A stretch of DNA of 64,000 bases from contig NC_088787.1 in NCBI RefSeq assembly GCF_949628265.1, positions 37,250,844 through 37,314,843 of the forward strand, in the 5' to 3' direction. The position numbers were made by a program, and so were the translations under genes. Each line of letters begins with the position of its first letter. The first letter of the stretch is position 1. This document shows positions 1 to 64,000 of this stretch, piece after piece. The notes under the pieces were generated by a model. That model saw nothing but the letters and a program-made list of their open reading frames with translations. It had not been told where the DNA came from and did no database searches. The stretch comes from Cloeon dipterum. Lineage: Eukaryota; Arthropoda; Insecta; Ephemeroptera; Baetidae.

Positions 1-3000
1 TCAGTTTTAAGAAAGGGAATCGATAGTTTTGATCTGTGATTCTTGGAATTCGATTAATCTTCGAAAGAGTATTTGGTCCAATGTATGGAAATCGATAGTT
101 TTGGTCAATCATTCTTGGACTTCCATCAATTTTCGAAAGATTGGTCTGTTCTAATAACGGGAATCGATAATTTTGGTCAAACATTCTTAGAATTCTATCA
201 ATCTTCAAAAGATTGTTTGGTTATAATCATGGGAACGAAAGTTTTGGTCAAACATTCTTGGAATTTCATCAATCTTCGGAAGATAAATCGATCCTAAGAA
301 AGGGATTCGATAGTTTTGGTCAAATATTCTTGGTATTCCATCAATCTTCTAAGGTTTGGTCGGTTCTAATAACGGGAATCGACAGTTTTGGTCAATCATT
401 CTTGGACTTCCATCAATTTTCGAAAGATTGGTCTGTTCTATTAACGGGAATCGATAGTTTTGGTCAATCAATTTTAGAATTCCATCAATCTTAGAAATAT
501 TATTCGGTCGTATGAATGGAAGTCGATAACTTTTGTTAAAAATTCTCGGAATTCTATCAATCTTCGAAAGATTATTCAGAACTATAAGAGGAAATCGATA
601 GTTTTGGTCATACATTCTTGGTTTTCCATCAATCTTCAAAAGATTATTCGGTCCTATGTATGGAAATCGATAGTTTTGGTCAAACATTCTTGGAATTTCA
701 TCAATCTTCAAAACATTGGTCAGTTTTAAGAAAGGGAATCGATAGTTTTGATCTGTAATTCTTGGAATTCGATCAATCTTCGAAAGATTATTCGGTCCTA
801 TGTATGGAAATCGATAGTTTTGGTCAAACATTCTTGGAATTCCATCAATCTTTGAAAGATTTTTCGCTCGTATGAAAGAAAATCGTTAGATTTGGTCAAA
901 CATTCCTGGTATTCCATCAATCTTCTAAGGTTCGGTCGGTTATAATAACGAGAATCGATAGTTTTGGTCAATCATTCTTGGACATCCATCAATTTTCGAA
1001 AGATTGGTCTGTTCTAATAACGGGAATCGATAGTTTTGGTCAAACATTCTTAGAATTCCATCAATCTTCGTAATATTATTCAGTCGTATGAAAGGAAATC
1101 GATAACTTTGGTTAAACATTCTCGGAATTCTATCAATCTTCAAAAGATTGTTTGGTTATAATCATGGGAACGAAAGTTTTGGTCAAACATTCTTGGAATT
1201 TCATCAATCTTCAAAAGATTGGTCAGTTTTAAGAAATGGAATCGATAGTTTTGATCTGTAATTCTTAGAATTCGATCAATCTTCGAAAGATTATTCGGTC
1301 CTATGAATGGAAATCGATAGTTTTGGTCAAACATTCTTGGAATTCCATCAATGATTGAAAGATTTTTCGCTCGTATGAAAGAAAATCGGTAGATTTGGTC
1401 AAACATTCTTGGTATTCCATCAATCTTCGAAGGTTTGGTCGGTTCTAATAACGGGAATCGATAGTTTTGGTCAAACATTCTTAAAAGTCCATCAATCTTA
1501 GAAATATTATTCGGTCGTATAAATGGAAATCGATAACTTTGGTTAAACATTTTCGGAATTCTATCAATCTTCAAAAGATTATTCGGTCCTATTAAAGGAA
1601 ATCGATAGTTTTGGTCATACATTCTTGGTTTTCCATCAATCTTCAAAAGATTATTCGGTCCTATGTATGGAAATCGATAGTTTTGGTCAAACATTCTTGG
1701 AATTTCATCAATCTTCAAAACATTGGTCAGTTTTAAGAAAGGGAATCGATAGTTTTGATCTGTGATTCTTGGAATTCGATTAATCTTCGAAAGAGTATTT
1801 GGTCCAATGTATGGAAATCGATAGTTTTGGTCAATCATTCTTGGACTTCCATCAATTTTCGAAAGATTGGTCTGTTCTAATAACGGGAATCGATAATTTT
1901 GGTCAAACATTCTTAGAATTCCATCAATCTTCGAAAGATTATAAGGTCCTATGAATGGAAATCGATAGTTTTGGTCAAACATTCTTGGAATTCCATCAAT
2001 CATTGAAAGATTTTTCGCTCGTATGAAAGAAAATCGGTAGATTTGGTCAAACATTCTTGGTATTCCATCAATCTTCGAAGGTTTGGTCGGTTCTAATAAC
2101 GGGAATCGATAGTTTTGGTCAAACATTCTTAAAAGTCCATCAATCTTAGAAATATTATTCGGTCGTATAAATTGAAATCGATAACTTTGGTTAAACATTT
2201 TCGGAATTCAATCAATCTTTGAAAGATTATTCAGAACTATAAAAGAAAATTGATAGTTTTGGACATACATTCTTGGTATTCCATCAATCTTCGAAGGTTT
2301 GGTCGGTTCTAATAACGGGAATCGATAGTTTTGGTCAAACATTCTTAAAAGTCCATCAATCTTCGAAATATTATTTGGTCGTATGAATGGAAATCGATAA
2401 CTTTTGTTAAAAATTCTCGGAATTCTATCAATCTTCGAAAGATTATTCAGAACTATAAAAGGAAATCGATAGTTTTGGTCAAACATTCTTAAAATTCCAT
2501 CAATCTTCGGAAGATTAATCGATCCTAAGAAAGGTATTCGATAGTTTTGGTCAAATATTCTTGGTATTCCATCAATCTTCTAAGGTTTGGTCGGTTCTAA
2601 TAACGGGAATCGACAGTTTTGGTCAATCATTCTTGGACTTCCATCAATTTTAGAAAGATTATTCTGTTCTAATAACGGGAATCGATAGTTTTGGTCAAAC
2701 ATTCTTGGTATTCCATCAATCTTCTAAGGTTCGGTCGGTTATAATAACGGGAATCGATAGTTTTGGTCAAACATTCTTAGAATTCCATCAATCTTCGTAA
2801 TATTATTCAGTCGTATGAAAGGAAATCAATAACTTTGGTTAAACATTCTCGGAATTCTATCAATCTTCAAAAGATTGTTTGGTTATAATCATGGGAACGA
2901 AAGTTTTGGTCAAACATTCTTGGAATTTCATCAAACTTCAAATTTCTTCAAAATTCTATCAATCTTCGAAAGATTATTCAGAACTATGAAAGAAAATTGA

Positions 3001-6000
3001 TAGTTTTGGACATACATTCTTGGTATTCCATCAATCTTTGAAGGTTTGGTTGGTTCTAATAACGCGAATCGATAATTTTGGTCAAACATTCTTGAAATTT
3101 CATCAATTTTCGAAAGATTGGTCGATCCTAAGAAACGTATTCGATTGTTTTGGTAAAACATTCTTGGTATTCCATCAATCTTGTAAGGTTTGGTTTGTTC
3201 TAATAACGGGAATCGATAGTTTTGGTCAATCATTCTTTGACTTCCATCAATTTTCGAAAGATTGGTCTGTTCTATTAACGGGAATCGATAGTTTTGGTCA
3301 ATCAATTTTAGAATTCCATCAATCTTCGAAATATTATTCGGTCGTATGAATGGAAATCGATAACTTTTGTTAAACATTCTCGGAATTCTATCAATCTTCA
3401 AAAGATTGTTTGGTTATAATCATGGGAACGAAAGTTTTGGTCAAACATTCTCGGAATTCTATCAATCTTCGAAAGATTATTCAGAACTATAAAAGGAAAT
3501 CGATAGTTTTGGTCATACATTCTTGGTTTTCCATGAATCTTCAAAAGATTATTCGGTCCTATGTATGGAAATCGATAATTTTGGTCAAACATTCTTGGAA
3601 TTTCATCAATCTTAGAAATATTATTCGGTCGTATAAATGGAAATCGATAACTTTTCTTAAACATTTTCGGAATTCTATCAATCTTCAAAAGATTATTCGG
3701 TCCTATTAAAGGAAATCGATAGTTTTGGTCATAAATTCTTGGAATTTCATCAATCTTCAAAAGATTGGTCAGTTTTAAGAAAGGGAATCGATAGTTTTGA
3801 TCTGTAATTCTTGGAATTCGATCAATCTTCGAAAGATTATTCGGTCCTATGTATGGAAATCGATAGTTTTGGTCAAACATTCTTGGAATTCCATCAATCT
3901 TTGAAAGATTTTTCGCTCGTATGAAAGAAAATCGTTAGATTTGGTCAAACATTCCTGGTATTCCATCAATCTTCTAAGGTTCGGTCGGTCATAATAACTG
4001 GAATCGATAGTTTTGGTCAATCATTCTTGGACTTCCTTCAATTTTCGAAAGATTGGTCTGTTCTAATAACGGGAATCGATAGTTTTGGTCAAACATTCTT
4101 AGAATTCCATCAATCTTCGTAATATTATTTATTCTTATGAAAGGAAATCGATAACTTTTGTTAAACATTCTCGGAATTCTATCAATCTTCAAAAGATTGT
4201 TTGGTTATAATCATGGGAACGAAAGTTTTGGTCAAACATTCTTGGAATTTCTTCAATCTTCAAAAGATTGGTCAGTTTTAAGAAATGGAATCGATAGTTT
4301 TGATCTGTAATTCTTGGAATTCGATCAATCTTCGAAAGATTATTCGGTCCTATGAATGGAAATCGATAGTTTTGGTCAAACATTCTTGGAATTCCATCAA
4401 TCTTTGAAGGTTTGGTTGGTTCTAATAACGCGAATCGATAATTTTGGTCAAACATTCTTGGAATTTCATCAATTTTCGAAAGATTGGTCGATCCTAAGAA
4501 ACGTATTCGATTGTTTTGGTAAAACATTCTTGGTATTCCATCAATCTTGTAAGGTTTGGTTTGTTCTAATAACGGGAATCGATAGTTTTGGTCAATCATT
4601 CTTTGACTTCCATCAATTTTCGAAAGATTGGTCTGTTCTATTAACGGGAATCGATAGTTTTGGTCAATCAATTTTAGAATTCCATCAATCTTCGAAATAT
4701 TATTCGGTCGTATGAATGGAAATCGATAACTTTTGTTAAACATTCTCGGAATTCTATCAATCTTCAAAAGATTGTTTGGTTATAATCATGGGAACGAAAG
4801 TTTTGGTCAAACATTCTCGGAATTCTATCAATCTTCGAAAGATTATTCAGAACTATAAAAGGAAATCGATAGTTTTGGTCATACATTCTTGGTTTTCCAT
4901 CAATCTTCAAAAGATTATTCGGTCCTATGTATGGAAATCGATAATTTTGGTCAAACATTCTTGGAATTTCATCAATCTTAGAAATATTATTCGGTCGTAT
5001 AAATGGAAATCGATAACTTTGCTTAAACATTTTCGGAATTCTATCAATCTTCAAAAGATTATTCGGTCCTATTAAAGGAAATCGATAGTTTTGGTCATAC
5101 ATTCTTGGAATTTCATCAATCTTCAAAAGATTGGTCAGTTTTAAGAAAGGGAATCGATAGTTTTGATCTGTAATTCTTGGAATTCGATCAATCTTCGAAA
5201 GATTATTCGGTCCTATGTATGAAAATCGATAGTTTTGGTCAAACATTCTTGGAATTCCATCAATCTTTGAAAGATTTTTCGCTCGTATGAAAGAAAATCG
5301 TTAGATTTGGTCAAACACATTCCTGGTATTCCATCAATCTTCTAAGGTTCGGTCGGTCATAATAACTGGAATCGATAGTTTTGGTCAATCATTCTTGGAC
5401 TTCCTTCAATTTTCGAAAGATTGGTCTGTTCTAATAACGGGAATCGATAGTTTTGGTCAAACATTCTTAGGATTCCATCAATCTTCGTAATATTATTTAT
5501 TCTTATGAAAGGAAATCGATAACTTTTGTTAAACATTCTCGGAATTCTATCAATCTTCAAAAGATTGTTTGGTTATAATCATGGGATCGAAAGTTTTGGT
5601 CAAACATTCTTGGAATTTCTTCAATCTTCAAAAGATTGGTCAGTTTTAAGAAATGGAATCGATAGTTTTGATCTGTAATTCTTGGAATTCGATCAATCTT
5701 CGAAAGATTATTCGGTCCTATTAATGGAAATCGATAGTTTTGGTCAAACATTCTTGGAATTCCATCAATCATTGAAAGATTTTTCGCTCGTATGAAAGAA
5801 AATCGGTAGAAATGGTCAAACATTCTTGGTATTCCATCAATCTTCGAAGGTTTGGTCGGTTCTAATAACGGGAATCGATAGTTTTGGTCAAACATTCTTA
5901 AAAGTCCATCAATCTTAGAAATATTATTCGGTCGTATAAATTGAAATCGATAACTTTGGTTAAACATTTTCGGAATTCAATCAATCTTTGAAAGATTATT

Positions 6001-9000
6001 CAGAACTATAAAAGAAAATTGATAGTTTTGGACATACATTCTTGGTATTCCATCAATCTTCGAAGGTTTGGTCGGATCAAATAACGCGAATCGATATTTT
6101 TGGTCAAACGTTCTTGGAATTTCATCAATCTTCGAAAGATTGGTCGATCCTAAGAATCGTATTCGATAGTTTTGGACAAATATTCTTGGTATCCCATCAA
6201 ACTTGTAAGGTTTGGTTGGTTCTAATAACGGGAATCGATAGTTTTGTTTAATCATTCTTGGACTTCCATCAATTTTCGAAAGATTGGTCTGTTCTATTAA
6301 CGGGAATCGATAGTTTTGGTCAATCAATTTTAGAATTCCATCAATCTTCGAAATATTATTTGGTCGTATGAATGGAAATCGATAACTTTTGTTAAAAATT
6401 CTCGGAATTCTATCAATCTTCGAAAGATTATTCAGAACTATAAAAGGAAATCGATAGTTTTGGTCAAACATTCTTAAAAGTCCATCAATCTTCGGAAGAT
6501 TAATCGTTCCTAAGAAAGGGATTCGATAGTTTTGGTCAAATATTCTTGGTATTCCATCAATCTTCTAAGGTTTGGTCGGTTCTAATAACGGGAATCGACA
6601 GTTTTGGTCAATCATTCTTGGACTGCCATCAATTTTAGAAAGATTATTCTGTTCTAATAACGGGAATCGATAGTTTTGGTCAAACATTCTTGGTATTCCA
6701 TCAATCTTCTAAGGTTCGGTCGGTTATAAAAACGGGAATCGATAGTTTTGGTCAAACATTCTTAGAATTCCATCAATCTTCGTAATATTATTCAGTCGTA
6801 TGAAAGGAAATCGATAACTTTGGTTAAACATTCTCGGAATTCTATCAATCTTCAAAAGATTGTTTGGTTATAATCATGGGAACGAAAGTTTTGGTCAAAC
6901 ATTCTTGGAATTTCATCAATCTTCAAAAGATTGGTCAGTTTTCAGAAATGGAATCGATAGTTTTGATCAGTAATTCTTGGAATTCGATCAATCTTCGAAA
7001 GATTATTCGGTCATATGAATGGAAATCGATAGTTTTGGTCAAACATTCTTGGAATTCCATCAATCATTGAAAGATTTTTCGCTCGTATGAAAGAAAATCG
7101 GTAGATTTGGTCAAACATTCTTGGTATTCCATCAATCTTCGTAATATGATTCAGTCTTATGAAAGGAAATCGATAACTTTGGTTAAACATTCTTGGAATT
7201 TCATCAATCTTCAAAAGATTATTCGGTCCTATGAATGGAAATCGATAGTTTTGGTCAAACATTCTTAAAAGTCCATCAATCTTAGAAATATTATTCGGTC
7301 GTATAAATGGAAATCGATAACTTTGGTTAAACATTTTCGGAATTCTATCAATCTTCGAAAGATTATTCAGAACTATAAAAGAAAATTGATAGTTTTGGAC
7401 ATACATTCTTGGTATTCCATCAATCTTTGAAGGTTTGGTTGGTTCTAATAACGCGAATCGATAATTTTGGTCAAACATTCTTGGAATTTCATCAATTTTC
7501 GAAAGATTGGTCGATCCTAAGAAACGTATTCGATTGTTTTGGTAAGACATTCTTGGTATTCCATCAATCTTGTAAGGTTTGGTTTGTTCTAATAACGGGA
7601 ATCGATAGTTTTGGTCAATCATTCTTTGACTTCCATCAATTTTCGAAAGATTGGTCTGTTCTATTAACGGGAATCGATAGTTTTGGTCAATCAATTTTAG
7701 AATTCCATCAATCTTCGAAATATTATTCGGTCGTATGAATGGAAATCGATAACTTTTGTTAAACATTCTCGGAATTCTATCAATCTTCAAAAGATTGTTT
7801 GGTTATAATCATGGGAACGAAAGTTTTGGTCAAACATTCTCGGAATTCTATCAATCTTCGAAAGATTATTCAGAACTATAAAAGGAAATCGATAGATTTG
7901 GTCATACATTCTTGGTTTTCCATCAATCTTCAAAAGATTATTCGGTCCTATGTATGGAAATCGATAATTTTGGTCAAACATTCTTGGAATTTCATCAATC
8001 TTAGAAATATTATTCGGTCGTATAAATGGAAATCGATAACTTTGCTTAAACATTTTCGGAATTCTATCAATCTTCAAAAGATTATTCGGTCCTATTAAAG
8101 GAAATCGATAGTTTTGGTCATACATTCTTGGAATTTCATCAATCTTCAAAAGATTGGTCAGTTTTAAGAAAGGGAATCGATAGTTTTGATCTGTAATTCT
8201 TGGAATTCGATCAATCTTCGAAAGATTATTCGGTCCTATGTATGGAAATCGATAGTTTTGGTCAAACATTCTTGGAATTCCATTAATCTTTGAAAGATTT
8301 TTCGCTCGTATGAAAGAAAATCGTTAGATTTGGTCAAACATTCCTGGTATTCCATCAATCTTCTAAGGTTTGGTCGGTCATAATAACTGGAATCGATAGT
8401 TTTGGTCAATCATTCTTGGACTTCCTTCAATTTTCGAAAGATTGGTCTGTTCTAATAACGGGAATCGATAGTTTTGGTCAAACATTCTTAGAATTCCATC
8501 AATCTTCGTAATATTATTTATTCTTATGAAAGGAAATCGATAACTTTTGTTAAACATTCTCGGAATTCTATCAATCTTCAAAAGATTGTTTGGTTATAAT
8601 CATGGGAACGAAAGTTTTGGTCAAACATTCTTGGAATTTCTTCAATCTTCAAAAGATTGGTCAGTTTTAAGAAATGGAATCGATAGTTTTGATCTGTAAT
8701 TCTTGGAATTCGATCAATGTTCGAAAGATTATTCGGTCCTATGAATGGAAATCGATAGTTTTGGTCAAACATTCTTGGAATTCCATCAATCATTGAAAGA
8801 TTTTTCGCTCGTATGAAAGAAAATCGGTAGATTTGGTCAAACATTCTTGGTATTCCATCAATCTTCGAAGGTTTGGTCGGTTCTAATAACGCGAATCGAT
8901 AATTTTGGTCAAACGTTCTTGGAATTTCATCAATCTTCGAAAGATTGGTCGATCCTAAGAATCGTATTCGATAGTTTTGGACAAATATACTTGTTATCCC

Positions 9001-9364
9001 ATCAAACTTGTAAGGTTTGGTTGGTTCTAATAACGGGAATCGATAGTTTTGTTAAATCATTCTTGGACTTCCATCAATTTTCGAAAGATTGGTCTGTTCT
9101 ATTAACGGGAATCGATAGTTTTGGTCAATCAATTTTAGAATTCCATCAATCTTCGAAATATTATTTGGTCGTATGAATGGAAATCGATAACTTTTGTTAA
9201 AAATTCTCGGAATTCTATCAATCTTCGAAAGATTATTCAGAACTATAAAAGGAAATCGATAGTTTTGGTCAAACATTCTTAAAAGTCCATCAATCTTCGG
9301 AAGATTAATCGATCCTAAGAAAGGGATTCGATAGTTTTGGTCAAATATTCTTGGTATTCCATCA
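1..9364. repeat. 72-bp satellite array with higher-order repeats
   Basis: Tandem units of about 72 bp, each carrying the landmarks ATCGATAGTTTTGGTCAAAC and CCATCAATCTTCGAAAGATT. Adjacent units differ by 10-25 percent, but longer blocks recur almost unchanged: the block at 3398-4192 returns at 4764-5560 (offset 1366-1368, i.e. 19 units) and at 7787-8581 (offset about 3022, i.e. 42 units). This is higher-order repeat structure of the centromeric or pericentromeric kind. Because 72 is divisible by 3 and the unit is poor in stop codons, long spurious ORFs arise on both strands. I see no gene here. Confidence 0.95.
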
Positions 9365-9479
9365 CCCACCAAGAAATTGGACAAGTTTTGACGAGTCAGA
9401 CGGGACGGACCGGTGTGGACCAGTTTTGGACGGTCCAAATCTGGTGCTTAAACTCGTCCTCTTTGTCCTGTCCAATAAT

Positions 9480-10000
9480 GGATGAGTCGAGTCAAGACCA
9501 GTTTAGGACATTTGAAAATAATAATGGTTTAAATTAAATTAATTTTGAATTTGAGGGCGGCAAAGTGGTCCTTGTGAGAAGTAGTTTTATATACAACCAT
9601 CGAAAAGGTGGATATCCTTTTATTTAAAAGTGGTTTAAAACTCATCCAAGGATGAGTCGAGTCAAGTCAAGTCCAGTTTAGGACATGTCGACTGTGTCCG
9701 ATTAGAGACGAGTCAAGTCGAGACCGATTTCGGACATTTGAAAATAAGAATGATTTAAATTAAATTAATTTTGAATTTGAGGGCGTCAAAATGGTCCTTG
9801 TGATAAGAAGCTATAATTTCTACCATCAAAACGGTGAATTTCCTTTTATTTAAAAGTGGTTTCAAACCCATCCAAGGACGAGTCGAGTCAAGTCAAGTCC
9901 AGCTTAGGACATGTCGACTGTGTCCACTCAAAGACGAGTCATGTCGAGACTAGTTTCGGACACTTCAAAAATTTTGTTGTTTAGAATTTAAAATTTTGAT
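9480..10000. repeat. Subterminal tandem repeat of about 227 bp
   Basis: The block containing TTTGAAAATAATAATGG and TTTGAATTTGAGGGCG recurs about 227 bp later (9511 and 9738), and a decayed third copy begins near 9964. Each copy is preceded by GACGAGTCGAGTCAAGTC-like words and GGACATGTCGACTGTGTCC. Repeated subterminal words of this sort often bind transposase in DNA transposons; that role here is inference. Confidence 0.7.
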
Positions 10001-10348
10001 ATCTAAGAGTAAGATATTGGTCCTTTTAAGTTCAAAAACTAGGTTTGTCAATAAAAAAAGGAGATTTCCCATGTTTTCAAAGTGGTTCATAATTGGTGCA
10101 AGGAAAGGTCGAGTCGAGTCGAGTCCAGATTTTGACATCTTGAATTTAGCAACTTTAGAACGTGACAAGTGAAGAAATTTTTGGACAAAATAGTGTGATT
10201 TTATGGTTGCATCGCTAACTTTGAAATAAAGTGCAGAAAAAGCACCAAAAGAACGCTTTGGACGCGATCTCAGGTTGGGGTACCCTGAGAAAGGTTGTCA
10301 GGGTATTGCCCATGGAAGCCGAGCCAAGGACCTATCTGATGAGGGGTC

Positions 10349-11245
10349 GTGGTCGAGGATAGCACGAGCGGTGAAAATTTGCGGGGGAAAAACATTGTCG
10401 AACGCGATTTAATCGAAGAGCTGCTGCGAAGCCCTCACGGGTCCGTCGGGCCCAAAACTCTCGTCACCCAAGATAATTTTCGAAGGTGCACAACCTGCGC
10501 CGGGATTCATCCGCGGTTGGAAAAAAGCAGGCACGCGCGCCGAATTATAAATTTAAAGTAGCGTAAATTTCGTAAATTTCAGCCATTTTATATTAGATTT
10601 AATGAGAACGGAAAGAACGGAAATAGGATAGCTGCATGCAGCTGCATTATTTCCTCATTTTCGGAAATCCCGCCACCTCGCCAGAATAGTCGAAGCCGTG
10701 ATTCAAACTTTGAAACTTTTGAAAAACACGCGCACTATCGCACTAGCTGCAGCGAGCCAATGAGCGCGGTCCGGTCACTTCACTTGCGTGCTGCTGCTGC
10801 GCTGTAGACGTAGAGTTAGTCATTATCACTAGTCAGCCGAGCCGACCGGAGCATGCGGAGACGCCGGCAAACCGCGCGAGTGCTAAAGAAAAGCCGTTGG
10901 ATGTCGGCTCGTCAAATTTTGCCCATTTTCGGCCGAATTTTCGCCCTCGAGTCGACCAGCAAGAAGCCAAGGATGCAGAACAAGCTGTTTTATCCGCAAA
11001 TAACCCCAGGTAAGGACTTGCTATTTGTTTATTTTGTTCTCGCCGCTGGTTCAAAGTTAAAATGTCTGTTTCGCCGATTTGTTTCTTTTTAATTAATTAT
11101 TTGTCCCATTTTTCTTACAGACCCGTGCCCGCGGCTTGCGCGACAACAATGCAACTCGTGTTATATGCTGCTTAGCGGATGATGCTAACGCCCTGAATCT
11201 TGCGACCCCTGGCCCTGGCATTGTGATAATTATGTATTTTCTGGG
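10349..11245 (+). other. GC-rich segment with two exon-like blocks
   Basis: GC-rich sequence inside the TIR element, unlike the AT-rich flanks. An ORF from ATG 10853 runs into a strong donor (CCCCAG/GTAAGG, exon end 11009). A good acceptor (TTTCTTACAG, ending 11120) then opens a block ending at a second donor (CTGG/GTAAG, about 11245). In the frame carried from exon 1 the second block meets TGA, while another frame is open throughout, so the coding status is unclear. A 70-codon open stretch also lies at 10349-10561, and CCAATGAG near 10758 could belong to a promoter. I recognise no protein. It may be host-gene sequence captured by the transposon. Confidence 0.3.
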
Positions 11246-11259
11246 GTAAGATTTTATAT

Positions 11260-12292
11260 TTTTTCCTGTTTAGATACGCATATATTAACTTAATCATGTA
11301 GACAAAATAATGAATGACTTCCAAACGTAATTTCCTATATGCATGAATTTATGTACATATGTATCTACATATTTTAATGTAAATAATGCACAATATTTCG
11401 GCATTTATGTAATATTATCCGTTACATATATTATGACATGTGTGGGTATGACGTATCATACATACATACATATTTACATGCATGTTCACTTGCTTTTACA
11501 TAGTAATGTATGTATGATATGATACATACATAATCATGCATTCATTTTGTAGAGTATGTATCTATGTATACATATTTATTTGAGTAACACAACAGCGTGC
11601 ATTCATTATTATTATTACATGCAGATGCTATGTATTTTGTTTAATGATTTATTAATATGTTTTTTTTGCAATAATTATGTATCTTAAGATACTTCTTGTT
11701 TTGATTTCTTGTTTCTTATATAATATCCAATAACTACCAAAGTAATAACAACACAATTTAACACAACATAAAATGCACATACATAATACACCAAGTATTT
11801 AATGTTAATTGCTCTTCTAATTATTAACATAATTTTTAATTGATGCCAGAACGAACATGCGCTGTATCTATAATTTTTTTCTTCACGATTTACCAAGGAA
11901 AAACCGCATTACATGCATGTATGCGAATGTAAAGGATATGCATGCAGTAAATTCAATTGTTTTGGCTTGTGACATTATGTACATTATATGTACAATAATG
12001 CATTAGGCTTAAATAATAGAAAAAATTAATTCTTGATGTGTTGCTCAAATTTTCATGCATCATTTTAGCCTTGTGCACGATTATGTAATGTCACAGCCGA
12101 CAATCGAATTTACGGCATGCAATATTTTACATTCGTACACAAATACCATGCAATGTAATTTTTCCCTTATAAATTTCACAGATTACATCATACAGCACAT
12201 GTTTATTTTGGTGTCAATTCTGCTAATTGTGGGATAATCAATTAAAAATTAAATACTAAACTTGATGTATGTATTATTGCATGTGCATGCAT

Positions 12293-12361
<69 letters not shown>

Positions 12362-12960
12362 TATTGATGCTTAAATTGATTACATTATACACATGCGTAA
12401 TATAATATATACATATTACACACTTTGCTCTTTCAAGCCTGTCCGTAATTTAAGAAATCAAAACATGTACACTTATTAAAAAATAAATAATCATAAATCT
12501 TAACTATTCAAATATGCATATGATGCATAGTATGGTGTCCGCAAGGTAGCGAGACACTTTGTTTGTGGCGGCTGCTTTTAAAATAATTCGTAATTGGCCT
12601 ACATGATGTATAAAATTTTTGTATCTACCAATGCTCTTCCCTGAGATAAGGAAATACTCAAACGATTAATTTTAAAAGTTTTGCCGCCTTAATATAGTGG
12701 GAGAAAGCGATAAAATTTTGGATTTTATGTAGTAAGATGCTAGAATTACAGAAGTGACGCTCAATTTGCATGTTTTGCTGCTTGAAATTGATAAATTATT
12801 GTCTCTATTGATAGGTAAACTCTACTTCATGAGTAAATATGATCTCTAAGATAAAGCATTTCAATATATTTTTTAATTACAAATAAAATTGGAAAAATAG
12901 TACTATCAAGTCTTGTGAGACAGCTCTTTTAGGCGTCACTCCCTCTCCATCTAAGTGGAA
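11260..12960. other. AT-rich interior of the TIR element, no gene seen
   Basis: AT-rich sequence with many CATACATA/ATGCATG words. No ORF longer than about 70 codons and no domain is recognisable. Confidence 0.6.
12296..12357. repeat. (TA)n microsatellite
   Basis: An uninterrupted run of about 30 TA dinucleotides inside the TIR element. Confidence 0.97.
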
Positions 12961-13156
12961 AAGTCATGAATTTTGAATTTTGCGACATTTAATCGGTGTA
13001 CAAAAGAAACTTCTTTGATTATAAATGATATGAAGAACATTGCCACTCTATATATAGTAAAAATCATTTTACACGCCCACTTTTGTTATACATTAATGAA
13101 GTGTCTCCTTACCGCGTGGGCACCATGTGTAATAAATTCAATTTGTGTTTATTCAG

Positions 13157-13274
13157 GTCCGAAGGAGGTGACATGCAAGGAGTCCAACCCGCCAAACCCT
13201 CGCTCCCTAACCTGAACCACCCCCCGACCCCCGTCAAAGCTGCTTGCCAGGTGGCCGCGCCGCCAGCAGTCTAA
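13157..13274 (+). other. Possible terminal exon
   Basis: A pyrimidine-rich acceptor (GTTTATTCAG, ending 13156) is followed by a GC-rich, proline-rich open stretch ending in TAA at 13274. It could be the last exon of the unit whose first blocks lie at 10853-11245, with a long AT-rich intron between. No homology is recognised. This is inference from splice signals and base composition alone. Confidence 0.25.
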
Positions 13275-13926
13275 GGTCTAAGGTGTTCGCTCCTATGTAA
13301 AAGGTTCTCAAAGAAAAATTTCCTCCTGTTGTCAATATTATGTGTAAACGTTTTTATGAATTATTAAACTTAGCACCTTGAACCTAAAACTTAAATTGAT
13401 TTTCTCTCAAGCTAACCTCATTTTTAGTGTAGGTTTTAGGCCACATTTTCTGCAGGGAACTAAAACTTAGCGCGAAAAGGACATCTTGGACAAGTTTCTG
13501 AACAAGATTGAGACGAGACAAGAAAAACGTCCATGAGCCCTCTTTTTCCTGTCTCGTCTCAAACTTTTCTTGACTTGTAAAATAACGTCCTCGGTACGTC
13601 TTTTTTCCGTCTATTTAGGTCTAGCTGAAAACGAGCCCAATCGTGGGTCACTATTAGTCCCTATGGGCCACTAAAGGCATTTAGAAGGCCCAAAGAGGCT
13701 TAGGGGCCCAGCTGGGACGCGGGGGTGGAGCCGGGCCGCGCGGGCCGGGGTGGTCCGAAAATGTCCCTAACTGGTCGGACTCGTCTCGTCTCAAATTTGA
13801 CTCGTCCGCCACACATGACTCAGGGACGTACCAGGGTACGGTCAAAATCCTTCAGATGGTACGTCTCCAGGACCTTTGGACGAGACAGGTTTTGAACGAC
13901 CCAGAGACGTCTCATTTCTTGGTGGG

Positions 13927-14189
13927 CAATCTTCTAAGGTTTGGTCGGTTCTAATAACGGGAATCGACAGTTTTGGTCTATCATTCTTGGACTTCCATCA
14001 ATTTTCGAAAGATTGGTCTGTTCTAATAACGGGAATCGATAGTTTTGGTCAAACATTCTTGGTATTCCATCAATCTTCTAAGGTTCGGTCGGTTATAATA
14101 ACGGGAATCGATAGTTTTGGTCAAACATTCTTAGAATTCCATCAATCTTCGTAATATTATTCAGTCGTATGAAAGGAAATCGATAACTT
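13927..14189. repeat. 72-bp satellite, continuation
   Basis: About 3.6 further units, in register with the array that stops at 9364. This shows that the intervening 4.56 kb is an insertion. The array ends abruptly inside a unit at CGATAACTT, where the next element starts. Confidence 0.95.
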
Positions 14190-16315
14190 CCCGCATAAAA
14201 AAATATAACCCAGGAATATCCGGAATAATCTTAGATTAATCAAAATTTACCCGAAAAAATTAATCCAAAAAAATGATCCAGGATTAATCCTGTATTAATT
14301 GAGATTAATCTATGAATGTTTAAGATCAATCTAGAGATTAATCTAAAAAAATATTCTCAGATTTATCTTTAGATCATTCTGAGATTAATCCAAAAATATA
14401 ATTTTTGGAATTTTCTTAGAATGAATCCAGATTAACCTTAAATTGTTTTAAAGTTAATCTAGAGATAAATTTACAAGAATATCCCTAGAATAATCCCAAA
14501 AGGGAAATTTGAATATAGTTGATAGATTATCCCCAGATTATTCTATGGATCATTCTGAGATTAATTCAAAATATTTTTTTAATGTTCCTAGAATATTCTT
14601 TAAAAACCCGAAAAGAGAAGAACTTAGATATTTTTCTTACAATTAAAAACACAAAATTAAATATGAAACATAATTTAATCAACAAAATTAACTGCCATAT
14701 TGTTAAATAATATCACAAAAATAGTTTTCTGGGAAATATTTTTTAATTAAGTCGATAATTAAATTTTAATAAAAAAACCTAAACCTTTTTCGCATTATCT
14801 AATACAAAATTATGATGCCTTTTTTCAAAGAAGCTGCCCAGATTAAAAAAGGTAAAAAATCATAAATTCGATTGAATAAATTAATTTCTTAACACAAGGA
14901 GTCTTAATTAATGCTACCGACAAACGGGCAAATTTGTAAATAAAGGTCAGAAGACCAAAAAAGGGTTAAAAGGGCGATTTTAGTGTGCGCGTGGTAGCGG
15001 CGGCTGCACATGCATGCACGCACTTGCATGGAATGCCTGCTGCCTGCCTCAGTTGTGGAGCGGGGGAGGGGCGACGGGCAGCAGGACTAGCGAGCAGCAG
15101 CAGCAAGAGACTTTCGCTCTCTTTGTCTAACGCGTCAACGGTCAACCGCCGTTCTAAGTTAAAGTTATTAACGGACGCAGGACGCCGGACGCCGCCAGTA
15201 AGGGACAACACGGACGTCCCGCAGACTTGGACGGATGGCCTGGATCTTGCGGTCAACAGGGTAAGTCTCATTTTATAGATTAGCGTCCAAAGAAATTAGA
15301 ACAGATCGCGCAACTTTGAAATCCAACGGTTTTATTGTAAAATTACACTTTTCGCCGCTACTTATGCAGTTTTCGCCACCAATATTTTGATATGGGATCC
15401 TCTCCAGTCCTCAATGTTCTTAATTAGAACCCCATAAATAAGTTTGGGTGGCGGAAACTGTAAATCGGTGATGAAAAATATAATTTTTCCATGTAAATCG
15501 CGGTCGCATTTTTTGTACGCTTACGAGAATTTGTATTACACATTCCGATTCAATTGGCTTCGCATGGAAAATGGAAAAATATTATGCATGAACTTGACAT
15601 ACTTCTACCTTCCATTTTCCAAGCAAAGCTAATTGAAAAAAGCTTTTATTTATTTTTTTCTACGAGTCGCTCCCTTTTTTTAGCTTCAAGCCGTCCGCAG
15701 ATGTTATGCACGACGGGAAAAGATACAATCGTTTAAGTTCTGCAGTTTGGGCTTCAAGATTGGCGGTGCTGGCATCGAATGAGAGAAAATTTTGTACCTG
15801 ATATGATGGAAAACCAATAAATTTTAAAAATTTAACTAAATAAGTTTGTAATTATTTAAACAATTCCCAATTAAATCGCAGTAATAACATATTTTGAAAT
15901 ATTCTAGGAACAATCTGAGGTAATTTTAAGAATAACTTAGGGATAATATTTGTCACACTTAATATTGACCTTAAAATAATATTAGATTAACCAAAGAATG
16001 TTCCAGGATGATCCAAAAAGAATAATCCTATGTAAAGATTTGATACGCTAAATATGAATCCCAGATCAATCCAAAGATTAATCCATAAGTATATTCTGAT
16101 AATGTTCTAGGATCATTCTCTAGAGCTTTTTGAAACAAACCCCGGCAGAATAATCCTGGAACATTCTAAGGATATTCTCTTAAATTAATCTACAGATTAA
16201 TCCAGTATCACGAAAAACCGTATCATAAGTTCATATATAATTAATTTTTTAGATTAATCCTGGGCGAAGTCGGTATATTCTTAGAACATTCTCAGGTGAT
16301 ATTTTTTTATGCGGG
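14190..16315 (+). mobile_element. 2.1-kb TIR element, copy A
   Basis: Bounded by CCCGCATAAAAAAATAT and its inverse complement (ATATTTTTTTATGCGGG at 16299-16315). Both subterminal halves are packed with AGATTAATC/GATTAATCT and ATTATTCT words. The centre (about 14985-15260) is GC-rich. No transposase ORF is present. A near-identical inverted copy lies at 16482-18653. The left flank is the 72-bp satellite and the right flank is the AT-rich satellite, so this copy sits on a junction between two different arrays and shows no target duplication. Confidence 0.8.
14985..15260 (+). other. GC-rich exon-like core of copy A
   Basis: CpG- and CAG-rich segment ending in a consensus splice donor (CAACAGG/GTAAGT, donor at 15261). 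The same segment and donor occur in inverted copy B (about 17535-17840). It is open in one frame on each strand for about 100 codons, but the two copies differ by indels that change the frame, which argues against a conserved protein. It may be a captured promoter and first exon. Confidence 0.35.
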
Positions 16316-16481
16316 ACGTTTTATTTTAAAGCATGTACATATTATAACATTACATTTAGTATTAACATATAACATTTCATTTAAAAGCATTTTATAATGT
16401 TACATTGTAATTTTACATATACCGTTTTATTTAAAAGCAAGTACATATTAACACATTACATTTAGTATTTAAATATAACAT
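16316..16481 (-). repeat. AT-rich satellite spacer between the inverted copies
   Basis: 166 bp of the same AT-rich repeat that fills 18654 onward. It matches the stretch at about 21351-21510 almost base for base. Confidence 0.9.
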
Positions 16482-18653
16482 CCCGCATAAAAAAATATCA
16501 CCTGAGAATGTTCTAAGAATATACCGATTTCGCCCAGGATTAATCTAAAAAATTAATTATATATGAACTTATGATACGGTTTATCGTGATACTGGATTAA
16601 TCCGTAGATTAATTTAAGAGAATATCCTTAGAATGTTCCAGGATTATTCTGCCGGGGTTTGTTTCAAAAAGCTCTAAAGAATGATCCTAGAACATTCTCA
16701 TAATATACTTATGGATTAATCTTTGGATTGATCTGGGAATAATATTTAGCGTATCAAATCTTTACATAGGATTATTCTTTTTTGATCATCCTGGAACATT
16801 CTTTGGTTAATCTAATATTATTTTAAGGTCAATATTAAGTGTGACAAATATTATCCCTAAGTTATTTTTAAAATTACTTCAGATTGTTCCTAGAATATTT
16901 CAAAATATGTTATAACTGCGATTTAATTGGGAATTACTTAAATAATTACAAACTTATTTAGTTAAATTTTTAAAATTTATTGGTTTTTCATCATATCAGG
17001 TACAAAATTTTCTCTCATTCGATGCCAGCACCGCCAATCTTGAAGCCCAAACTGCAGAACTTAAACGATTGTATCTTTTCCCGTCGTGCAAAACATCTGC
17101 GGACGGCTTGAAGCTAAAAAAAGGGAGCGACTCGTAGAAAAAAATAAATAAAAGCTTTTTTCAATCAGCTTTGCTTGGAAAATGGAAGGTAGAAGTATGT
17201 CAAGTTCATGCAAAATATTTTTCCATTTTCCATGCGAAGCCAATTGAATCAGAATGTGTAATACAAATTCTCGTATGCGTACAAAAAAAGCGACCGCGAT
17301 TTACATGGAAAAATTATATTTTTCATCACCGATTTACAGTTTCCGCCACCCAAACTTATTTATGAGGTTCTAATTAAGAACATTTGGGACTGGAGAGGAT
17401 CCCATATCAAAATATTGGTGGCGAAAACCGTACAAGTAGCAGCGAAAAGTGTAATTTTACCATAAATCCGTTGGATTTCAAAGTTGCGCGATCTGTTCTA
17501 ATTTCTTTGGACGCTAATCTATAAAATGAGACTTACCCTGTTAACCGTAAGATCCCAGGCCATCCGTCCGAGTCCGCGGGACGTCCGTGATGTCCCTTAT
17601 TGACGGCGTCCGGCGTCCTGCGTCCGTTAATAACTTCGATTTGAACGGCGGTTGACCGTTGACGCGTTAGACAAAGGGAGCGAAGCAGGATTTTGTTGGT
17701 CTCTTGCTGCTGCTGCTGCTCGCTAGTCCTAAGTCCTGCTGCCACCGCCCGTCGCCCCTCCCCCGCTCCACAACAGAGGCAGGCAGCAGGCATTCCATGC
17801 AAGTGCGTGCATGCATGTGCAGCCGCCGCTACCACGCGCACACTAAAATCGCCCTTTTAACCCTTTTTTGTCCTTCTGATTTTTTATTCAAATTGGCCCG
17901 TTTGTCGGTAGCATTAATTAAGACTCCTTGTGTTAAGAAATTAATTTATTCAATCGCATTTATGATTTTTACCCTTTTTAATCTGGGCAGATACTTTGAA
18001 AAATAAAGGCATCATAATTTTGTGTTAAGATAATGAAAAATTTGTTAGGTTTTAATATAAAAATTGAATCCATCGCATTAATTAAAAAATATTTGCGAGA
18101 AAAAATAATTTTTGTGATAACGATTTCAAACTATTTAACAGTATGGCAGTTCATTTTCTTGATTAAATTATGTTTCATACTTATTTTTATATTTTTAATT
18201 GTAAGAAAAATATCTAAGTTCTTCTCTTTTAGGGGTTTTTTAAAGAATATTCTAGGAACATTAAAAAAATATTGAGAATTCATCTCAGAATGATCCATAG
18301 AATAATCTGGGGATATTCTATTAACTATATTCAAATTTCCCCTTTGGGATTATTCTAGGGATATTCTTGTAATTTAATCTCTAGATTAACTTTAAAACAT
18401 TTTAAGGTTAATCTAGATTCATTCTAAGAAAATTCCAAAAATTATTTTTTTGGATTAATCTCAGAATGATCCAAAGAATAATCTGAGGATATATTTTTAG
18501 ATTAATCTCTAGATTGATCTTAAACCTTCATAGATTAATCTCGATTAATACAGTATTCATCCTGTATCATTTTTTTGGATTAATTTTTTCGGGTAAATTT
18601 TGATTAATCTAAGATTATTCCGGATATTCCTGGGTTATATTTTTTTATGCGGG
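16482..18653 (-). mobile_element. 2.1-kb TIR element, copy B, inverted
   Basis: Reverse-complement copy of the element at 14190-16315 with the same CCCGCAT termini and small indels (2172 against 2126 bp). Flanks read ATAACAT on the left and ATTTCATT on the right where the intact satellite reads ATAACATTTCATT, giving a 2-bp AT target duplication. This copy is therefore a clean insertion into the AT-rich satellite. Confidence 0.85.
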
Positions 18654-21574
18654 ATTTCATTTAAAAGCATTTTAAAATGTTACAATGTTCGTTTATTTTT
18701 ACATTTTATTTAATAGCAAATACATATTAGAATATTACATTTAGTATTTACATATAACATTTCACTTAAAAGCATATTATAATATTACACTGTACATTTA
18801 TACTTTACATTTTATTTAAAAGCAAATACATATTAGAATATTACATTTAGTATTCACATATAACATTTCATTTTATAATGTAACATAAGGTATTTACATA
18901 TAACATTTCATTTAAAAGCATTTTATAATGTTACATTATACATTTACATATTACATTTTATTAAAAAGCAAGTACATATTATAACATTACATTTAATATT
19001 CACATATAACATTTCATTTTATTAGGTAACATTAAGTATTTACACATAACATTTCATTTAAAAGCATTTTAAAAGGTTACATTAAACATTTACATATAAC
19101 ATTTCATTTAAAAGCATTTTAAAATGTTACATTGTACATTTATTATAACATTTCATTTAATAGCAAATACATATTAGAATATTATATGTATTTAGTATTC
19201 ACACATTACATTTTGTTTTAAAAGCAGATTCATATTTTAATATCACATTTAGTATTAACATATAACATTTCATTTTATAATTTAATATTAGGTATTTACA
19301 CATAACATTTCGTTTTAAAGCATTTTATAATGTTACATTGTAATTTTACATAATACGTTTTATTTTAAAGCATGTACATATTATAACATTACATTTAATA
19401 TTCACATATAACATTTCATTTTATTAGGTAACATAAAGTATTTACTCATAACACTTCATTTAAAAGCATTTTAAAAGGTTACATTGAACATTTACATATT
19501 ACATTTTATTTTAAAGCAAACACATATAAAAATGTTACATTTAGAATTCACACATGACATTTTGTTTAAAAAGCAGAATCATATTTTAATATCACATTTA
19601 GTATTAACATATAACATTTCATTTTATAATTTAACATTAGGTATTTACACATAACATTTCGTTTTAAAGCATTTTATAATGTTACATTGTAATTTTACAT
19701 TATACGTTTTATTTTAAAGCATGTACATATTATAACATTACATTTAGTATTTACATATAACATTTCATTCTAAAGCATTTTATAATGTTACATTGTAATT
19801 TTACATATAACGTTTTATTTAAAAGCAAGTACATATGAACACATTACATTTAGTATTTCAATATAACATTTCATTTAAAAGCATTTTAAAATGTTACATT
19901 GTACGTTTATTTTTACATTTTATTTAATAGCAAATACATATTAGAATATTACATTTATTATTTACATATAACATTTCATTTTATTAGGTAACTAAAAGTA
20001 TTTACACATAACACTTCATTTAAAAGCATTTTAAAAGGAAACATTGATTATTTACATATAACATTTTAATTAAAAGCATTTTTAAATGTTACATTGTACA
20101 TTTATTATAACATTTTATTTAATAGCAAATACATATTAGAATATTACATTTAGTATTTACATATAACATTTCACTTAAAAGCATATTATATTATTACACT
20201 GTACATTTATACTTTACATTTTATTTAATAACAATTTTATATTAAAATATTACATTTTGTATTTACTTTTTACATTTTGTTTCAAAAGCAGATTCAATTA
20301 ATAAAATCATATTTAGTATTCTCATATAACATTTTATTTTATAATGTTACATAAGGTATTTACACATAACATTTCATTTAAAAGCATTTTAAAAGGTTAC
20401 ATTGAACATTTACATATTACATTTCATTTAAAAGCATTTTATAATATTACAATGTACATTCATACTTTACATTTTATTTAAAAGCAAATACATATTAGAA
20501 TATTACATTTAGTATTCACATATAACATTTCATTTTATAATGTAACATAAGGTATTTACACTTAACATTTCATTTAAAAGCATTTTATAATGTTACATTA
20601 TACATTTACATATTACATTTTATTATGAAGCAAGTACATATTATAACATTACATTTAATATTCACATATAACATTTCATTTTATTAGGTAACATTAAGTA
20701 TTTACACATAACATTTCATTTAAAAGCACTTTAAAAGGTTACATATAACATTTCATTTAAAAGCATTTTAAAATGTTACATTGTACATTTATTATAACAT
20801 TTCATTTAATAGCAAATACATATTGGAATATTATATTTAGTATTCACACATTACATTTTGTTTTAAAAGCAGATTCATATTTTAATATCACATTTAGTAT
20901 TAACATATAACATTTCATTTTATAATAAAACATTAAGTATTTACACATAACATTTTGTTTAAAAGTATTTTCTAATGTTACATTGTACATTTACATATTA
21001 CATATTATTTAAAAGCAGGTACATATTAAAACATTACATTTAGTATTTACAAATAACATTTCATTTTATAATGTAACATTAATTATTTACACAAACCATT
21101 TCGTTTAAAAGCATTTTATAATGTTACATTGTACTTTTACATATTACATTTTATTTAAAAGCAAACACATTAAAATGTTTTATTTAGTATTCACATATTA
21201 CATTTTGTTTAAAAAGCAGATTCATATTTTAATATCACATTTAGTATTAACATATAACATTTCATTTTATAATTTAACATTAGGTATTTACACATAACAT
21301 TTCGTTTTAAAGCATTTTATAATGTTACATTGTAATTTTACATAATACGTTTTATTTTAAAGCATGTACATATTATAACATTACATTTAGTATTAACATA
21401 TAACATTTCATTTAAAAGCATTTTATAATGTTACATTGTAATTTTACATATACCGTTTTATTTAAAAGCAAGTACATATTAACACATAACATTTAGTATT
21501 TAAATATAACACGTATTATGTAAAATTACAATGTAACATTATAAAATGCTTTAAAACGAAATGTTATGTGTAAA
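18654..21574 (-). repeat. AT-rich satellite, left arm, with orientation switch
   Basis: Diverged tandem units of about 105 bp, each made of two related halves of about 50 bp (landmarks ACATTTCATTTAAAAGCATT and TACATTTAGTATT). Up to about 21510 the units run in the orientation given. At 21511 (ACGTATTATGTAAAATTAC) they switch to the reverse complement, and this orientation holds to 63677. The sequence after 21511 mirrors the arm ending near 21355, leaving an asymmetric centre of about 155 bp. Confidence 0.9.
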
Positions 21575-24323
21575 TTTAATTTAATTTAATTTAATTTAAT
21601 TTAATTTAATTTCCTTTATTTGCATTACACAGCGGTACAAAAATCGAAGCTTCTCCATTTCTGTCCGCGCATTTACAAATGAGTCTTAAACAACAAAATA
21701 ATTAATAACAATAAAGAAGAAACATAGTGTTAACATTTCGTTATGTTTGTGTAACAAGCGAGTGTGTGTGTTTTGCTACATTTGATGCTCTGAAATTGAG
21801 ATATTCATCATAAGTATAAAATTTGTTAGCATAAACAAAATTCTTTAACTGCTTTTCGTATTCGTCTAACTGCTGCTCGCCCCGAATCTGCTCAGGAAGT
21901 TTATTATACAAATTTAGCATGTAAATTTTTGGATTTCGAGAAGCCGCCGCTGACACCTGGGAGGGCACAAAATAATTATCTCTGGAGCGAGTGTTGTATC
22001 CGTGCACCTCCCTAACTAGCTGAAAATAGTGATGATGACGACGCACAAATTTGCAACATTGCAATAGAAATATGGAAAAGACAGGCAACAAATCAAACTT
22101 CTCGAACCATGGTTTCGCTGACTCAAGCGGCACAGGAGAGCGCCAATAACGAACTCCAGCCATCGCCCGAATGAGACGCTTCTGCGCAACAAACACTTCC
22201 TGACGTACTTTGGGGCATGAACCCCAAAAAATCACAGCATACTGGAGATGGGAGTACGCGAAAGCATAGTACACATTAAGCACTTGTTTGAAATCAACAA
22301 TTTTTAAAAGCGAAGTCACCATAAACGTCGCTGAGTGCAGCTTTTCAACGACGTACTCTCCATGACGCTTCCAGGAAAAATCCGCTGTGAAACGGAGACC
22401 TAGAATTTTAACCTCTGCCGCCAACGAAACCTGGAAACCGTTCAAACTCAACTCCTTCAGATTATCTGCTACAAGTCGGGAACCTGGCTTTCTGAATGAA
22501 ATTACCACTGTCTTGTCGACGTTCATCCTTAAGAAATTTTCAGCACAGTAGTCCCGCATCGTTTCCACTGCAACGCCTGCCTTCGGCACCAACTCCTGCG
22601 GACGCGAGTCACAGATCAACAAGCTCGCATCATCCGCGTAGCTCACAAGAAAATCTGCCGTTACACGAACTGCCAAATCAAAAATTGCCAAATCAAACAT
22701 AAGTGGAGACAGAATTCCTCCTTGTGGAGTTCCTCGCGAAACTGGCAAGTAGTCTGAAAAAATTTCACGCTCCCACTTGCCATCTCTTCGCTCAAGCTTG
22801 ACGCACTGGAATCGGTCTGTGAAGGCAGATTGGAGCCAGAGGAGTGGAGACCCTCGCACCCCATGGTGCTCAAAATTTCTCAATATCAATTCGGGTGAAA
22901 CTGTCCCAAATGCATTCGACAAATCAAAGAACATCCCAAGCACCTTTTGATTTTTATCCAAAGCCTCTGCCAAAGATCTCACGTATTCAAACAACGCCGT
23001 CGTAGTACCTTTACCATTTATAAAACCATGCTGCGAAGGCGGAAGCAACTGATTCTCCTGCAAGTAATTCATGAGTCGCATTAGATAACAATTTTCAAGG
23101 ATTTTGGAAAATACAGGCAAATTTGAAATAGGGCGATAATTTTTGGGATTCTTCCTGTCTCCTTTCTTAAAAAGTGGTATTACGACCGCCTTCTTCAGAG
23201 CTAAGGGATACTCGCCCTGTTCAAAAGAAGCATTGATAATTTTAACCAAAGGAGCAGCCACAGCAGGACCAACACGCTTCACCAAAAACATTGGAATACC
23301 ATCGTAGCCTCTGGATCGCTTTGACGGCAGACGTTTAATCCACAGTTCTACTTCAAAAGTACCCACGGGGAGGAGTTGAAATCGTTCTCCCGCAGGCTCC
23401 AAATTCTGAACTGGACGTCCAGTTTGATGTGGTGGTGGCTCAATGAACGCCTCATTCAAAAATTTAGCGATATCCTCAGGATCCGTCAGAATTCCACCAT
23501 TGCCTTGCATTGCCAGAACGTAGCTTTTTTGTCGAATATTACCAATATTAGCGTTTATTACTGACCATGCAGCCCTAGTGCGATTTTCTGACTCCTCAAT
23601 TAAACGACTGTTTTGCTGCTGTAATTCAGAGTGCAAAAGTTTTAAATATTCAAACTTCTTTACCTTCCGAAGATTTCTAAGCTTCTCTTTCAACGCCAAG
23701 TTAGGTGTTCTTCTCATCATATTAGAAAAGTGTCTCAACTCTTTCCTACGATTCTTGGTATCTTGAGATAGATGGACTTTACCTACTTGGTTTGCACGGT
23801 ACAGCTTTTTCTTGAGTGGGAAACACCGCTCGAAACCAATCATGAAAATTGCCAGAAACATATCATACATTACACTTGCAGACTCTGCCGTCTGCAAGAA
23901 ATTCCAGTCCTGCACGCCTAAAAACTCAGCAAAGCTCGCAATATGTTGCTCAGAAAAATTCCGCTCCATTCTAAACCAATCCTGCAACGGCTCGTGAGAG
24001 AGATTCAAACGGCAAAACACACTTTCATGATCCGACAAAAAGTTCTCTTCCGCATAGCAAGTAGAGTCCATATCAACACCATTTGCAAAAATCAAGTCTA
24101 TCGCTGTACCAGAAGTTCTTGCAGAGTTGCAAAACCGCGTCACAAAACCACCGTTCAGAGGAGACAACTGAAATTGCTGCATGACCTTATTCAACTTTTG
24201 TTTTTTGGGGTTATTGGTCAACCAATCCACATTGAAATCGCCACAAACCAAGAAATAATGACACCTATGACGGCGGAAAAAGACAAAAAGATGCCGCAAA
24301 CATTCCGTCAAGTACTCTATAAA
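21575..24323 (-). mobile_element. 5'-truncated non-LTR retrotransposon
   Basis: Minus-strand LINE. Its 3' end is a short 3' UTR with an AATAAA-type signal (CAAATAAAGG), followed by a (TTTAA)n tail visible on the plus strand at about 21573-21611. The body stops abruptly at about 24323 inside the endonuclease domain, so ORF1 and the start of ORF2 are absent: ordinary 5' truncation. Flanking TAAAT at 21571-21575 and 24324-24328 is a likely short target duplication, since the intact satellite reads GTGTAAATACC. Confidence 0.9.
21741..24311 (-). CDS. Non-LTR retrotransposon ORF2, partial endonuclease plus reverse transcriptase
   Basis: 856 codons without a stop. The N-terminus begins inside an APE-type endonuclease (GDFNVDWL near residue 25, a SDHE motif near residue 93); the first part of that domain is lost with the truncation. 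The reverse transcriptase shows KNYRPISNLPVFSKILE, the QHGF block, FFDLSNAFGTV (motif A), GTPQGGILSPLMF and YADDASLL (about residue 556, catalytic Asp pair). Motif A has G where many elements have D in the AFDTV stretch. The C-terminus has a YNTRSRDN-type element and LYNKLPEQIR, seen in Jockey/CR1-like arthropod lineages; clade not fixed. The encoded protein would copy its own RNA at a nicked target. With the 5' part missing this copy should not be autonomous. Confidence 0.9.
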   Translation of the reverse strand: MTECLRHLFVFFRRHRCHYFLVCGDFNVDWLTNNPKKQKLNKVMQQFQLSPLNGGFVTRFCNSARTSGTAIDLIFANGVDMDSTCYAEENFLSDHESVFCRLNLSHEPLQDWFRMERNFSEQHIASFAEFLGVQDWNFLQTAESASVMYDMFLAIFMIGFERCFPLKKKLYRANQVGKVHLSQDTKNRRKELRHFSNMMRRTPNLALKEKLRNLRKVKKFEYLKLLHSELQQQNSRLIEESENRTRAAWSVINANIGNIRQKSYVLAMQGNGGILTDPEDIAKFLNEAFIEPPPHQTGRPVQNLEPAGERFQLLPVGTFEVELWIKRLPSKRSRGYDGIPMFLVKRVGPAVAAPLVKIINASFEQGEYPLALKKAVVIPLFKKGDRKNPKNYRPISNLPVFSKILENCYLMRLMNYLQENQLLPPSQHGFINGKGTTTALFEYVRSLAEALDKNQKVLGMFFDLSNAFGTVSPELILRNFEHHGVRGSPLLWLQSAFTDRFQCVKLERRDGKWEREIFSDYLPVSRGTPQGGILSPLMFDLAIFDLAVRVTADFLVSYADDASLLICDSRPQELVPKAGVAVETMRDYCAENFLRMNVDKTVVISFRKPGSRLVADNLKELSLNGFQVSLAAEVKILGLRFTADFSWKRHGEYVVEKLHSATFMVTSLLKIVDFKQVLNVYYAFAYSHLQYAVIFWGSCPKVRQEVFVAQKRLIRAMAGVRYWRSPVPLESAKPWFEKFDLLPVFSIFLLQCCKFVRRHHHYFQLVREVHGYNTRSRDNYFVPSQVSAAASRNPKIYMLNLYNKLPEQIRGEQQLDEYEKQLKNFVYANKFYTYDEYLNFRASNVAKHTHSLVTQT

Positions 24324-25805
24324 TAAATACCTAATGTTAAATTATAAAATGAAATGTTATATGTTAATACTAAATGTGATATTAAAATATGAATCTGCTT
24401 TTTAAACAAAATGTAATATGTGAATACTAAATAAAACATTTTAATGTGTTTGCTTTTAAATAAAATGTAATATGTAAAAGTACAATGTAACATTATAAAA
24501 TGCTTTTAAACGAAATGGTTTGTGTAAATAATTAATGTTACATTATAAAATGAAATGTTATTTGTAAATACTAAATGCAATGTTTTAATATGTACCTGCT
24601 TTTAAATAATATGTAATATGTAAATGTACAATGTAACATTAGAAAAGACTTTTAAACAAAATGTTATGTGTAAATACTTAATGTTTTATTATAAAATGAA
24701 ATGTTATATGTTAATACTAAATGTGATATTAAAATATGAATCTGCTTTTAAAACAAAATGTAATGTGTGAATACTAAATATAATATTCTAATATGTATTT
24801 GCTATTAAATGAAATGTTATAATAAATGTACAATGTAACATTTTAAAATGCTTTTAAATGAAATGTTATATGTAACCTTTTAAAATGCTTTTAAATGAAA
24901 TGTTATGTGTAAATACTTAATGTTACCTAATAAAATGAAATGTTATATGTGAATATTAAATGTAATGTTATAATATGTACTTGCTTCATAATAAAATGTA
25001 ATATGTTAATGTATAATGTAACATTATAAAATGCTTTTAAATGAAATGTTATGTGTAAATACCTTATGTTACATTATAAAATGAAATGTTATATGTGAAT
25101 ATTAAATGTAATATTCTAATATGTATTTGCTTTTAAATAAAATGTAAAGTATGAATGTACATTGTAATATTATAAAATGCTTTTAAATGAAATGTAATAT
25201 GTAAATGTTCAATGTAACCTTTTAAAATGCTTTTAAATGAAATGTTATATGTAAATACCTTATGTAACATTATAAAATAAAATGTTATATGAGAATACTA
25301 AATATGATTTTATTAATTGAATCTGCTTTTGAAACAAAATGTAAAAAGTAAATACTAAATGTAATATTCTAATATGTATTTGCTATTAAATAAAATGTTA
25401 TAATAAATGTACAATGTAACATTTAAAAATGCTTTTAATTAAAATGTTATATGTAAATAATCAATGTTACCTTTTAAAATGCTTTTAAATGAAGTGTTAT
25501 GTGTAAATACTTTAAGATACCTAATAAAATGAAATGTTATATGTAAATAATAAATGTAATATTCTAATATGTATTTGCTATTAAATAAAATGTAAAAATA
25601 AACGTACAATGTAACATTTTAAAATGCTTTTAAATGAAATGTTATATTTAAATACTAAATGTAATGTGTTCATATGTACTTGCTTTTAAATAAAACGTTA
25701 TATGTAAAATTACAATGTAACATTATAAAATGCTTTAAAATGAAATGTTATATGTAAATACTTAATATAATGTTATAATATGTACATGCTTTAAAATAAA
25801 ACGTA
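24324..25805 (+). repeat. AT-rich satellite, right arm, first segment
   Basis: Same family in the inverted orientation (ATGAAATGTTATATGTTAATAC). It is continuous with 21511-21574 if the LINE is removed, and stops at AACGTA (25800-25805), the left copy of the Polinton target duplication. Confidence 0.92.
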
Positions 25806-26210
25806 AGTAGCTAATAAATACCGTTTGTACCACCACAATCCCATTTGATCCTATGTATAGCAGCCATCTTGAATTAATCAAGGGTGACGACGACCTTCTG
25901 CAGCACCTGACCTTGTGCAGTACCTGACGATGACCCTCCTGCCCATCCTTACCCCTCCCCAACCCTCCCCATCCTTACCCCTCCCCAACCCTCCCCATCC
26001 TTACCCCTCCCCAACCCCCTCCCCAACCTGCCCCATCCTTACCCCTCCCCAACCCTCCCCATCCTTACCCCTCCCCAACCCCCTCCCCAACCTGCCCCAT
26101 CCTTACCCCTCCCCAACCCTCCCCATCCTTACCCCTCCCCAACCCCTCCTTACCCCTCCTCAACCTAACCCTCAAACACACAATTGAAAACTGGGAAATA
26201 AAAAAAGAAA
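25806..26210. repeat. Left Polinton terminal inverted repeat
   Basis: About 400 bp. The outer 155 bp are unique sequence. Inside lie tandem units of about 26 bp (CCCCATCCTTACCCCTCCCC), so the opposite strand carries clustered runs of three to five G. The matching right TIR is at 46938-47313. Confidence 0.93.
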
Positions 26211-26264
26211 AAGTCAAAAATACACATTTGATTATTTTTATTTTTAAATCACAAAAACTACAAT

Positions 26265-26753
26265 TTAGTCGAGAAGTTTTGAACATTTTTCCTCCAAGCT
26301 TGCTCTAGAACCATGATGATTGTAACAGCATTCTTTAATTTTCCATATATTATGCTGCAAATAATTGTAATATTTGTATATTTCATCAAAATTTTCCACT
26401 ATCGATTTAAATTCATTCAAAGTTAACGTGATTGGATTAGAATGACTCAAATCATTTTCACGTCGGTAAATATAGTAACAGTCATGTTTTGTATTATAGG
26501 AAAGGTCTACAAAATCACCGATCCGATAATTTCTTTTTTCACCCATGAAATGCAATAATCTATCAGAATTATCAACATATTCTTTGAGATATTTCAAGTC
26601 AATAATACACTTATCTAAACGCTCATGCAATATTAAACAACATACATAAATATGAAGAATTGTTCCATGTCGATCTTCACCAACAATTTCATTAATTCCA
26701 ACCTGAACAACACCGAATGTTTTAGTGAGAAGCATGCTTCCTTTACTATGCAA
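26265..26753 (-). CDS. Hypothetical Polinton protein with PC4-like modules
   Basis: 162 codons; a start at the internal Met (26735) is also possible. Not recognised by name. The protein appears to hold two short modules of beta-strand-rich sequence ending in an amphipathic helix; the second contains NPITLTLNEFKSIVENFDEI, whose pattern of hydrophobic strand, L-T, then helix resembles the C-terminal half of the PC4/p15 single-stranded-DNA-binding fold. The same pattern recurs in the genes at 34527-35445 and 46036-46869. It is the leftmost gene, just inside the TIR, reading outward. Family assignment is inference. Confidence 0.6.
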   Translation of the reverse strand: MHSKGSMLLTKTFGVVQVGINEIVGEDRHGTILHIYVCCLILHERLDKCIIDLKYLKEYVDNSDRLLHFMGEKRNYRIGDFVDLSYNTKHDCYYIYRRENDLSHSNPITLTLNEFKSIVENFDEIYKYYNYLQHNIWKIKECCYNHHGSRASLEEKCSKLLD

Positions 26754-27908
26754 GCGATGTGAGCGAATGACACTGTCTGCTCTCCGAGCTACTTATACCC
26801 AAATTTTTACAAGGTTATTATTAATTGTTACAAGGTTTGTCTTAATCATCGTTGATATTCAAGGTATCAAAAAATGTGTGTCATTCAAGTTACTCAATAG
26901 AAACCTCTCACGATTCATGAATAAAAATAGGTATATATTTACGTTATATAGGTATTTGATTAAAACACTCATATTTGATTTGTATAAACGATCATTATAT
27001 TAATGCAAAACCCACTATAACACTATGAAATCTATCAGCTCTTTTTAAATTTCACAATCAACTTTGAGATTTAATGTTTTTTTAAACAACCATCAATTAA
27101 AATAAATGTTTTTTTTTTGCGAATAAAAACACAAGATTTATAAATCTATCTTTGACTTTATTAGAAAAATATATTCTTACCATTTTATATACTTCGATAT
27201 TATAAGTATTTCATATTCCATTTTTAATATATTCCTACAATTGAAAATATGCATTTCATATTTGAGATCCAGCAATTATTATCATTAATTTTGCTTAATA
27301 GTCAATTGAACACAGCTACAACATCTCTGATTCCAAGATTGAACATTTGTTACGCCTAGATTAACGTACATGTGAGTTCGATTCGCATGGTTAAACTAGT
27401 TTTTTAATTAGCATTATTTCCTGAAAGATAATTATTAATGAAAATTGCGATAAAAAGCACAAATTTGCATGTTTCTTATATCTAGCACTAATAAGTTGTT
27501 GCTTTCACATGCTCCTTAAAATGTACAGATACAAATTTGCATTTTTTTTTCACCAACTTTCTACTAAATTAAACACGTCCTGTTAATTTTTTTCGTCTTT
27601 AATTTCAACCCATTGGTAATTGAACATATGCTAAATTACTTGTGACTAATTAGGGAAAAAACTAGCTGCATAGAACATAAATCTCTCAAAATGCAAAAAC
27701 ACAATTGGCAAGACATATTCTTCAAGAGCTTATGAGGATATCAGTCAAACTAAAAAATCCCCCCCCCCCCTCCATACAGGGAAACGAAAAAAAAGCAAAA
27801 ATGTTTTTTGACCAGACAGACATTTCTACATCAACATGTGTCGACTAAACATTCTGAACCTCTGGACGCAAAGAAATGGACTCCCCAAATTTTTCCAGGT
27901 ATGTGTTC
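26754..27908. other. AT-rich intergenic segment, no gene seen
   Basis: No convincing ORF or exon. A C10 run sits near 27760. This stretch lies between the 5' end of the leftmost small gene and the 3' end of the spliced glycoprotein gene, so it may hold the promoter of the former and the polyadenylation site of the latter. Confidence 0.5.
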
Positions 27909-30900
27909 TTAACACCTTTTTCTGGCCAGACGCTGACTTCTGCGTCTTTTTTTGCTTGGTGGAGCTATGTGAATTCAATAATTTAAAATACTATGCAAAA
28001 ATTAAACCCAACGAGACTTACCACTCTCATCCTCGGAATCGGACAAGGGAACGTCTGCAGCCTCCCTTTGCACAACAACTTCAATTTGCTCAACCTTCTC
28101 TTCTGACCCCTGTCCATTTTGATCCGTCAACTCTCGTCCTTCACCACCAATCTCGTCCGCCTCAAATCTTTCACCTCTTTCATCCCAGTCACCCACAAAG
28201 CGCTTGGCCAGAGTTTGTTTACGCAATTGTTGGTAAACGCCAAAACCAAAGGCAAGCAAGAACGCGACAGTCAGCAACAGGCAGACACCTATTAAAAATA
28301 ATTAAATTTCCATATTTTTTGATTATCTCTTTAACAAACCAATCAAAATTCCACGCAAGTGTTTGAACTGTTGGTCAATCATTTTGACTGGTGGTGGAGT
28401 GCTCGTCATGTCATTTGAGGACGTCAAAGTCGTACCCCTCAGCGGGCTGTCTGTCGGAGATTGTCCCTGCAACGGCTCTGCAGGTGGTGTGTTAGAAATT
28501 TTATCGTCATTTTTTTCTTTGACATGCACGTTTACAAAATGATCATTTTTTACAAAACTTGTGTTTGCGCGCTCGTCATTTCCGACAAAAAGTTCTGATT
28601 CTGTCATCGGAGACAGTTCCTGCAATGACTCTGTAAGCGGTGGTTTTTCATAATTTTTTGATTCGAAATGCACGTATACAAAATGATCATTTTTTACAAA
28701 ACTAGCGTTTGCGCGCTCGTCATTTCCAACAAAAAGTTCTGATTCTGGTGTCGGAGACAGTTCCCGCAATGGCTCTGTATGCTGTGGTTTTTCATCATTT
28801 TTCGCTTTCACATGCACGTTTATAAAATGTTCTTTTTTTACAAAACTTGTGTTTGCGCGCTCGTCATTTCCGACAAAAAGTTCTGATTCTGTCATCGGAG
28901 ACAGTTCCTGCAATGACTCTGTAAGCGGTGGTTTTTCATAATTTTTTGATTCGAAATGCACGTTTACAAAATGATCATTTTTTTTTACAAAACTAGCGTT
29001 TGCACGATCATCATTTCCGACAAAAAGTTTCGATTCTGTCGTCGGAGACAGTTCCTGCAATGACTCTGAATGCGGTGGTTTTTCATCATTTTTTGATTCG
29101 AAATGTGTGTTTACAAAACTTGCGTTTGCGCGATCATCATTTCCGACAACAAAAATTTCTGATAAGACCGGAGGCCATTGTTCCATCTCAATAATGACGT
29201 CAAATCTTTCAATGTTTTCCAGATCATCGTTTTGTACATGTTTCGTTAGAGTAGAGTTGGTAATGTCAATTTTAGCCAACACCGGTGGCTTTTTAACCAT
29301 CTCAACGTGCATGTCAAACCTTTCAATATTCTGATCGGTTTTCGCATTGACGCTACAGTTTTTGCAAGATATTTCTTTCGTCAGACTACTTTCAACCAGA
29401 TCGCAAGCTACACAATCAGATGATGTGTTAGTTGACACGCAACAACTCGCTACACTAGAGTTTTCTTCGCTGCAATTTTCACAATTTGCTATAATAGCAT
29501 GTCCTTTTACCACTTCTGTCACATTTGGAATTTTGCTTGACGAGTGTGTTGAAAGTGGGGGCGGAACGGTAGCTTTCATAGAAGTGACAGGTTCGGTACT
29601 TCTCTCTAAGGGGCGCGATGTTGTTTCCATAGACAGTGTAGAGAATGTAGTCGTTTCCAACGCGAGTGTTTCTTCCCAAACGGTTGACGAAGAATCGGTT
29701 ATTGTCTCGGTAGACATTTCCAGAATGAGCAAATCGGTTGTATTTGGTTCTCCTTTAGCCGCGTTTGTCACATTTGGAATTTTGGTTGACGAGTGTGTTG
29801 AAAGTGGGGGCGGAACGATAGCTTTCATAGAAGTGATAGGTTCGGTGCTTCTCTCTAAGGGGTGCGGTGTTGTTTCCGTAAACAACGTAGTGAATGTAGT
29901 CGTTTCCAACGCGAGTGTTTCTTCCCAAACGATTGACGAAGAATCGGTTATTGTCTCGGTAGACATTTCCAGAATGGGGAAATCGGTTGTATTGTGTTTT
30001 TCCATAGAATCTATTTCCGCGAGGTCAGTGGTGGTGGTCGAATTTTCAACCTTTGTAGGGGTCGTTTCCGAGAGGATAGTGGCGATAGTTGAGTTTTCCA
30101 TAATCATTTCTGTGAAGTTTGAGTTATTTTCCAAAGACGGTATGGAAGCAAACATATCGTTTTCATGCGATGACTCACGGATATTGTACAGCGGCAAGCA
30201 GTCGCGACACACACACAATAGCACGTTGCACGCATAGCAGGGACAATCTAAAAATAAATTATCAGTTTTCAAAATAAATGTTAGTTGAAAAAATAAATAC
30301 CGGTCGTGATGTTTCTTGTTTGGGTGCTTGAATTGCGACAGCCTACAGCTTGCTGACCGCCAGATTCCAAATCTATATTAACATTTTTTAGACACCATCT
30401 AAAATTTATTCAAAATCTTTACCATTTTCTGTCTTGAAAATGTTGGTGTACACAACCACTCTGCTGTCAAAGCTGTGGATGCGTTCTTTGACCATCAGTC
30501 GACTCTTTCCCTTCCACACGTGAAACTTGTTCAAACGAACATCATTCTACATTCATTTTTTTTAATTAGTATTTTTTCAATTAAAAATAAAAAAAACAAT
30601 AGCATTACTTCAAACCATATCAAGCCGGTAGGACTCTCAACTCCCACAGCCGCGATTGTATCGGTTGCCTCGAAAAATGCAACACCATCAGCGTCAGCAT
30701 TCAAAGCAGTATTTGGCATGAACGGATACCACACAAAGAGAGGGGCTGTGGAAGATGATTAAACATTAGCAACGTTCAATATTAAAAATTTCATCGTTCA
30801 TAAATATTTTGATTCCCTCTTTTTTATTTGCATTAAAAAATTTCATTAATTATTTATAAGCATTTTTGATATTTTCTAAAATTTGATTATTAATTAATAA

Positions 30901-32796
30901 GCAAATACATGTTCATAAATTTAGCATTCCAAATATTTATATCCAAATATTAATATAAATCAATTAAAATTTTGGATATTTGAAAATTACATTTTTATTT
31001 TTAAATATTATTTTAAGATAATTAAACAAACAATTTTAAAAGTGATAAAAAAAGTGTAAACTTATCAATTGCATTTTTAAAATATCAAATTTATTGAACG
31101 AATACTTTTCATCAAATTTAATACAATGAAAAAATATTTCAGTCGCTTCATTATAATTAATCTCCATTGGATAAATAATTTAGATCATTAAATATAGTTA
31201 AAAATATTTTAAAAACTTATTTGCTAAATTTTTGATCCATATAAAATATTTTAATTGGAGTTTTCAAACATTTTTTTAATTAAAATATTTTTTAGATAAT
31301 TAAATTGAACCATCAATTTTTAAAATTGACGAAAATATTAACCACGTAAATTTTATCAAGTCTTATCAATTAAATTTTGAAAAATATCAAATTTATTGAA
31401 CAAATAATTTTTCATCATATTTAATAGAATGAAAAAAATATTTCAGTCGCTTTATAATAATCTCCATTGGTTAAAATTTTTAGATAATTTAATATAGCTC
31501 AAATTAATTTTGCAAAATATTTGACAATGTAAAATATTTTAATTGGATTTGTGAAACATTTTTTAATTATTTTAGATCATTAAATTAAACCATAAAAATT
31601 TTAAAATTGACCAAAATATTAACCGTGTAAATTTAATCATTTATCTCCTTAAATTTTAAAATAATAAATTTACTGATCAAATAATATTTTTCATAATATT
31701 TGAATTTTAATAAAATAAAAAATTTTCAGCCACTTCATTAAAATTAATCTTCATTGGTTAAATTTTTAGATCATTAATTGTTACCTCAAACAATTTCTAA
31801 ACTTATTTGATAAATTTTTGACCATGTAAAATATTTTAAAAATTTTCAATGTTTGAAGTAACATTTTTATTTTAAATTGTTGAACCAAATTTGAAGAGTG
31901 CAATTAATTTGAAAAATATTTTCATACATCTGGATATATTTAATGAGCATAAAATAATATTTTAGAAAATTGAGTAAACTCAAAAATTTGCAAATTATTT
32001 TAGTCATGTAAAATATTTTTCTTCCATGTATTCAATAAATTATCAAGTTTCAAATCAATGAGATAAATTATTAAATTTTTAATCAATTGATTTGTAAATG
32101 TATCACTACATGTAGTATCTTAAATATTTTTACCATCAGAAACTCTCATTCCGCTGAATCTGACACGATCATCATCTTGGCGGATGCGCATCTTGGACGT
32201 TTCACCTCCCAAAACACTCCAATAGCCGGAACTTTTCATCAGCCAAATCGTGGTCTATGGGAATTTACATTAATAATACAATTGAAAAAAACCAAAAAAA
32301 CTTACATCCTGTCCAAAGTGCATTGTCTGTCTACCAACTTTCAACCACGACTCTTGTGTAGCTGCTTTCATCATCAACATTTCAGACGTCCATCCCAGCT
32401 CAACATCGTCCTTGTAGAGACCCATTTCTAAACAACCAAAAAACACAACATGAAAATGAACTTTCTTATGACTGAAAACTTACCGTTTGACAGGCGCGAA
32501 TTTGAGTAGGCTTTCAGATCGACATCCGTGTGTAAGATGCTGCTCAAACGCCAGTTTGTCAATGCGATCTAAGCAAGAAAAATTATCAATTTTTTAAAAA
32601 AAATTAAATGTAGTAAACAAACCTGTCCAATTGCGGTGCTCCTAGCAGCAACGGATGATGGCACAAAGTCCAGTTTTTCATCCCCATTGGCAACACAACG
32701 TGTCATCCCTTGAGTTTTGTAAAACTCAAGCGATGACACCATCCCAAAACCAGTCAAAACGCACAAAAAGATCATCATCATCTTCAAAATCGCCAT
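27909..32796 (-). CDS. Ten-exon gene for a mucin-like type I membrane glycoprotein
   Basis: Exons, in transcript order: 32623-32796, 32484-32568, 32306-32427, 32134-32254, 30609-30745, 30423-30546, 30301-30372, 28340-30247, 28022-28288, 27909-27964. Every intron is GT-AG and all phases close, giving about 1021 codons. Exon 1 encodes a signal peptide (MAILKMMMIFLCVLTGFGMV). Exons 2-7 encode a compact ectodomain of about 250 residues that I do not recognise. Exon 8 opens with a Cys-rich stretch, then a long Ser/Thr-rich, sequon-rich stalk with two repeats of about 83 residues (29520-29960) and at least four of 48-49 residues (28590-29150). Exons 8/9 share one hydrophobic span (LLLTVAFLLAFGFGV), followed by an acidic cytoplasmic tail and a short basic end. 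An attachment or envelope-like surface protein is the natural guess, but function is inference. It lies wholly inside the Polinton. Confidence 0.85.
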
Positions 32797-34526
32797 GCCG
32801 ACACTGACGAGTAAACTCAGATAGAAAGTGCGGTGTTGGAAAAGGAGTGTAGACACATGCTATAGCGAGCAATGCTTTAGATGCAGCGAACCTTGTCTCC
32901 TTACCGCACACACCCAAAGCGTTGTCGCGCCAGATTGGAATTAAATTATATCACCGACAGGCATGACTAGATGCGAGCGAAGCGCTACTGCGGGCAAAAA
33001 GCAAAAGCAATAGTAGTAGTGATCGATTCGCACAGCAGATGACGCTGCAATCATGTCTACCACAGAAATAAAAATACGTCTTCGAACGATGATAATTTGA
33101 AGTTATTAAATTAAACAAATTAAAATATAATTAAAATCGAAAAAATAATAGTAGGGAATATCAGAAAAAAATCAAGCAACACGAAAATTAGCTATTCAAC
33201 GTATTTTATTATTTTTTTACGTCACGAGACAATTTATCTTTTTTAATTTTTAAAACCTAGTTGATCCAATACACACACGATGGCATTGCGGAGAGCGTTA
33301 AAATCATTTTTTCTCTTAATGAACGTGATGCACGCGCTCATCGAAAAACGCTGACGCCAACTTTTTTCACGCGGGAAACGATCAGATTCGCAATAGTCGT
33401 GTTTCACAGTGTTTTTGAGGTTATTTAATCTTTGCCAACTATTAAATTATTTAACGTCTGCAGAATACTGTCGCCACAATTTGAGCTAACAGACACCATA
33501 CGGACGTATCACTGATATCATAAGAAGCGGTAAGTGGTTTATTTCTCAAAAATATTATTTGAGCGCGTGTGGAATTATCTGTGCATATGTTATTTAAAAA
33601 ATGAAATTTCTTGTCGAATAATGAAAAATTAAATAAAAAAAGCGTCCAAAACTCCAATTTTTACAAATATTATGCAAAAGGAAAATTAATTGCCATGCGA
33701 AAAATAATGAAAAAATTTGGCAAAGATTGACGACTTCATTTTTTAACTCATTTTTAATAATTTCAAAGTTATTCAGTCAGCTGTCTGAGACCAAGTGTTA
33801 TAAAGTAATTATTTTTTCACAGATAGATTAACCGTTTAGCATGTTCCAAAATTTCTCTCTTTATAAATAAATTAATATAAAAATATTAATTTAGTAAATA
33901 AGTGCACCTGTCACCTACCATAACTTCTGATCATTTTTACCAACCATATCGATGTGTGTTTACGCACCAAACTCAATTTTTTTAAATTTTCTCCTCAGTG
34001 AAATATTAATATATTTTCAAGCTTTCAATACAGTCAAATTAATAAAATTAAATGTGAATATTGTTTTTTTAAATTTCAACTGGAAAAATATTTTTAAATG
34101 TCGATTTTATAAAAAATAATTTTTATTTACTACATATTTTCAGTCGGTCAATTTAATACATTAATTTTAATTGTGATATATATTAGACGTAAATAATTAA
34201 ATCGCTTTGACATCTGCTTTTTTGGGATTGTAGCAAAATATCGTTCAACAATTTATGCAATTTATGTTTGAGATATGAATAGGTGCAGTCATATACCGAT
34301 GTTATAATTGAAAAAAATTAGATTGAATTCATTACCTAGATTTTTTCCAAGAATTAATTGAGGAATTTTTTTCCAGAAATGAAAATCATTTTTGGGTTAA
34401 TTTTTTTTCTTTATTTTTTTATAAACACACATGAATAAACTTAATACATAAATATACATGATTGACGACATTAATCGAATACAATCAAGAGACAGGATTA
34501 ATTTTTTTATTTTGTTAAAAGCACAT
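32797..34526. other. AT-rich segment, probable promoter side of the glycoprotein gene
   Basis: 1.7 kb without a supportable ORF. It lies upstream of the glycoprotein start and downstream of the 3' end of the PC4-like pair, so it probably holds the glycoprotein promoter. No specific element can be named. Confidence 0.45.
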
Positions 34527-34859
34527 TTAATTTTTATCGGTTATACTCAATACATAAAGATCCAAGATTGGTAACATTAATTGAATACAATCAAAGACAT
34601 GTTGAGAAATATAAAATACACCGCTACTATTTGAAATTTTAACAATGTCCCAATGTTTTTTAAATGTCTCGTCGAAGATGGTAAAGAATCCGTCATTTTC
34701 TACCCAGTGGCGAAATTGAGAGAACGGTAGTCTTACTTTTTGATGGAAATTACTAAATCCGTAGAGAAGAACATGTGGGGTTTTTGTTTCTTCATCCAAG
34801 TAAATGCTGATTTCTCGCTGCTCAGTAATGGGGAAAGTTCTCAGCGAATCCATTTTCAT
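34527..34859 (-). CDS. Hypothetical Polinton protein, PC4-like modules (downstream ORF)
   Basis: 110 codons overlapping the end of the 207-codon ORF upstream by 38 bp in another frame. It contains two strand-and-helix modules (QKVRLPFSQFRHWVEN and FYISQHVFDCIQLMLPI) of the kind seen in its neighbour. The overlap contains a C4 run (plus strand GGGG near 34830), so the two ORFs may be one gene broken by a +1 shift rather than two genes. Function unknown; nucleic-acid binding is inference from the PC4-like pattern. Confidence 0.6.
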   Translation of the reverse strand: MKMDSLRTFPITEQREISIYLDEETKTPHVLLYGFSNFHQKVRLPFSQFRHWVENDGFFTIFDETFKKHWDIVKISNSSGVFYISQHVFDCIQLMLPILDLYVLSITDKN

Positions 34860-35445
34860 TTATGACAGTTTTTTCGCACACGACTTCGCTTTTATTTGGT
34901 TGCTTCGCCCTCCTTTTTTTTATCATTGAATCAAGGAGAAATTCGTAACAAATTAATTTTCTCGAAATTGCGTCATCAACATTAATTATATCCTGTTTGG
35001 AGGTTAAATTCAAGTAAAGAATATAGAGTTTATTAACCTCGGCCTCGATCGAAATTAAATATGAAAGGTAGGAATTAATTAAATCGTACATTTCAAACAA
35101 AGTTTGCACTGACGTAAACGCCAAGTAAATATACGATCCGCTGTTGGTTGATATACTCCTCTGTTTAACATACAATAAAGTTTTTTCATCTCTCTTACAT
35201 GTTGTTAATAACGAATAGAAACCGCAATCTTTGAAATTAAATAAGAAATTTTTATTTTCAACAAGACTTTTTTTAATCCGCTCGCATTCAATCGATAGAC
35301 ATTTCCAAATATCTGGTGTTAAATAGATCTTGTTCACACCGTCTTTTAAAATTAAAACTGGACACAAATTATCTTGCAAATCAAATCCTACAGCGATTCT
35401 TTTACTACAGCTAGAATTTAAATAAAATACTCTCTGCTGAAACAT
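34822..35445 (-). CDS. Hypothetical Polinton protein with PC4-like module
   Basis: 207 codons. Residues about 15-60 follow the layout of the transcriptional coactivator p15/PC4 C-terminal domain: two hydrophobic strands, then VNKIYLTPDIWKCLSIECER (strand, L-T-x-x-x-W-x-x-L, helix). A second weaker module follows around residues 80-140, then a Lys-rich tail. It starts 40 bp after the protease stop, in the same direction, and probably belongs to the structural-gene transcript. Alternative: a lineage-specific virion or DNA-binding protein unrelated to PC4. Confidence 0.65.
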   Translation of the reverse strand: MFQQRVFYLNSSCSKRIAVGFDLQDNLCPVLILKDGVNKIYLTPDIWKCLSIECERIKKSLVENKNFLFNFKDCGFYSLLTTCKRDEKTLLYVKQRSISTNSGSYIYLAFTSVQTLFEMYDLINSYLSYLISIEAEVNKLYILYLNLTSKQDIINVDDAISRKLICYEFLLDSMIKKRRAKQPNKSEVVCEKTVINENGFAENFPHY

Positions 35446-35484
35446 GATTGCTTATGATCGTAAAAATTGTATTACTCGAGCTTT

Positions 35485-35913
35485 TTATTTGATTTCCTCC
35501 AGCTTTCGGGTCACGGTCACCTCATTAGTCGTATGATTGCGTAATAAATCCTTGTAGAACAAGGTCACATCTTTACCTTGCTTGATGTGATGTAAAAATA
35601 ATATTGAAATCTTTCCGCATGACACACTTTTTTCGCTCTGCTGAGGATACTTGTTACTTATTATTTTTTGTGCATATTTGTTGATAAAATCAACTAATTG
35701 CTTAACCGTGGGAGGCATACCTAAACTGTCATTGTAATATGCAATAATTAATTCTCCGTGTTTTTGTAAAACTAGACCGACAAAATGACCTATACGCTTT
35801 CGTGAGATATTAATTACGTAATAAGCTGGAAAAGTCGGAATCTCTCGTTCCAGATCTTTGAGAGATAAAAATTTGCCAAATGGTATCAATTTTTGAACCT
35901 CGTCTGAATTCAT
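35485..35913 (-). CDS. PRO: Adenovirus-type cysteine protease
   Basis: 142 codons. The layout is that of the adenain/Ulp1-like maturation protease of adenoviruses and Polintons: His43 in GHFVGL, Asn61/Asp62 in YYNDSLG, Gln92 in PQQSEKSVSCG and nucleophile Cys99, with the Gln-to-Cys spacing of 7 seen in the family. It should cleave capsid and core precursors during particle maturation. Its ATG overlaps the TGA of the major capsid ORF in a 4-bp ATGA, and it sits three genes from a basic protein with repeated candidate cleavage motifs. All catalytic residues are present. Confidence 0.9.
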   Translation of the reverse strand: MNSDEVQKLIPFGKFLSLKDLEREIPTFPAYYVINISRKRIGHFVGLVLQKHGELIIAYYNDSLGMPPTVKQLVDFINKYAQKIISNKYPQQSEKSVSCGKISILFLHHIKQGKDVTLFYKDLLRNHTTNEVTVTRKLEEIK

Positions 35914-37105
35914 AGGACTCTAATTTCTTTATTACTTAGATGTAATTCTGCGTCATCGTACTGCATGAGTATAACGAGTGTTATTAATTTATTTGTAGCC
36001 TCAGCAAATTGCAAATCTATCCCAATAATACCAGACGAATTAAATTGGTTCATCGACACATCCTTGACTAAATTTTGTGCAAGAAAGAAACCGTCTCTTT
36101 TATACTCTTCTAAACTCAAACCGATGCCAACTCCTCGACTGTCTAATCCAAGCTGAGAAATGGTATAATCGTACAACTCGGTTACATCTCCGGTTGCGAA
36201 ATTAAATGGTAAATTATAATTTGGAAGTTGAATGTTGTTATAGGTAAACTTAAAATTAATTAGACCATGAGGGAGAAACCTATAACCTGATTTTTCATAA
36301 TTACCTAGATAAGCGTCACTTTCAACAAAACACATTAAAAGCTTTTGCGGAGGAACTCCGATAATAAAATTTGGATTGTTATATGTTGTAGATTCGATGG
36401 GAATATTAATTGTTCTTCCGAGCACTTTGTTGTTATTTTGTAGACTGAATTATTTAATATCTCTTGCATTTTATTTCTAACAGAACTTTCTACTTTAACA
36501 TGTCTCGCCAGTAGTTCACACGACGTTATATGCACCTGTGGGTTGTCTGTTCTGTTTGTTAGAATAAAAAACTTGTCCGGATTTTGCTCGAGAACGATAT
36601 TGAACTCGAAATTTCCAGGTAGCACTTTTTCTTGTCGAAACAAGGAGTGTTGGAGCTGACCAATATAACAAACCTCTTTACCATCGACCGCATTTTCACC
36701 TCTTTTTATGAGAGCTGAGCTACTCTTATCCCCCCTTTTTCCTGGCGGATCGTAATCGTAACCAGTGCTTAAAATTGTTCTTTTGAATTCTGAATCGTTA
36801 GAGAGCGTGAACGCGAAAAGCGATATGAAATGATTTAGATGAGTTGCGGATATTAAAACTCCGTTAATATATAAATCAAGTCTTGAAAAAAGACTGGATA
36901 AGGCTAAATTTTCGTAAGACAAGTATTCTGAGGCGGCAGGTTTGATACCTGTTCCATCCTCGGATAAGATCTTAAATTTTACTAGTAATTTCACAGAAGT
37001 TAAATCGAGCGAAAAATTGTCTTGTTTAGGAATTGAAAACAATATTTTACCTCCTCTAGTGATCGGGTTAAGAGGACGGTATTTTTGCATGACAGATTCT
37101 TCCAT
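35910..37105 (-). pseudogene. MCP: Major capsid protein (hexon-like double jelly roll), split by a frame break
   Basis: Two overlapping ORFs. The upstream one (37105 to 36335) carries the N-terminal jelly roll with LSSLFSRLDLYINGVLIS, the typical Polinton hexon word in which a short loop precedes an N-G turn. The downstream one (open from 36449, ending 35910) continues with the second domain (GVPPQKLLMCFVESDAYLG and a proline-rich P-Y-N-L-P-F-N-F stretch). The reading frame must shift by -1 between 36449 and 36423. No X-XXY-YYZ heptamer lies in that interval, so a one-base loss (or assembly error) is likelier than programmed frameshifting. Total coding length, about 400 codons, fits the family. 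It forms the icosahedral shell with the penton protein. Confidence 0.85.
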
Positions 37106-37120
37106 TTTGCTTGGAATTTT

Positions 37121-37408
37121 TTAAAACAACTGCTCATTTTTTGCTTTTGTGCGTCTTTTATAATGCAATTTTGCAGACCCTTTCTTCATTTTTAAGCCTG
37201 CTCCAATCACGTGTCTCCTCTTTTTTTTTCGTTTCAAACCTGCACCAATCGACGTCTTTTGTTTTTTCTTTGTCTTTCGTTTCAAACCGGCACCTCGAAC
37301 CGCTTTCTTTTTCTTTTTCAACTCCTTTGAAATTTTCTTAATGATTTTAACCGTCGGTTCGACAAGCGCAGAAGTAATTGAAATGCATTTATTTGCGTCA
37401 GGAATCAT
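37121..37408 (-). CDS. Small, very basic core-like protein with repeated GAG motifs
   Basis: 95 codons, about one third Lys/Arg. A short N-terminus is followed by three copies of a GAGLKRK/GAGLKMK word (contexts VRGAG, SIGAG, VIGAG) separated by Lys/Arg blocks. Adenovirus protease recognises hydrophobic-x-G-x before G, so each copy resembles a cleavage site, at least at P2 and P1'. A cleavable basic protein beside the capsid genes recalls adenovirus core proteins pVII and pX (mu), which condense DNA; homology is not shown. The ATG overlaps the penton TGA by 4 bp (ATGA at 37405-37408). Confidence 0.75.
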   Translation of the reverse strand: MIPDANKCISITSALVEPTVKIIKKISKELKKKKKAVRGAGLKRKTKKKQKTSIGAGLKRKKKRRHVIGAGLKMKKGSAKLHYKRRTKAKNEQLF

Positions 37409-37785
37409 TTCAACTTGAAAATGAGATGGGAAACCCTATCAACACTTTCTTTTTCTTCTTTGATGTATTCTGCTTGAATTATAAACGTGAGCTCCTGTAT
37501 CGTATTTGATTCAAATTCTACAAATTGCGGGTTTTTTATTTTAATCGTTCCGTTGTTGTTTACGGTACCGGCGTAAACGAGTGGAAGATGACGATCATAC
37601 ACGAATGAGCTTTTCACTCCTACAACCTGTATATATAGTAAACTCTCTGGTTTAAGATTTTTCAAATTTGCATCTACCAATGCGATTTTTCCTACGTTAA
37701 TTTCTCTTGGTAGTAGTAAAGTAAATTTCTTGTACGTATTGGGGTATATGTTTGTGAAGGAATCTGACTTTGCGAGCAATATCAT
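37405..37785 (-). CDS. Penton-type minor capsid protein
   Basis: 126 codons. The N-terminus (NIYPNTYKKFTLLLPREINV) and the strand-rich body with IQELTFIIQAEY match the short single-jelly-roll minor capsid protein of Polintons, which forms the fivefold vertices. The size is slightly below many relatives. The ATG overlaps the integrase TGA (37782-37785) and the TGA overlaps the ATG of the basic protein, so three genes are chained by 4-bp overlaps. Confidence 0.75.
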   Translation of the reverse strand: MILLAKSDSFTNIYPNTYKKFTLLLPREINVGKIALVDANLKNLKPESLLYIQVVGVKSSFVYDRHLPLVYAGTVNNNGTIKIKNPQFVEFESNTIQELTFIIQAEYIKEEKESVDRVSHLIFKLK

Positions 37786-38717
37786 TTTACAACCTCGAGC
37801 TCTTGTTTGGTGAAAGAACCGAGAATGTCTTGTCCATTCGAATCTTGAAGCTTATATACTGGAAATTTCTTTGGCAAAATCTTTTGAATCATAAAGACCT
37901 CATCTGTCCAACCTTGGAGGTATTTCTTTTGAAATACTTTTTTATAATAAGGGATTCTAACATTATCGCCTATTGTATAGGATGGCTTTTCCGCGGTTTT
38001 CATCAAGTATTGCGAATATAAATTTAGGAATGCTATTTTTTGCGACTCTTTGGATTCCTGCGCTTGCGCCGGTGTCATTTTAATGTTTCTATTATACGAA
38101 TTATTGATTCCATCGTTTATTTTGTCCAAAACATTATACCAAATTTTTGTTTGTTTATGACTCATATACTTGTATAATTTATTTTTAATTAATTTGATCC
38201 TTGCCTCACTTAATGCAGCCTTCCGTTCTTCTGTTCGTGCAATCATGAGCTTAATGTTTAAAGAATTCAAAAGACCCTTAACCATTTTATTGTCGAATTC
38301 TTTACCAGCATCAACAAAAATTCCAAAAGATGGTTTCGCTTTGTTTTTAAAAAGATCTGTTAATCCTTCAAAAACATCGACAGCCGACTTTGATTTCAAA
38401 GGGGTGACGTAGGAAAATCGAGAGAGAACGTCAACCGACACCATAATAAATCTGTAGCCTTTATTTTCTCTGTGAAGATTTTGGATGTCTAACAAATCTG
38501 TGTTCCACACAGAGTTAACTTTCCATGAGTACATTGGATTTGATTTGTATCTTACGACTCTTGGTGCATATTTGGTAATATTTTCCTCCCCTTTCGCCCA
38601 CTCTAAAATTGCTTGCGGATCGTATTTGTGTTTTAATTTTTTAATTAAATGTGATTTGCTGGTGTATGCTGTCGGTAAATTTAAGTTGTAATATGCATCG
38701 TTTAATTCTTTCTGCAT
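37782..38717 (-). CDS. INT: Retrovirus-like integrase
   Basis: 311 codons from Met at 38717. An open extension to 38840 only enters a duplicated copy of the upstream gene, so the inner Met (MQKELNDAYYN) is preferred. The rve core has Asp74 (VWNTDLLD), Asp136 (GIFVDAGKEF) and Glu171 (ALSEARIKLIK): a D,D35E triad with exact 35-residue spacing. The C-terminus (QGWTDEVFMIQKI to SFTKQELEVVK) is the SH3-like DNA-binding domain usual in Polinton integrases. It inserts the element, making the 6-bp duplication seen at the ends. The catalytic set is intact. Confidence 0.93.
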   Translation of the reverse strand: MQKELNDAYYNLNLPTAYTSKSHLIKKLKHKYDPQAILEWAKGEENITKYAPRVVRYKSNPMYSWKVNSVWNTDLLDIQNLHRENKGYRFIMVSVDVLSRFSYVTPLKSKSAVDVFEGLTDLFKNKAKPSFGIFVDAGKEFDNKMVKGLLNSLNIKLMIARTEERKAALSEARIKLIKNKLYKYMSHKQTKIWYNVLDKINDGINNSYNRNIKMTPAQAQESKESQKIAFLNLYSQYLMKTAEKPSYTIGDNVRIPYYKKVFQKKYLQGWTDEVFMIQKILPKKFPVYKLQDSNGQDILGSFTKQELEVVK

Positions 38718-38939
38718 GATCAAGGGTTTAATTAGGATGGATGCTATGTGGAGCAAGCTTAAAATCTTTATCATCAGAAATGAGCCTATCCCTGGATTTA
38801 TATAATTTAAGATTTGTGTGCTATGCAAACCGCTCGACACGTCTGCGCTGCATGTTGCATACCATACTGAATAGATGGCTTGTGCTGCTAGAGATTTGTC
38901 GGTGTTGTAATTGTAATATGCATAATTCTTTCTACATGA
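38718..38939 (-). repeat. Duplicated 3' end of the neighbouring gene
   Basis: About 38690-38870 repeats about 38905-39065 with substitutions (shared words AGCAAGCTTAAAATCTTTA and ATAATTTAAGATTTGTG). The copy carries a second version of the stop-proximal part of the 38940-39581 gene (QILNYINP against QILNYVNP) and of the TTCTTTCTGCATGATCAA start region of the integrase. It now forms an intergenic spacer and gives the integrase ORF its false N-terminal extension. Confidence 0.8.
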
Positions 38940-39581
38940 TTAATGATCGAGGGTCATCCACTTTTTGGGAGAAATGCTATGCAGAGCAAGCTTAAAATCT
39001 TTACTATCAGAAACGAGCTTATCCTCCGGATTTACATAATTTAAGATTTGTGAGAATAAATCATCTCCTATTTTCCTTTTATTAAAATATATGGCGGAAC
39101 CCTTAAATTTGAACTTACCAGAACTATTTATTGCTTTAAAAACCTTTTTTGCTCTTTCTCTCAAACCTAATGGGAGTTTATCAATTTTTTTCAAAATGTC
39201 TGATTTTATTTTTTGTGTAGTTTGCTGCCGCGTAACAGGTCGTTTTGTCTCTGTGCGGTGCTCGGCTTGGGTGGGCTCGGCGGCGGGGGCCGCGGGCTCG
39301 GCGGTGGGGGCCGCGGGCTCGGCGGTTGGGGCCGCGGGGGCGGGCTCGGCGGCGGGGGCCGCGGGCTCGGCGGTTGGAGCCGCGGGGGCGGGCTCGGCGG
39401 CGGCAGCGGGCTCGGCGGTGGCAGCGGGCTCGGCGGTGGCGGCGGCGGTGGCAGCGTGCTCGGCGGCGCGTTCATACTCGACGGCTGGTTCGTTTTCCGC
39501 TGATTCACCAGACATAAGCGCATCGTAAAATGCCTCGTAATCAATTAATTTTGGTTCTTTTCGTTGCTTGATCAATTTCAA
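38940..39581 (-). CDS. Polinton accessory protein with Ala/Pro/Glu repeat
   Basis: 213 codons. The N-terminal 30 residues are acidic. About residues 40-105 are a low-complexity tract of AEPAAP/AEPAPAAPT repeats coded by a strikingly GC-rich stretch (39255-39480). The conserved C-terminal 90 residues (ILKKIDKLPLGLRERAKKVF, then FKFKGSAIYFNKRKIGDDLF) resemble a small domain often encoded just upstream of the integrase in animal Polintons. Function unknown. The linker could be a spacer in a virion or DNA-associated protein. Repeat length probably varies between copies. Confidence 0.7.
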   Translation of the reverse strand: MKLIKQRKEPKLIDYEAFYDALMSGESAENEPAVEYERAAEHAATAAATAEPAATAEPAAAAEPAPAAPTAEPAAPAAEPAPAAPTAEPAAPTAEPAAPAAEPTQAEHRTETKRPVTRQQTTQKIKSDILKKIDKLPLGLRERAKKVFKAINSSGKFKFKGSAIYFNKRKIGDDLFSQILNYVNPEDKLVSDSKDFKLALHSISPKKWMTLDH

Positions 39582-39610
39582 ACTATTTTCATCAACTAAA
39601 AAAAAGCCTT

Positions 39611-39919
39611 TTAAACGACATCTCTTAACTTTCTTTTCAATAAGTTAAATACTTTGTCGTCTAGCTTTAATATCAGCTCCTTTCTCTTGGCACATGTAAC
39701 CCCTTTTCTGAGCAAACACCTACAGATTTCTGTGTTGTTTCTTATCAAGCTGATTTCCGACTGAGCCATATCTATATTTCCCAACCTAATATTATACACC
39801 ACCTCGCAAAGAGCTCTGATTAAATCCTTGTCCAAGTGCGAAATTAACTCACGCCTCTCCTCGGACGGCATATTCAAGATTCTATTCAACGTTCTCATTA
39901 ATTTCGATTTCTTTCCCAT
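39611..39919 (-). CDS. Small conserved Polinton protein
   Basis: 102 codons. The pattern of an acidic/helical N-terminus, ALCEVVYNIRLGNIDMAQSE, then a basic segment (CAKRKELILKLDD) recalls a small helical protein repeatedly found near capsid and ATPase genes in metazoan Polintons. No catalytic motif. It overlaps the 3' end of the ATPase ORF by 38 bp in a different frame, which supports co-transcription. Role unknown. Confidence 0.65.
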   Translation of the reverse strand: MGKKSKLMRTLNRILNMPSEERRELISHLDKDLIRALCEVVYNIRLGNIDMAQSEISLIRNNTEICRCLLRKGVTCAKRKELILKLDDKVFNLLKRKLRDVV

Positions 39920-40616
39920 GGTATTTTTCTGCTGGGACGAAATAAGTAGGATGTTCAGACGTTATGTTTGTGCTAAATCTTAAATTTTCTGGACAATCGT
40001 TCGAGAGGTTTATCGCTAAATAGCCGTGCTTTGTTCTGGTAGCATGTTTATATATGCTCTGAACGAGCTTTGTATCGTATGGAAGCTGACGTGCTAAGGT
40101 GTTAAAGCTCAAGGAATCCCTATGATTGACGAATGTAATGATATTTTTGGAATTTAATGAAACAATTCTTAGCTTAGAATTTAGGAATAAATATTGTAGC
40201 AAGAATATAACGGTGATATTAAGATGGTGTGACTCTCTGACAAACAAAGAAGCTGCCAGATTGATGCCTTTGTCATGCGAGTCGTCAATCACTATGATAC
40301 GATTCAAATTGTCATCTGGTAAACTTTCAGGGAGACCTTGAATGAATTTTATGTGTGGAAAATCGTCAAAACATCTATTATATATATGATAGTAATATAG
40401 GATTTCTTTGATTTCCTTGTCAAAATATCTATTAGGGTTTGACAAAAGCGATAGCGTTAGAAATGTTTTGCCACAACCAGAATTTCCGTTGATAAGCATC
40501 GTTGTAGGATGGGTATATTTATAAAACATTTTTGCACGAGTAACGACTCGCATATGAGGGTTTTCTTGCACGATCACTTCTTTTATATTCGTGTATGTGG
40601 TTTTTTGCATGATCAC
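39882..40616 (-). CDS. ATP: FtsK/HerA-type genome-packaging ATPase
   Basis: 244 codons. Walker A is GNSGCGKT (residues 44-51) and Walker B is RIIVIDD (about 106-112). The size and the short stretch before the P-loop match the packaging ATPases of Polintons, adeno-like and PRD1-lineage viruses, which drive DNA into the capsid. A later Gln/Asn-rich strand (VIFLLQYLFLNS) is in the place of sensor motifs. It is the first gene of the minus-strand block and is divergent from the BIR/RING gene. The start may be the first Met or Met4, because the N-terminal codons lie in a short repeat. Confidence 0.9.
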   Translation of the reverse strand: MIMQKTTYTNIKEVIVQENPHMRVVTRAKMFYKYTHPTTMLINGNSGCGKTFLTLSLLSNPNRYFDKEIKEILYYYHIYNRCFDDFPHIKFIQGLPESLPDDNLNRIIVIDDSHDKGINLAASLFVRESHHLNITVIFLLQYLFLNSKLRIVSLNSKNIITFVNHRDSLSFNTLARQLPYDTKLVQSIYKHATRTKHGYLAINLSNDCPENLRFSTNITSEHPTYFVPAEKYHGKEIEINENVE

Positions 40617-40675
40617 TTCTTCTTATGTGGGTTTTTTTTGCACGATCACTTCATTTTGTAATCACAAATTAATGA
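40555..40675. promoter_or_regulatory. Divergent promoter region with three short direct repeats
   Basis: The word TGCACGATCACTTC (one copy with TGCATGATC) occurs three times (about 40569, 40607 and 40640), each following a GTGGGTTTTT-like word. It lies where the ATPase and BIR/RING genes diverge, and the repeats also cover the first ATPase codons. A shared regulatory role is inference. Confidence 0.4.
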
Positions 40676-42400
40676 TTGAATTTTCAGGTAAACCTGCCTG
40701 CTGCGATTGTTTTGTTAAATCTCGCACTACATGTCAAGAGAGAAGTTGGTGCATTTCTCGCACTAGTAATCGAAGGATTTCGCTCCATTGGCGTAAATGA
40801 AAATGCGGCCAGAGCAATTTACTCTGCAGGCGGAGTGCCGTATGTGACTCCTGACGGTGTGCCAGGGGTTTTTTTCCCCTGCTGCAATATATTCCTGTCG
40901 TGTTTTGGTATGAATTTTTTTTACCTTGATTCTTTTTTCTAATATCATTTTATAGACCCGCAGAGAATTTGCCAGTTTCACTGGGGGCTTAGTCCGCAGT
41001 GTCCATTCATGAATGCTCGATTTCATTTCCGACGTGAGATGAACTTGAACGATGTGATGACGGAGAGCTTGTTCGACTGGGAAGTCGTCATTCCGAGAGT
41101 CAATTTGATTTTCAAATCAACGTGCTATGTTTGTCTCGTCAAAAGCGCCGATGTCATCGTGCAATGCGGACATGCAGCCTGCCTGCTTTGTTTCCTGAGA
41201 GCTCTTACTAAAGCTTGCATGATGTGTAGATTCGAATACAAGTTTTGCTACCTCTTGCCTGGCAGCTTGGCGGAATGTAAATTTTTTTGCTTAAAATTTT
41301 TAATTTTTTGCAATAATTTTTTAACACAGTGCCGGAGCCTGTGGAAGAAAATGTTGACAATACACCTCTGGTTCTGGACACTGATCATATGGGCTTTCGA
41401 CGTGATCGCTTAGAGGTTGGTGCGCGGTTGATGATACACTTGCGTGATATTTCCGTAAATCCTCCACCGCAACATGTTACCGTTGAACAGATCATGGAAG
41501 GTATTTTACAACAATAAAAAATAAATGAAATCTAATTAATCTTTTTACAGTGCGTCGGAAAATATTCCACAATAATCCTATACCGAACGCAAGCTTACAC
41601 GAGGATTTTGGATGTTTGAACATGGCTCGATACACCCCTGCCGTCATTACAAAAAATACCAATGCAATATTAAACTCGGCTCGGGTCAAGGCTGGAGACA
41701 AATTTCATCACATAAATATGCAGGCTTATGCAAAGATTTTTCAAGAACCTCGCACCGTCGCCTTGACTGATTACGAGGAATTCATGTACAGAGTAACATT
41801 CAAAAACCAATTCAACCCAAACCGCCGCCAACTAATGCAGCAGAGTGCGAAAATGGCATTCAACAATTACTTGCGCTACTTGGATGTGAACGATGAGGTG
41901 ATTGAGATCGAAGATGGAGAAATTTTGGATGATGAACCGATGGTAAGATTTTTCATATTTTTTTCGCATGGTTTTCATTATGTATTAGGGAGCTCAAGAT
42001 GCGAATGATGAACCTTCCGCTGCTGTTGATCTACGTTGTGAGCCTTCAAGCAGTGGAGCGTGTCCGCCTTCGGACCGTGAAGAGCAGGTATGGAGCAAAT
42101 GGATTTATATTGCAGAAAATTAACATATTTTTTTATGTCAAGGTTTGTGAGGCTGGTCCTAGCGGTTTGCAAAAGGAGGTTGGAGCTAGTGATTTGCAAA
42201 AGGTGAAATTCGGGTTATTTTCTCTTTTTAAAAGTTGATGATAATTTTTTTCTAGCTCGTCAAACCAGACAGCACTTGCTTATCTGACTCACCTTGCATG
42301 GTATTCAACAATTTATTCCATTTAGCAATGACTAATTATGTGTGTCTAGGACGAATCAGATGGCATGTGCTCAACCGATGACAGTGGAGATGAGGTATAA
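40676..42400 (+). CDS. Eight-exon gene: BIR-like segment plus RING finger
   Basis: Exons: 40676-40907, 40956-41276, 41330-41500, 41551-41942, 41989-42087, 42143-42202, 42256-42300, 42350-42400. All introns are GT-AG, 45-70 bp, and every phase closes, giving 456 codons. An AG at 40687 could instead be an acceptor for an unseen first exon. Across the first junction lies a BIR-like pattern: Cys, 16 residues, His (QFHWGLSPQC), six residues, Cys; but the first Cys of the usual C-x2-C pair is Phe. Exon 2 encodes a C3HC4 RING (CYVC, then VQCGHAACLLC, then CMMC). The later exons encode an acidic tail with no known domain. Known BIR-RING proteins are IAPs, ubiquitin ligases that restrain cell death; such a role here is inference. 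It ends 34 bp before the polymerase gene. Confidence 0.8.
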
Positions 42401-42434
42401 ATAACAACACCGTTCGCTGGAAGACACATCCGCC

Positions 42435-45400
42435 ATGCAGAACACGAGCGATCTACCCGCGCAAGAGGTTTTGATCCGTCGGCGAAATCTAAATTACGAA
42501 CTCAATTCGGATAATATTTTTGTTGGTAAATCAATATTTGGCGGAAATTTCACCGACTACCTTATTCATAATGACGATAAACATTTATCTATTGAAATAT
42601 TTTTATCTAATAACAGGGAAAGGGTTTTAAAAATATTAAAATCAGAGTTGTTTTTGCTTAAATCTTTAAAGTTTAATTTGTTTATGGTGTGTGTTTATAC
42701 TAATCCATTAGATGTAACTAAAGATGCAAATTTCAAATCTTCTAATTCAGCTCTCTTCCACGAATCTGATATTATTGAAAATGTTGAAAAGCACTTTGCA
42801 AAGCTGGTTGAAGAGAGTGAATCTTATGCTTTTAAGGGTAGTGGGTTTTCTTTTACTCGAGTTAAATGTTTAGAGATTAGAGTTAGCAAGTATAGATTTA
42901 TACCTGGTAGTTCATTTTTACCATTACCAAAAAAATTCTTTTAAAAAAAGCAGTGATCAATCTGAAATGTAAAACAAATTGTGACAAGTGTTTTAAACAC
43001 TGTATTCTGGCCAAATTTTACAATACAAAAAATGGATGTGTAAACAGAACAGCCGAGGCTGGATTAGAGCATTTGTTTAATTTTGATATTGAATTTCCTG
43101 TCACAATAAAAGAAGTTAAATATTTCCTGCGATTAAATTCACATGTTTCAATTAATATTTTTACTTTGGATCGAGAATTTCATGTATTTCCTGTAAAAAC
43201 TTCGTTTGAAAAAAAGCAATATCATTTTGACCTCTTGTATTTGACAAAAGGTGACAATGCGCACTGGGTCTTAATTTCAAATCTTAGCCGTCTTGTTTCG
43301 AGCATGTTAAATAAAACAATGCATAAGGTGTATATTTGTGTAAGATGTTTAATGAATTTTGATAAGCAGTACAAATTATCTGATCACGAAATAAGATGTC
43401 CAACAGGAAAGTACACCCGCATAAAAATGCCAAAAAAAGGTTCTGTTTTCAAATTTGAAAAATTTAGCGCTGCCGTTCAAAGTCCGTTTCTTTTAGCATT
43501 TGACATGGAAGCCCTACTCGTTTCGGTGAGTACAGCCCATCGAGAACCTGCAACTAGTTCATCCACAGTCACAGAAATCCACGTCCCTTTCGCTTTTGGG
43601 GCATATCTACATTCAATTTATGAACAGGAAGAAGTTCCGGATGTGCCACTCGGCTATTATCATTACATCTCAGATGAACGACGGCTTGAAAATGCGATAA
43701 TAAGTTATTTTGATCGAATTACGGCCTCGATTAAAAAGGTGTTTCAGAGAGAGTTCCCAATCAGTATCAGCGAACAACAACAGATTGCATTTGATGAAGC
43801 GACTAATTGTTATTTTTGCGGTGTTGCTTTTGATCAAATTAATGTAAAATGCAGAGAGCATGATCACTGTCTGTCACATCACAATCTTCGTAACGGAGCT
43901 TGCTGCTCGAAATGTAATTTGAATATGAAAAGAATTCATTTTCTACCCTGCTTTATTCATAACAGTGCTAATTATGACTCTCATTTCTTAGTTTTAATGT
44001 TTTTGCGAAGAAATTTCAGAGTGAATGTAATTCCGTCGACACGTGAAAGATACATTTCATTCTCCATTACTATGAATGGTGTTGAAGTGAGATTTTTAGA
44101 TATGTTTAAATTTTTCTCCGATTCCCTTGATTCGCTGGCTTCGGCGCTTCCTGATCAATCGTTCATAATAACAAAGAATAATTTTCCTGTCGAAGTTCAT
44201 AAGTATGTTACGGGGAAAGGAATTTTTCCTTACAAGTTTATGGATGATATGGAAAAATTAAACCATCCCGATCTACCTGATATCAGTCATTTCTATAACG
44301 ATTTGAGCATGGAGGATTTAACACCTGAAGATTATGAGCTTGCAAAGACTCATTGGAAAGCATTTAAGTGTGCATCAATGCGTGATTACTGCGCTGTGTA
44401 TCTTAAAAAGGATGTTTTGATTATGTTGGATGTTCTTTTGTTTTTTCGATCGATCATCTTTGATAAATTCAAAATTGATTTGTGTCATTTTTACACGATT
44501 AGTCATTTATCAATCAATTTAATGTTGAAATTAACAAAGATTGAAATAGAATTAATATATGATGACGAAATTTTTGATTTTGTTGAATCTGGGATATCAG
44601 GAGGGATGTGTCAAATAGGTCGTAGATATTTAAAATCGTCAGAAACTGAGAAAATAGGATATTTTGATTGTACGGCGCTGTATTCGTTCTGCATGTTAAA
44701 ATTCCCTTTACCCTATGCCGAATATAAATTCATTAGCCCCGAAAATTTTGATTGGGAAAATACTGATGCAATGGGTGAAACTGGTTATGTTCTTGAATTT
44801 GATTGTTTTTACCCCAAAGCAGTTCATGACTACCTAAGCTGTCTTCCTCCATTTCCAGTACACAAAATTCCAAACGATATTTCAAAATTTCCCAAATTGA
44901 TTTTGGATTTGCTCCCCAAATACAAGTGCAAAGCATCTCTTGCATTGGTTCAGCAGGCTAAACGGTTAGGTGTAAAAATTACACAGGTTTACCGCATAAT
45001 TTCTTTCAAGCAGCGACCGTTTATGAAACCGTACGTCGAGATCATGCAGCAATTGCGCGGGGCTGCAAAAAGTGAGTGTGAAAAAAATCTTTATAAATTG
45101 TTCACAAACTCAGTGTTTGGCAGGACAATAGAAAACGTTCGTAAACATATTCAAATTAAATTAGTCAATAATGAACATGCTCTTTTAAAACTAATTCGCA
45201 AACCAACATTTATTGAAAGAGTAATTATCGGTGATGGAATGGCTATTGTCGAGTTGCAAAAAGGGGTGACTGTGATGGATCGACCTATTATTGTAGGTTG
45301 TAATATTCTATATTGGTCTAAATACTACATGTACCATTTCTATTATGATGTGTTGAAAAACCAATTTCGTAATCGAATGTCTCTCTTAATGATCGACACT

Positions 45401-45877
45401 GATGGTGTTATTGTAGCTTTTAAAACAATCAATTTTATAGAAGAACTTAAACAGATATCACAACATTTCGATTTCAGTTCACTTCCAAAATCTCATCCGC
45501 TGTATTCTGCAGAAAATTCAAAAGTATATGGTAAGTTTAAGGATGAATTAAATGGAGCATTGATTACTGAGTTTGTTGCACCTAGATCTAAAATGTACTC
45601 CTTTATTTGTGACAATGGGGAATATAAAAAAGCTAAAGGAATTAAAAAATGTGCGATTAAAAACGATCTTTGTCATACAGATTTTGTTAACTGCGTTCTA
45701 AACAATGATAGAAAATATGTTACTTTTTGTAATATCAGTTCTGTTAATCATAAGTTGTATACTTACAGAATATGTAAATTAGCTTTAGATCCGCATGATG
45801 ATAAACGTGTTATATTACCAGACCATTCTACATTACCATATGGTCATTATAAATTAACAGAGCGTGTCTATGAGTGA
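42435..45877 (+). CDS. POLB: Protein-primed DNA polymerase B, interrupted by a -1 shift at A7
   Basis: The first ORF (42435-42944) is the usual Polinton N-terminal region; the second (open before 42953, to 45877) carries the enzyme. Visible features: a C2H2-like finger (CVRCLMNF near 43340), ExoI FDME (43498), an HNH/endonuclease VII-like Cys/His cluster (43808-43925), ExoII with NYDSHF (about 43974), ExoIII YLKKDVL (about 44400), motif A DCTALYS (about 44665), motif B with TNSVFG (about 45108) and motif C IDTDG (about 45393). Motif C has Gly where most relatives have Ser. The join lies at A-AAA-AAA (42929-42935), aligned to the incoming frame as a slippery heptamer. So this is either programmed -1 frameshifting or a homopolymer indel. 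The enzyme replicates the element from a terminal protein. Confidence 0.92.
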
Positions 45878-46035
45878 GTTTTGTTACGACATTGACCGCA
45901 TTTAATTGTTGGAATTAATTTTTTTGCAATTATGTCAGCACACAATTACCTTGATAAAACTTTCACTTTTTTCCCACTCATTTTGGTGTATGAATATATA
46001 TATTCTCGTGATTCTTTTCATCAGCACTCAGTCTC

Positions 46036-46869
46036 ATGGCGATCTTGCAGAAAAGGTTCTCGATCGGTCGAGAGAAGGTGTTGTACATTAGTTACGAATG
46101 TAGCGAGCCTGAGATTGAAATTTGTATATGGGACAAAGAAGAGCAGAAGAGTTACGAGCTTTTCTCCGACACTTTAAAACATCTTGATGGTGAGCAACAT
46201 TATATTAGTTCGTGTTTGGAATTTGGAGGAGAAACACCATCCTTTAAAATCGTGCACGAAGAAGATCAAGAAGAAATCTTGTTTACGTGGACTGAATATG
46301 GTGAGTGTGAATTGGATATCAGTCTGCAGGACTTCTCTTATCTGATGGAGGTGATGCATCAAATTGTAAGTGAACGTCTCTGGACGGTTGGAGATGTTAC
46401 GAAGAGGTTACAATGTATTGCACCGACAATTATGATAAGAACTTGTTATAATAGCGATAGTGTAATGCTTTGTGAAAAAAATGACAAGTGGTATATTTCT
46501 GTCGACACATTGGTGAAAATGTTTCAAGAAACATTACAAATTCAAAACATTTTTATAGAACAACGTAGTGGTGTAACCAAAAGCTTTCATGTGAAACCTG
46601 GTGCAAATAGTAAGAGCATAATTCTACGTGAAATAAAGGCTTCATGTAACTTTCGTTTAACAGAAGTTGAATATGGAGTACTTTTAAGAAAATGTAAAAA
46701 AATTTCTGATTGTTACAATTTGTTTGAAAAAACTCTTCCAAAATTGAGGGAATTAGAGCAACGATATTTTGCAAATCCATCCAGTTGTATGGATATCAAA
46801 TTCAAGTTGTTTGAATCAGGTCAAATGAATCTTTGTCAAAGATATTATAGCGAGCTCTTATCATCTTAA
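46036..46869 (+). CDS. Polinton protein with four PC4-like modules
   Basis: 277 codons. The sequence divides into four similar modules of about 60-70 residues, each with two or three hydrophobic strands followed by a helix (for example CELDISLQDFSYLMEVMHQI, DKWYISVDTLVKMFQETLQI and NFRLTEVEYGVLLRKCKKIS). The strand, L-T/S, helix pattern is that of the PC4/p15 fold, as in the genes at 26265-26753 and 34527-35445. It is the last gene before the right TIR and reads the same way as the polymerase. A single-stranded-DNA-binding or transcription-regulating role is plausible but unproven. Confidence 0.65.
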   Translation: MAILQKRFSIGREKVLYISYECSEPEIEICIWDKEEQKSYELFSDTLKHLDGEQHYISSCLEFGGETPSFKIVHEEDQEEILFTWTEYGECELDISLQDFSYLMEVMHQIVSERLWTVGDVTKRLQCIAPTIMIRTCYNSDSVMLCEKNDKWYISVDTLVKMFQETLQIQNIFIEQRSGVTKSFHVKPGANSKSIILREIKASCNFRLTEVEYGVLLRKCKKISDCYNLFEKTLPKLRELEQRYFANPSSCMDIKFKLFESGQMNLCQRYYSELLSS

Positions 46870-46937
46870 TTCAATAATTTACTCTGTTGGTGGATGTATA
46901 TTTTAGCTTGAAAATATAATTCAATGGAAATTTCGGA

Positions 46938-47313
46938 CTTTCTTTTTATTTCCCTTTATTTATTTCTCAGTTTTTAATTGTGTGTTTGAGAATCTGGATG
47001 GGGAGGGTTATGGAGGGGTAGGTTGGGGAGGGGTAAGGATGGGGGTTGGGGAGGGGTTGGGGAGGGTTGGGGAGGGGTAAGGATGGGGCAGGTTGGGGAG
47101 GGGGTTGGGGAGGGGTAAGGATGGGGAGGGTTGGGGAGGGGTAAGGATGGGGAGGGTTGGGGAGGGGTAAGGATGGGCAGGAGGGTCATCGTCAGGTACT
47201 GCACAAGGTCAGGTGCTGCAGAAGGTCGTCGTCACCCTTGATTAATTCAAGATGGCTGCTATACATAGGATCAAATGGGATTGTGGTGGTACAAACGGTA
47301 TTTATTAGCTACT
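46938..47313. repeat. Right Polinton terminal inverted repeat
   Basis: Inverse complement of the left TIR. It differs mainly in the number and order of GGGGAGGGGTAAGGAT units; the outer 155 bp match the left end very closely. Confidence 0.93.
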
Positions 47314-47319
47314 AACGTA

Positions 47320-49757
47320 TTATGTAAAATTACAATGTAACATTATAAAATGCTTTAAAACGAAATGTTATGTGTAAATACCTAATGTTAAATTATAAAA
47401 TGAAATGTTATATGTTAATACTAAATGTGATATTAAAATTTGAATCTGCTTTTTAAACAAAATGTCATGTGTGAATTCTAAATGTAACATTTTTATGTGT
47501 TTGCTTTAAAATAAAATGTAATATGTAAATGTTCAATGTAACCTTTTAAAATGCTTTTAAATGAAGTGTTATGAGTAAATACTTTATGTTACCTAATAAA
47601 ATGAAATGTTATATGTGAATACTAAATGTAATATTTTCGAATGTATTTACTTTTAAATAGAAAGTAATATTGAAATGTACAATATAACATTATAAAATGC
47701 TTTTAAATGAAATGTTATGTGTAAATACCTTATGTAACATTATAAAATAAAATGTTATTTTAGAATACTAAATATGATTTTATTCATTGAATCTGCTTTT
47801 GAAACAAAATGTAAAAAGTAAATACAAAATGTGATATTTTAATATGTATTTGTTTTTAAATAAAATGTAAAGTATTAATGTACAGTGTAATATTATAATA
47901 TGCTTTTAAGTGAAATGTTATATGTAATAACTATATGTAATGTTTTAATATGTACCTGCTTTTAAATAATATGTAATATGTAAATGTACAATGTAACATT
48001 AGAAAATACTTTTAAACAAAATGTTATGTGTAAATACTTAATGTTTTAAAATAAAATGAAATATTATATGTTAATACTAAATGTGATATTAAAATATGAA
48101 TCTGCTTTTAAAACAAAATGTAATGTGTGAATACTAAATATAATATTCTAATATGTATTTGCTATTAAATGAAATGTTATAATAAATGTACAATGTAACA
48201 TTTTAAAATGCTTTTAAATGAAATGTTATATGTAAATGTTCAATGTAACCTTTTAAAATGCTTTTAAATGAAATGTTATGTGTAAATACTTAATGTTACC
48301 TAATAAAATGAAATGTTATATGTGAATATTAAATGTTATGTTATAATATGTACTTGCTTTTTAATAAAATGTAATATGTAAATGTATAATGTAACATTAT
48401 AAAATGCTTATAAATGAAATGTTATATGTTAATACCTTATGTTACATTATAAAATGAAATGTTATATGTGAATACTAAATGTAATATTCTAATATGTATT
48501 TGCTTTTAAATAAAATGTAAAGTATAAATGTACAGTGTAATATTATAATATGCTTTTAAGTGAAATGTTATATATAAATACTAAATGTAATATTCTAATA
48601 TGTATTTGCTATTAAATAAAATGTTATAATAAATGTACAATGTAACATTTAAAAATGCTTTTAATTAAAATGTTATATATAAATAATCAATGTAACCTTT
48701 TAAAATGCTTTTAAATTAAGTGTTATGTGTAAATACTTTAAGTTACCTAATAAAATGAAATGTTATATGTAAATAATAAATGTAATATTCTAATATGTAT
48801 TTGCTATTAAATAAAATGTAAAGTATAAATGTACAGTGTAATAATATAATATGCTTTTAAGTGAAATGTTATATGTAAATACTAAATGTAATATTCTAAT
48901 ATGTACTTGCTTTTAAATAAAACGTTATATGTAAAATTACAATGTAACATTATAAAATGCTTTAAAATGAAATGTTATATGTAAATACATAATGTAATGT
49001 TATAATATGTACATGCTTTAAAATAAAACGTATTATGTAAAATTACAATGTAACATTATAAAATGCTTTAAAACGAAATGTTATGTGTAAATACCTAATG
49101 TTAAATTATAAAATGAAATGTTATATGTTAATACTAAATGTGATATTAAAATATGAATCTGCTTTTTAAACAAAATGTCATGTGTGAATTCTAAATGTAA
49201 CATTTTTATATGTGTTTGCTTTAAAATAAAATGTAATATATGTAAATGTTCAATGTAACCCTTTAAAATGCTTTTAAATGAAGTGTTATGAGTAAATACT
49301 TTATGTTACCTAATAAAATGAAATGTTATATGTGAATACTAAATGTAATATTTTCAAACGTATTTACTTTTAAATAGAAAGTAATATTGAAATGTACAAT
49401 ATAACATTATAAAATGCTTTTAAATGAAATGTTATGTGTAAATACCTTATGTAACATTATAAAATAAAATGTTATTTTAGAATACTAAATATGATTTTAT
49501 TTATTGAATCTGCTTTTGAAACAAAATGTAAAAAGTAAATACAAAATGTGATATTTTAATATGTATTTGTTTTTAAATAAAATGTAAAGTATTAATGTAC
49601 AGTGTAATATTATAATATGCTTTTAAGTGAAATGTTATATGTAATAACTAAATGTAATGTTTTAATATGTACCTGCTTTTAAATAATATGTAATATGTAA
49701 ATGTACAATGTAACATTAGAAAATACTTTTAAACAAAATGTTATGTGTAAATTCTTA
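47320..49757 (+). repeat. AT-rich satellite, right arm, second segment
   Basis: Continues the array interrupted by the Polinton. A boundary word AAAACGTATTATG recurs at 47314 and 49027, giving a higher-order unit of about 1.71 kb here. Ends at CTTA (49754-49757), the left target duplication of the LTR element. Confidence 0.92.
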
Positions 49758-50893
49758 TGTGAGTCCTTTATGGTACCAGTACCTGTGGAAATTTCCGAAC
49801 TTTTTAATTACGCCAAAATTGCTAATCCGCGTTAAGTAATCCATCATGGTACCACAATGGATTCCATTCCAAATTGACAAACGCGTTACTTTTAAGGATA
49901 TTGTTCCCCAGCATTCAGTAATCACTTTGGAAACCAAATCATGTTTCTTACCGAAATTCCAAATCTTTCTTAAGTAACAGAAGAATTCTAAATGTTAACG
50001 TAATTCTTTTTTGTTGTTTAATATTCTAAAGCACCTAACTCCTTGAGCACTTGGATGTATTGTATTTGGTCACAAGTAAGTGTTGTAAAACTATTGCACC
50101 CTCACTCTCACCTCACGTATGTTATATCGAAAGACACTCCCACTTGCCACTATATAATGTTTGACAAAATAACACTCTGGTCACTTGAGAGTTTTTCATC
50201 CACGCATTGACTTCGGGCAAGTGTGGGAGAGCGTCCTATTTGACTTTCCATCTTTAATTTGGCAGAGTGAGTGGTGAGAATTCAAAATCTAATTGAGCTT
50301 ATTTTTCTTCTGTTTTAAATTCAATTCTGGGAAATAATAATTCATTTAATGTTGTATTCCTGTTTGTAATTCGAATATTCAAATCCTGTTCTTATTGAGT
50401 CAATTCTCCGGTGATTAATAATATCAATATCAAATACACACCATATAATTTTTTCTGTATCGTTCAAATTCCTGTCAACAATATACTTTAGTTTGTAAGT
50501 AACAAACTTACCTCTTTCTTTGCTTTACCCTAGTAATTAAAGAAACTACGCGATCTTAAAACCGCTCGACTAAAATTCATATTTTATCAAAATTAAGTTT
50601 CATATTTTAAATCAATAGATTAAATATTTAAATTCCATTTGTTTTATAATAAGTAATTCTTTTAAAGTAAATTCTAAATTTTCCATTTCCAACTTTGGGA
50701 ACTAATTAAAGTTGGTGGTGTCAGAAAAATCCTGAAAGGGCACGGCTTCACCGGGAGGGTAACTACTGGGGAGTTCTGTCCTGCGGCCCGAATTAATGCC
50801 TGGGTACGCGAAGGTTGCAACGTAATTCTAGATAAAGGCAAATTTTTGAATGATTAATCAGCTAGATTACTCCTGACTAAGTTGCAATTCACA
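49758..50893 (+). repeat. 5' LTR
   Basis: Begins TGTGAGTCC and ends AATTCACA. A TATA-like word (ACTATATAATG, about 50150) and a GC-richer block (50730-50825) are present. It matches the 3' LTR at all but about seven positions, three of them clustered near 50328. Confidence 0.95.
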
Positions 50894-50907
50894 TGGTGTC
50901 AGAAGTG
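50894..50907 (+). promoter_or_regulatory. Primer-binding site
   Basis: TGGTGTCAGAAGTG directly abuts the 5' LTR. TGG pairs with the CCA end of a tRNA. The tRNA species was not identified. A shorter copy of the word occurs inside the LTR at 50716-50726. Confidence 0.7.
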
Positions 50908-52795
50908 TTTCTTTGTCAATCGAGAAATATTTATTCCAACTTTCAATCAATTAACTATGTCCTAATGCCAGAGGCCTCGGCACTAAGACAAACTTAATTA
51001 AAATTTCGTAATTTTTATCTTCCGATATCTTTACGACATAACATTTCACAACCGATTTACAGAACTGTTACCTAATTACTAGGAAAGAGGAACAATATTT
51101 TCAGTGTGTATTATTCACCATTTTTTATCATTTGATTTTACAACTTTTATGTTGTTTCAATTTTCAAGGAAAATTCCTTTCGATCGATCGAATGCAAAGT
51201 AATTTTCAAAATTCTTTGCTTTACTCTATTAAGTTTGCCCGTTGTCTTCTATTTTTTTTGTTGGCCAACGACATTAAAGAATGTGCGCTCTGAACGAATA
51301 GAGCGACTTTCAATTTTTATTTAATGCTGTGGAGGTTTTTTTACACCATAAATCACGGACGCACCGCGTAATTTTTTTTTTTGGGCCCCCGCGGTTGTAT
51401 TTTTGGTACTGAAAATGGGAAAATCGAATCTAGGAAATGTTTTCTCCAGTCCAAAATTAATTCCTCGATTTGAACGTGCCTTTATGCCGTTCCGGTATAC
51501 CACTATTATTATCTCGCGATTCAACGAGTCGACACGTTGCTCGCACCGGGCTCTTGCTGTTCTCTACAAGCCCGTTTTTATTTTTCTTTGAAGATTCTTT
51601 CACTTTTTCTATGAAGATTCTTTCAAATTTTTTTTTTCGCTCACGTCGCGACTATGCTGGACGAGGCCAGTTTTTCAATGTGCGATACTGACGTGTATAA
51701 TCGTACTATTGAGGGAAGACTCGGTATTTAGATTTTCATAAAAAATCACTTCCTTTTTATTTTCATCTGGTTGTACTCTATGTAGTCTCCGATGATGGGT
51801 TTTCCGTGGCTCCATTAAAAAAGCATTATTATGTTCTGCAAGTTCAGACATGTGCTTCTCTCAGTCCAGTTTACCTAATCTCAAATTTGAAAGAGAAGGA
51901 AACTGTATTTCATGCGGCTGCCGAGTGCTGCACAGCCTGCTCATTGGTCCCACACACCGCTAGACAAAGCGGGTGTTTTAGGATATAAAGCAGAATCAAC
52001 TGATTATAGCCTATGCGAGAAGGCGTAACACTTTATTAATAAAATCTCTGCCAATTAATAGTCAGAATAAAGGACAAAGTTAAATCTCCCACACGATTTT
52101 ATAATATACAGAATTAATAATAATTAATTGAAACATTTCTGTGTCTCAATGAAAATTGACTCATTTTTATATTTTTCTTTTTCTTTTAAACGAATAAAGG
52201 AACTATTAAGATTTTTTTGTAGCATTTGTAAACAGCAATGTTACATAATTTAATGAACTGTACAACAGGAACATTTCTTTTCAATTAAGCTCTCTCACCA
52301 CATCGGGTCATTTAATTTCTTTGGTTTCGCTCGGACTAGTGCCTACATAATTAAAAATTCTTCTTTTTAATAGAGAAATTTAACAACAAAACCTACAAAC
52401 CGACTTTGGGTGCATCCCAGTCGTGTTTTTTTTTTTTAATCCGAATATTGCTCGCGACTTTGATTTATAATTTTGTTGATTACACAACTTAGACACTGTG
52501 GCTTCCCGCGGTTCTACATCTTCTTCCGACAAGATCGCCAAAGCATCCGAGCGAAGACCAGACCCGACACCAACAGAAGCGGAACAACACACTGCTTCCC
52601 CAAACCAGCGGAGGTTCCACAGGGTTTCAAATTTCGACAACATTTCATCGACAATTTAGCACATTTAGCTCATTCTCCGTCTTCTAAAGCTGTTCTCAGG
52701 GTCTCCAGAAAAAAGGAGAATCACCCCGCTGGCAAAGATCAACAAGTAGTAAGTGAAACAAAAAAACTCTTGTTCTCCCTATTGACAGCGCGAAC
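50908..52795 (+). other. Long untranslated leader of the LTR element
   Basis: 1.9 kb between primer-binding site and gag, AT-rich with a few short ORFs that have no recognisable domains. A consensus donor (GTAAGTGA near 52750), just before gag, could serve a spliced env mRNA, as in errantiviruses. Confidence 0.6.
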
Positions 52796-53845
52796 ATGGC
52801 AACCGTACCTACACCTTTTGACCCTTCTGTCGCGTCATTATTGCGCGAAGTAAAACCATATCATGGCCAATTAACCGGCAGTAAAACAGCCACTCAATTC
52901 ATTAACAATATCAATAGCGTGGCTGAAATCGGCAATTGGGATGAGAAAAAGAAATTACAAGTACTGTGCGCACGCGTTAAAGATAATGCTTATGACTTTG
53001 TTAATTACTCGGACGAAATGCAAGGTTTAATTAACACAAAAAAATGGGACGAAGCGTCCAAACTTTTGATTGATCACTTTGATCGAATTAGATATATAAA
53101 CACTATGATGGTAGAACTACATTACATGCGTCAACGCACGGGCGAATCGATCGAGGCTTTCAACAACCGTATTGTTGCCTTGTCAAACCTCATTCTCAAT
53201 CTGAAGGGAGTCACCGATAGCGACAAGAAGAAATGGGAAACTAGCCTCATGGACGAAACCAAGACGCAAGTTTTAAAGGCTGGCCTTCTTCCTGGTAAAG
53301 TGAAAAACTTCCTCAGCATCGCAGATACTAAGAGCTACGCAGAAACACTTCGCAAAGCGATGGAGATGGACTGTATTTTCAACGAATCAAGAAATGAGCA
53401 TGAGAAGAAAAACGACGCCGTAGCAGCTCCGCTTATTCCTACCGGAGGCACGACGTCGCCCCGCACCAATTTTCCTCGTAAGGGCAAGAAAGTGGACTTA
53501 AACAAGCTCAAGACGGCTGGTGCGCAGGCTGGTACCAACCAATCCAGCGCTCCGAACCAACAGCGAGCCGTCAACACACAGCAGCGCTTCCAACACTCTT
53601 CCCAACCATCGGGTAATAAAGGTGGGCAGCGCGCTCCAAACAAGCCTTTCACCCAAAGGAGGAATTTCAACGCAAATCAGCCCCGTGGTGACTTCAGGTC
53701 AACGAATCGCCGCGAGCCCTGCGCCATGTGTGGCACTTCGAACCACCCCATCGAGAGATGTTTCAAACTGCAAAATGCTGTCAGCGACGCAATCTACATC
53801 GCCTTGAGCGTCACGCCTAAACGCAACTCATCCTCGGGAAACTAA
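52796..53845 (+). CDS. gag: Gag polyprotein
   Basis: 349 codons starting MATVPTPFDPS. The capsid-like region (residues about 60-170) includes the retrotransposon-gag pattern around LHYMRQRTGESIEAFNNRIV. It is followed by a basic Gln/Asn/Arg-rich nucleocapsid part and one CCHC zinc knuckle (CAMCGTSNHPIERC). It packages the RNA. The last codons form the frameshift site for Pol. It appears intact. Confidence 0.9.
   Translation: MATVPTPFDPSVASLLREVKPYHGQLTGSKTATQFINNINSVAEIGNWDEKKKLQVLCARVKDNAYDFVNYSDEMQGLINTKKWDEASKLLIDHFDRIRYINTMMVELHYMRQRTGESIEAFNNRIVALSNLILNLKGVTDSDKKKWETSLMDETKTQVLKAGLLPGKVKNFLSIADTKSYAETLRKAMEMDCIFNESRNEHEKKNDAVAAPLIPTGGTTSPRTNFPRKGKKVDLNKLKTAGAQAGTNQSSAPNQQRAVNTQQRFQHSSQPSGNKGGQRAPNKPFTQRRNFNANQPRGDFRSTNRREPCAMCGTSNHPIERCFKLQNAVSDAIYIALSVTPKRNSSSGN
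53836..53842 (+). promoter_or_regulatory. -1 ribosomal frameshift heptamer GGGAAAC
   Basis: G-GGA-AAC is aligned with the gag frame and immediately followed by the gag stop TAA. The -1 frame is open from here straight into pol. GGGAAAC is a known slippery heptamer in retroviruses. A downstream stimulatory structure was not assessed. Confidence 0.85.
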
Positions 53846-56211
53846 ATAGGGTGGATGTTTGCTCTCCTCTCTCACCAGACCCTACTCTAGAAGGTCCGAT
53901 TTTACTTCCGCATATTATTTCGGCTCCGCAATGTATCGCTATTAATGGCTCAAAATCAATCTACGATTTAGCTACCGTTCTTGCACACAGTCCTCAAGTC
54001 AATGTTGCAAAATTTCGACTTTTGATAGATACAGGCTCTCCTGTATGCTTAATGACTTTGAAGCTTCTCAAGAATCCCTCAATTTGCCGGGAAACGAATT
54101 GGAAATTATTTGGGCTGGGAGACACCAACTTGAAACTCGTTGGCATTGCCACGATTACTTTGAACTTTGAAAATTTCACAGTCCCGTGTGACTTTTTAAT
54201 TTCTGAGACTCCACTCTTTTCTAATTATCATGCACTGCTAGGAATTGATTTCTTGCGAACGTATAAAATGTCTTTGGGTCCCGATAAACTCATTTTTCAT
54301 AATCGCAATATTCCTGTTTACCCTTGCAAACCGGGCAGAATCGAAAATGGCGTTGTTACTACTGCCTTATTAGATTTTAGCGACCCCCCGTTATTGGCGG
54401 CACCAGCGACAACAGTCTCCGTGTCCTCCAATCAAGATCTTCCTGGGTCGCATGACTTGGTTCCTCCACGTCGTTATTTCCTTTCTCCGTACGATTCTAC
54501 AACACCAATTTTGCAAGATGGACAGACTTACGCAGTTAACTCAACATCAGTGTCGTGGACTGCGACACCCATTGATGATGTTTCCGACTGTTCTCAAGCG
54601 CTAACAGCACAGCTAGCTTCACTCTCTATTGAGGAGTGTGACGACAACCCTATTCCTTTTCAAGATGAGCTGTTGGAGCCTCACGCTTATGTGACTGCGG
54701 AAACAAAGTTGAAAAATATAGACTCGTTGGACGAATTTCTCCAACATTTCAAACTGGATCATCTACACGAAGCCAACAGACGGATTCTGGAGAAGATATT
54801 GGTGTCCTATAAGGATGCTTTTCAAGACAAACTTTTGGGCGTTTTTCCCGGGTTCAAAGCAAAAATTACCGTCTCTGATGGACCACCGGTGATCAGCAAG
54901 CCCTATACCATTCCTGTTAAAATCAAGGACGAAGTTAAAAAACTCATCGATGAACAAGTAGAAAAGGGACATTTAGTTCCTGCTGCTGGCAGTTGGAGCT
55001 CACCCATTCTCGTCGTACTGAAGAAGACTGAGATTGGCCGTGTCCCTGAATTTCGCTTAGTTTTTGATTTGCGCAAAGTCAACTCCAGAATGATGGACGA
55101 AATATACCCAACTCCTTCCATCACGCAAATTTTGCACAATTTGAACGGCGCGAAATTCCTCAGTCGCGTAGACGTCTCCAGTGCCTTTCAAACCATCGAA
55201 TTGGATGAAGATTCAAGGCGAATTCTTGGAATTATTACCCCATTTGGCAGATTTGAGCCAACACGACTACCTTTCGGCGCAAAATGTAGCCCCGCAATTT
55301 GGATGCGAGCTGCAGACATGGTCTTTTCGCCTTTGTATGAAAAGGGAGTTCACCTCTATTTAGACGATATTCTCATCGCAACTCCGACTCTAGAAGAACA
55401 TCTTTCCCTGCTAGAAGAAGTTTTCCAATTAGTCATTATATTCAATCTCAAACTCGGACCTGCCAAAACCGATTTTCTTTGCGAAAAGCTAGAATTTTTG
55501 GGGTATGTTTTGACAACAACCGGACTTCGACCTTGCCCTAATAAAATCAGCGCGATTCAAAATTTCCCTATTCCGGAAAATATTACTCAAATCCGCCAAT
55601 TCCTCGCTTTGCTGAATTATTACCGCGTTTTCATTCATAGATTTGCGGATCTCACTATTCCTTTAGTGGAGCTCACTAGAAAAAACGTTAAATTTGAAAT
55701 TACTCCCGAACGCTTAGACGCTATTCAGGAACTCATAACTGCTTTGACTACTGCACCTGTTTTAGCACAGCCCAATTTCAAGAAACCTTTTCTCTTAGCA
55801 GTAGACGCTTCGCATTTTGCAGCAGGCGCTGTTTTGAATCAAATAAATTCAGAGGGTCACGAACAAGTCATTGCTTTCTTTTCAAAACTTTTTACTGGCT
55901 GTCAAGTTCGCTACACAACTTCTGAAAAAGAATTGCTGTCAATTATTCTGGCACTTAGGCACTTCAAACCACTCATTTATTTTTGCGACGTTACCGTGCT
56001 AAGTGACCATAGAGCTCTCGCCTATTTCCGTAATTTGAAAGGTGGTGGCTCCAGTAAGTTAGAACGCTGGGCCATCGAGCTCTCTTCTTGGCCTCTTAAA
56101 TTTGAATATAGAAAGGGCAGTCAACATGCCAACGCAGACACGCTGTCTCGTTTAGTGGCTGCACCTATTCAATCGGAAGATTCCGATTTTCCAGGGAATA
56201 CCCCTGTCTAG
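53842..56211 (+). CDS. pol: Pol: protease, reverse transcriptase, RNase H
   Basis: Entered by frameshift; an isolated start is not needed. Retropepsin active site LLIDTGSP (about residue 57), a divergent linker, then a gypsy-type reverse transcriptase with FRLVFDLRKVNS, LSRVDVSSAFQTI (motif A) and YLDDILIA (about residue 503), and RNase H with LAVDASHFAAGAV (about 650) and SEKELL. The ORF ends at TAG 56209-56211, but the same frame continues at once with integrase sequence, so the stop is a nonsense mutation (or a readthrough site) rather than the natural end. Confidence 0.92.
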   Translation, partial: LNRVDVCSPLSPDPTLEGPILLPHIISAPQCIAINGSKSIYDLATVLAHSPQVNVAKFRLLIDTGSPVCLMTLKLLKNPSICRETNWKLFGLGDTNLKLVGIATITLNFENFTVPCDFLISETPLFSNYHALLGIDFLRTYKMSLGPDKLIFHNRNIPVYPCKPGRIENGVVTTALLDFSDPPLLAAPATTVSVSSNQDLPGSHDLVPPRRYFLSPYDSTTPILQDGQTYAVNSTSVSWTATPIDDVSDCSQALTAQLASLSIEECDDNPIPFQDELLEPHAYVTAETKLKNIDSLDEFLQHFKLDHLHEANRRILEKILVSYKDAFQDKLLGVFPGFKAKITVSDGPPVISKPYTIPVKIKDEVKKLIDEQVEKGHLVPAAGSWSSPILVVLKKTEIGRVPEFRLVFDLRKVNSRMMDEIYPTPSITQILHNLNGAKFLSRVDVSSAFQTIELDEDSRRILGIITPFGRFEPTRLPFGAKCSPAIWMRAADMVFSPLYEKGVHLYLDDILIATPTLEEHLSLLEEVFQLVIIFNLKLGPAKTDFLCEKLEFLGYVLTTTGLRPCPNKISAIQNFPIPENITQIRQFLALLNYYRVFIHRFADLTIPLVELTRKNVKFEITPERLDAIQELITALTTAPVLAQPNFKKPFLLAVDASHFAAGAVLNQINSEGHEQVIAFFSKLFTGCQVRYTTSEKELLSIILALRHFKPLIYFCDVTVLSDHRALAYFRNLKGGGSSKLERWAIELSSWPLKFEYRKGSQHANADTLSRLVAAPIQSEDSDFPGNTPV

Positions 56212-56856
56212 TCTGCAAACGATTTGGTTGCTTTCCAACGCGCAGACGCTTTTCTCACTGACCTTTGGTCTCAGTCTGATCCGTCGGTCACGACCCTTGA
56301 AACCCCGGATGGGTTTTGGACACGAACTCCGGAGGGCGTGGTCCGTTTCGCGAAAACAATTAACGATAATCCACTCGTTTTTGTGCCTGAAGCTATGAGA
56401 CTTAGACTTCTTCACGCTTTCCATAATGCACCCTTTTGTGGTCATCAATCAGTTGAGAAAATGCTATACACTTTACGTGGACGTTTTTACTGGCCTGAAA
56501 TGAACTCATCAGTCCGCCAATACGTCCAAAGCTGTTTAACTTGCAATTTGACCAAACCAAACAAGAGGCAAAATATCAAAGTCAATATGACAAATTCACT
56601 AAAGGGAGACAACTAGAAATTGGCCAAACTGTCTTTCTCAAACGTGGTCAATTTCCAACCACAGTTTCCAAATTCTTACAACCTTTGTTCATAGGTCCAT
56701 TTAAAATCAATAAAATCTTGGATCACAATGTTGAAATTTCTAATGACAAAGGAAAAGTTTATGAGGTACATATAGATCGACTCAAGACACAACCTGGTCG
56801 ACAATTTGGCGCGGCTAAAACTAAGCCATCTCGCACTTTACCAAAATCTAAAGCGC

Positions 56857-56887
<31 letters not shown>

Positions 56888-57125
56888 TTCCCTTGATCCC
56901 CATACTAATAACCCTGACCGCAATACCCAACATAATATTGCTTGTTCAGACGATTCAGATGATGATATTCATTTTTCAAGTCTTGTTCACAGACTTCCTA
57001 ACGCACCAGAGGAGGCTAACGTGGCAACAGAGGCACCACTACCGGCTTCACCTGTTCGTTCGCCGTACCCATTACGTAACCGTGTTCACATTGACCAAGC
57101 ACAGTTATGGGACGGACGTATTTAG
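56212..57125 (+). pseudogene. Integrase remnant lacking the catalytic core
   Basis: In frame with the RT region up to about 56570 is the HHCC zinc domain (HAFHNAPFCGHQSVEK, then SCLTCNLTK). Directly after it, in another frame, comes the C-terminal domain (GRQLEIGQTVFLKRG, GPFKINKILDHNVEI). The roughly 150-200-residue D,D,E core that should lie between is absent. The breakpoint near 56565-56580 lies in CCAAACCAAACAAG, a possible microhomology. The tail (to 57125) has a Thr run coded by ACT repeats and overlaps the env start. The product cannot integrate. Confidence 0.85.
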
Positions 57126-58247
57126 TATTTCTGTCATTTTTGGCACTCATACCTTTTTTGGCTCATGCAACTCTAAACTCGGACATTCCCAAAATGGCAT
57201 TTTGTTTATCAGCCATTCTCTTTTCCGAGGCCCATTAATAATTCCGACTTGTATTATTCTTTTATACCCGACAAAGATTTGCTAGCCGTTAACGAACAAA
57301 CACACAGCTTCTTTTATCTTACGTGGGCCGACCTCAATTCTTGCCAAAAATTATCTTACACGTTATGCCAACCTCGGTTTCAAATACAAACTGCTGCTAC
57401 ACCTCATTGTTTGTTTAAGCTTTTCCGCAGCAAAACCGTTAGCGTGGATCTCCATACATATTGTCATGTGTCTACCATCGCTAATTTTAAACCAATCTTT
57501 TATAGACCAGATAATTCGGATGTTTATTTATACAATGTTATTGCAAATTTAACTAATCTCCATGTTACATGTACACGTGCTAATAAATGGCATCACGTTC
57601 CTTCAGTCGTCAAAGGCACCGGATATTTCCGTGTCCCCTCATCGTGCCACGTTCTAGTTGGAGACGAGATCCTCTTTGGCGCTGGACGCATCAATATGGG
57701 ACGTATATCTGTTACATTCGCACTCCATTATCCTCCACTTCCTGTGTTGGACATTCTTTCCACTATAGCCAATTTAAATGTAACCCGAAATAACGATAAA
57801 ATGTAAAACTTATTCCATTTGTTCGACAATTTTTCTATTGCAAATGACAAAACTGGTCTTGAAATTAACTCTCTTTCAAAAGAAATTGATCGCCTTAGCA
57901 TGGCTGACACACCTTTTGGAGAAACCTACCACAGTTTTACTTATAAGATTTTAATCTTCATTGTATTGCTTGTTCTAGTATTGGCCGTCACTTGTGGTTT
58001 GGTGCTTCGTTATACCGGTTGGACATTGAGTGCAAGGCGAGGCATTACTTCAGCGCCTCCAGAGGAACCAGAATACAATCAGCCGGAACACCCAGCTGCA
58101 ATTCCTCTGCAAGAGATTCCATCTCATCAGGCGCGCCTCGAACACTCTGACTCCGGTAGAGTTCGCATGGTTACATATGTTGACCGTAAGGACTTAGGAG
58201 ATATCCGCGAACTAAACCAATCGACAAGTGGCACCAATCAGTTCTAA
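57107..58247 (+). pseudogene. env: Env remnant
   Basis: An ATG at 57107 overlapping the end of pol opens a signal peptide (MGRTYLVFLSFLALIPFLA), but the frame stops near 57235. The C-terminal part of env follows in another frame (57249-57806), then an in-frame TAA, then 57819-58247 with the transmembrane helix (ILIFIVLLVLVLAVTCGLVL) and a cytoplasmic tail. The length is far below an errantivirus env, and the cleavage-site and fusion-peptide region is not found, so an internal deletion plus point lesions have destroyed it. Confidence 0.8.
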
Positions 58248-58338
58248 GTTGTTTGTTAAGCTATTTCCGCGTTTTAATTTGTCACGATTCTGTTCTTTTT
58301 GTAAAATCGCACACTCTGTTTGCTATTTTGTGTGGGAG

Positions 58339-59474
58339 TGTGAATCCTTTATGGTACCAGTACCTGTGGAAATTTCCGAACTTTTTAATTACGCCAAAAT
58401 TGCTAATCCGCGTTAAGTAATCCACCATGGTACCACAATGGATTCCATTCCAAATTGACAAACGCGTTACTTTTAAGGATATTGTTCCCCAGCATTCAGT
58501 AATCACTTTGGAAACCAAATCATGTTTCTTACCGAAATTCCAAATCTTTCTTAAGTAACAGAAGAATTCTAAATGTTAACGTAATTCTTTTTTGTTGTTT
58601 AATATTCTAAAGCACCTAACTCCTTGAGCACTTGGATGTATTGTATTTGGTCACAAGTAAGTGTTGTAAAACTATTGCACCCTCACTCTCACCTCACGTA
58701 TGTTATATCGAAAGACACTCCCACTTGCCACTATATAATGTTTGACAAAATAACACTCTGGTCACTTGAGAGTTTTTCATCCACGCATTGACTTCGGGCA
58801 AGTGTGGGAGAGCGTCCTATTTGACTTTCCATCTTTAATTTGGCAGAGTGAGTGGTGAGAATTCAAAATCTAATTGAGCTTATTTTTCTTCTGTTTTAAA
58901 TTCAATTCTGTTTAATAATAATTCATTTAATGTTGTATTCCTGTTTGTAATTCGAATATTCAAATCCTGTTCTTATTGAGTCAATTCTCCGGTGATTAAT
59001 AATATCAATATCAAATACACACCATATAATTTTTTCTGTATCGTTCAAATTCCTGTCAACAATATACTTTAGTTTGTAAGTAACAAACTTACCTCTTTCA
59101 TTGCTTTACCCTAGTAATTAAAGAAACTACGCGATCTTAAAACCGCTCGACTAAAATTCATATTTTATCAAAATTAAGTTTCATATTTTAAATCAATAGA
59201 TTAAATATTTAAATTCCATTTGTTTTATAATAAGTAATTCTTTTAGAGTAAATTCTAAATTTTCCATTTCCAACTTTGGGAACTAATTAAAGTTGGTGGT
59301 GTCAGAAAAATCCTGAAAGGGCACGGCTTCACCGGGAGGGTAACTACTGGGGAGTTCTGTCCTGCGGCCCGAATTAATGCCTGGGTACGCGAAGGTTGCA
59401 ACGTAATTCTAGATAAAGGCAAATTTTTGAATGATTAATCAGCTAGATTACTCCTGACTAAGTTGCAATTCACA
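58339..59474 (+). repeat. 3' LTR
   Basis: 1136 bp, TGTGAATCC to AATTCACA, preceded by a short purine run (GTGTGGGAG) that may serve as the polypurine tract. Confidence 0.95.
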
Positions 59475-62400
59475 CTTAATATTTTATTATAAAATGAAAT
59501 GTTATATGTTAATACTAAATGTGATATTAAAATATGAATCTGCTTTTAAAACAAAATGTAATGTGTGAATACTAAATATAATATTCTAATATGTATTTGC
59601 TATTAAATGAAATGTTATAATAAATGTACAATAGAACATTTTAAAATGCTTTTAAATGAAATGTTATATGTAAATGTTCAATGTAACCTTTTAAAATGCT
59701 TTTAAATGAAATGTTATGTGTAAATACTTAATGTTACCTAATAAAATGAAATGTTATATGTGAATATTAAATGTTATGGTATAATATGTACTTGCTTTTT
59801 AATAAAATGTAATATGTAAATGTATAATGTAACATTATAAAATGCTTTTAAATGAAATGTTATATGTAAATACCTTATGTTACATTATAAAATGAAATGT
59901 TATATGTGAATACTAAATGTAATATTCTAATATGTATTTGCTTTTAAATAAAATGCAAAGGATAAATGTACAGTGTAATATTATAATATGCTTTTAAGTG
60001 AAATGTTATATGTAAATACTAAATGTAATATTCTAATATGTATTTGCATTTAAATAAAATGTTATAATAAATGTACAATGTAACATTTAAAAATGCTTTT
60101 AATTAAAATGTTATATATAAATAATCAATGTAACCTTTTAAAATGCTTTTAAATGAAGTGTTATGTGTAAATACTTTAAGTTACCTAATAAAATGAAATG
60201 TTATATGTAAATAATAAATGTAATATTCTAGTATGTAATTGCTATGAAATAAAATGTAAAAATAAACGTACAATGTATCATTTTAAAATGTTTTTAAATG
60301 AAATGTTATATTTAAATACTAAATGTAATGTGTTCATATGTACTTGCTTTTAAATAAAACGTTATATGTAAAATTACAATGTAACATTATAAAATGCTTT
60401 AAAATGAAATGTTATATGTAAATACTTAATGTAATGTTATAATATGTACATGCTTTAAAATAAAACGTATTATGTAAAATTACAATGTAACATTATAAAA
60501 TGCTTTAAAACGAAATGTTATGTGTAAATACCTAATGTTAAATTATAAAATGAAATGTTATATGTTAATACTAAATGTGATATTAAAATATGAATCTGCT
60601 TTTTAAACAAAATGTAATATGTGAATACTAAATGTAACATTTTAATGTGATTGCTTTTAAATAAAATGTAATATGTAAATGTTCAATGTAACCTTTTAAA
60701 ATGCTTTTTAATGAAATGTTATATGTAAATACTAAATGTTATATTTTAATATGTGTTTGCTTTTAAATAAAATGTTTTATGTAAATGTACAATGTAACCT
60801 TTAAAAATGCTTTTAAATGAAATGTTATGTGTAAATACTTAATGTTACCTAATAAAATGAAATGTTATATGTGAATATTAAATGTAATGTTATAATATGT
60901 ACTTGCTTCATAATAAAATGTAATATGTAAATGTATGATGTAACATTATAAAATGCTTTTAAATGAAATGTTATGTGTAAATACCTTATGTTACATTATA
61001 AAATGAAATGTTATATGTGAATACTAAATGTAATATTCTAATATGTATTTGCTTTTAAATAAAATGTAAAGTATGAATGTACATTGTAATATTATAAAAT
61101 GCTTTTAAATGAAATGTAATATGTAAATGTTCAATGTAACCTTTTAAAATGCTTTTAAATGAAATGTTATGTGTAAATACCTTATGTAACATTATAAAAT
61201 AAAATATTATATGAGAATACTAAATATGATTTTATTTATTGAATCTGCTTTTGAAACAAAATGTAAAAAGTAAATACAAAATGTAATATTTTAATATGTA
61301 ATTGTTATTAAATAAAATGTAAAGTATAAATGTACAGTGTAATAATATAATATGCTTTTAAGTGAAATGTTCTATGTAAATACTAAATGTAATATTCTAA
61401 TATGTATTTGCTATTAAATAAAATGTTATAATAAATGTACAATGTAACATTTAAAAATGCTTTTAATTAAAATGTTATATATAAATAATCAATGTAACCT
61501 TTTAAAATGCTTTTAAATGAAGTGTTATGTGTAAATACTTTAAGTTACCTAATAAAATGAAATGTTATATGTAAAAAATAAATGTAATATTCTAGTATGT
61601 ATTTGATATTAAATAAAATGTAAAAATAAACGTAATATGTAACATTTTAAAATGTTTTTAAATGAAATGTTATATTTAAATACTAAATGTAATGTGTTCA
61701 TATGTACTTGCTTTTAAATAAAACGTTATATGTAAAATTACAATGTAACATTATAAAATGCTTTAAAATGAAATGTTATATGTAAATACTTAATGTAATG
61801 TTATAATATGTACATGCTTTAAAATAAAACGTATTATGTAAAATTACAATGTAACATTATAAAATGCTTTAAAACGAAATGTTATGTGTAAATACCTAAT
61901 GTTAAATTATAAAATGAAATGTTATATGTTAATACTAAATGTGATATTAAAATATGAATCTGCTTTTTAAACAAAATGTAATATGTGAATACTAAATGTA
62001 ACATTTTAATGTGATTGCTTTTAAATAAAATGTAATATGTAAATGTTCAATGTAACCTTTTAAAATGCTTTTTAATGAAATGTTATATGTAAATACTAAA
62101 TGTTATATTTTAATATGTGTTTGCTTTTAAATAAAATGTTTTATGTAAATGTACAATGTAACCTTTAAAAATGCTTTTAAATGAAATGTTATGTGTAAAT
62201 ACTTAATGTTACCTAATAAAATGAAATGTTATATGTGAATATTAAATGTAATGTTATAATATGTACTTGCTTCATAATAAAATGTAATATGTAAATGTAT
62301 GATGTAACATTATAAAATGCTTTTAAATGAAATGTTATGTGTAAATACCTTATGTTACATTATAAAATGAAATGTTATATGTGAATACTAAATGTAATAT

Positions 62401-63677
62401 TCTAATATGTATTTGCTTTTAAATAAAATGTAAAGTATGAATGTACATTGTAATATTATAAAATGCTTTTAAATGAAATGTAATATGTAAATGTTCAATG
62501 TAACCTTTTAAAATGCTTTTAAATGAAATGTTATGTGTAAATACCTTATGTAACATTATAAAATAAAATATTATATGAGAATACTAAATATGATTTTATT
62601 TATTGAATCTGCTTTTGAAACAAAATGTAAAAAGTAAATACAAAATGTAATATTTTAATATGTAATTGTTATTAAATAAAATGTAAAGTATAAATGTACA
62701 GTGTAATAATATAATATGCTTTTAAGTGAAATGTTCTATGTAAATACTAAATGTAATATTCTAATATGTATTTGCTATTAAATAAAATGTTATAATAAAT
62801 GTACAATGTAACATTTAAAAATGCTTTTAATTAAAATGTTATATATAAATAATCAATGTAACCTTTTAAAATGCTTTTAAATGAAGTGTTATGTGTAAAT
62901 ACTTTAAGTTACCTAATAAAATGAAATGTTATATGTAAAAAATAAATGTAATATTCTAGTATGTATTTGATATTAAATAAAATGTAAAAATAAACGTAAT
63001 ATGTAACATTTTAAAATGTTTTTAAATGAAATGTTATATTTAAATACTAAATGTAATGTGTTCATATGTACTTGCTTTTAAATAAAACGTTATATGTAAA
63101 ATTACAATGTAACATTATAAAATGCTTTAAAATGAAATGTTATATGTAAATACTTAATGTAATGTTATAATATGTACATGCTTTAAAATAAAACGTATTA
63201 TGTAAAATTACAATGTAACATTATAAAATGCTTTAAAACGAAATGTTATGTGTAAATACCTAATGTTAAATTATAAAATGAAATGTTATATGTTAATACT
63301 AAATGTGATATTAAAATATGAATCTGCTTTTTAAACAAAATGTAATATGTGAATACTAAATGTAACATTTTAATGTGTTTGCTTTTAAATAAAATGTAAT
63401 ATGTAAATGTTCAATGTAACCTTTTAAAATGCTTTTTAATGAAATGTTATATGTAAATACTAAATGTTATATTTTAATATGTGTTTGCTTTTAAATAAAA
63501 TGTTTTATGTAAATGTACAATGTAACCTTTAAAAATGCTTTTAAATGAAATGTTATGTGTAAATACTTAATGTTACCTAATAATATGAAATGTTATATGT
63601 GAATATTAAATGTAATGTTATAATATGTACTTGCTTCATAATAAAATGTAATATGTAAATGTATGATGTAACATTAT
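59475..63677 (+). repeat. AT-rich satellite, right arm, third segment
   Basis: Continuation of the same array. Two consecutive 1364-bp higher-order units (60466-61829 and 61830-63193) look identical or nearly so over the stretches compared, and a third starts at 63194. Ends sharply at ACATTAT (63677). Confidence 0.92.
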
Positions 63678-64000
63678 GGCGGCTCTGACTTTCTTTGCAA
63701 TGTGTTTCGAGAAGGAGATTCCTGACGACTGAAAAACTACTCCCAAATACGTGAACTCTGAAACAAATTCAATCGGCTCATTTTTAACAATTAGAGTGTC
63801 AGATTTGGCCAGCCGCCCCCGCCCTTTATTGCGGAACTTCATTATTTTACACTTGTCGAAATTGAGCTCAAGATCCCTGAAAGCAAGATAATCAATCAGC
63901 AATTCTAAGGAACGCCTGATATCGTCAAGGGAGCTTGATAAGAGCACCATATCGTCCGCGTAAAGAATAATTTTGACTTCTGGAAAATCAACAAAAATCG
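63678..64000 (-). CDS. Non-LTR reverse transcriptase fragment, cut by the window edge
   Basis: The minus-strand frame is open from the window end. It contains ILYADDMVLLS (catalytic Asp pair, about 63945-63975), ELNFDKCKIMKF and FTYLGVVFQSSG, the order after motif C of a LINE reverse transcriptase. It differs from the LINE at 21575-24323. The reading frame runs into AT-rich satellite at 63678, so its 3' part is missing. The start lies outside the window. Confidence 0.85.

What the first reader, a model, noticed from the sequence alone, without database searches (positions are those of the whole stretch)
27909..32796. A ten-exon mucin-like membrane glycoprotein gene carried inside a Polinton
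Ten exons with GT-AG introns and fully consistent phases give about 1021 codons: signal peptide, unrecognised ectodomain, Ser/Thr/sequon-rich repeat stalk, one transmembrane span, acidic tail. Core Polinton genes are usually few-exon and encode a naked capsid. A spliced surface glycoprotein suggests an enveloped stage, cell-to-cell transfer, or a captured host gene. Gene structure is seen in the sequence; the envelope role is inference.
Basis: partly seen in the sequence, partly recalled or inferred. Interest (0 to 1): 0.9.

Follow-up and report, generated by a model that had tools for sequence, protein, structure and literature searches.

The report
Spliced surface glycoprotein in mayfly Polintons
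A virus-like mobile element in a mayfly genome carries a ten-exon gene for a mucin-like membrane protein, and sister elements keep the same gene in the same place with the same intron positions, which suggests it helps the element spread between cells, though no envelope or particle has been shown.

Summary
A 21,508-bp Polinton lies at 25806-47313, with AG-starting inverted repeats and a 6-bp target duplication (AACGTA). Inside it, a minus-strand ten-exon gene encodes 1021 residues, identical to an uncharacterized public protein of the mayfly Cloeon dipterum.

It is not a one-off capture. All 8 loci found for its upstream Polinton neighbour have a homologue 0.8-2.1 kb downstream on the same strand. 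Three divergent copies (27-31% identical to the window) share its ectodomain intron positions and phases as far as seen, and a CxCxxC-x4-CxCxxC motif at the foot of the stalk. dN/dS over exons 1-3 is 0.34 against a relative at 66-79% identity. One further homologue stands apart from any recognised Polinton gene.

I read it as a conserved, spliced attachment or surface glycoprotein of a Polinton lineage, unlike the intronless genes reported for vertebrate Mavericks. An envelope or fusogen role is untested: no family match passes a cut-off, and fold prediction failed. In this window copy the polymerase and the capsid-like gene each have a frame break.

The parts
25800..25805 (.). left target-site duplication AACGTA
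25806..26128 (+). left terminal inverted repeat, starts AGTAGC, with C-rich tandem repeats inside
26265..26735 (-). o26265, 156-aa gene next to the TIR; outer neighbour of the glycoprotein gene in sister elements too
27909..32796 (-). whole ten-exon glycoprotein gene, 1021 codons
32623..32796 (-). exon 1: signal peptide (about residues 1-22), LEF start of ectodomain, conserved Cys34
32484..32568 (-). exon 2, ectodomain
32306..32427 (-). exon 3, ectodomain
32134..32254 (-). exon 4, ectodomain
30746..32133 (-). intron 4, 1388 bp, 17% GC; about 600 bp in L026, 436 in L055, under 90 in L024 and L028
30609..30745 (-). exon 5, ectodomain
30423..30546 (-). exon 6, ectodomain
30301..30372 (-). exon 7, conserved GC.N motif (Cys266)
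28340..30247 (-). exon 8: CxCxxC-x4-CxCxxC motif, then Ser/Thr/sequon-rich repeat stalk
30191..30245 (-). conserved cysteine motif at start of exon 8
29517..29993 (-). 249-bp tandem duplication in the stalk, 93% alike
28509..29118 (-). 144-bp (48-aa) stalk repeats, 4.2 copies
28022..28288 (-). exon 9: rest of the membrane span (residues 912-930 run over the exon 8/9 junction) and most of the cytoplasmic tail
27909..27964 (-). exon 10: basic C-terminal run and stop
34527..34859 (-). o34527, 110-aa inner neighbour; 8 of 8 loci found are followed by a glycoprotein homologue
35485..35913 (-). protease-like ORF (assigned by place and recalled motif; Pfam RickCE_cat only at 0.0043, under cut-off)
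35910..37105 (-). capsid-like gene (assigned by place, recalled) in two overlapping ORFs: a frame break in this copy; one open frame in L022, L026 and L028
37782..38774 (-). integrase (rve, 1.1e-5, below Pfam's cut-off)
39882..40610 (-). P-loop ATPase (weak matches only)
42435..45877 (+). type B DNA polymerase in two ORFs (frame break in this copy)
46996..47313 (-). right terminal inverted repeat
47314..47319 (.). right target-site duplication AACGTA

Best explanation
A conserved gene of a mayfly Polinton lineage encodes a type I membrane glycoprotein. It has a signal peptide, an ectodomain of about 250 residues in seven exons, a cysteine-rich collar, a long mucin-like stalk, one membrane span and a mixed-charge tail. 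Shown: gene structure, place inside TIR and TSD, shared place and shared intron sites in sister Polintons, protein-level constraint on the ectodomain. Inferred: the element's transcript is spliced in the nucleus, the protein goes through the ER to the surface of the producing cell, and the stalk holds the membrane-distal domain out so that it binds a partner on another cell. It would then act as an attachment or spread glycoprotein, either on the cell or on a membrane-wrapped capsid. The repeat stalk and the strongly diverged ectodomain fit a protein facing host receptors or defences. I hold the first part (conserved spliced Polinton gene) at about 0.95 and the attachment role at about 0.45.
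For: Identical to the public NCBI model. Neighbour gene o34527: 8 of 8 loci found have a glycoprotein homologue 0.8-2.1 kb downstream on the same strand. Junctions, read by eye: same position and phase in L024 and L028 at 7 of 7 ectodomain junctions, and in L026 at the 6 donors seen. Invariant residues in each of exons 1-8 and an invariant CxCxxC-x4-CxCxxC motif in 5 of 5 (exon 7 of L026 not identified). dN/dS 0.34 over 114 codons of exons 1-3 against L049, and 0.45 over exons 1-9 against L029, where exon 8 is aligned through repeats. Signal peptide, single span, sequon excess. Two of the four sister elements examined have one long open polymerase frame (1190 and 1162 aa) and open integrase, protease and capsid-like matches (L021/L022, L025/L026), so the lineage was recently intact.
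Against: No family match passes a cut-off. Weak ones lie in the stalk or tail: Pfam Baculo_Ac102 0.023 (15.6 bits against 27), two PHROGs of unknown function at 0.002 and 0.0054, and Trypan_PARP 0.0027 in the L024 tail. No PDB sequence match. Fold prediction unusable (mean pLDDT 35.9). No transcript, particle or envelope was seen. One relic element with the same TIR shows no match in the 15,513 of 17,312 bases examined, though it also lacks most core genes. Sister elements L023/L024 and L027/L028 show breaks or losses in core genes, and PolB and the capsid-like gene are frame-broken in this very copy. Two stalk-repeat tests show little or no constraint. A homologue apart from any recognised Polinton gene (L055) allows a host function.
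Confidence: 0.5

Rival explanations
1. A host cell-surface receptor or immune protein captured long ago as intron-bearing DNA and kept by the lineage as a decoy or immune modulator, not as an entry protein.
For: Ten exons, while the element's other genes read as frames without introns; GC3 of the ectodomain exons 0.50-0.56 in five loci against 0.24-0.37 for 10 of 11 other genes measured in the window element; a homologue L055 at C2:10.73 Mb with the same exon layout and no match to any other gene of this Polinton in its 9.9 kb, and no PolB, ATPase, o34527 or o26265 hit nearby in the genome lists.
Against: No host protein family recognised. L055 is 41% identical to the L024 Polinton copy and 31-32% to the L026 and window copies, so it falls among the Polinton copies rather than outside them; it has two apparent GC donor sites and an interrupted stalk, which fits a relic. 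Over the whole window CDS GC3 is only 0.43, and the contrast vanishes in the L026 element, whose protease and integrase are at 0.49-0.50.
Confidence: 0.27
2. A membrane fusion protein of a new class, as the analogue of the nematode Maverick fusogen.
For: Surface glycoprotein in a Polinton; a putative fusogen is reported in nematode Mavericks (PMC10680173, passage).
Against: No stretch suited to a fusion loop stands out in residues 23-276 (highest listed 19-residue mean 0.92) and that part has only two cysteines; no match to Pfam or PDB fusogens by sequence.
Confidence: 0.12
3. A passenger: a host gene that hitch-hikes in the element with no role in its spread.
For: One relic with the same TIR, and four 18.8-kb elements that share o26265, gave no match to the gene.
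Against: 8 of 8 synteny, and conserved introns and residues over copies 27-31% identical to the window gene; constraint.
Confidence: 0.08
4. A gene-prediction artefact, chance splicing of open frames.
For: Internal repeats lengthen open frames.
Against: Identical public model, conserved junctions in other loci, 0 of 20000 shuffles open.
Confidence: 0.01

Closest known systems
Nematode Maverick with a putative fusogen (Widen; seen only as a passage of a meeting report, PMC10680173)
   Same: A Polinton/Maverick that adds a membrane-acting protein to polymerase, integrase and capsid genes.
   Different: That protein is described as structurally similar to viral fusogens; here no match to a fusogen was found, and a long mucin-like stalk and a cysteine collar are present.
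Adintoviruses with candidate envelope glycoproteins, e.g. Adinto14876 (preprint PMC11071296, passage)
   Same: Animal polinton-like elements with a candidate envelope glycoprotein.
   Different: The passage gives no sequence or exon data, so relation could not be tested.
Vertebrate Mavericks (PMC8097293, passages)
   Same: Terminal inverted repeats, a 6-bp feature at the ends, conserved gene set.
   Different: No introns were seen in genes of their intact elements; here one gene keeps its introns across sister elements.
Gypsy-type element with a Baculo_F-like frame at 52-58 kb of this window
   Same: A mobile element with a membrane glycoprotein gene.
   Different: Its frame matches the Baculovirus F family (3.7e-11); the Polinton protein does not.
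Mucin-like viral attachment glycoproteins such as those of some herpesviruses (recalled)
   Same: Layout: small distal domain, Ser/Thr-rich stalk, one span.
   Different: No sequence relation found; resemblance is in layout only.

Membership tests
Polinton/Maverick (the element) | Terminal inverted repeats starting AG and 6-bp target duplication | tested here: met
   AGTAGC... at both ends, AACGTA on both sides, 21,508 bp
Polinton/Maverick (the element) | Protein-primed type B DNA polymerase | tested here: met
   PF03175 1.1e-33; 58% to a Neocloeon triangulifer protein over residues 390-988; frame-broken in this copy
Polinton/Maverick (the element) | Retrovirus-type integrase | tested here: inconclusive
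   rve 1.1e-5 but 26.0 bits, under the 32.6 cut-off; 67-71% homologues in L022 and L026
Polinton/Maverick (the element) | Packaging ATPase and adenovirus-type protease | tested here: inconclusive
   Only weak family matches; conserved order in sister elements
Polinton/Maverick (the element) | Double jelly-roll major capsid | tested here: inconclusive
   Conserved 401-aa frame in sisters, no Pfam hit, model unusable (mean pLDDT 29.2)
Core gene set of vertebrate-type Mavericks (the glycoprotein gene as a member) | Gene without introns | tested here: not met
   The glycoprotein gene has nine introns; it is not filed as one of that core set
gB-like (class III) or other known fusogen | Sequence match to the family | tested here: not met
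gB-like (class III) or other known fusogen | Fusogen fold | tested here: inconclusive
   single-sequence model, mean pLDDT 35.9
Mucin-like type I membrane glycoprotein | Signal peptide, one span, Ser/Thr-rich stalk with sequons | tested here: met
   (sequence level only)
Mucin-like type I membrane glycoprotein | Glycosylation itself | not testable with these tools
   needs expressed protein

The most novel reading that the evidence does not exclude
Mayfly Polintons are a lineage of membrane-wrapped or cell-to-cell spreading viruses whose spread depends on a new family of attachment glycoproteins. Its gene keeps its introns through Polinton DNA replication, so the surface protein can be made only where nuclear splicing works, and the lone copy L055 is that protein taken over by the host (or its host source).
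Probability: 0.33. Interest if true: 0.85.

Novelty: new variant of a known kind. Interest (0 to 1): 0.72.

Why it matters
Whether animal Polintons are viruses that leave the cell, and how, is open. A surface glycoprotein kept at one place in all 8 sister loci found, with constraint on its ectodomain, is genomic evidence that membrane exposure matters to this lineage and gives a testable protein. A multi-intron gene conserved as a Polinton component departs from the intronless genes reported for vertebrate Mavericks and shows that these elements can carry and keep spliced genes, the kind of cargo capacity that gene transfer by Mavericks needs.

Tried and rejected
Homology of the ectodomain: a 304-aa piece (none of 721 candidates) and residues 1-310 of the whole protein (only the gene itself among 1498 candidates). 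Both need shared exact 5-residue words and miss relatives at 25-30%, as the later in-genome finds show. Viral contigs: one scan with the glycoprotein and four with the polymerase or its relatives, no relative. Phage records with the polymerase: none. Bacterial genome contigs with the glycoprotein: none. Rfam on 25-48 kb: none.

Recent host capture: rejected because of synteny and shared introns. Paralogy of o26265, o34527, o34822, o46036 among themselves: no support. Artefact: rejected. Stalk duplications: the 249-bp pair shows no constraint (dN/dS 1.29) and the 48-aa repeats range from 0.16 to 1.07, so constraint is claimed for the ectodomain only.

Fold of the glycoprotein and of the capsid-like protein: both unusable; no fold search was run. 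A fragment alignment meant as input for a better fold was misaligned and dropped. L030-L033 gave no match to any gene; their ATPases lie on the other side of the polymerase, outside what I fetched, so they are left out of every count. L034 gave nothing of note. The distant Polintons with 32-33% ATPases (8 rows) were not tested for the gene. Of six near-lineage ATPase loci, five are among the 8; the sixth (C5:1043168, with stops) was not fetched and no glycoprotein hit lies within 18 kb of it. A search for the capsid-like gene did not complete and was given up. Papers: ten searches, judged by their listings, showed no paper on this gene; the Widen study itself was not listed. PMC13269885 was looked through for terms only and gave nothing used; PMC6327564 was seen only in a listing.
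Full report
Observation. The gene was read from the minus strand of 27909-32796: nine GT-AG introns, phases consistent, 1021 codons. A database search returned one protein, P0122, named 'uncharacterized protein LOC135937757 [Cloeon dipterum]', identical over all 1021 residues. Exons 1-7 stay open in 0 of 20000 shuffles. The two strongest hydropathy peaks mark a signal peptide and a span (residues 912-930). Residues 311-560 are 34% Ser+Thr; sequons in residues 301-880 are 18 against a shuffle mean of 9.4 (8 of 3000 shuffles reach it). The 90-residue tail holds 18 K/R and 20 D/E and ends in a basic run. Exons 1-7 have 46.5% GC and the introns 15-29%.

Setting. Inverted repeats start at 25806 and end at 47313 and are flanked by AACGTA on both sides, so the element is 21,508 bp and the gene lies inside it. 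The flanks are AT-rich tandem repeats. The element has a type B polymerase (PF03175, 1.1e-33), an rve integrase (1.1e-5, under Pfam's cut-off), a P-loop ATPase (weak) and further frames. The polymerase is closest to a Neocloeon triangulifer protein (58% over the searched part); both species are baetid mayflies. In this copy the polymerase and the capsid-like gene each have a frame break.

The gene in other Polintons. The held genome G000 (190 Mb, 10 contigs; the window is C2:37250844-37314843) was searched. tblastn of stretches near other polymerases and the TIR match found the gene beside the same neighbours in L022, L024 and L028, and a near copy in L029; L026 was read by eye and confirmed at 3.5e-8 with an L055 query. 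A genome-wide search with P0122 gave 32 exon matches; two searches with L055 pieces gave 7 and 13 rows. These lists score only the best candidates, so counts are lower bounds. Eleven loci reach E 1e-4 or better in at least one search: C2 37.28 (window), 36.62, 36.98, 36.24, 36.93, 36.16 and 36.49 Mb; C5 0.34, 1.08, 1.11 and 1.13 Mb. A twelfth, L055 at C2 10.73 Mb, has 7.7e-4 with P0122 in the genome search and 8e-12 by tblastn on the fetched stretch. Three more (C2 36.50 and 36.47, C5 1.06 Mb) are weak. The inner neighbour o34527 has 8 loci (9 rows), and all 8 have one of these homologues on the same strand, 0.8-2.1 kb downstream to the first matched base. Of the 12 gene loci, 8 thus have o34527; the other 4 are the decayed near copy at C2 36.62, two whose wider flanks were not fetched (36.98, 36.16) and L055.

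Exon conservation. Read exon by exon without joining, L024 and L028 have all seven ectodomain junctions at the positions and phases of the window gene, and L026 the six donors seen (read by eye). Intron 4 is long in the window (1388 bp) and in L026 (about 600) and short in L024 and L028. Across window, L024, L028, L026 and L055, identities summed over exons are 27-41%. Invariant residues occur in each of exons 1-8 (exon 7 of L026 was not identified), and exon 8 opens with CxCxxC-x4-CxCxxC in 5 of 5. L024, L026 and L028 also show a hydrophobic span after an S/T/P-rich stretch (frames, read by eye). dN/dS is 0.34 for 114 codons of exons 1-3 against L049 (C2 36.98 Mb) and 0.45 over exons 1-9 against L029, where exon 8 is aligned through repeats. 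L029 itself is decaying: a lost acceptor, a changed donor and a stop in one exon. L022 and L028 differ at 7 sites in matched codons, and also near the end of exon 8, yet lie on different contigs, which fits recent movement or duplication.

Exceptions. The element at C1:36141818-36159129 shares the TIR but shows no match in the 15,513 of 17,312 bases examined; it also lacks most core genes. Four 18.8-kb elements with o26265 at both ends appear in none of the glycoprotein lists. L055 (C2:10725000-10734900) holds exons 1-8 and a likely span, with no match to another gene of this Polinton in its 9.9 kb and no PolB, ATPase, o34527 or o26265 hit nearby. Two of its donors look like GC and its stalk is interrupted, so it may be a relic, a domesticated copy or a host gene. 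Core genes are broken or partly lost in sister elements L023/L024 and L027/L028 too.

Origin. GC3 of the ectodomain exons is 0.50-0.56 in all five loci, though 0.43 over the whole window CDS. In the window, 10 of 11 other genes measured are at 0.24-0.37 and one Ala-rich gene at 0.53. In sisters, ten core-gene stretches range from 0.31 to 0.50. So the gene may once have been foreign to the element, but long ago: its divergence between elements exceeds that of their core genes (identities of 27-31% here against 60-80% for most core matches). Intron-bearing capture would imply capture as DNA (inference).

Function. No family match passes a cut-off and no PDB sequence matches; the weak Pfam and PHROG matches of the window protein lie in the stalk, and those of relatives are scattered. 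The single-sequence model has mean pLDDT 35.9, so neither fusogen nor host fold can be claimed. From layout, constraint and synteny I favour an attachment or surface-spread glycoprotein (about 0.45), with immune decoy or modulator next.

Literature. Vertebrate Mavericks: no introns observed in genes of intact elements (PMC8097293, passages). Nematode Mavericks code for a putative fusogen and carry cargo genes (PMC10680173, one passage). Candidate envelope glycoprotein in an adintovirus (PMC11071296, passage). In the main text of the C. dipterum genome paper the terms Polinton and Maverick do not occur (PMC7250882, term search). Ten searches, judged by their listings, showed no paper on this gene (listed in Tried and rejected).

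On re-reading the calls I mended the bases examined in the C1 relic, the E-value standing of L055, the GC3 claim (ectodomain exons, not the whole gene), the cysteine and hydropathy figures for the ectodomain, the weak family matches, and the state of core genes in sister elements.

Noticed in passing
window 1-9400: Satellite with a 72-bp unit (about 125 registered 300-nt copies at 72-bp spacing); the multiple-of-three length keeps long open frames (up to 355 aa).
   Followed up: no
window 52757-57806, + strand: Gypsy-type element: RT, RNase H and integrase zinc-binding domains, weak gag and protease matches, and a frame matching Baculo_F at 3.7e-11.
   Followed up: partly
window 21741-24341, - strand: Non-LTR retrotransposon frame with endonuclease and RT matches beside AT-rich repeats.
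   Followed up: no
G000 C1:11594574-11613398, C3:25219607-25238434, C5:10263549-10282378, C3:22791258-22810008: Four alike elements of about 18.8 kb with an o26265 homologue (49%) at both ends in opposite orientation; absent from the PolB-family, ATPase and glycoprotein hit lists.
   Followed up: no
L055 (C2:10725000-10734900): Lone homologue of the glycoprotein gene apart from any recognised Polinton gene.
   Followed up: partly
window 32700-32739: A 40-nt near-palindrome (90%) lies in exon 1 over the LEFYKTQ codons.
   Followed up: no
G000 contigs C2 (34.7-37.3 Mb of 37.5) and C5 (0.3-1.1 Mb): Many of the polymerase and glycoprotein hits cluster towards contig ends.
   Followed up: no
window 41009-41413, + strand: Small frame with weak RING-finger matches (0.0038) in the Polinton, with homologues beside the polymerase in L021, L023, L025 and L027.
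   Followed up: no
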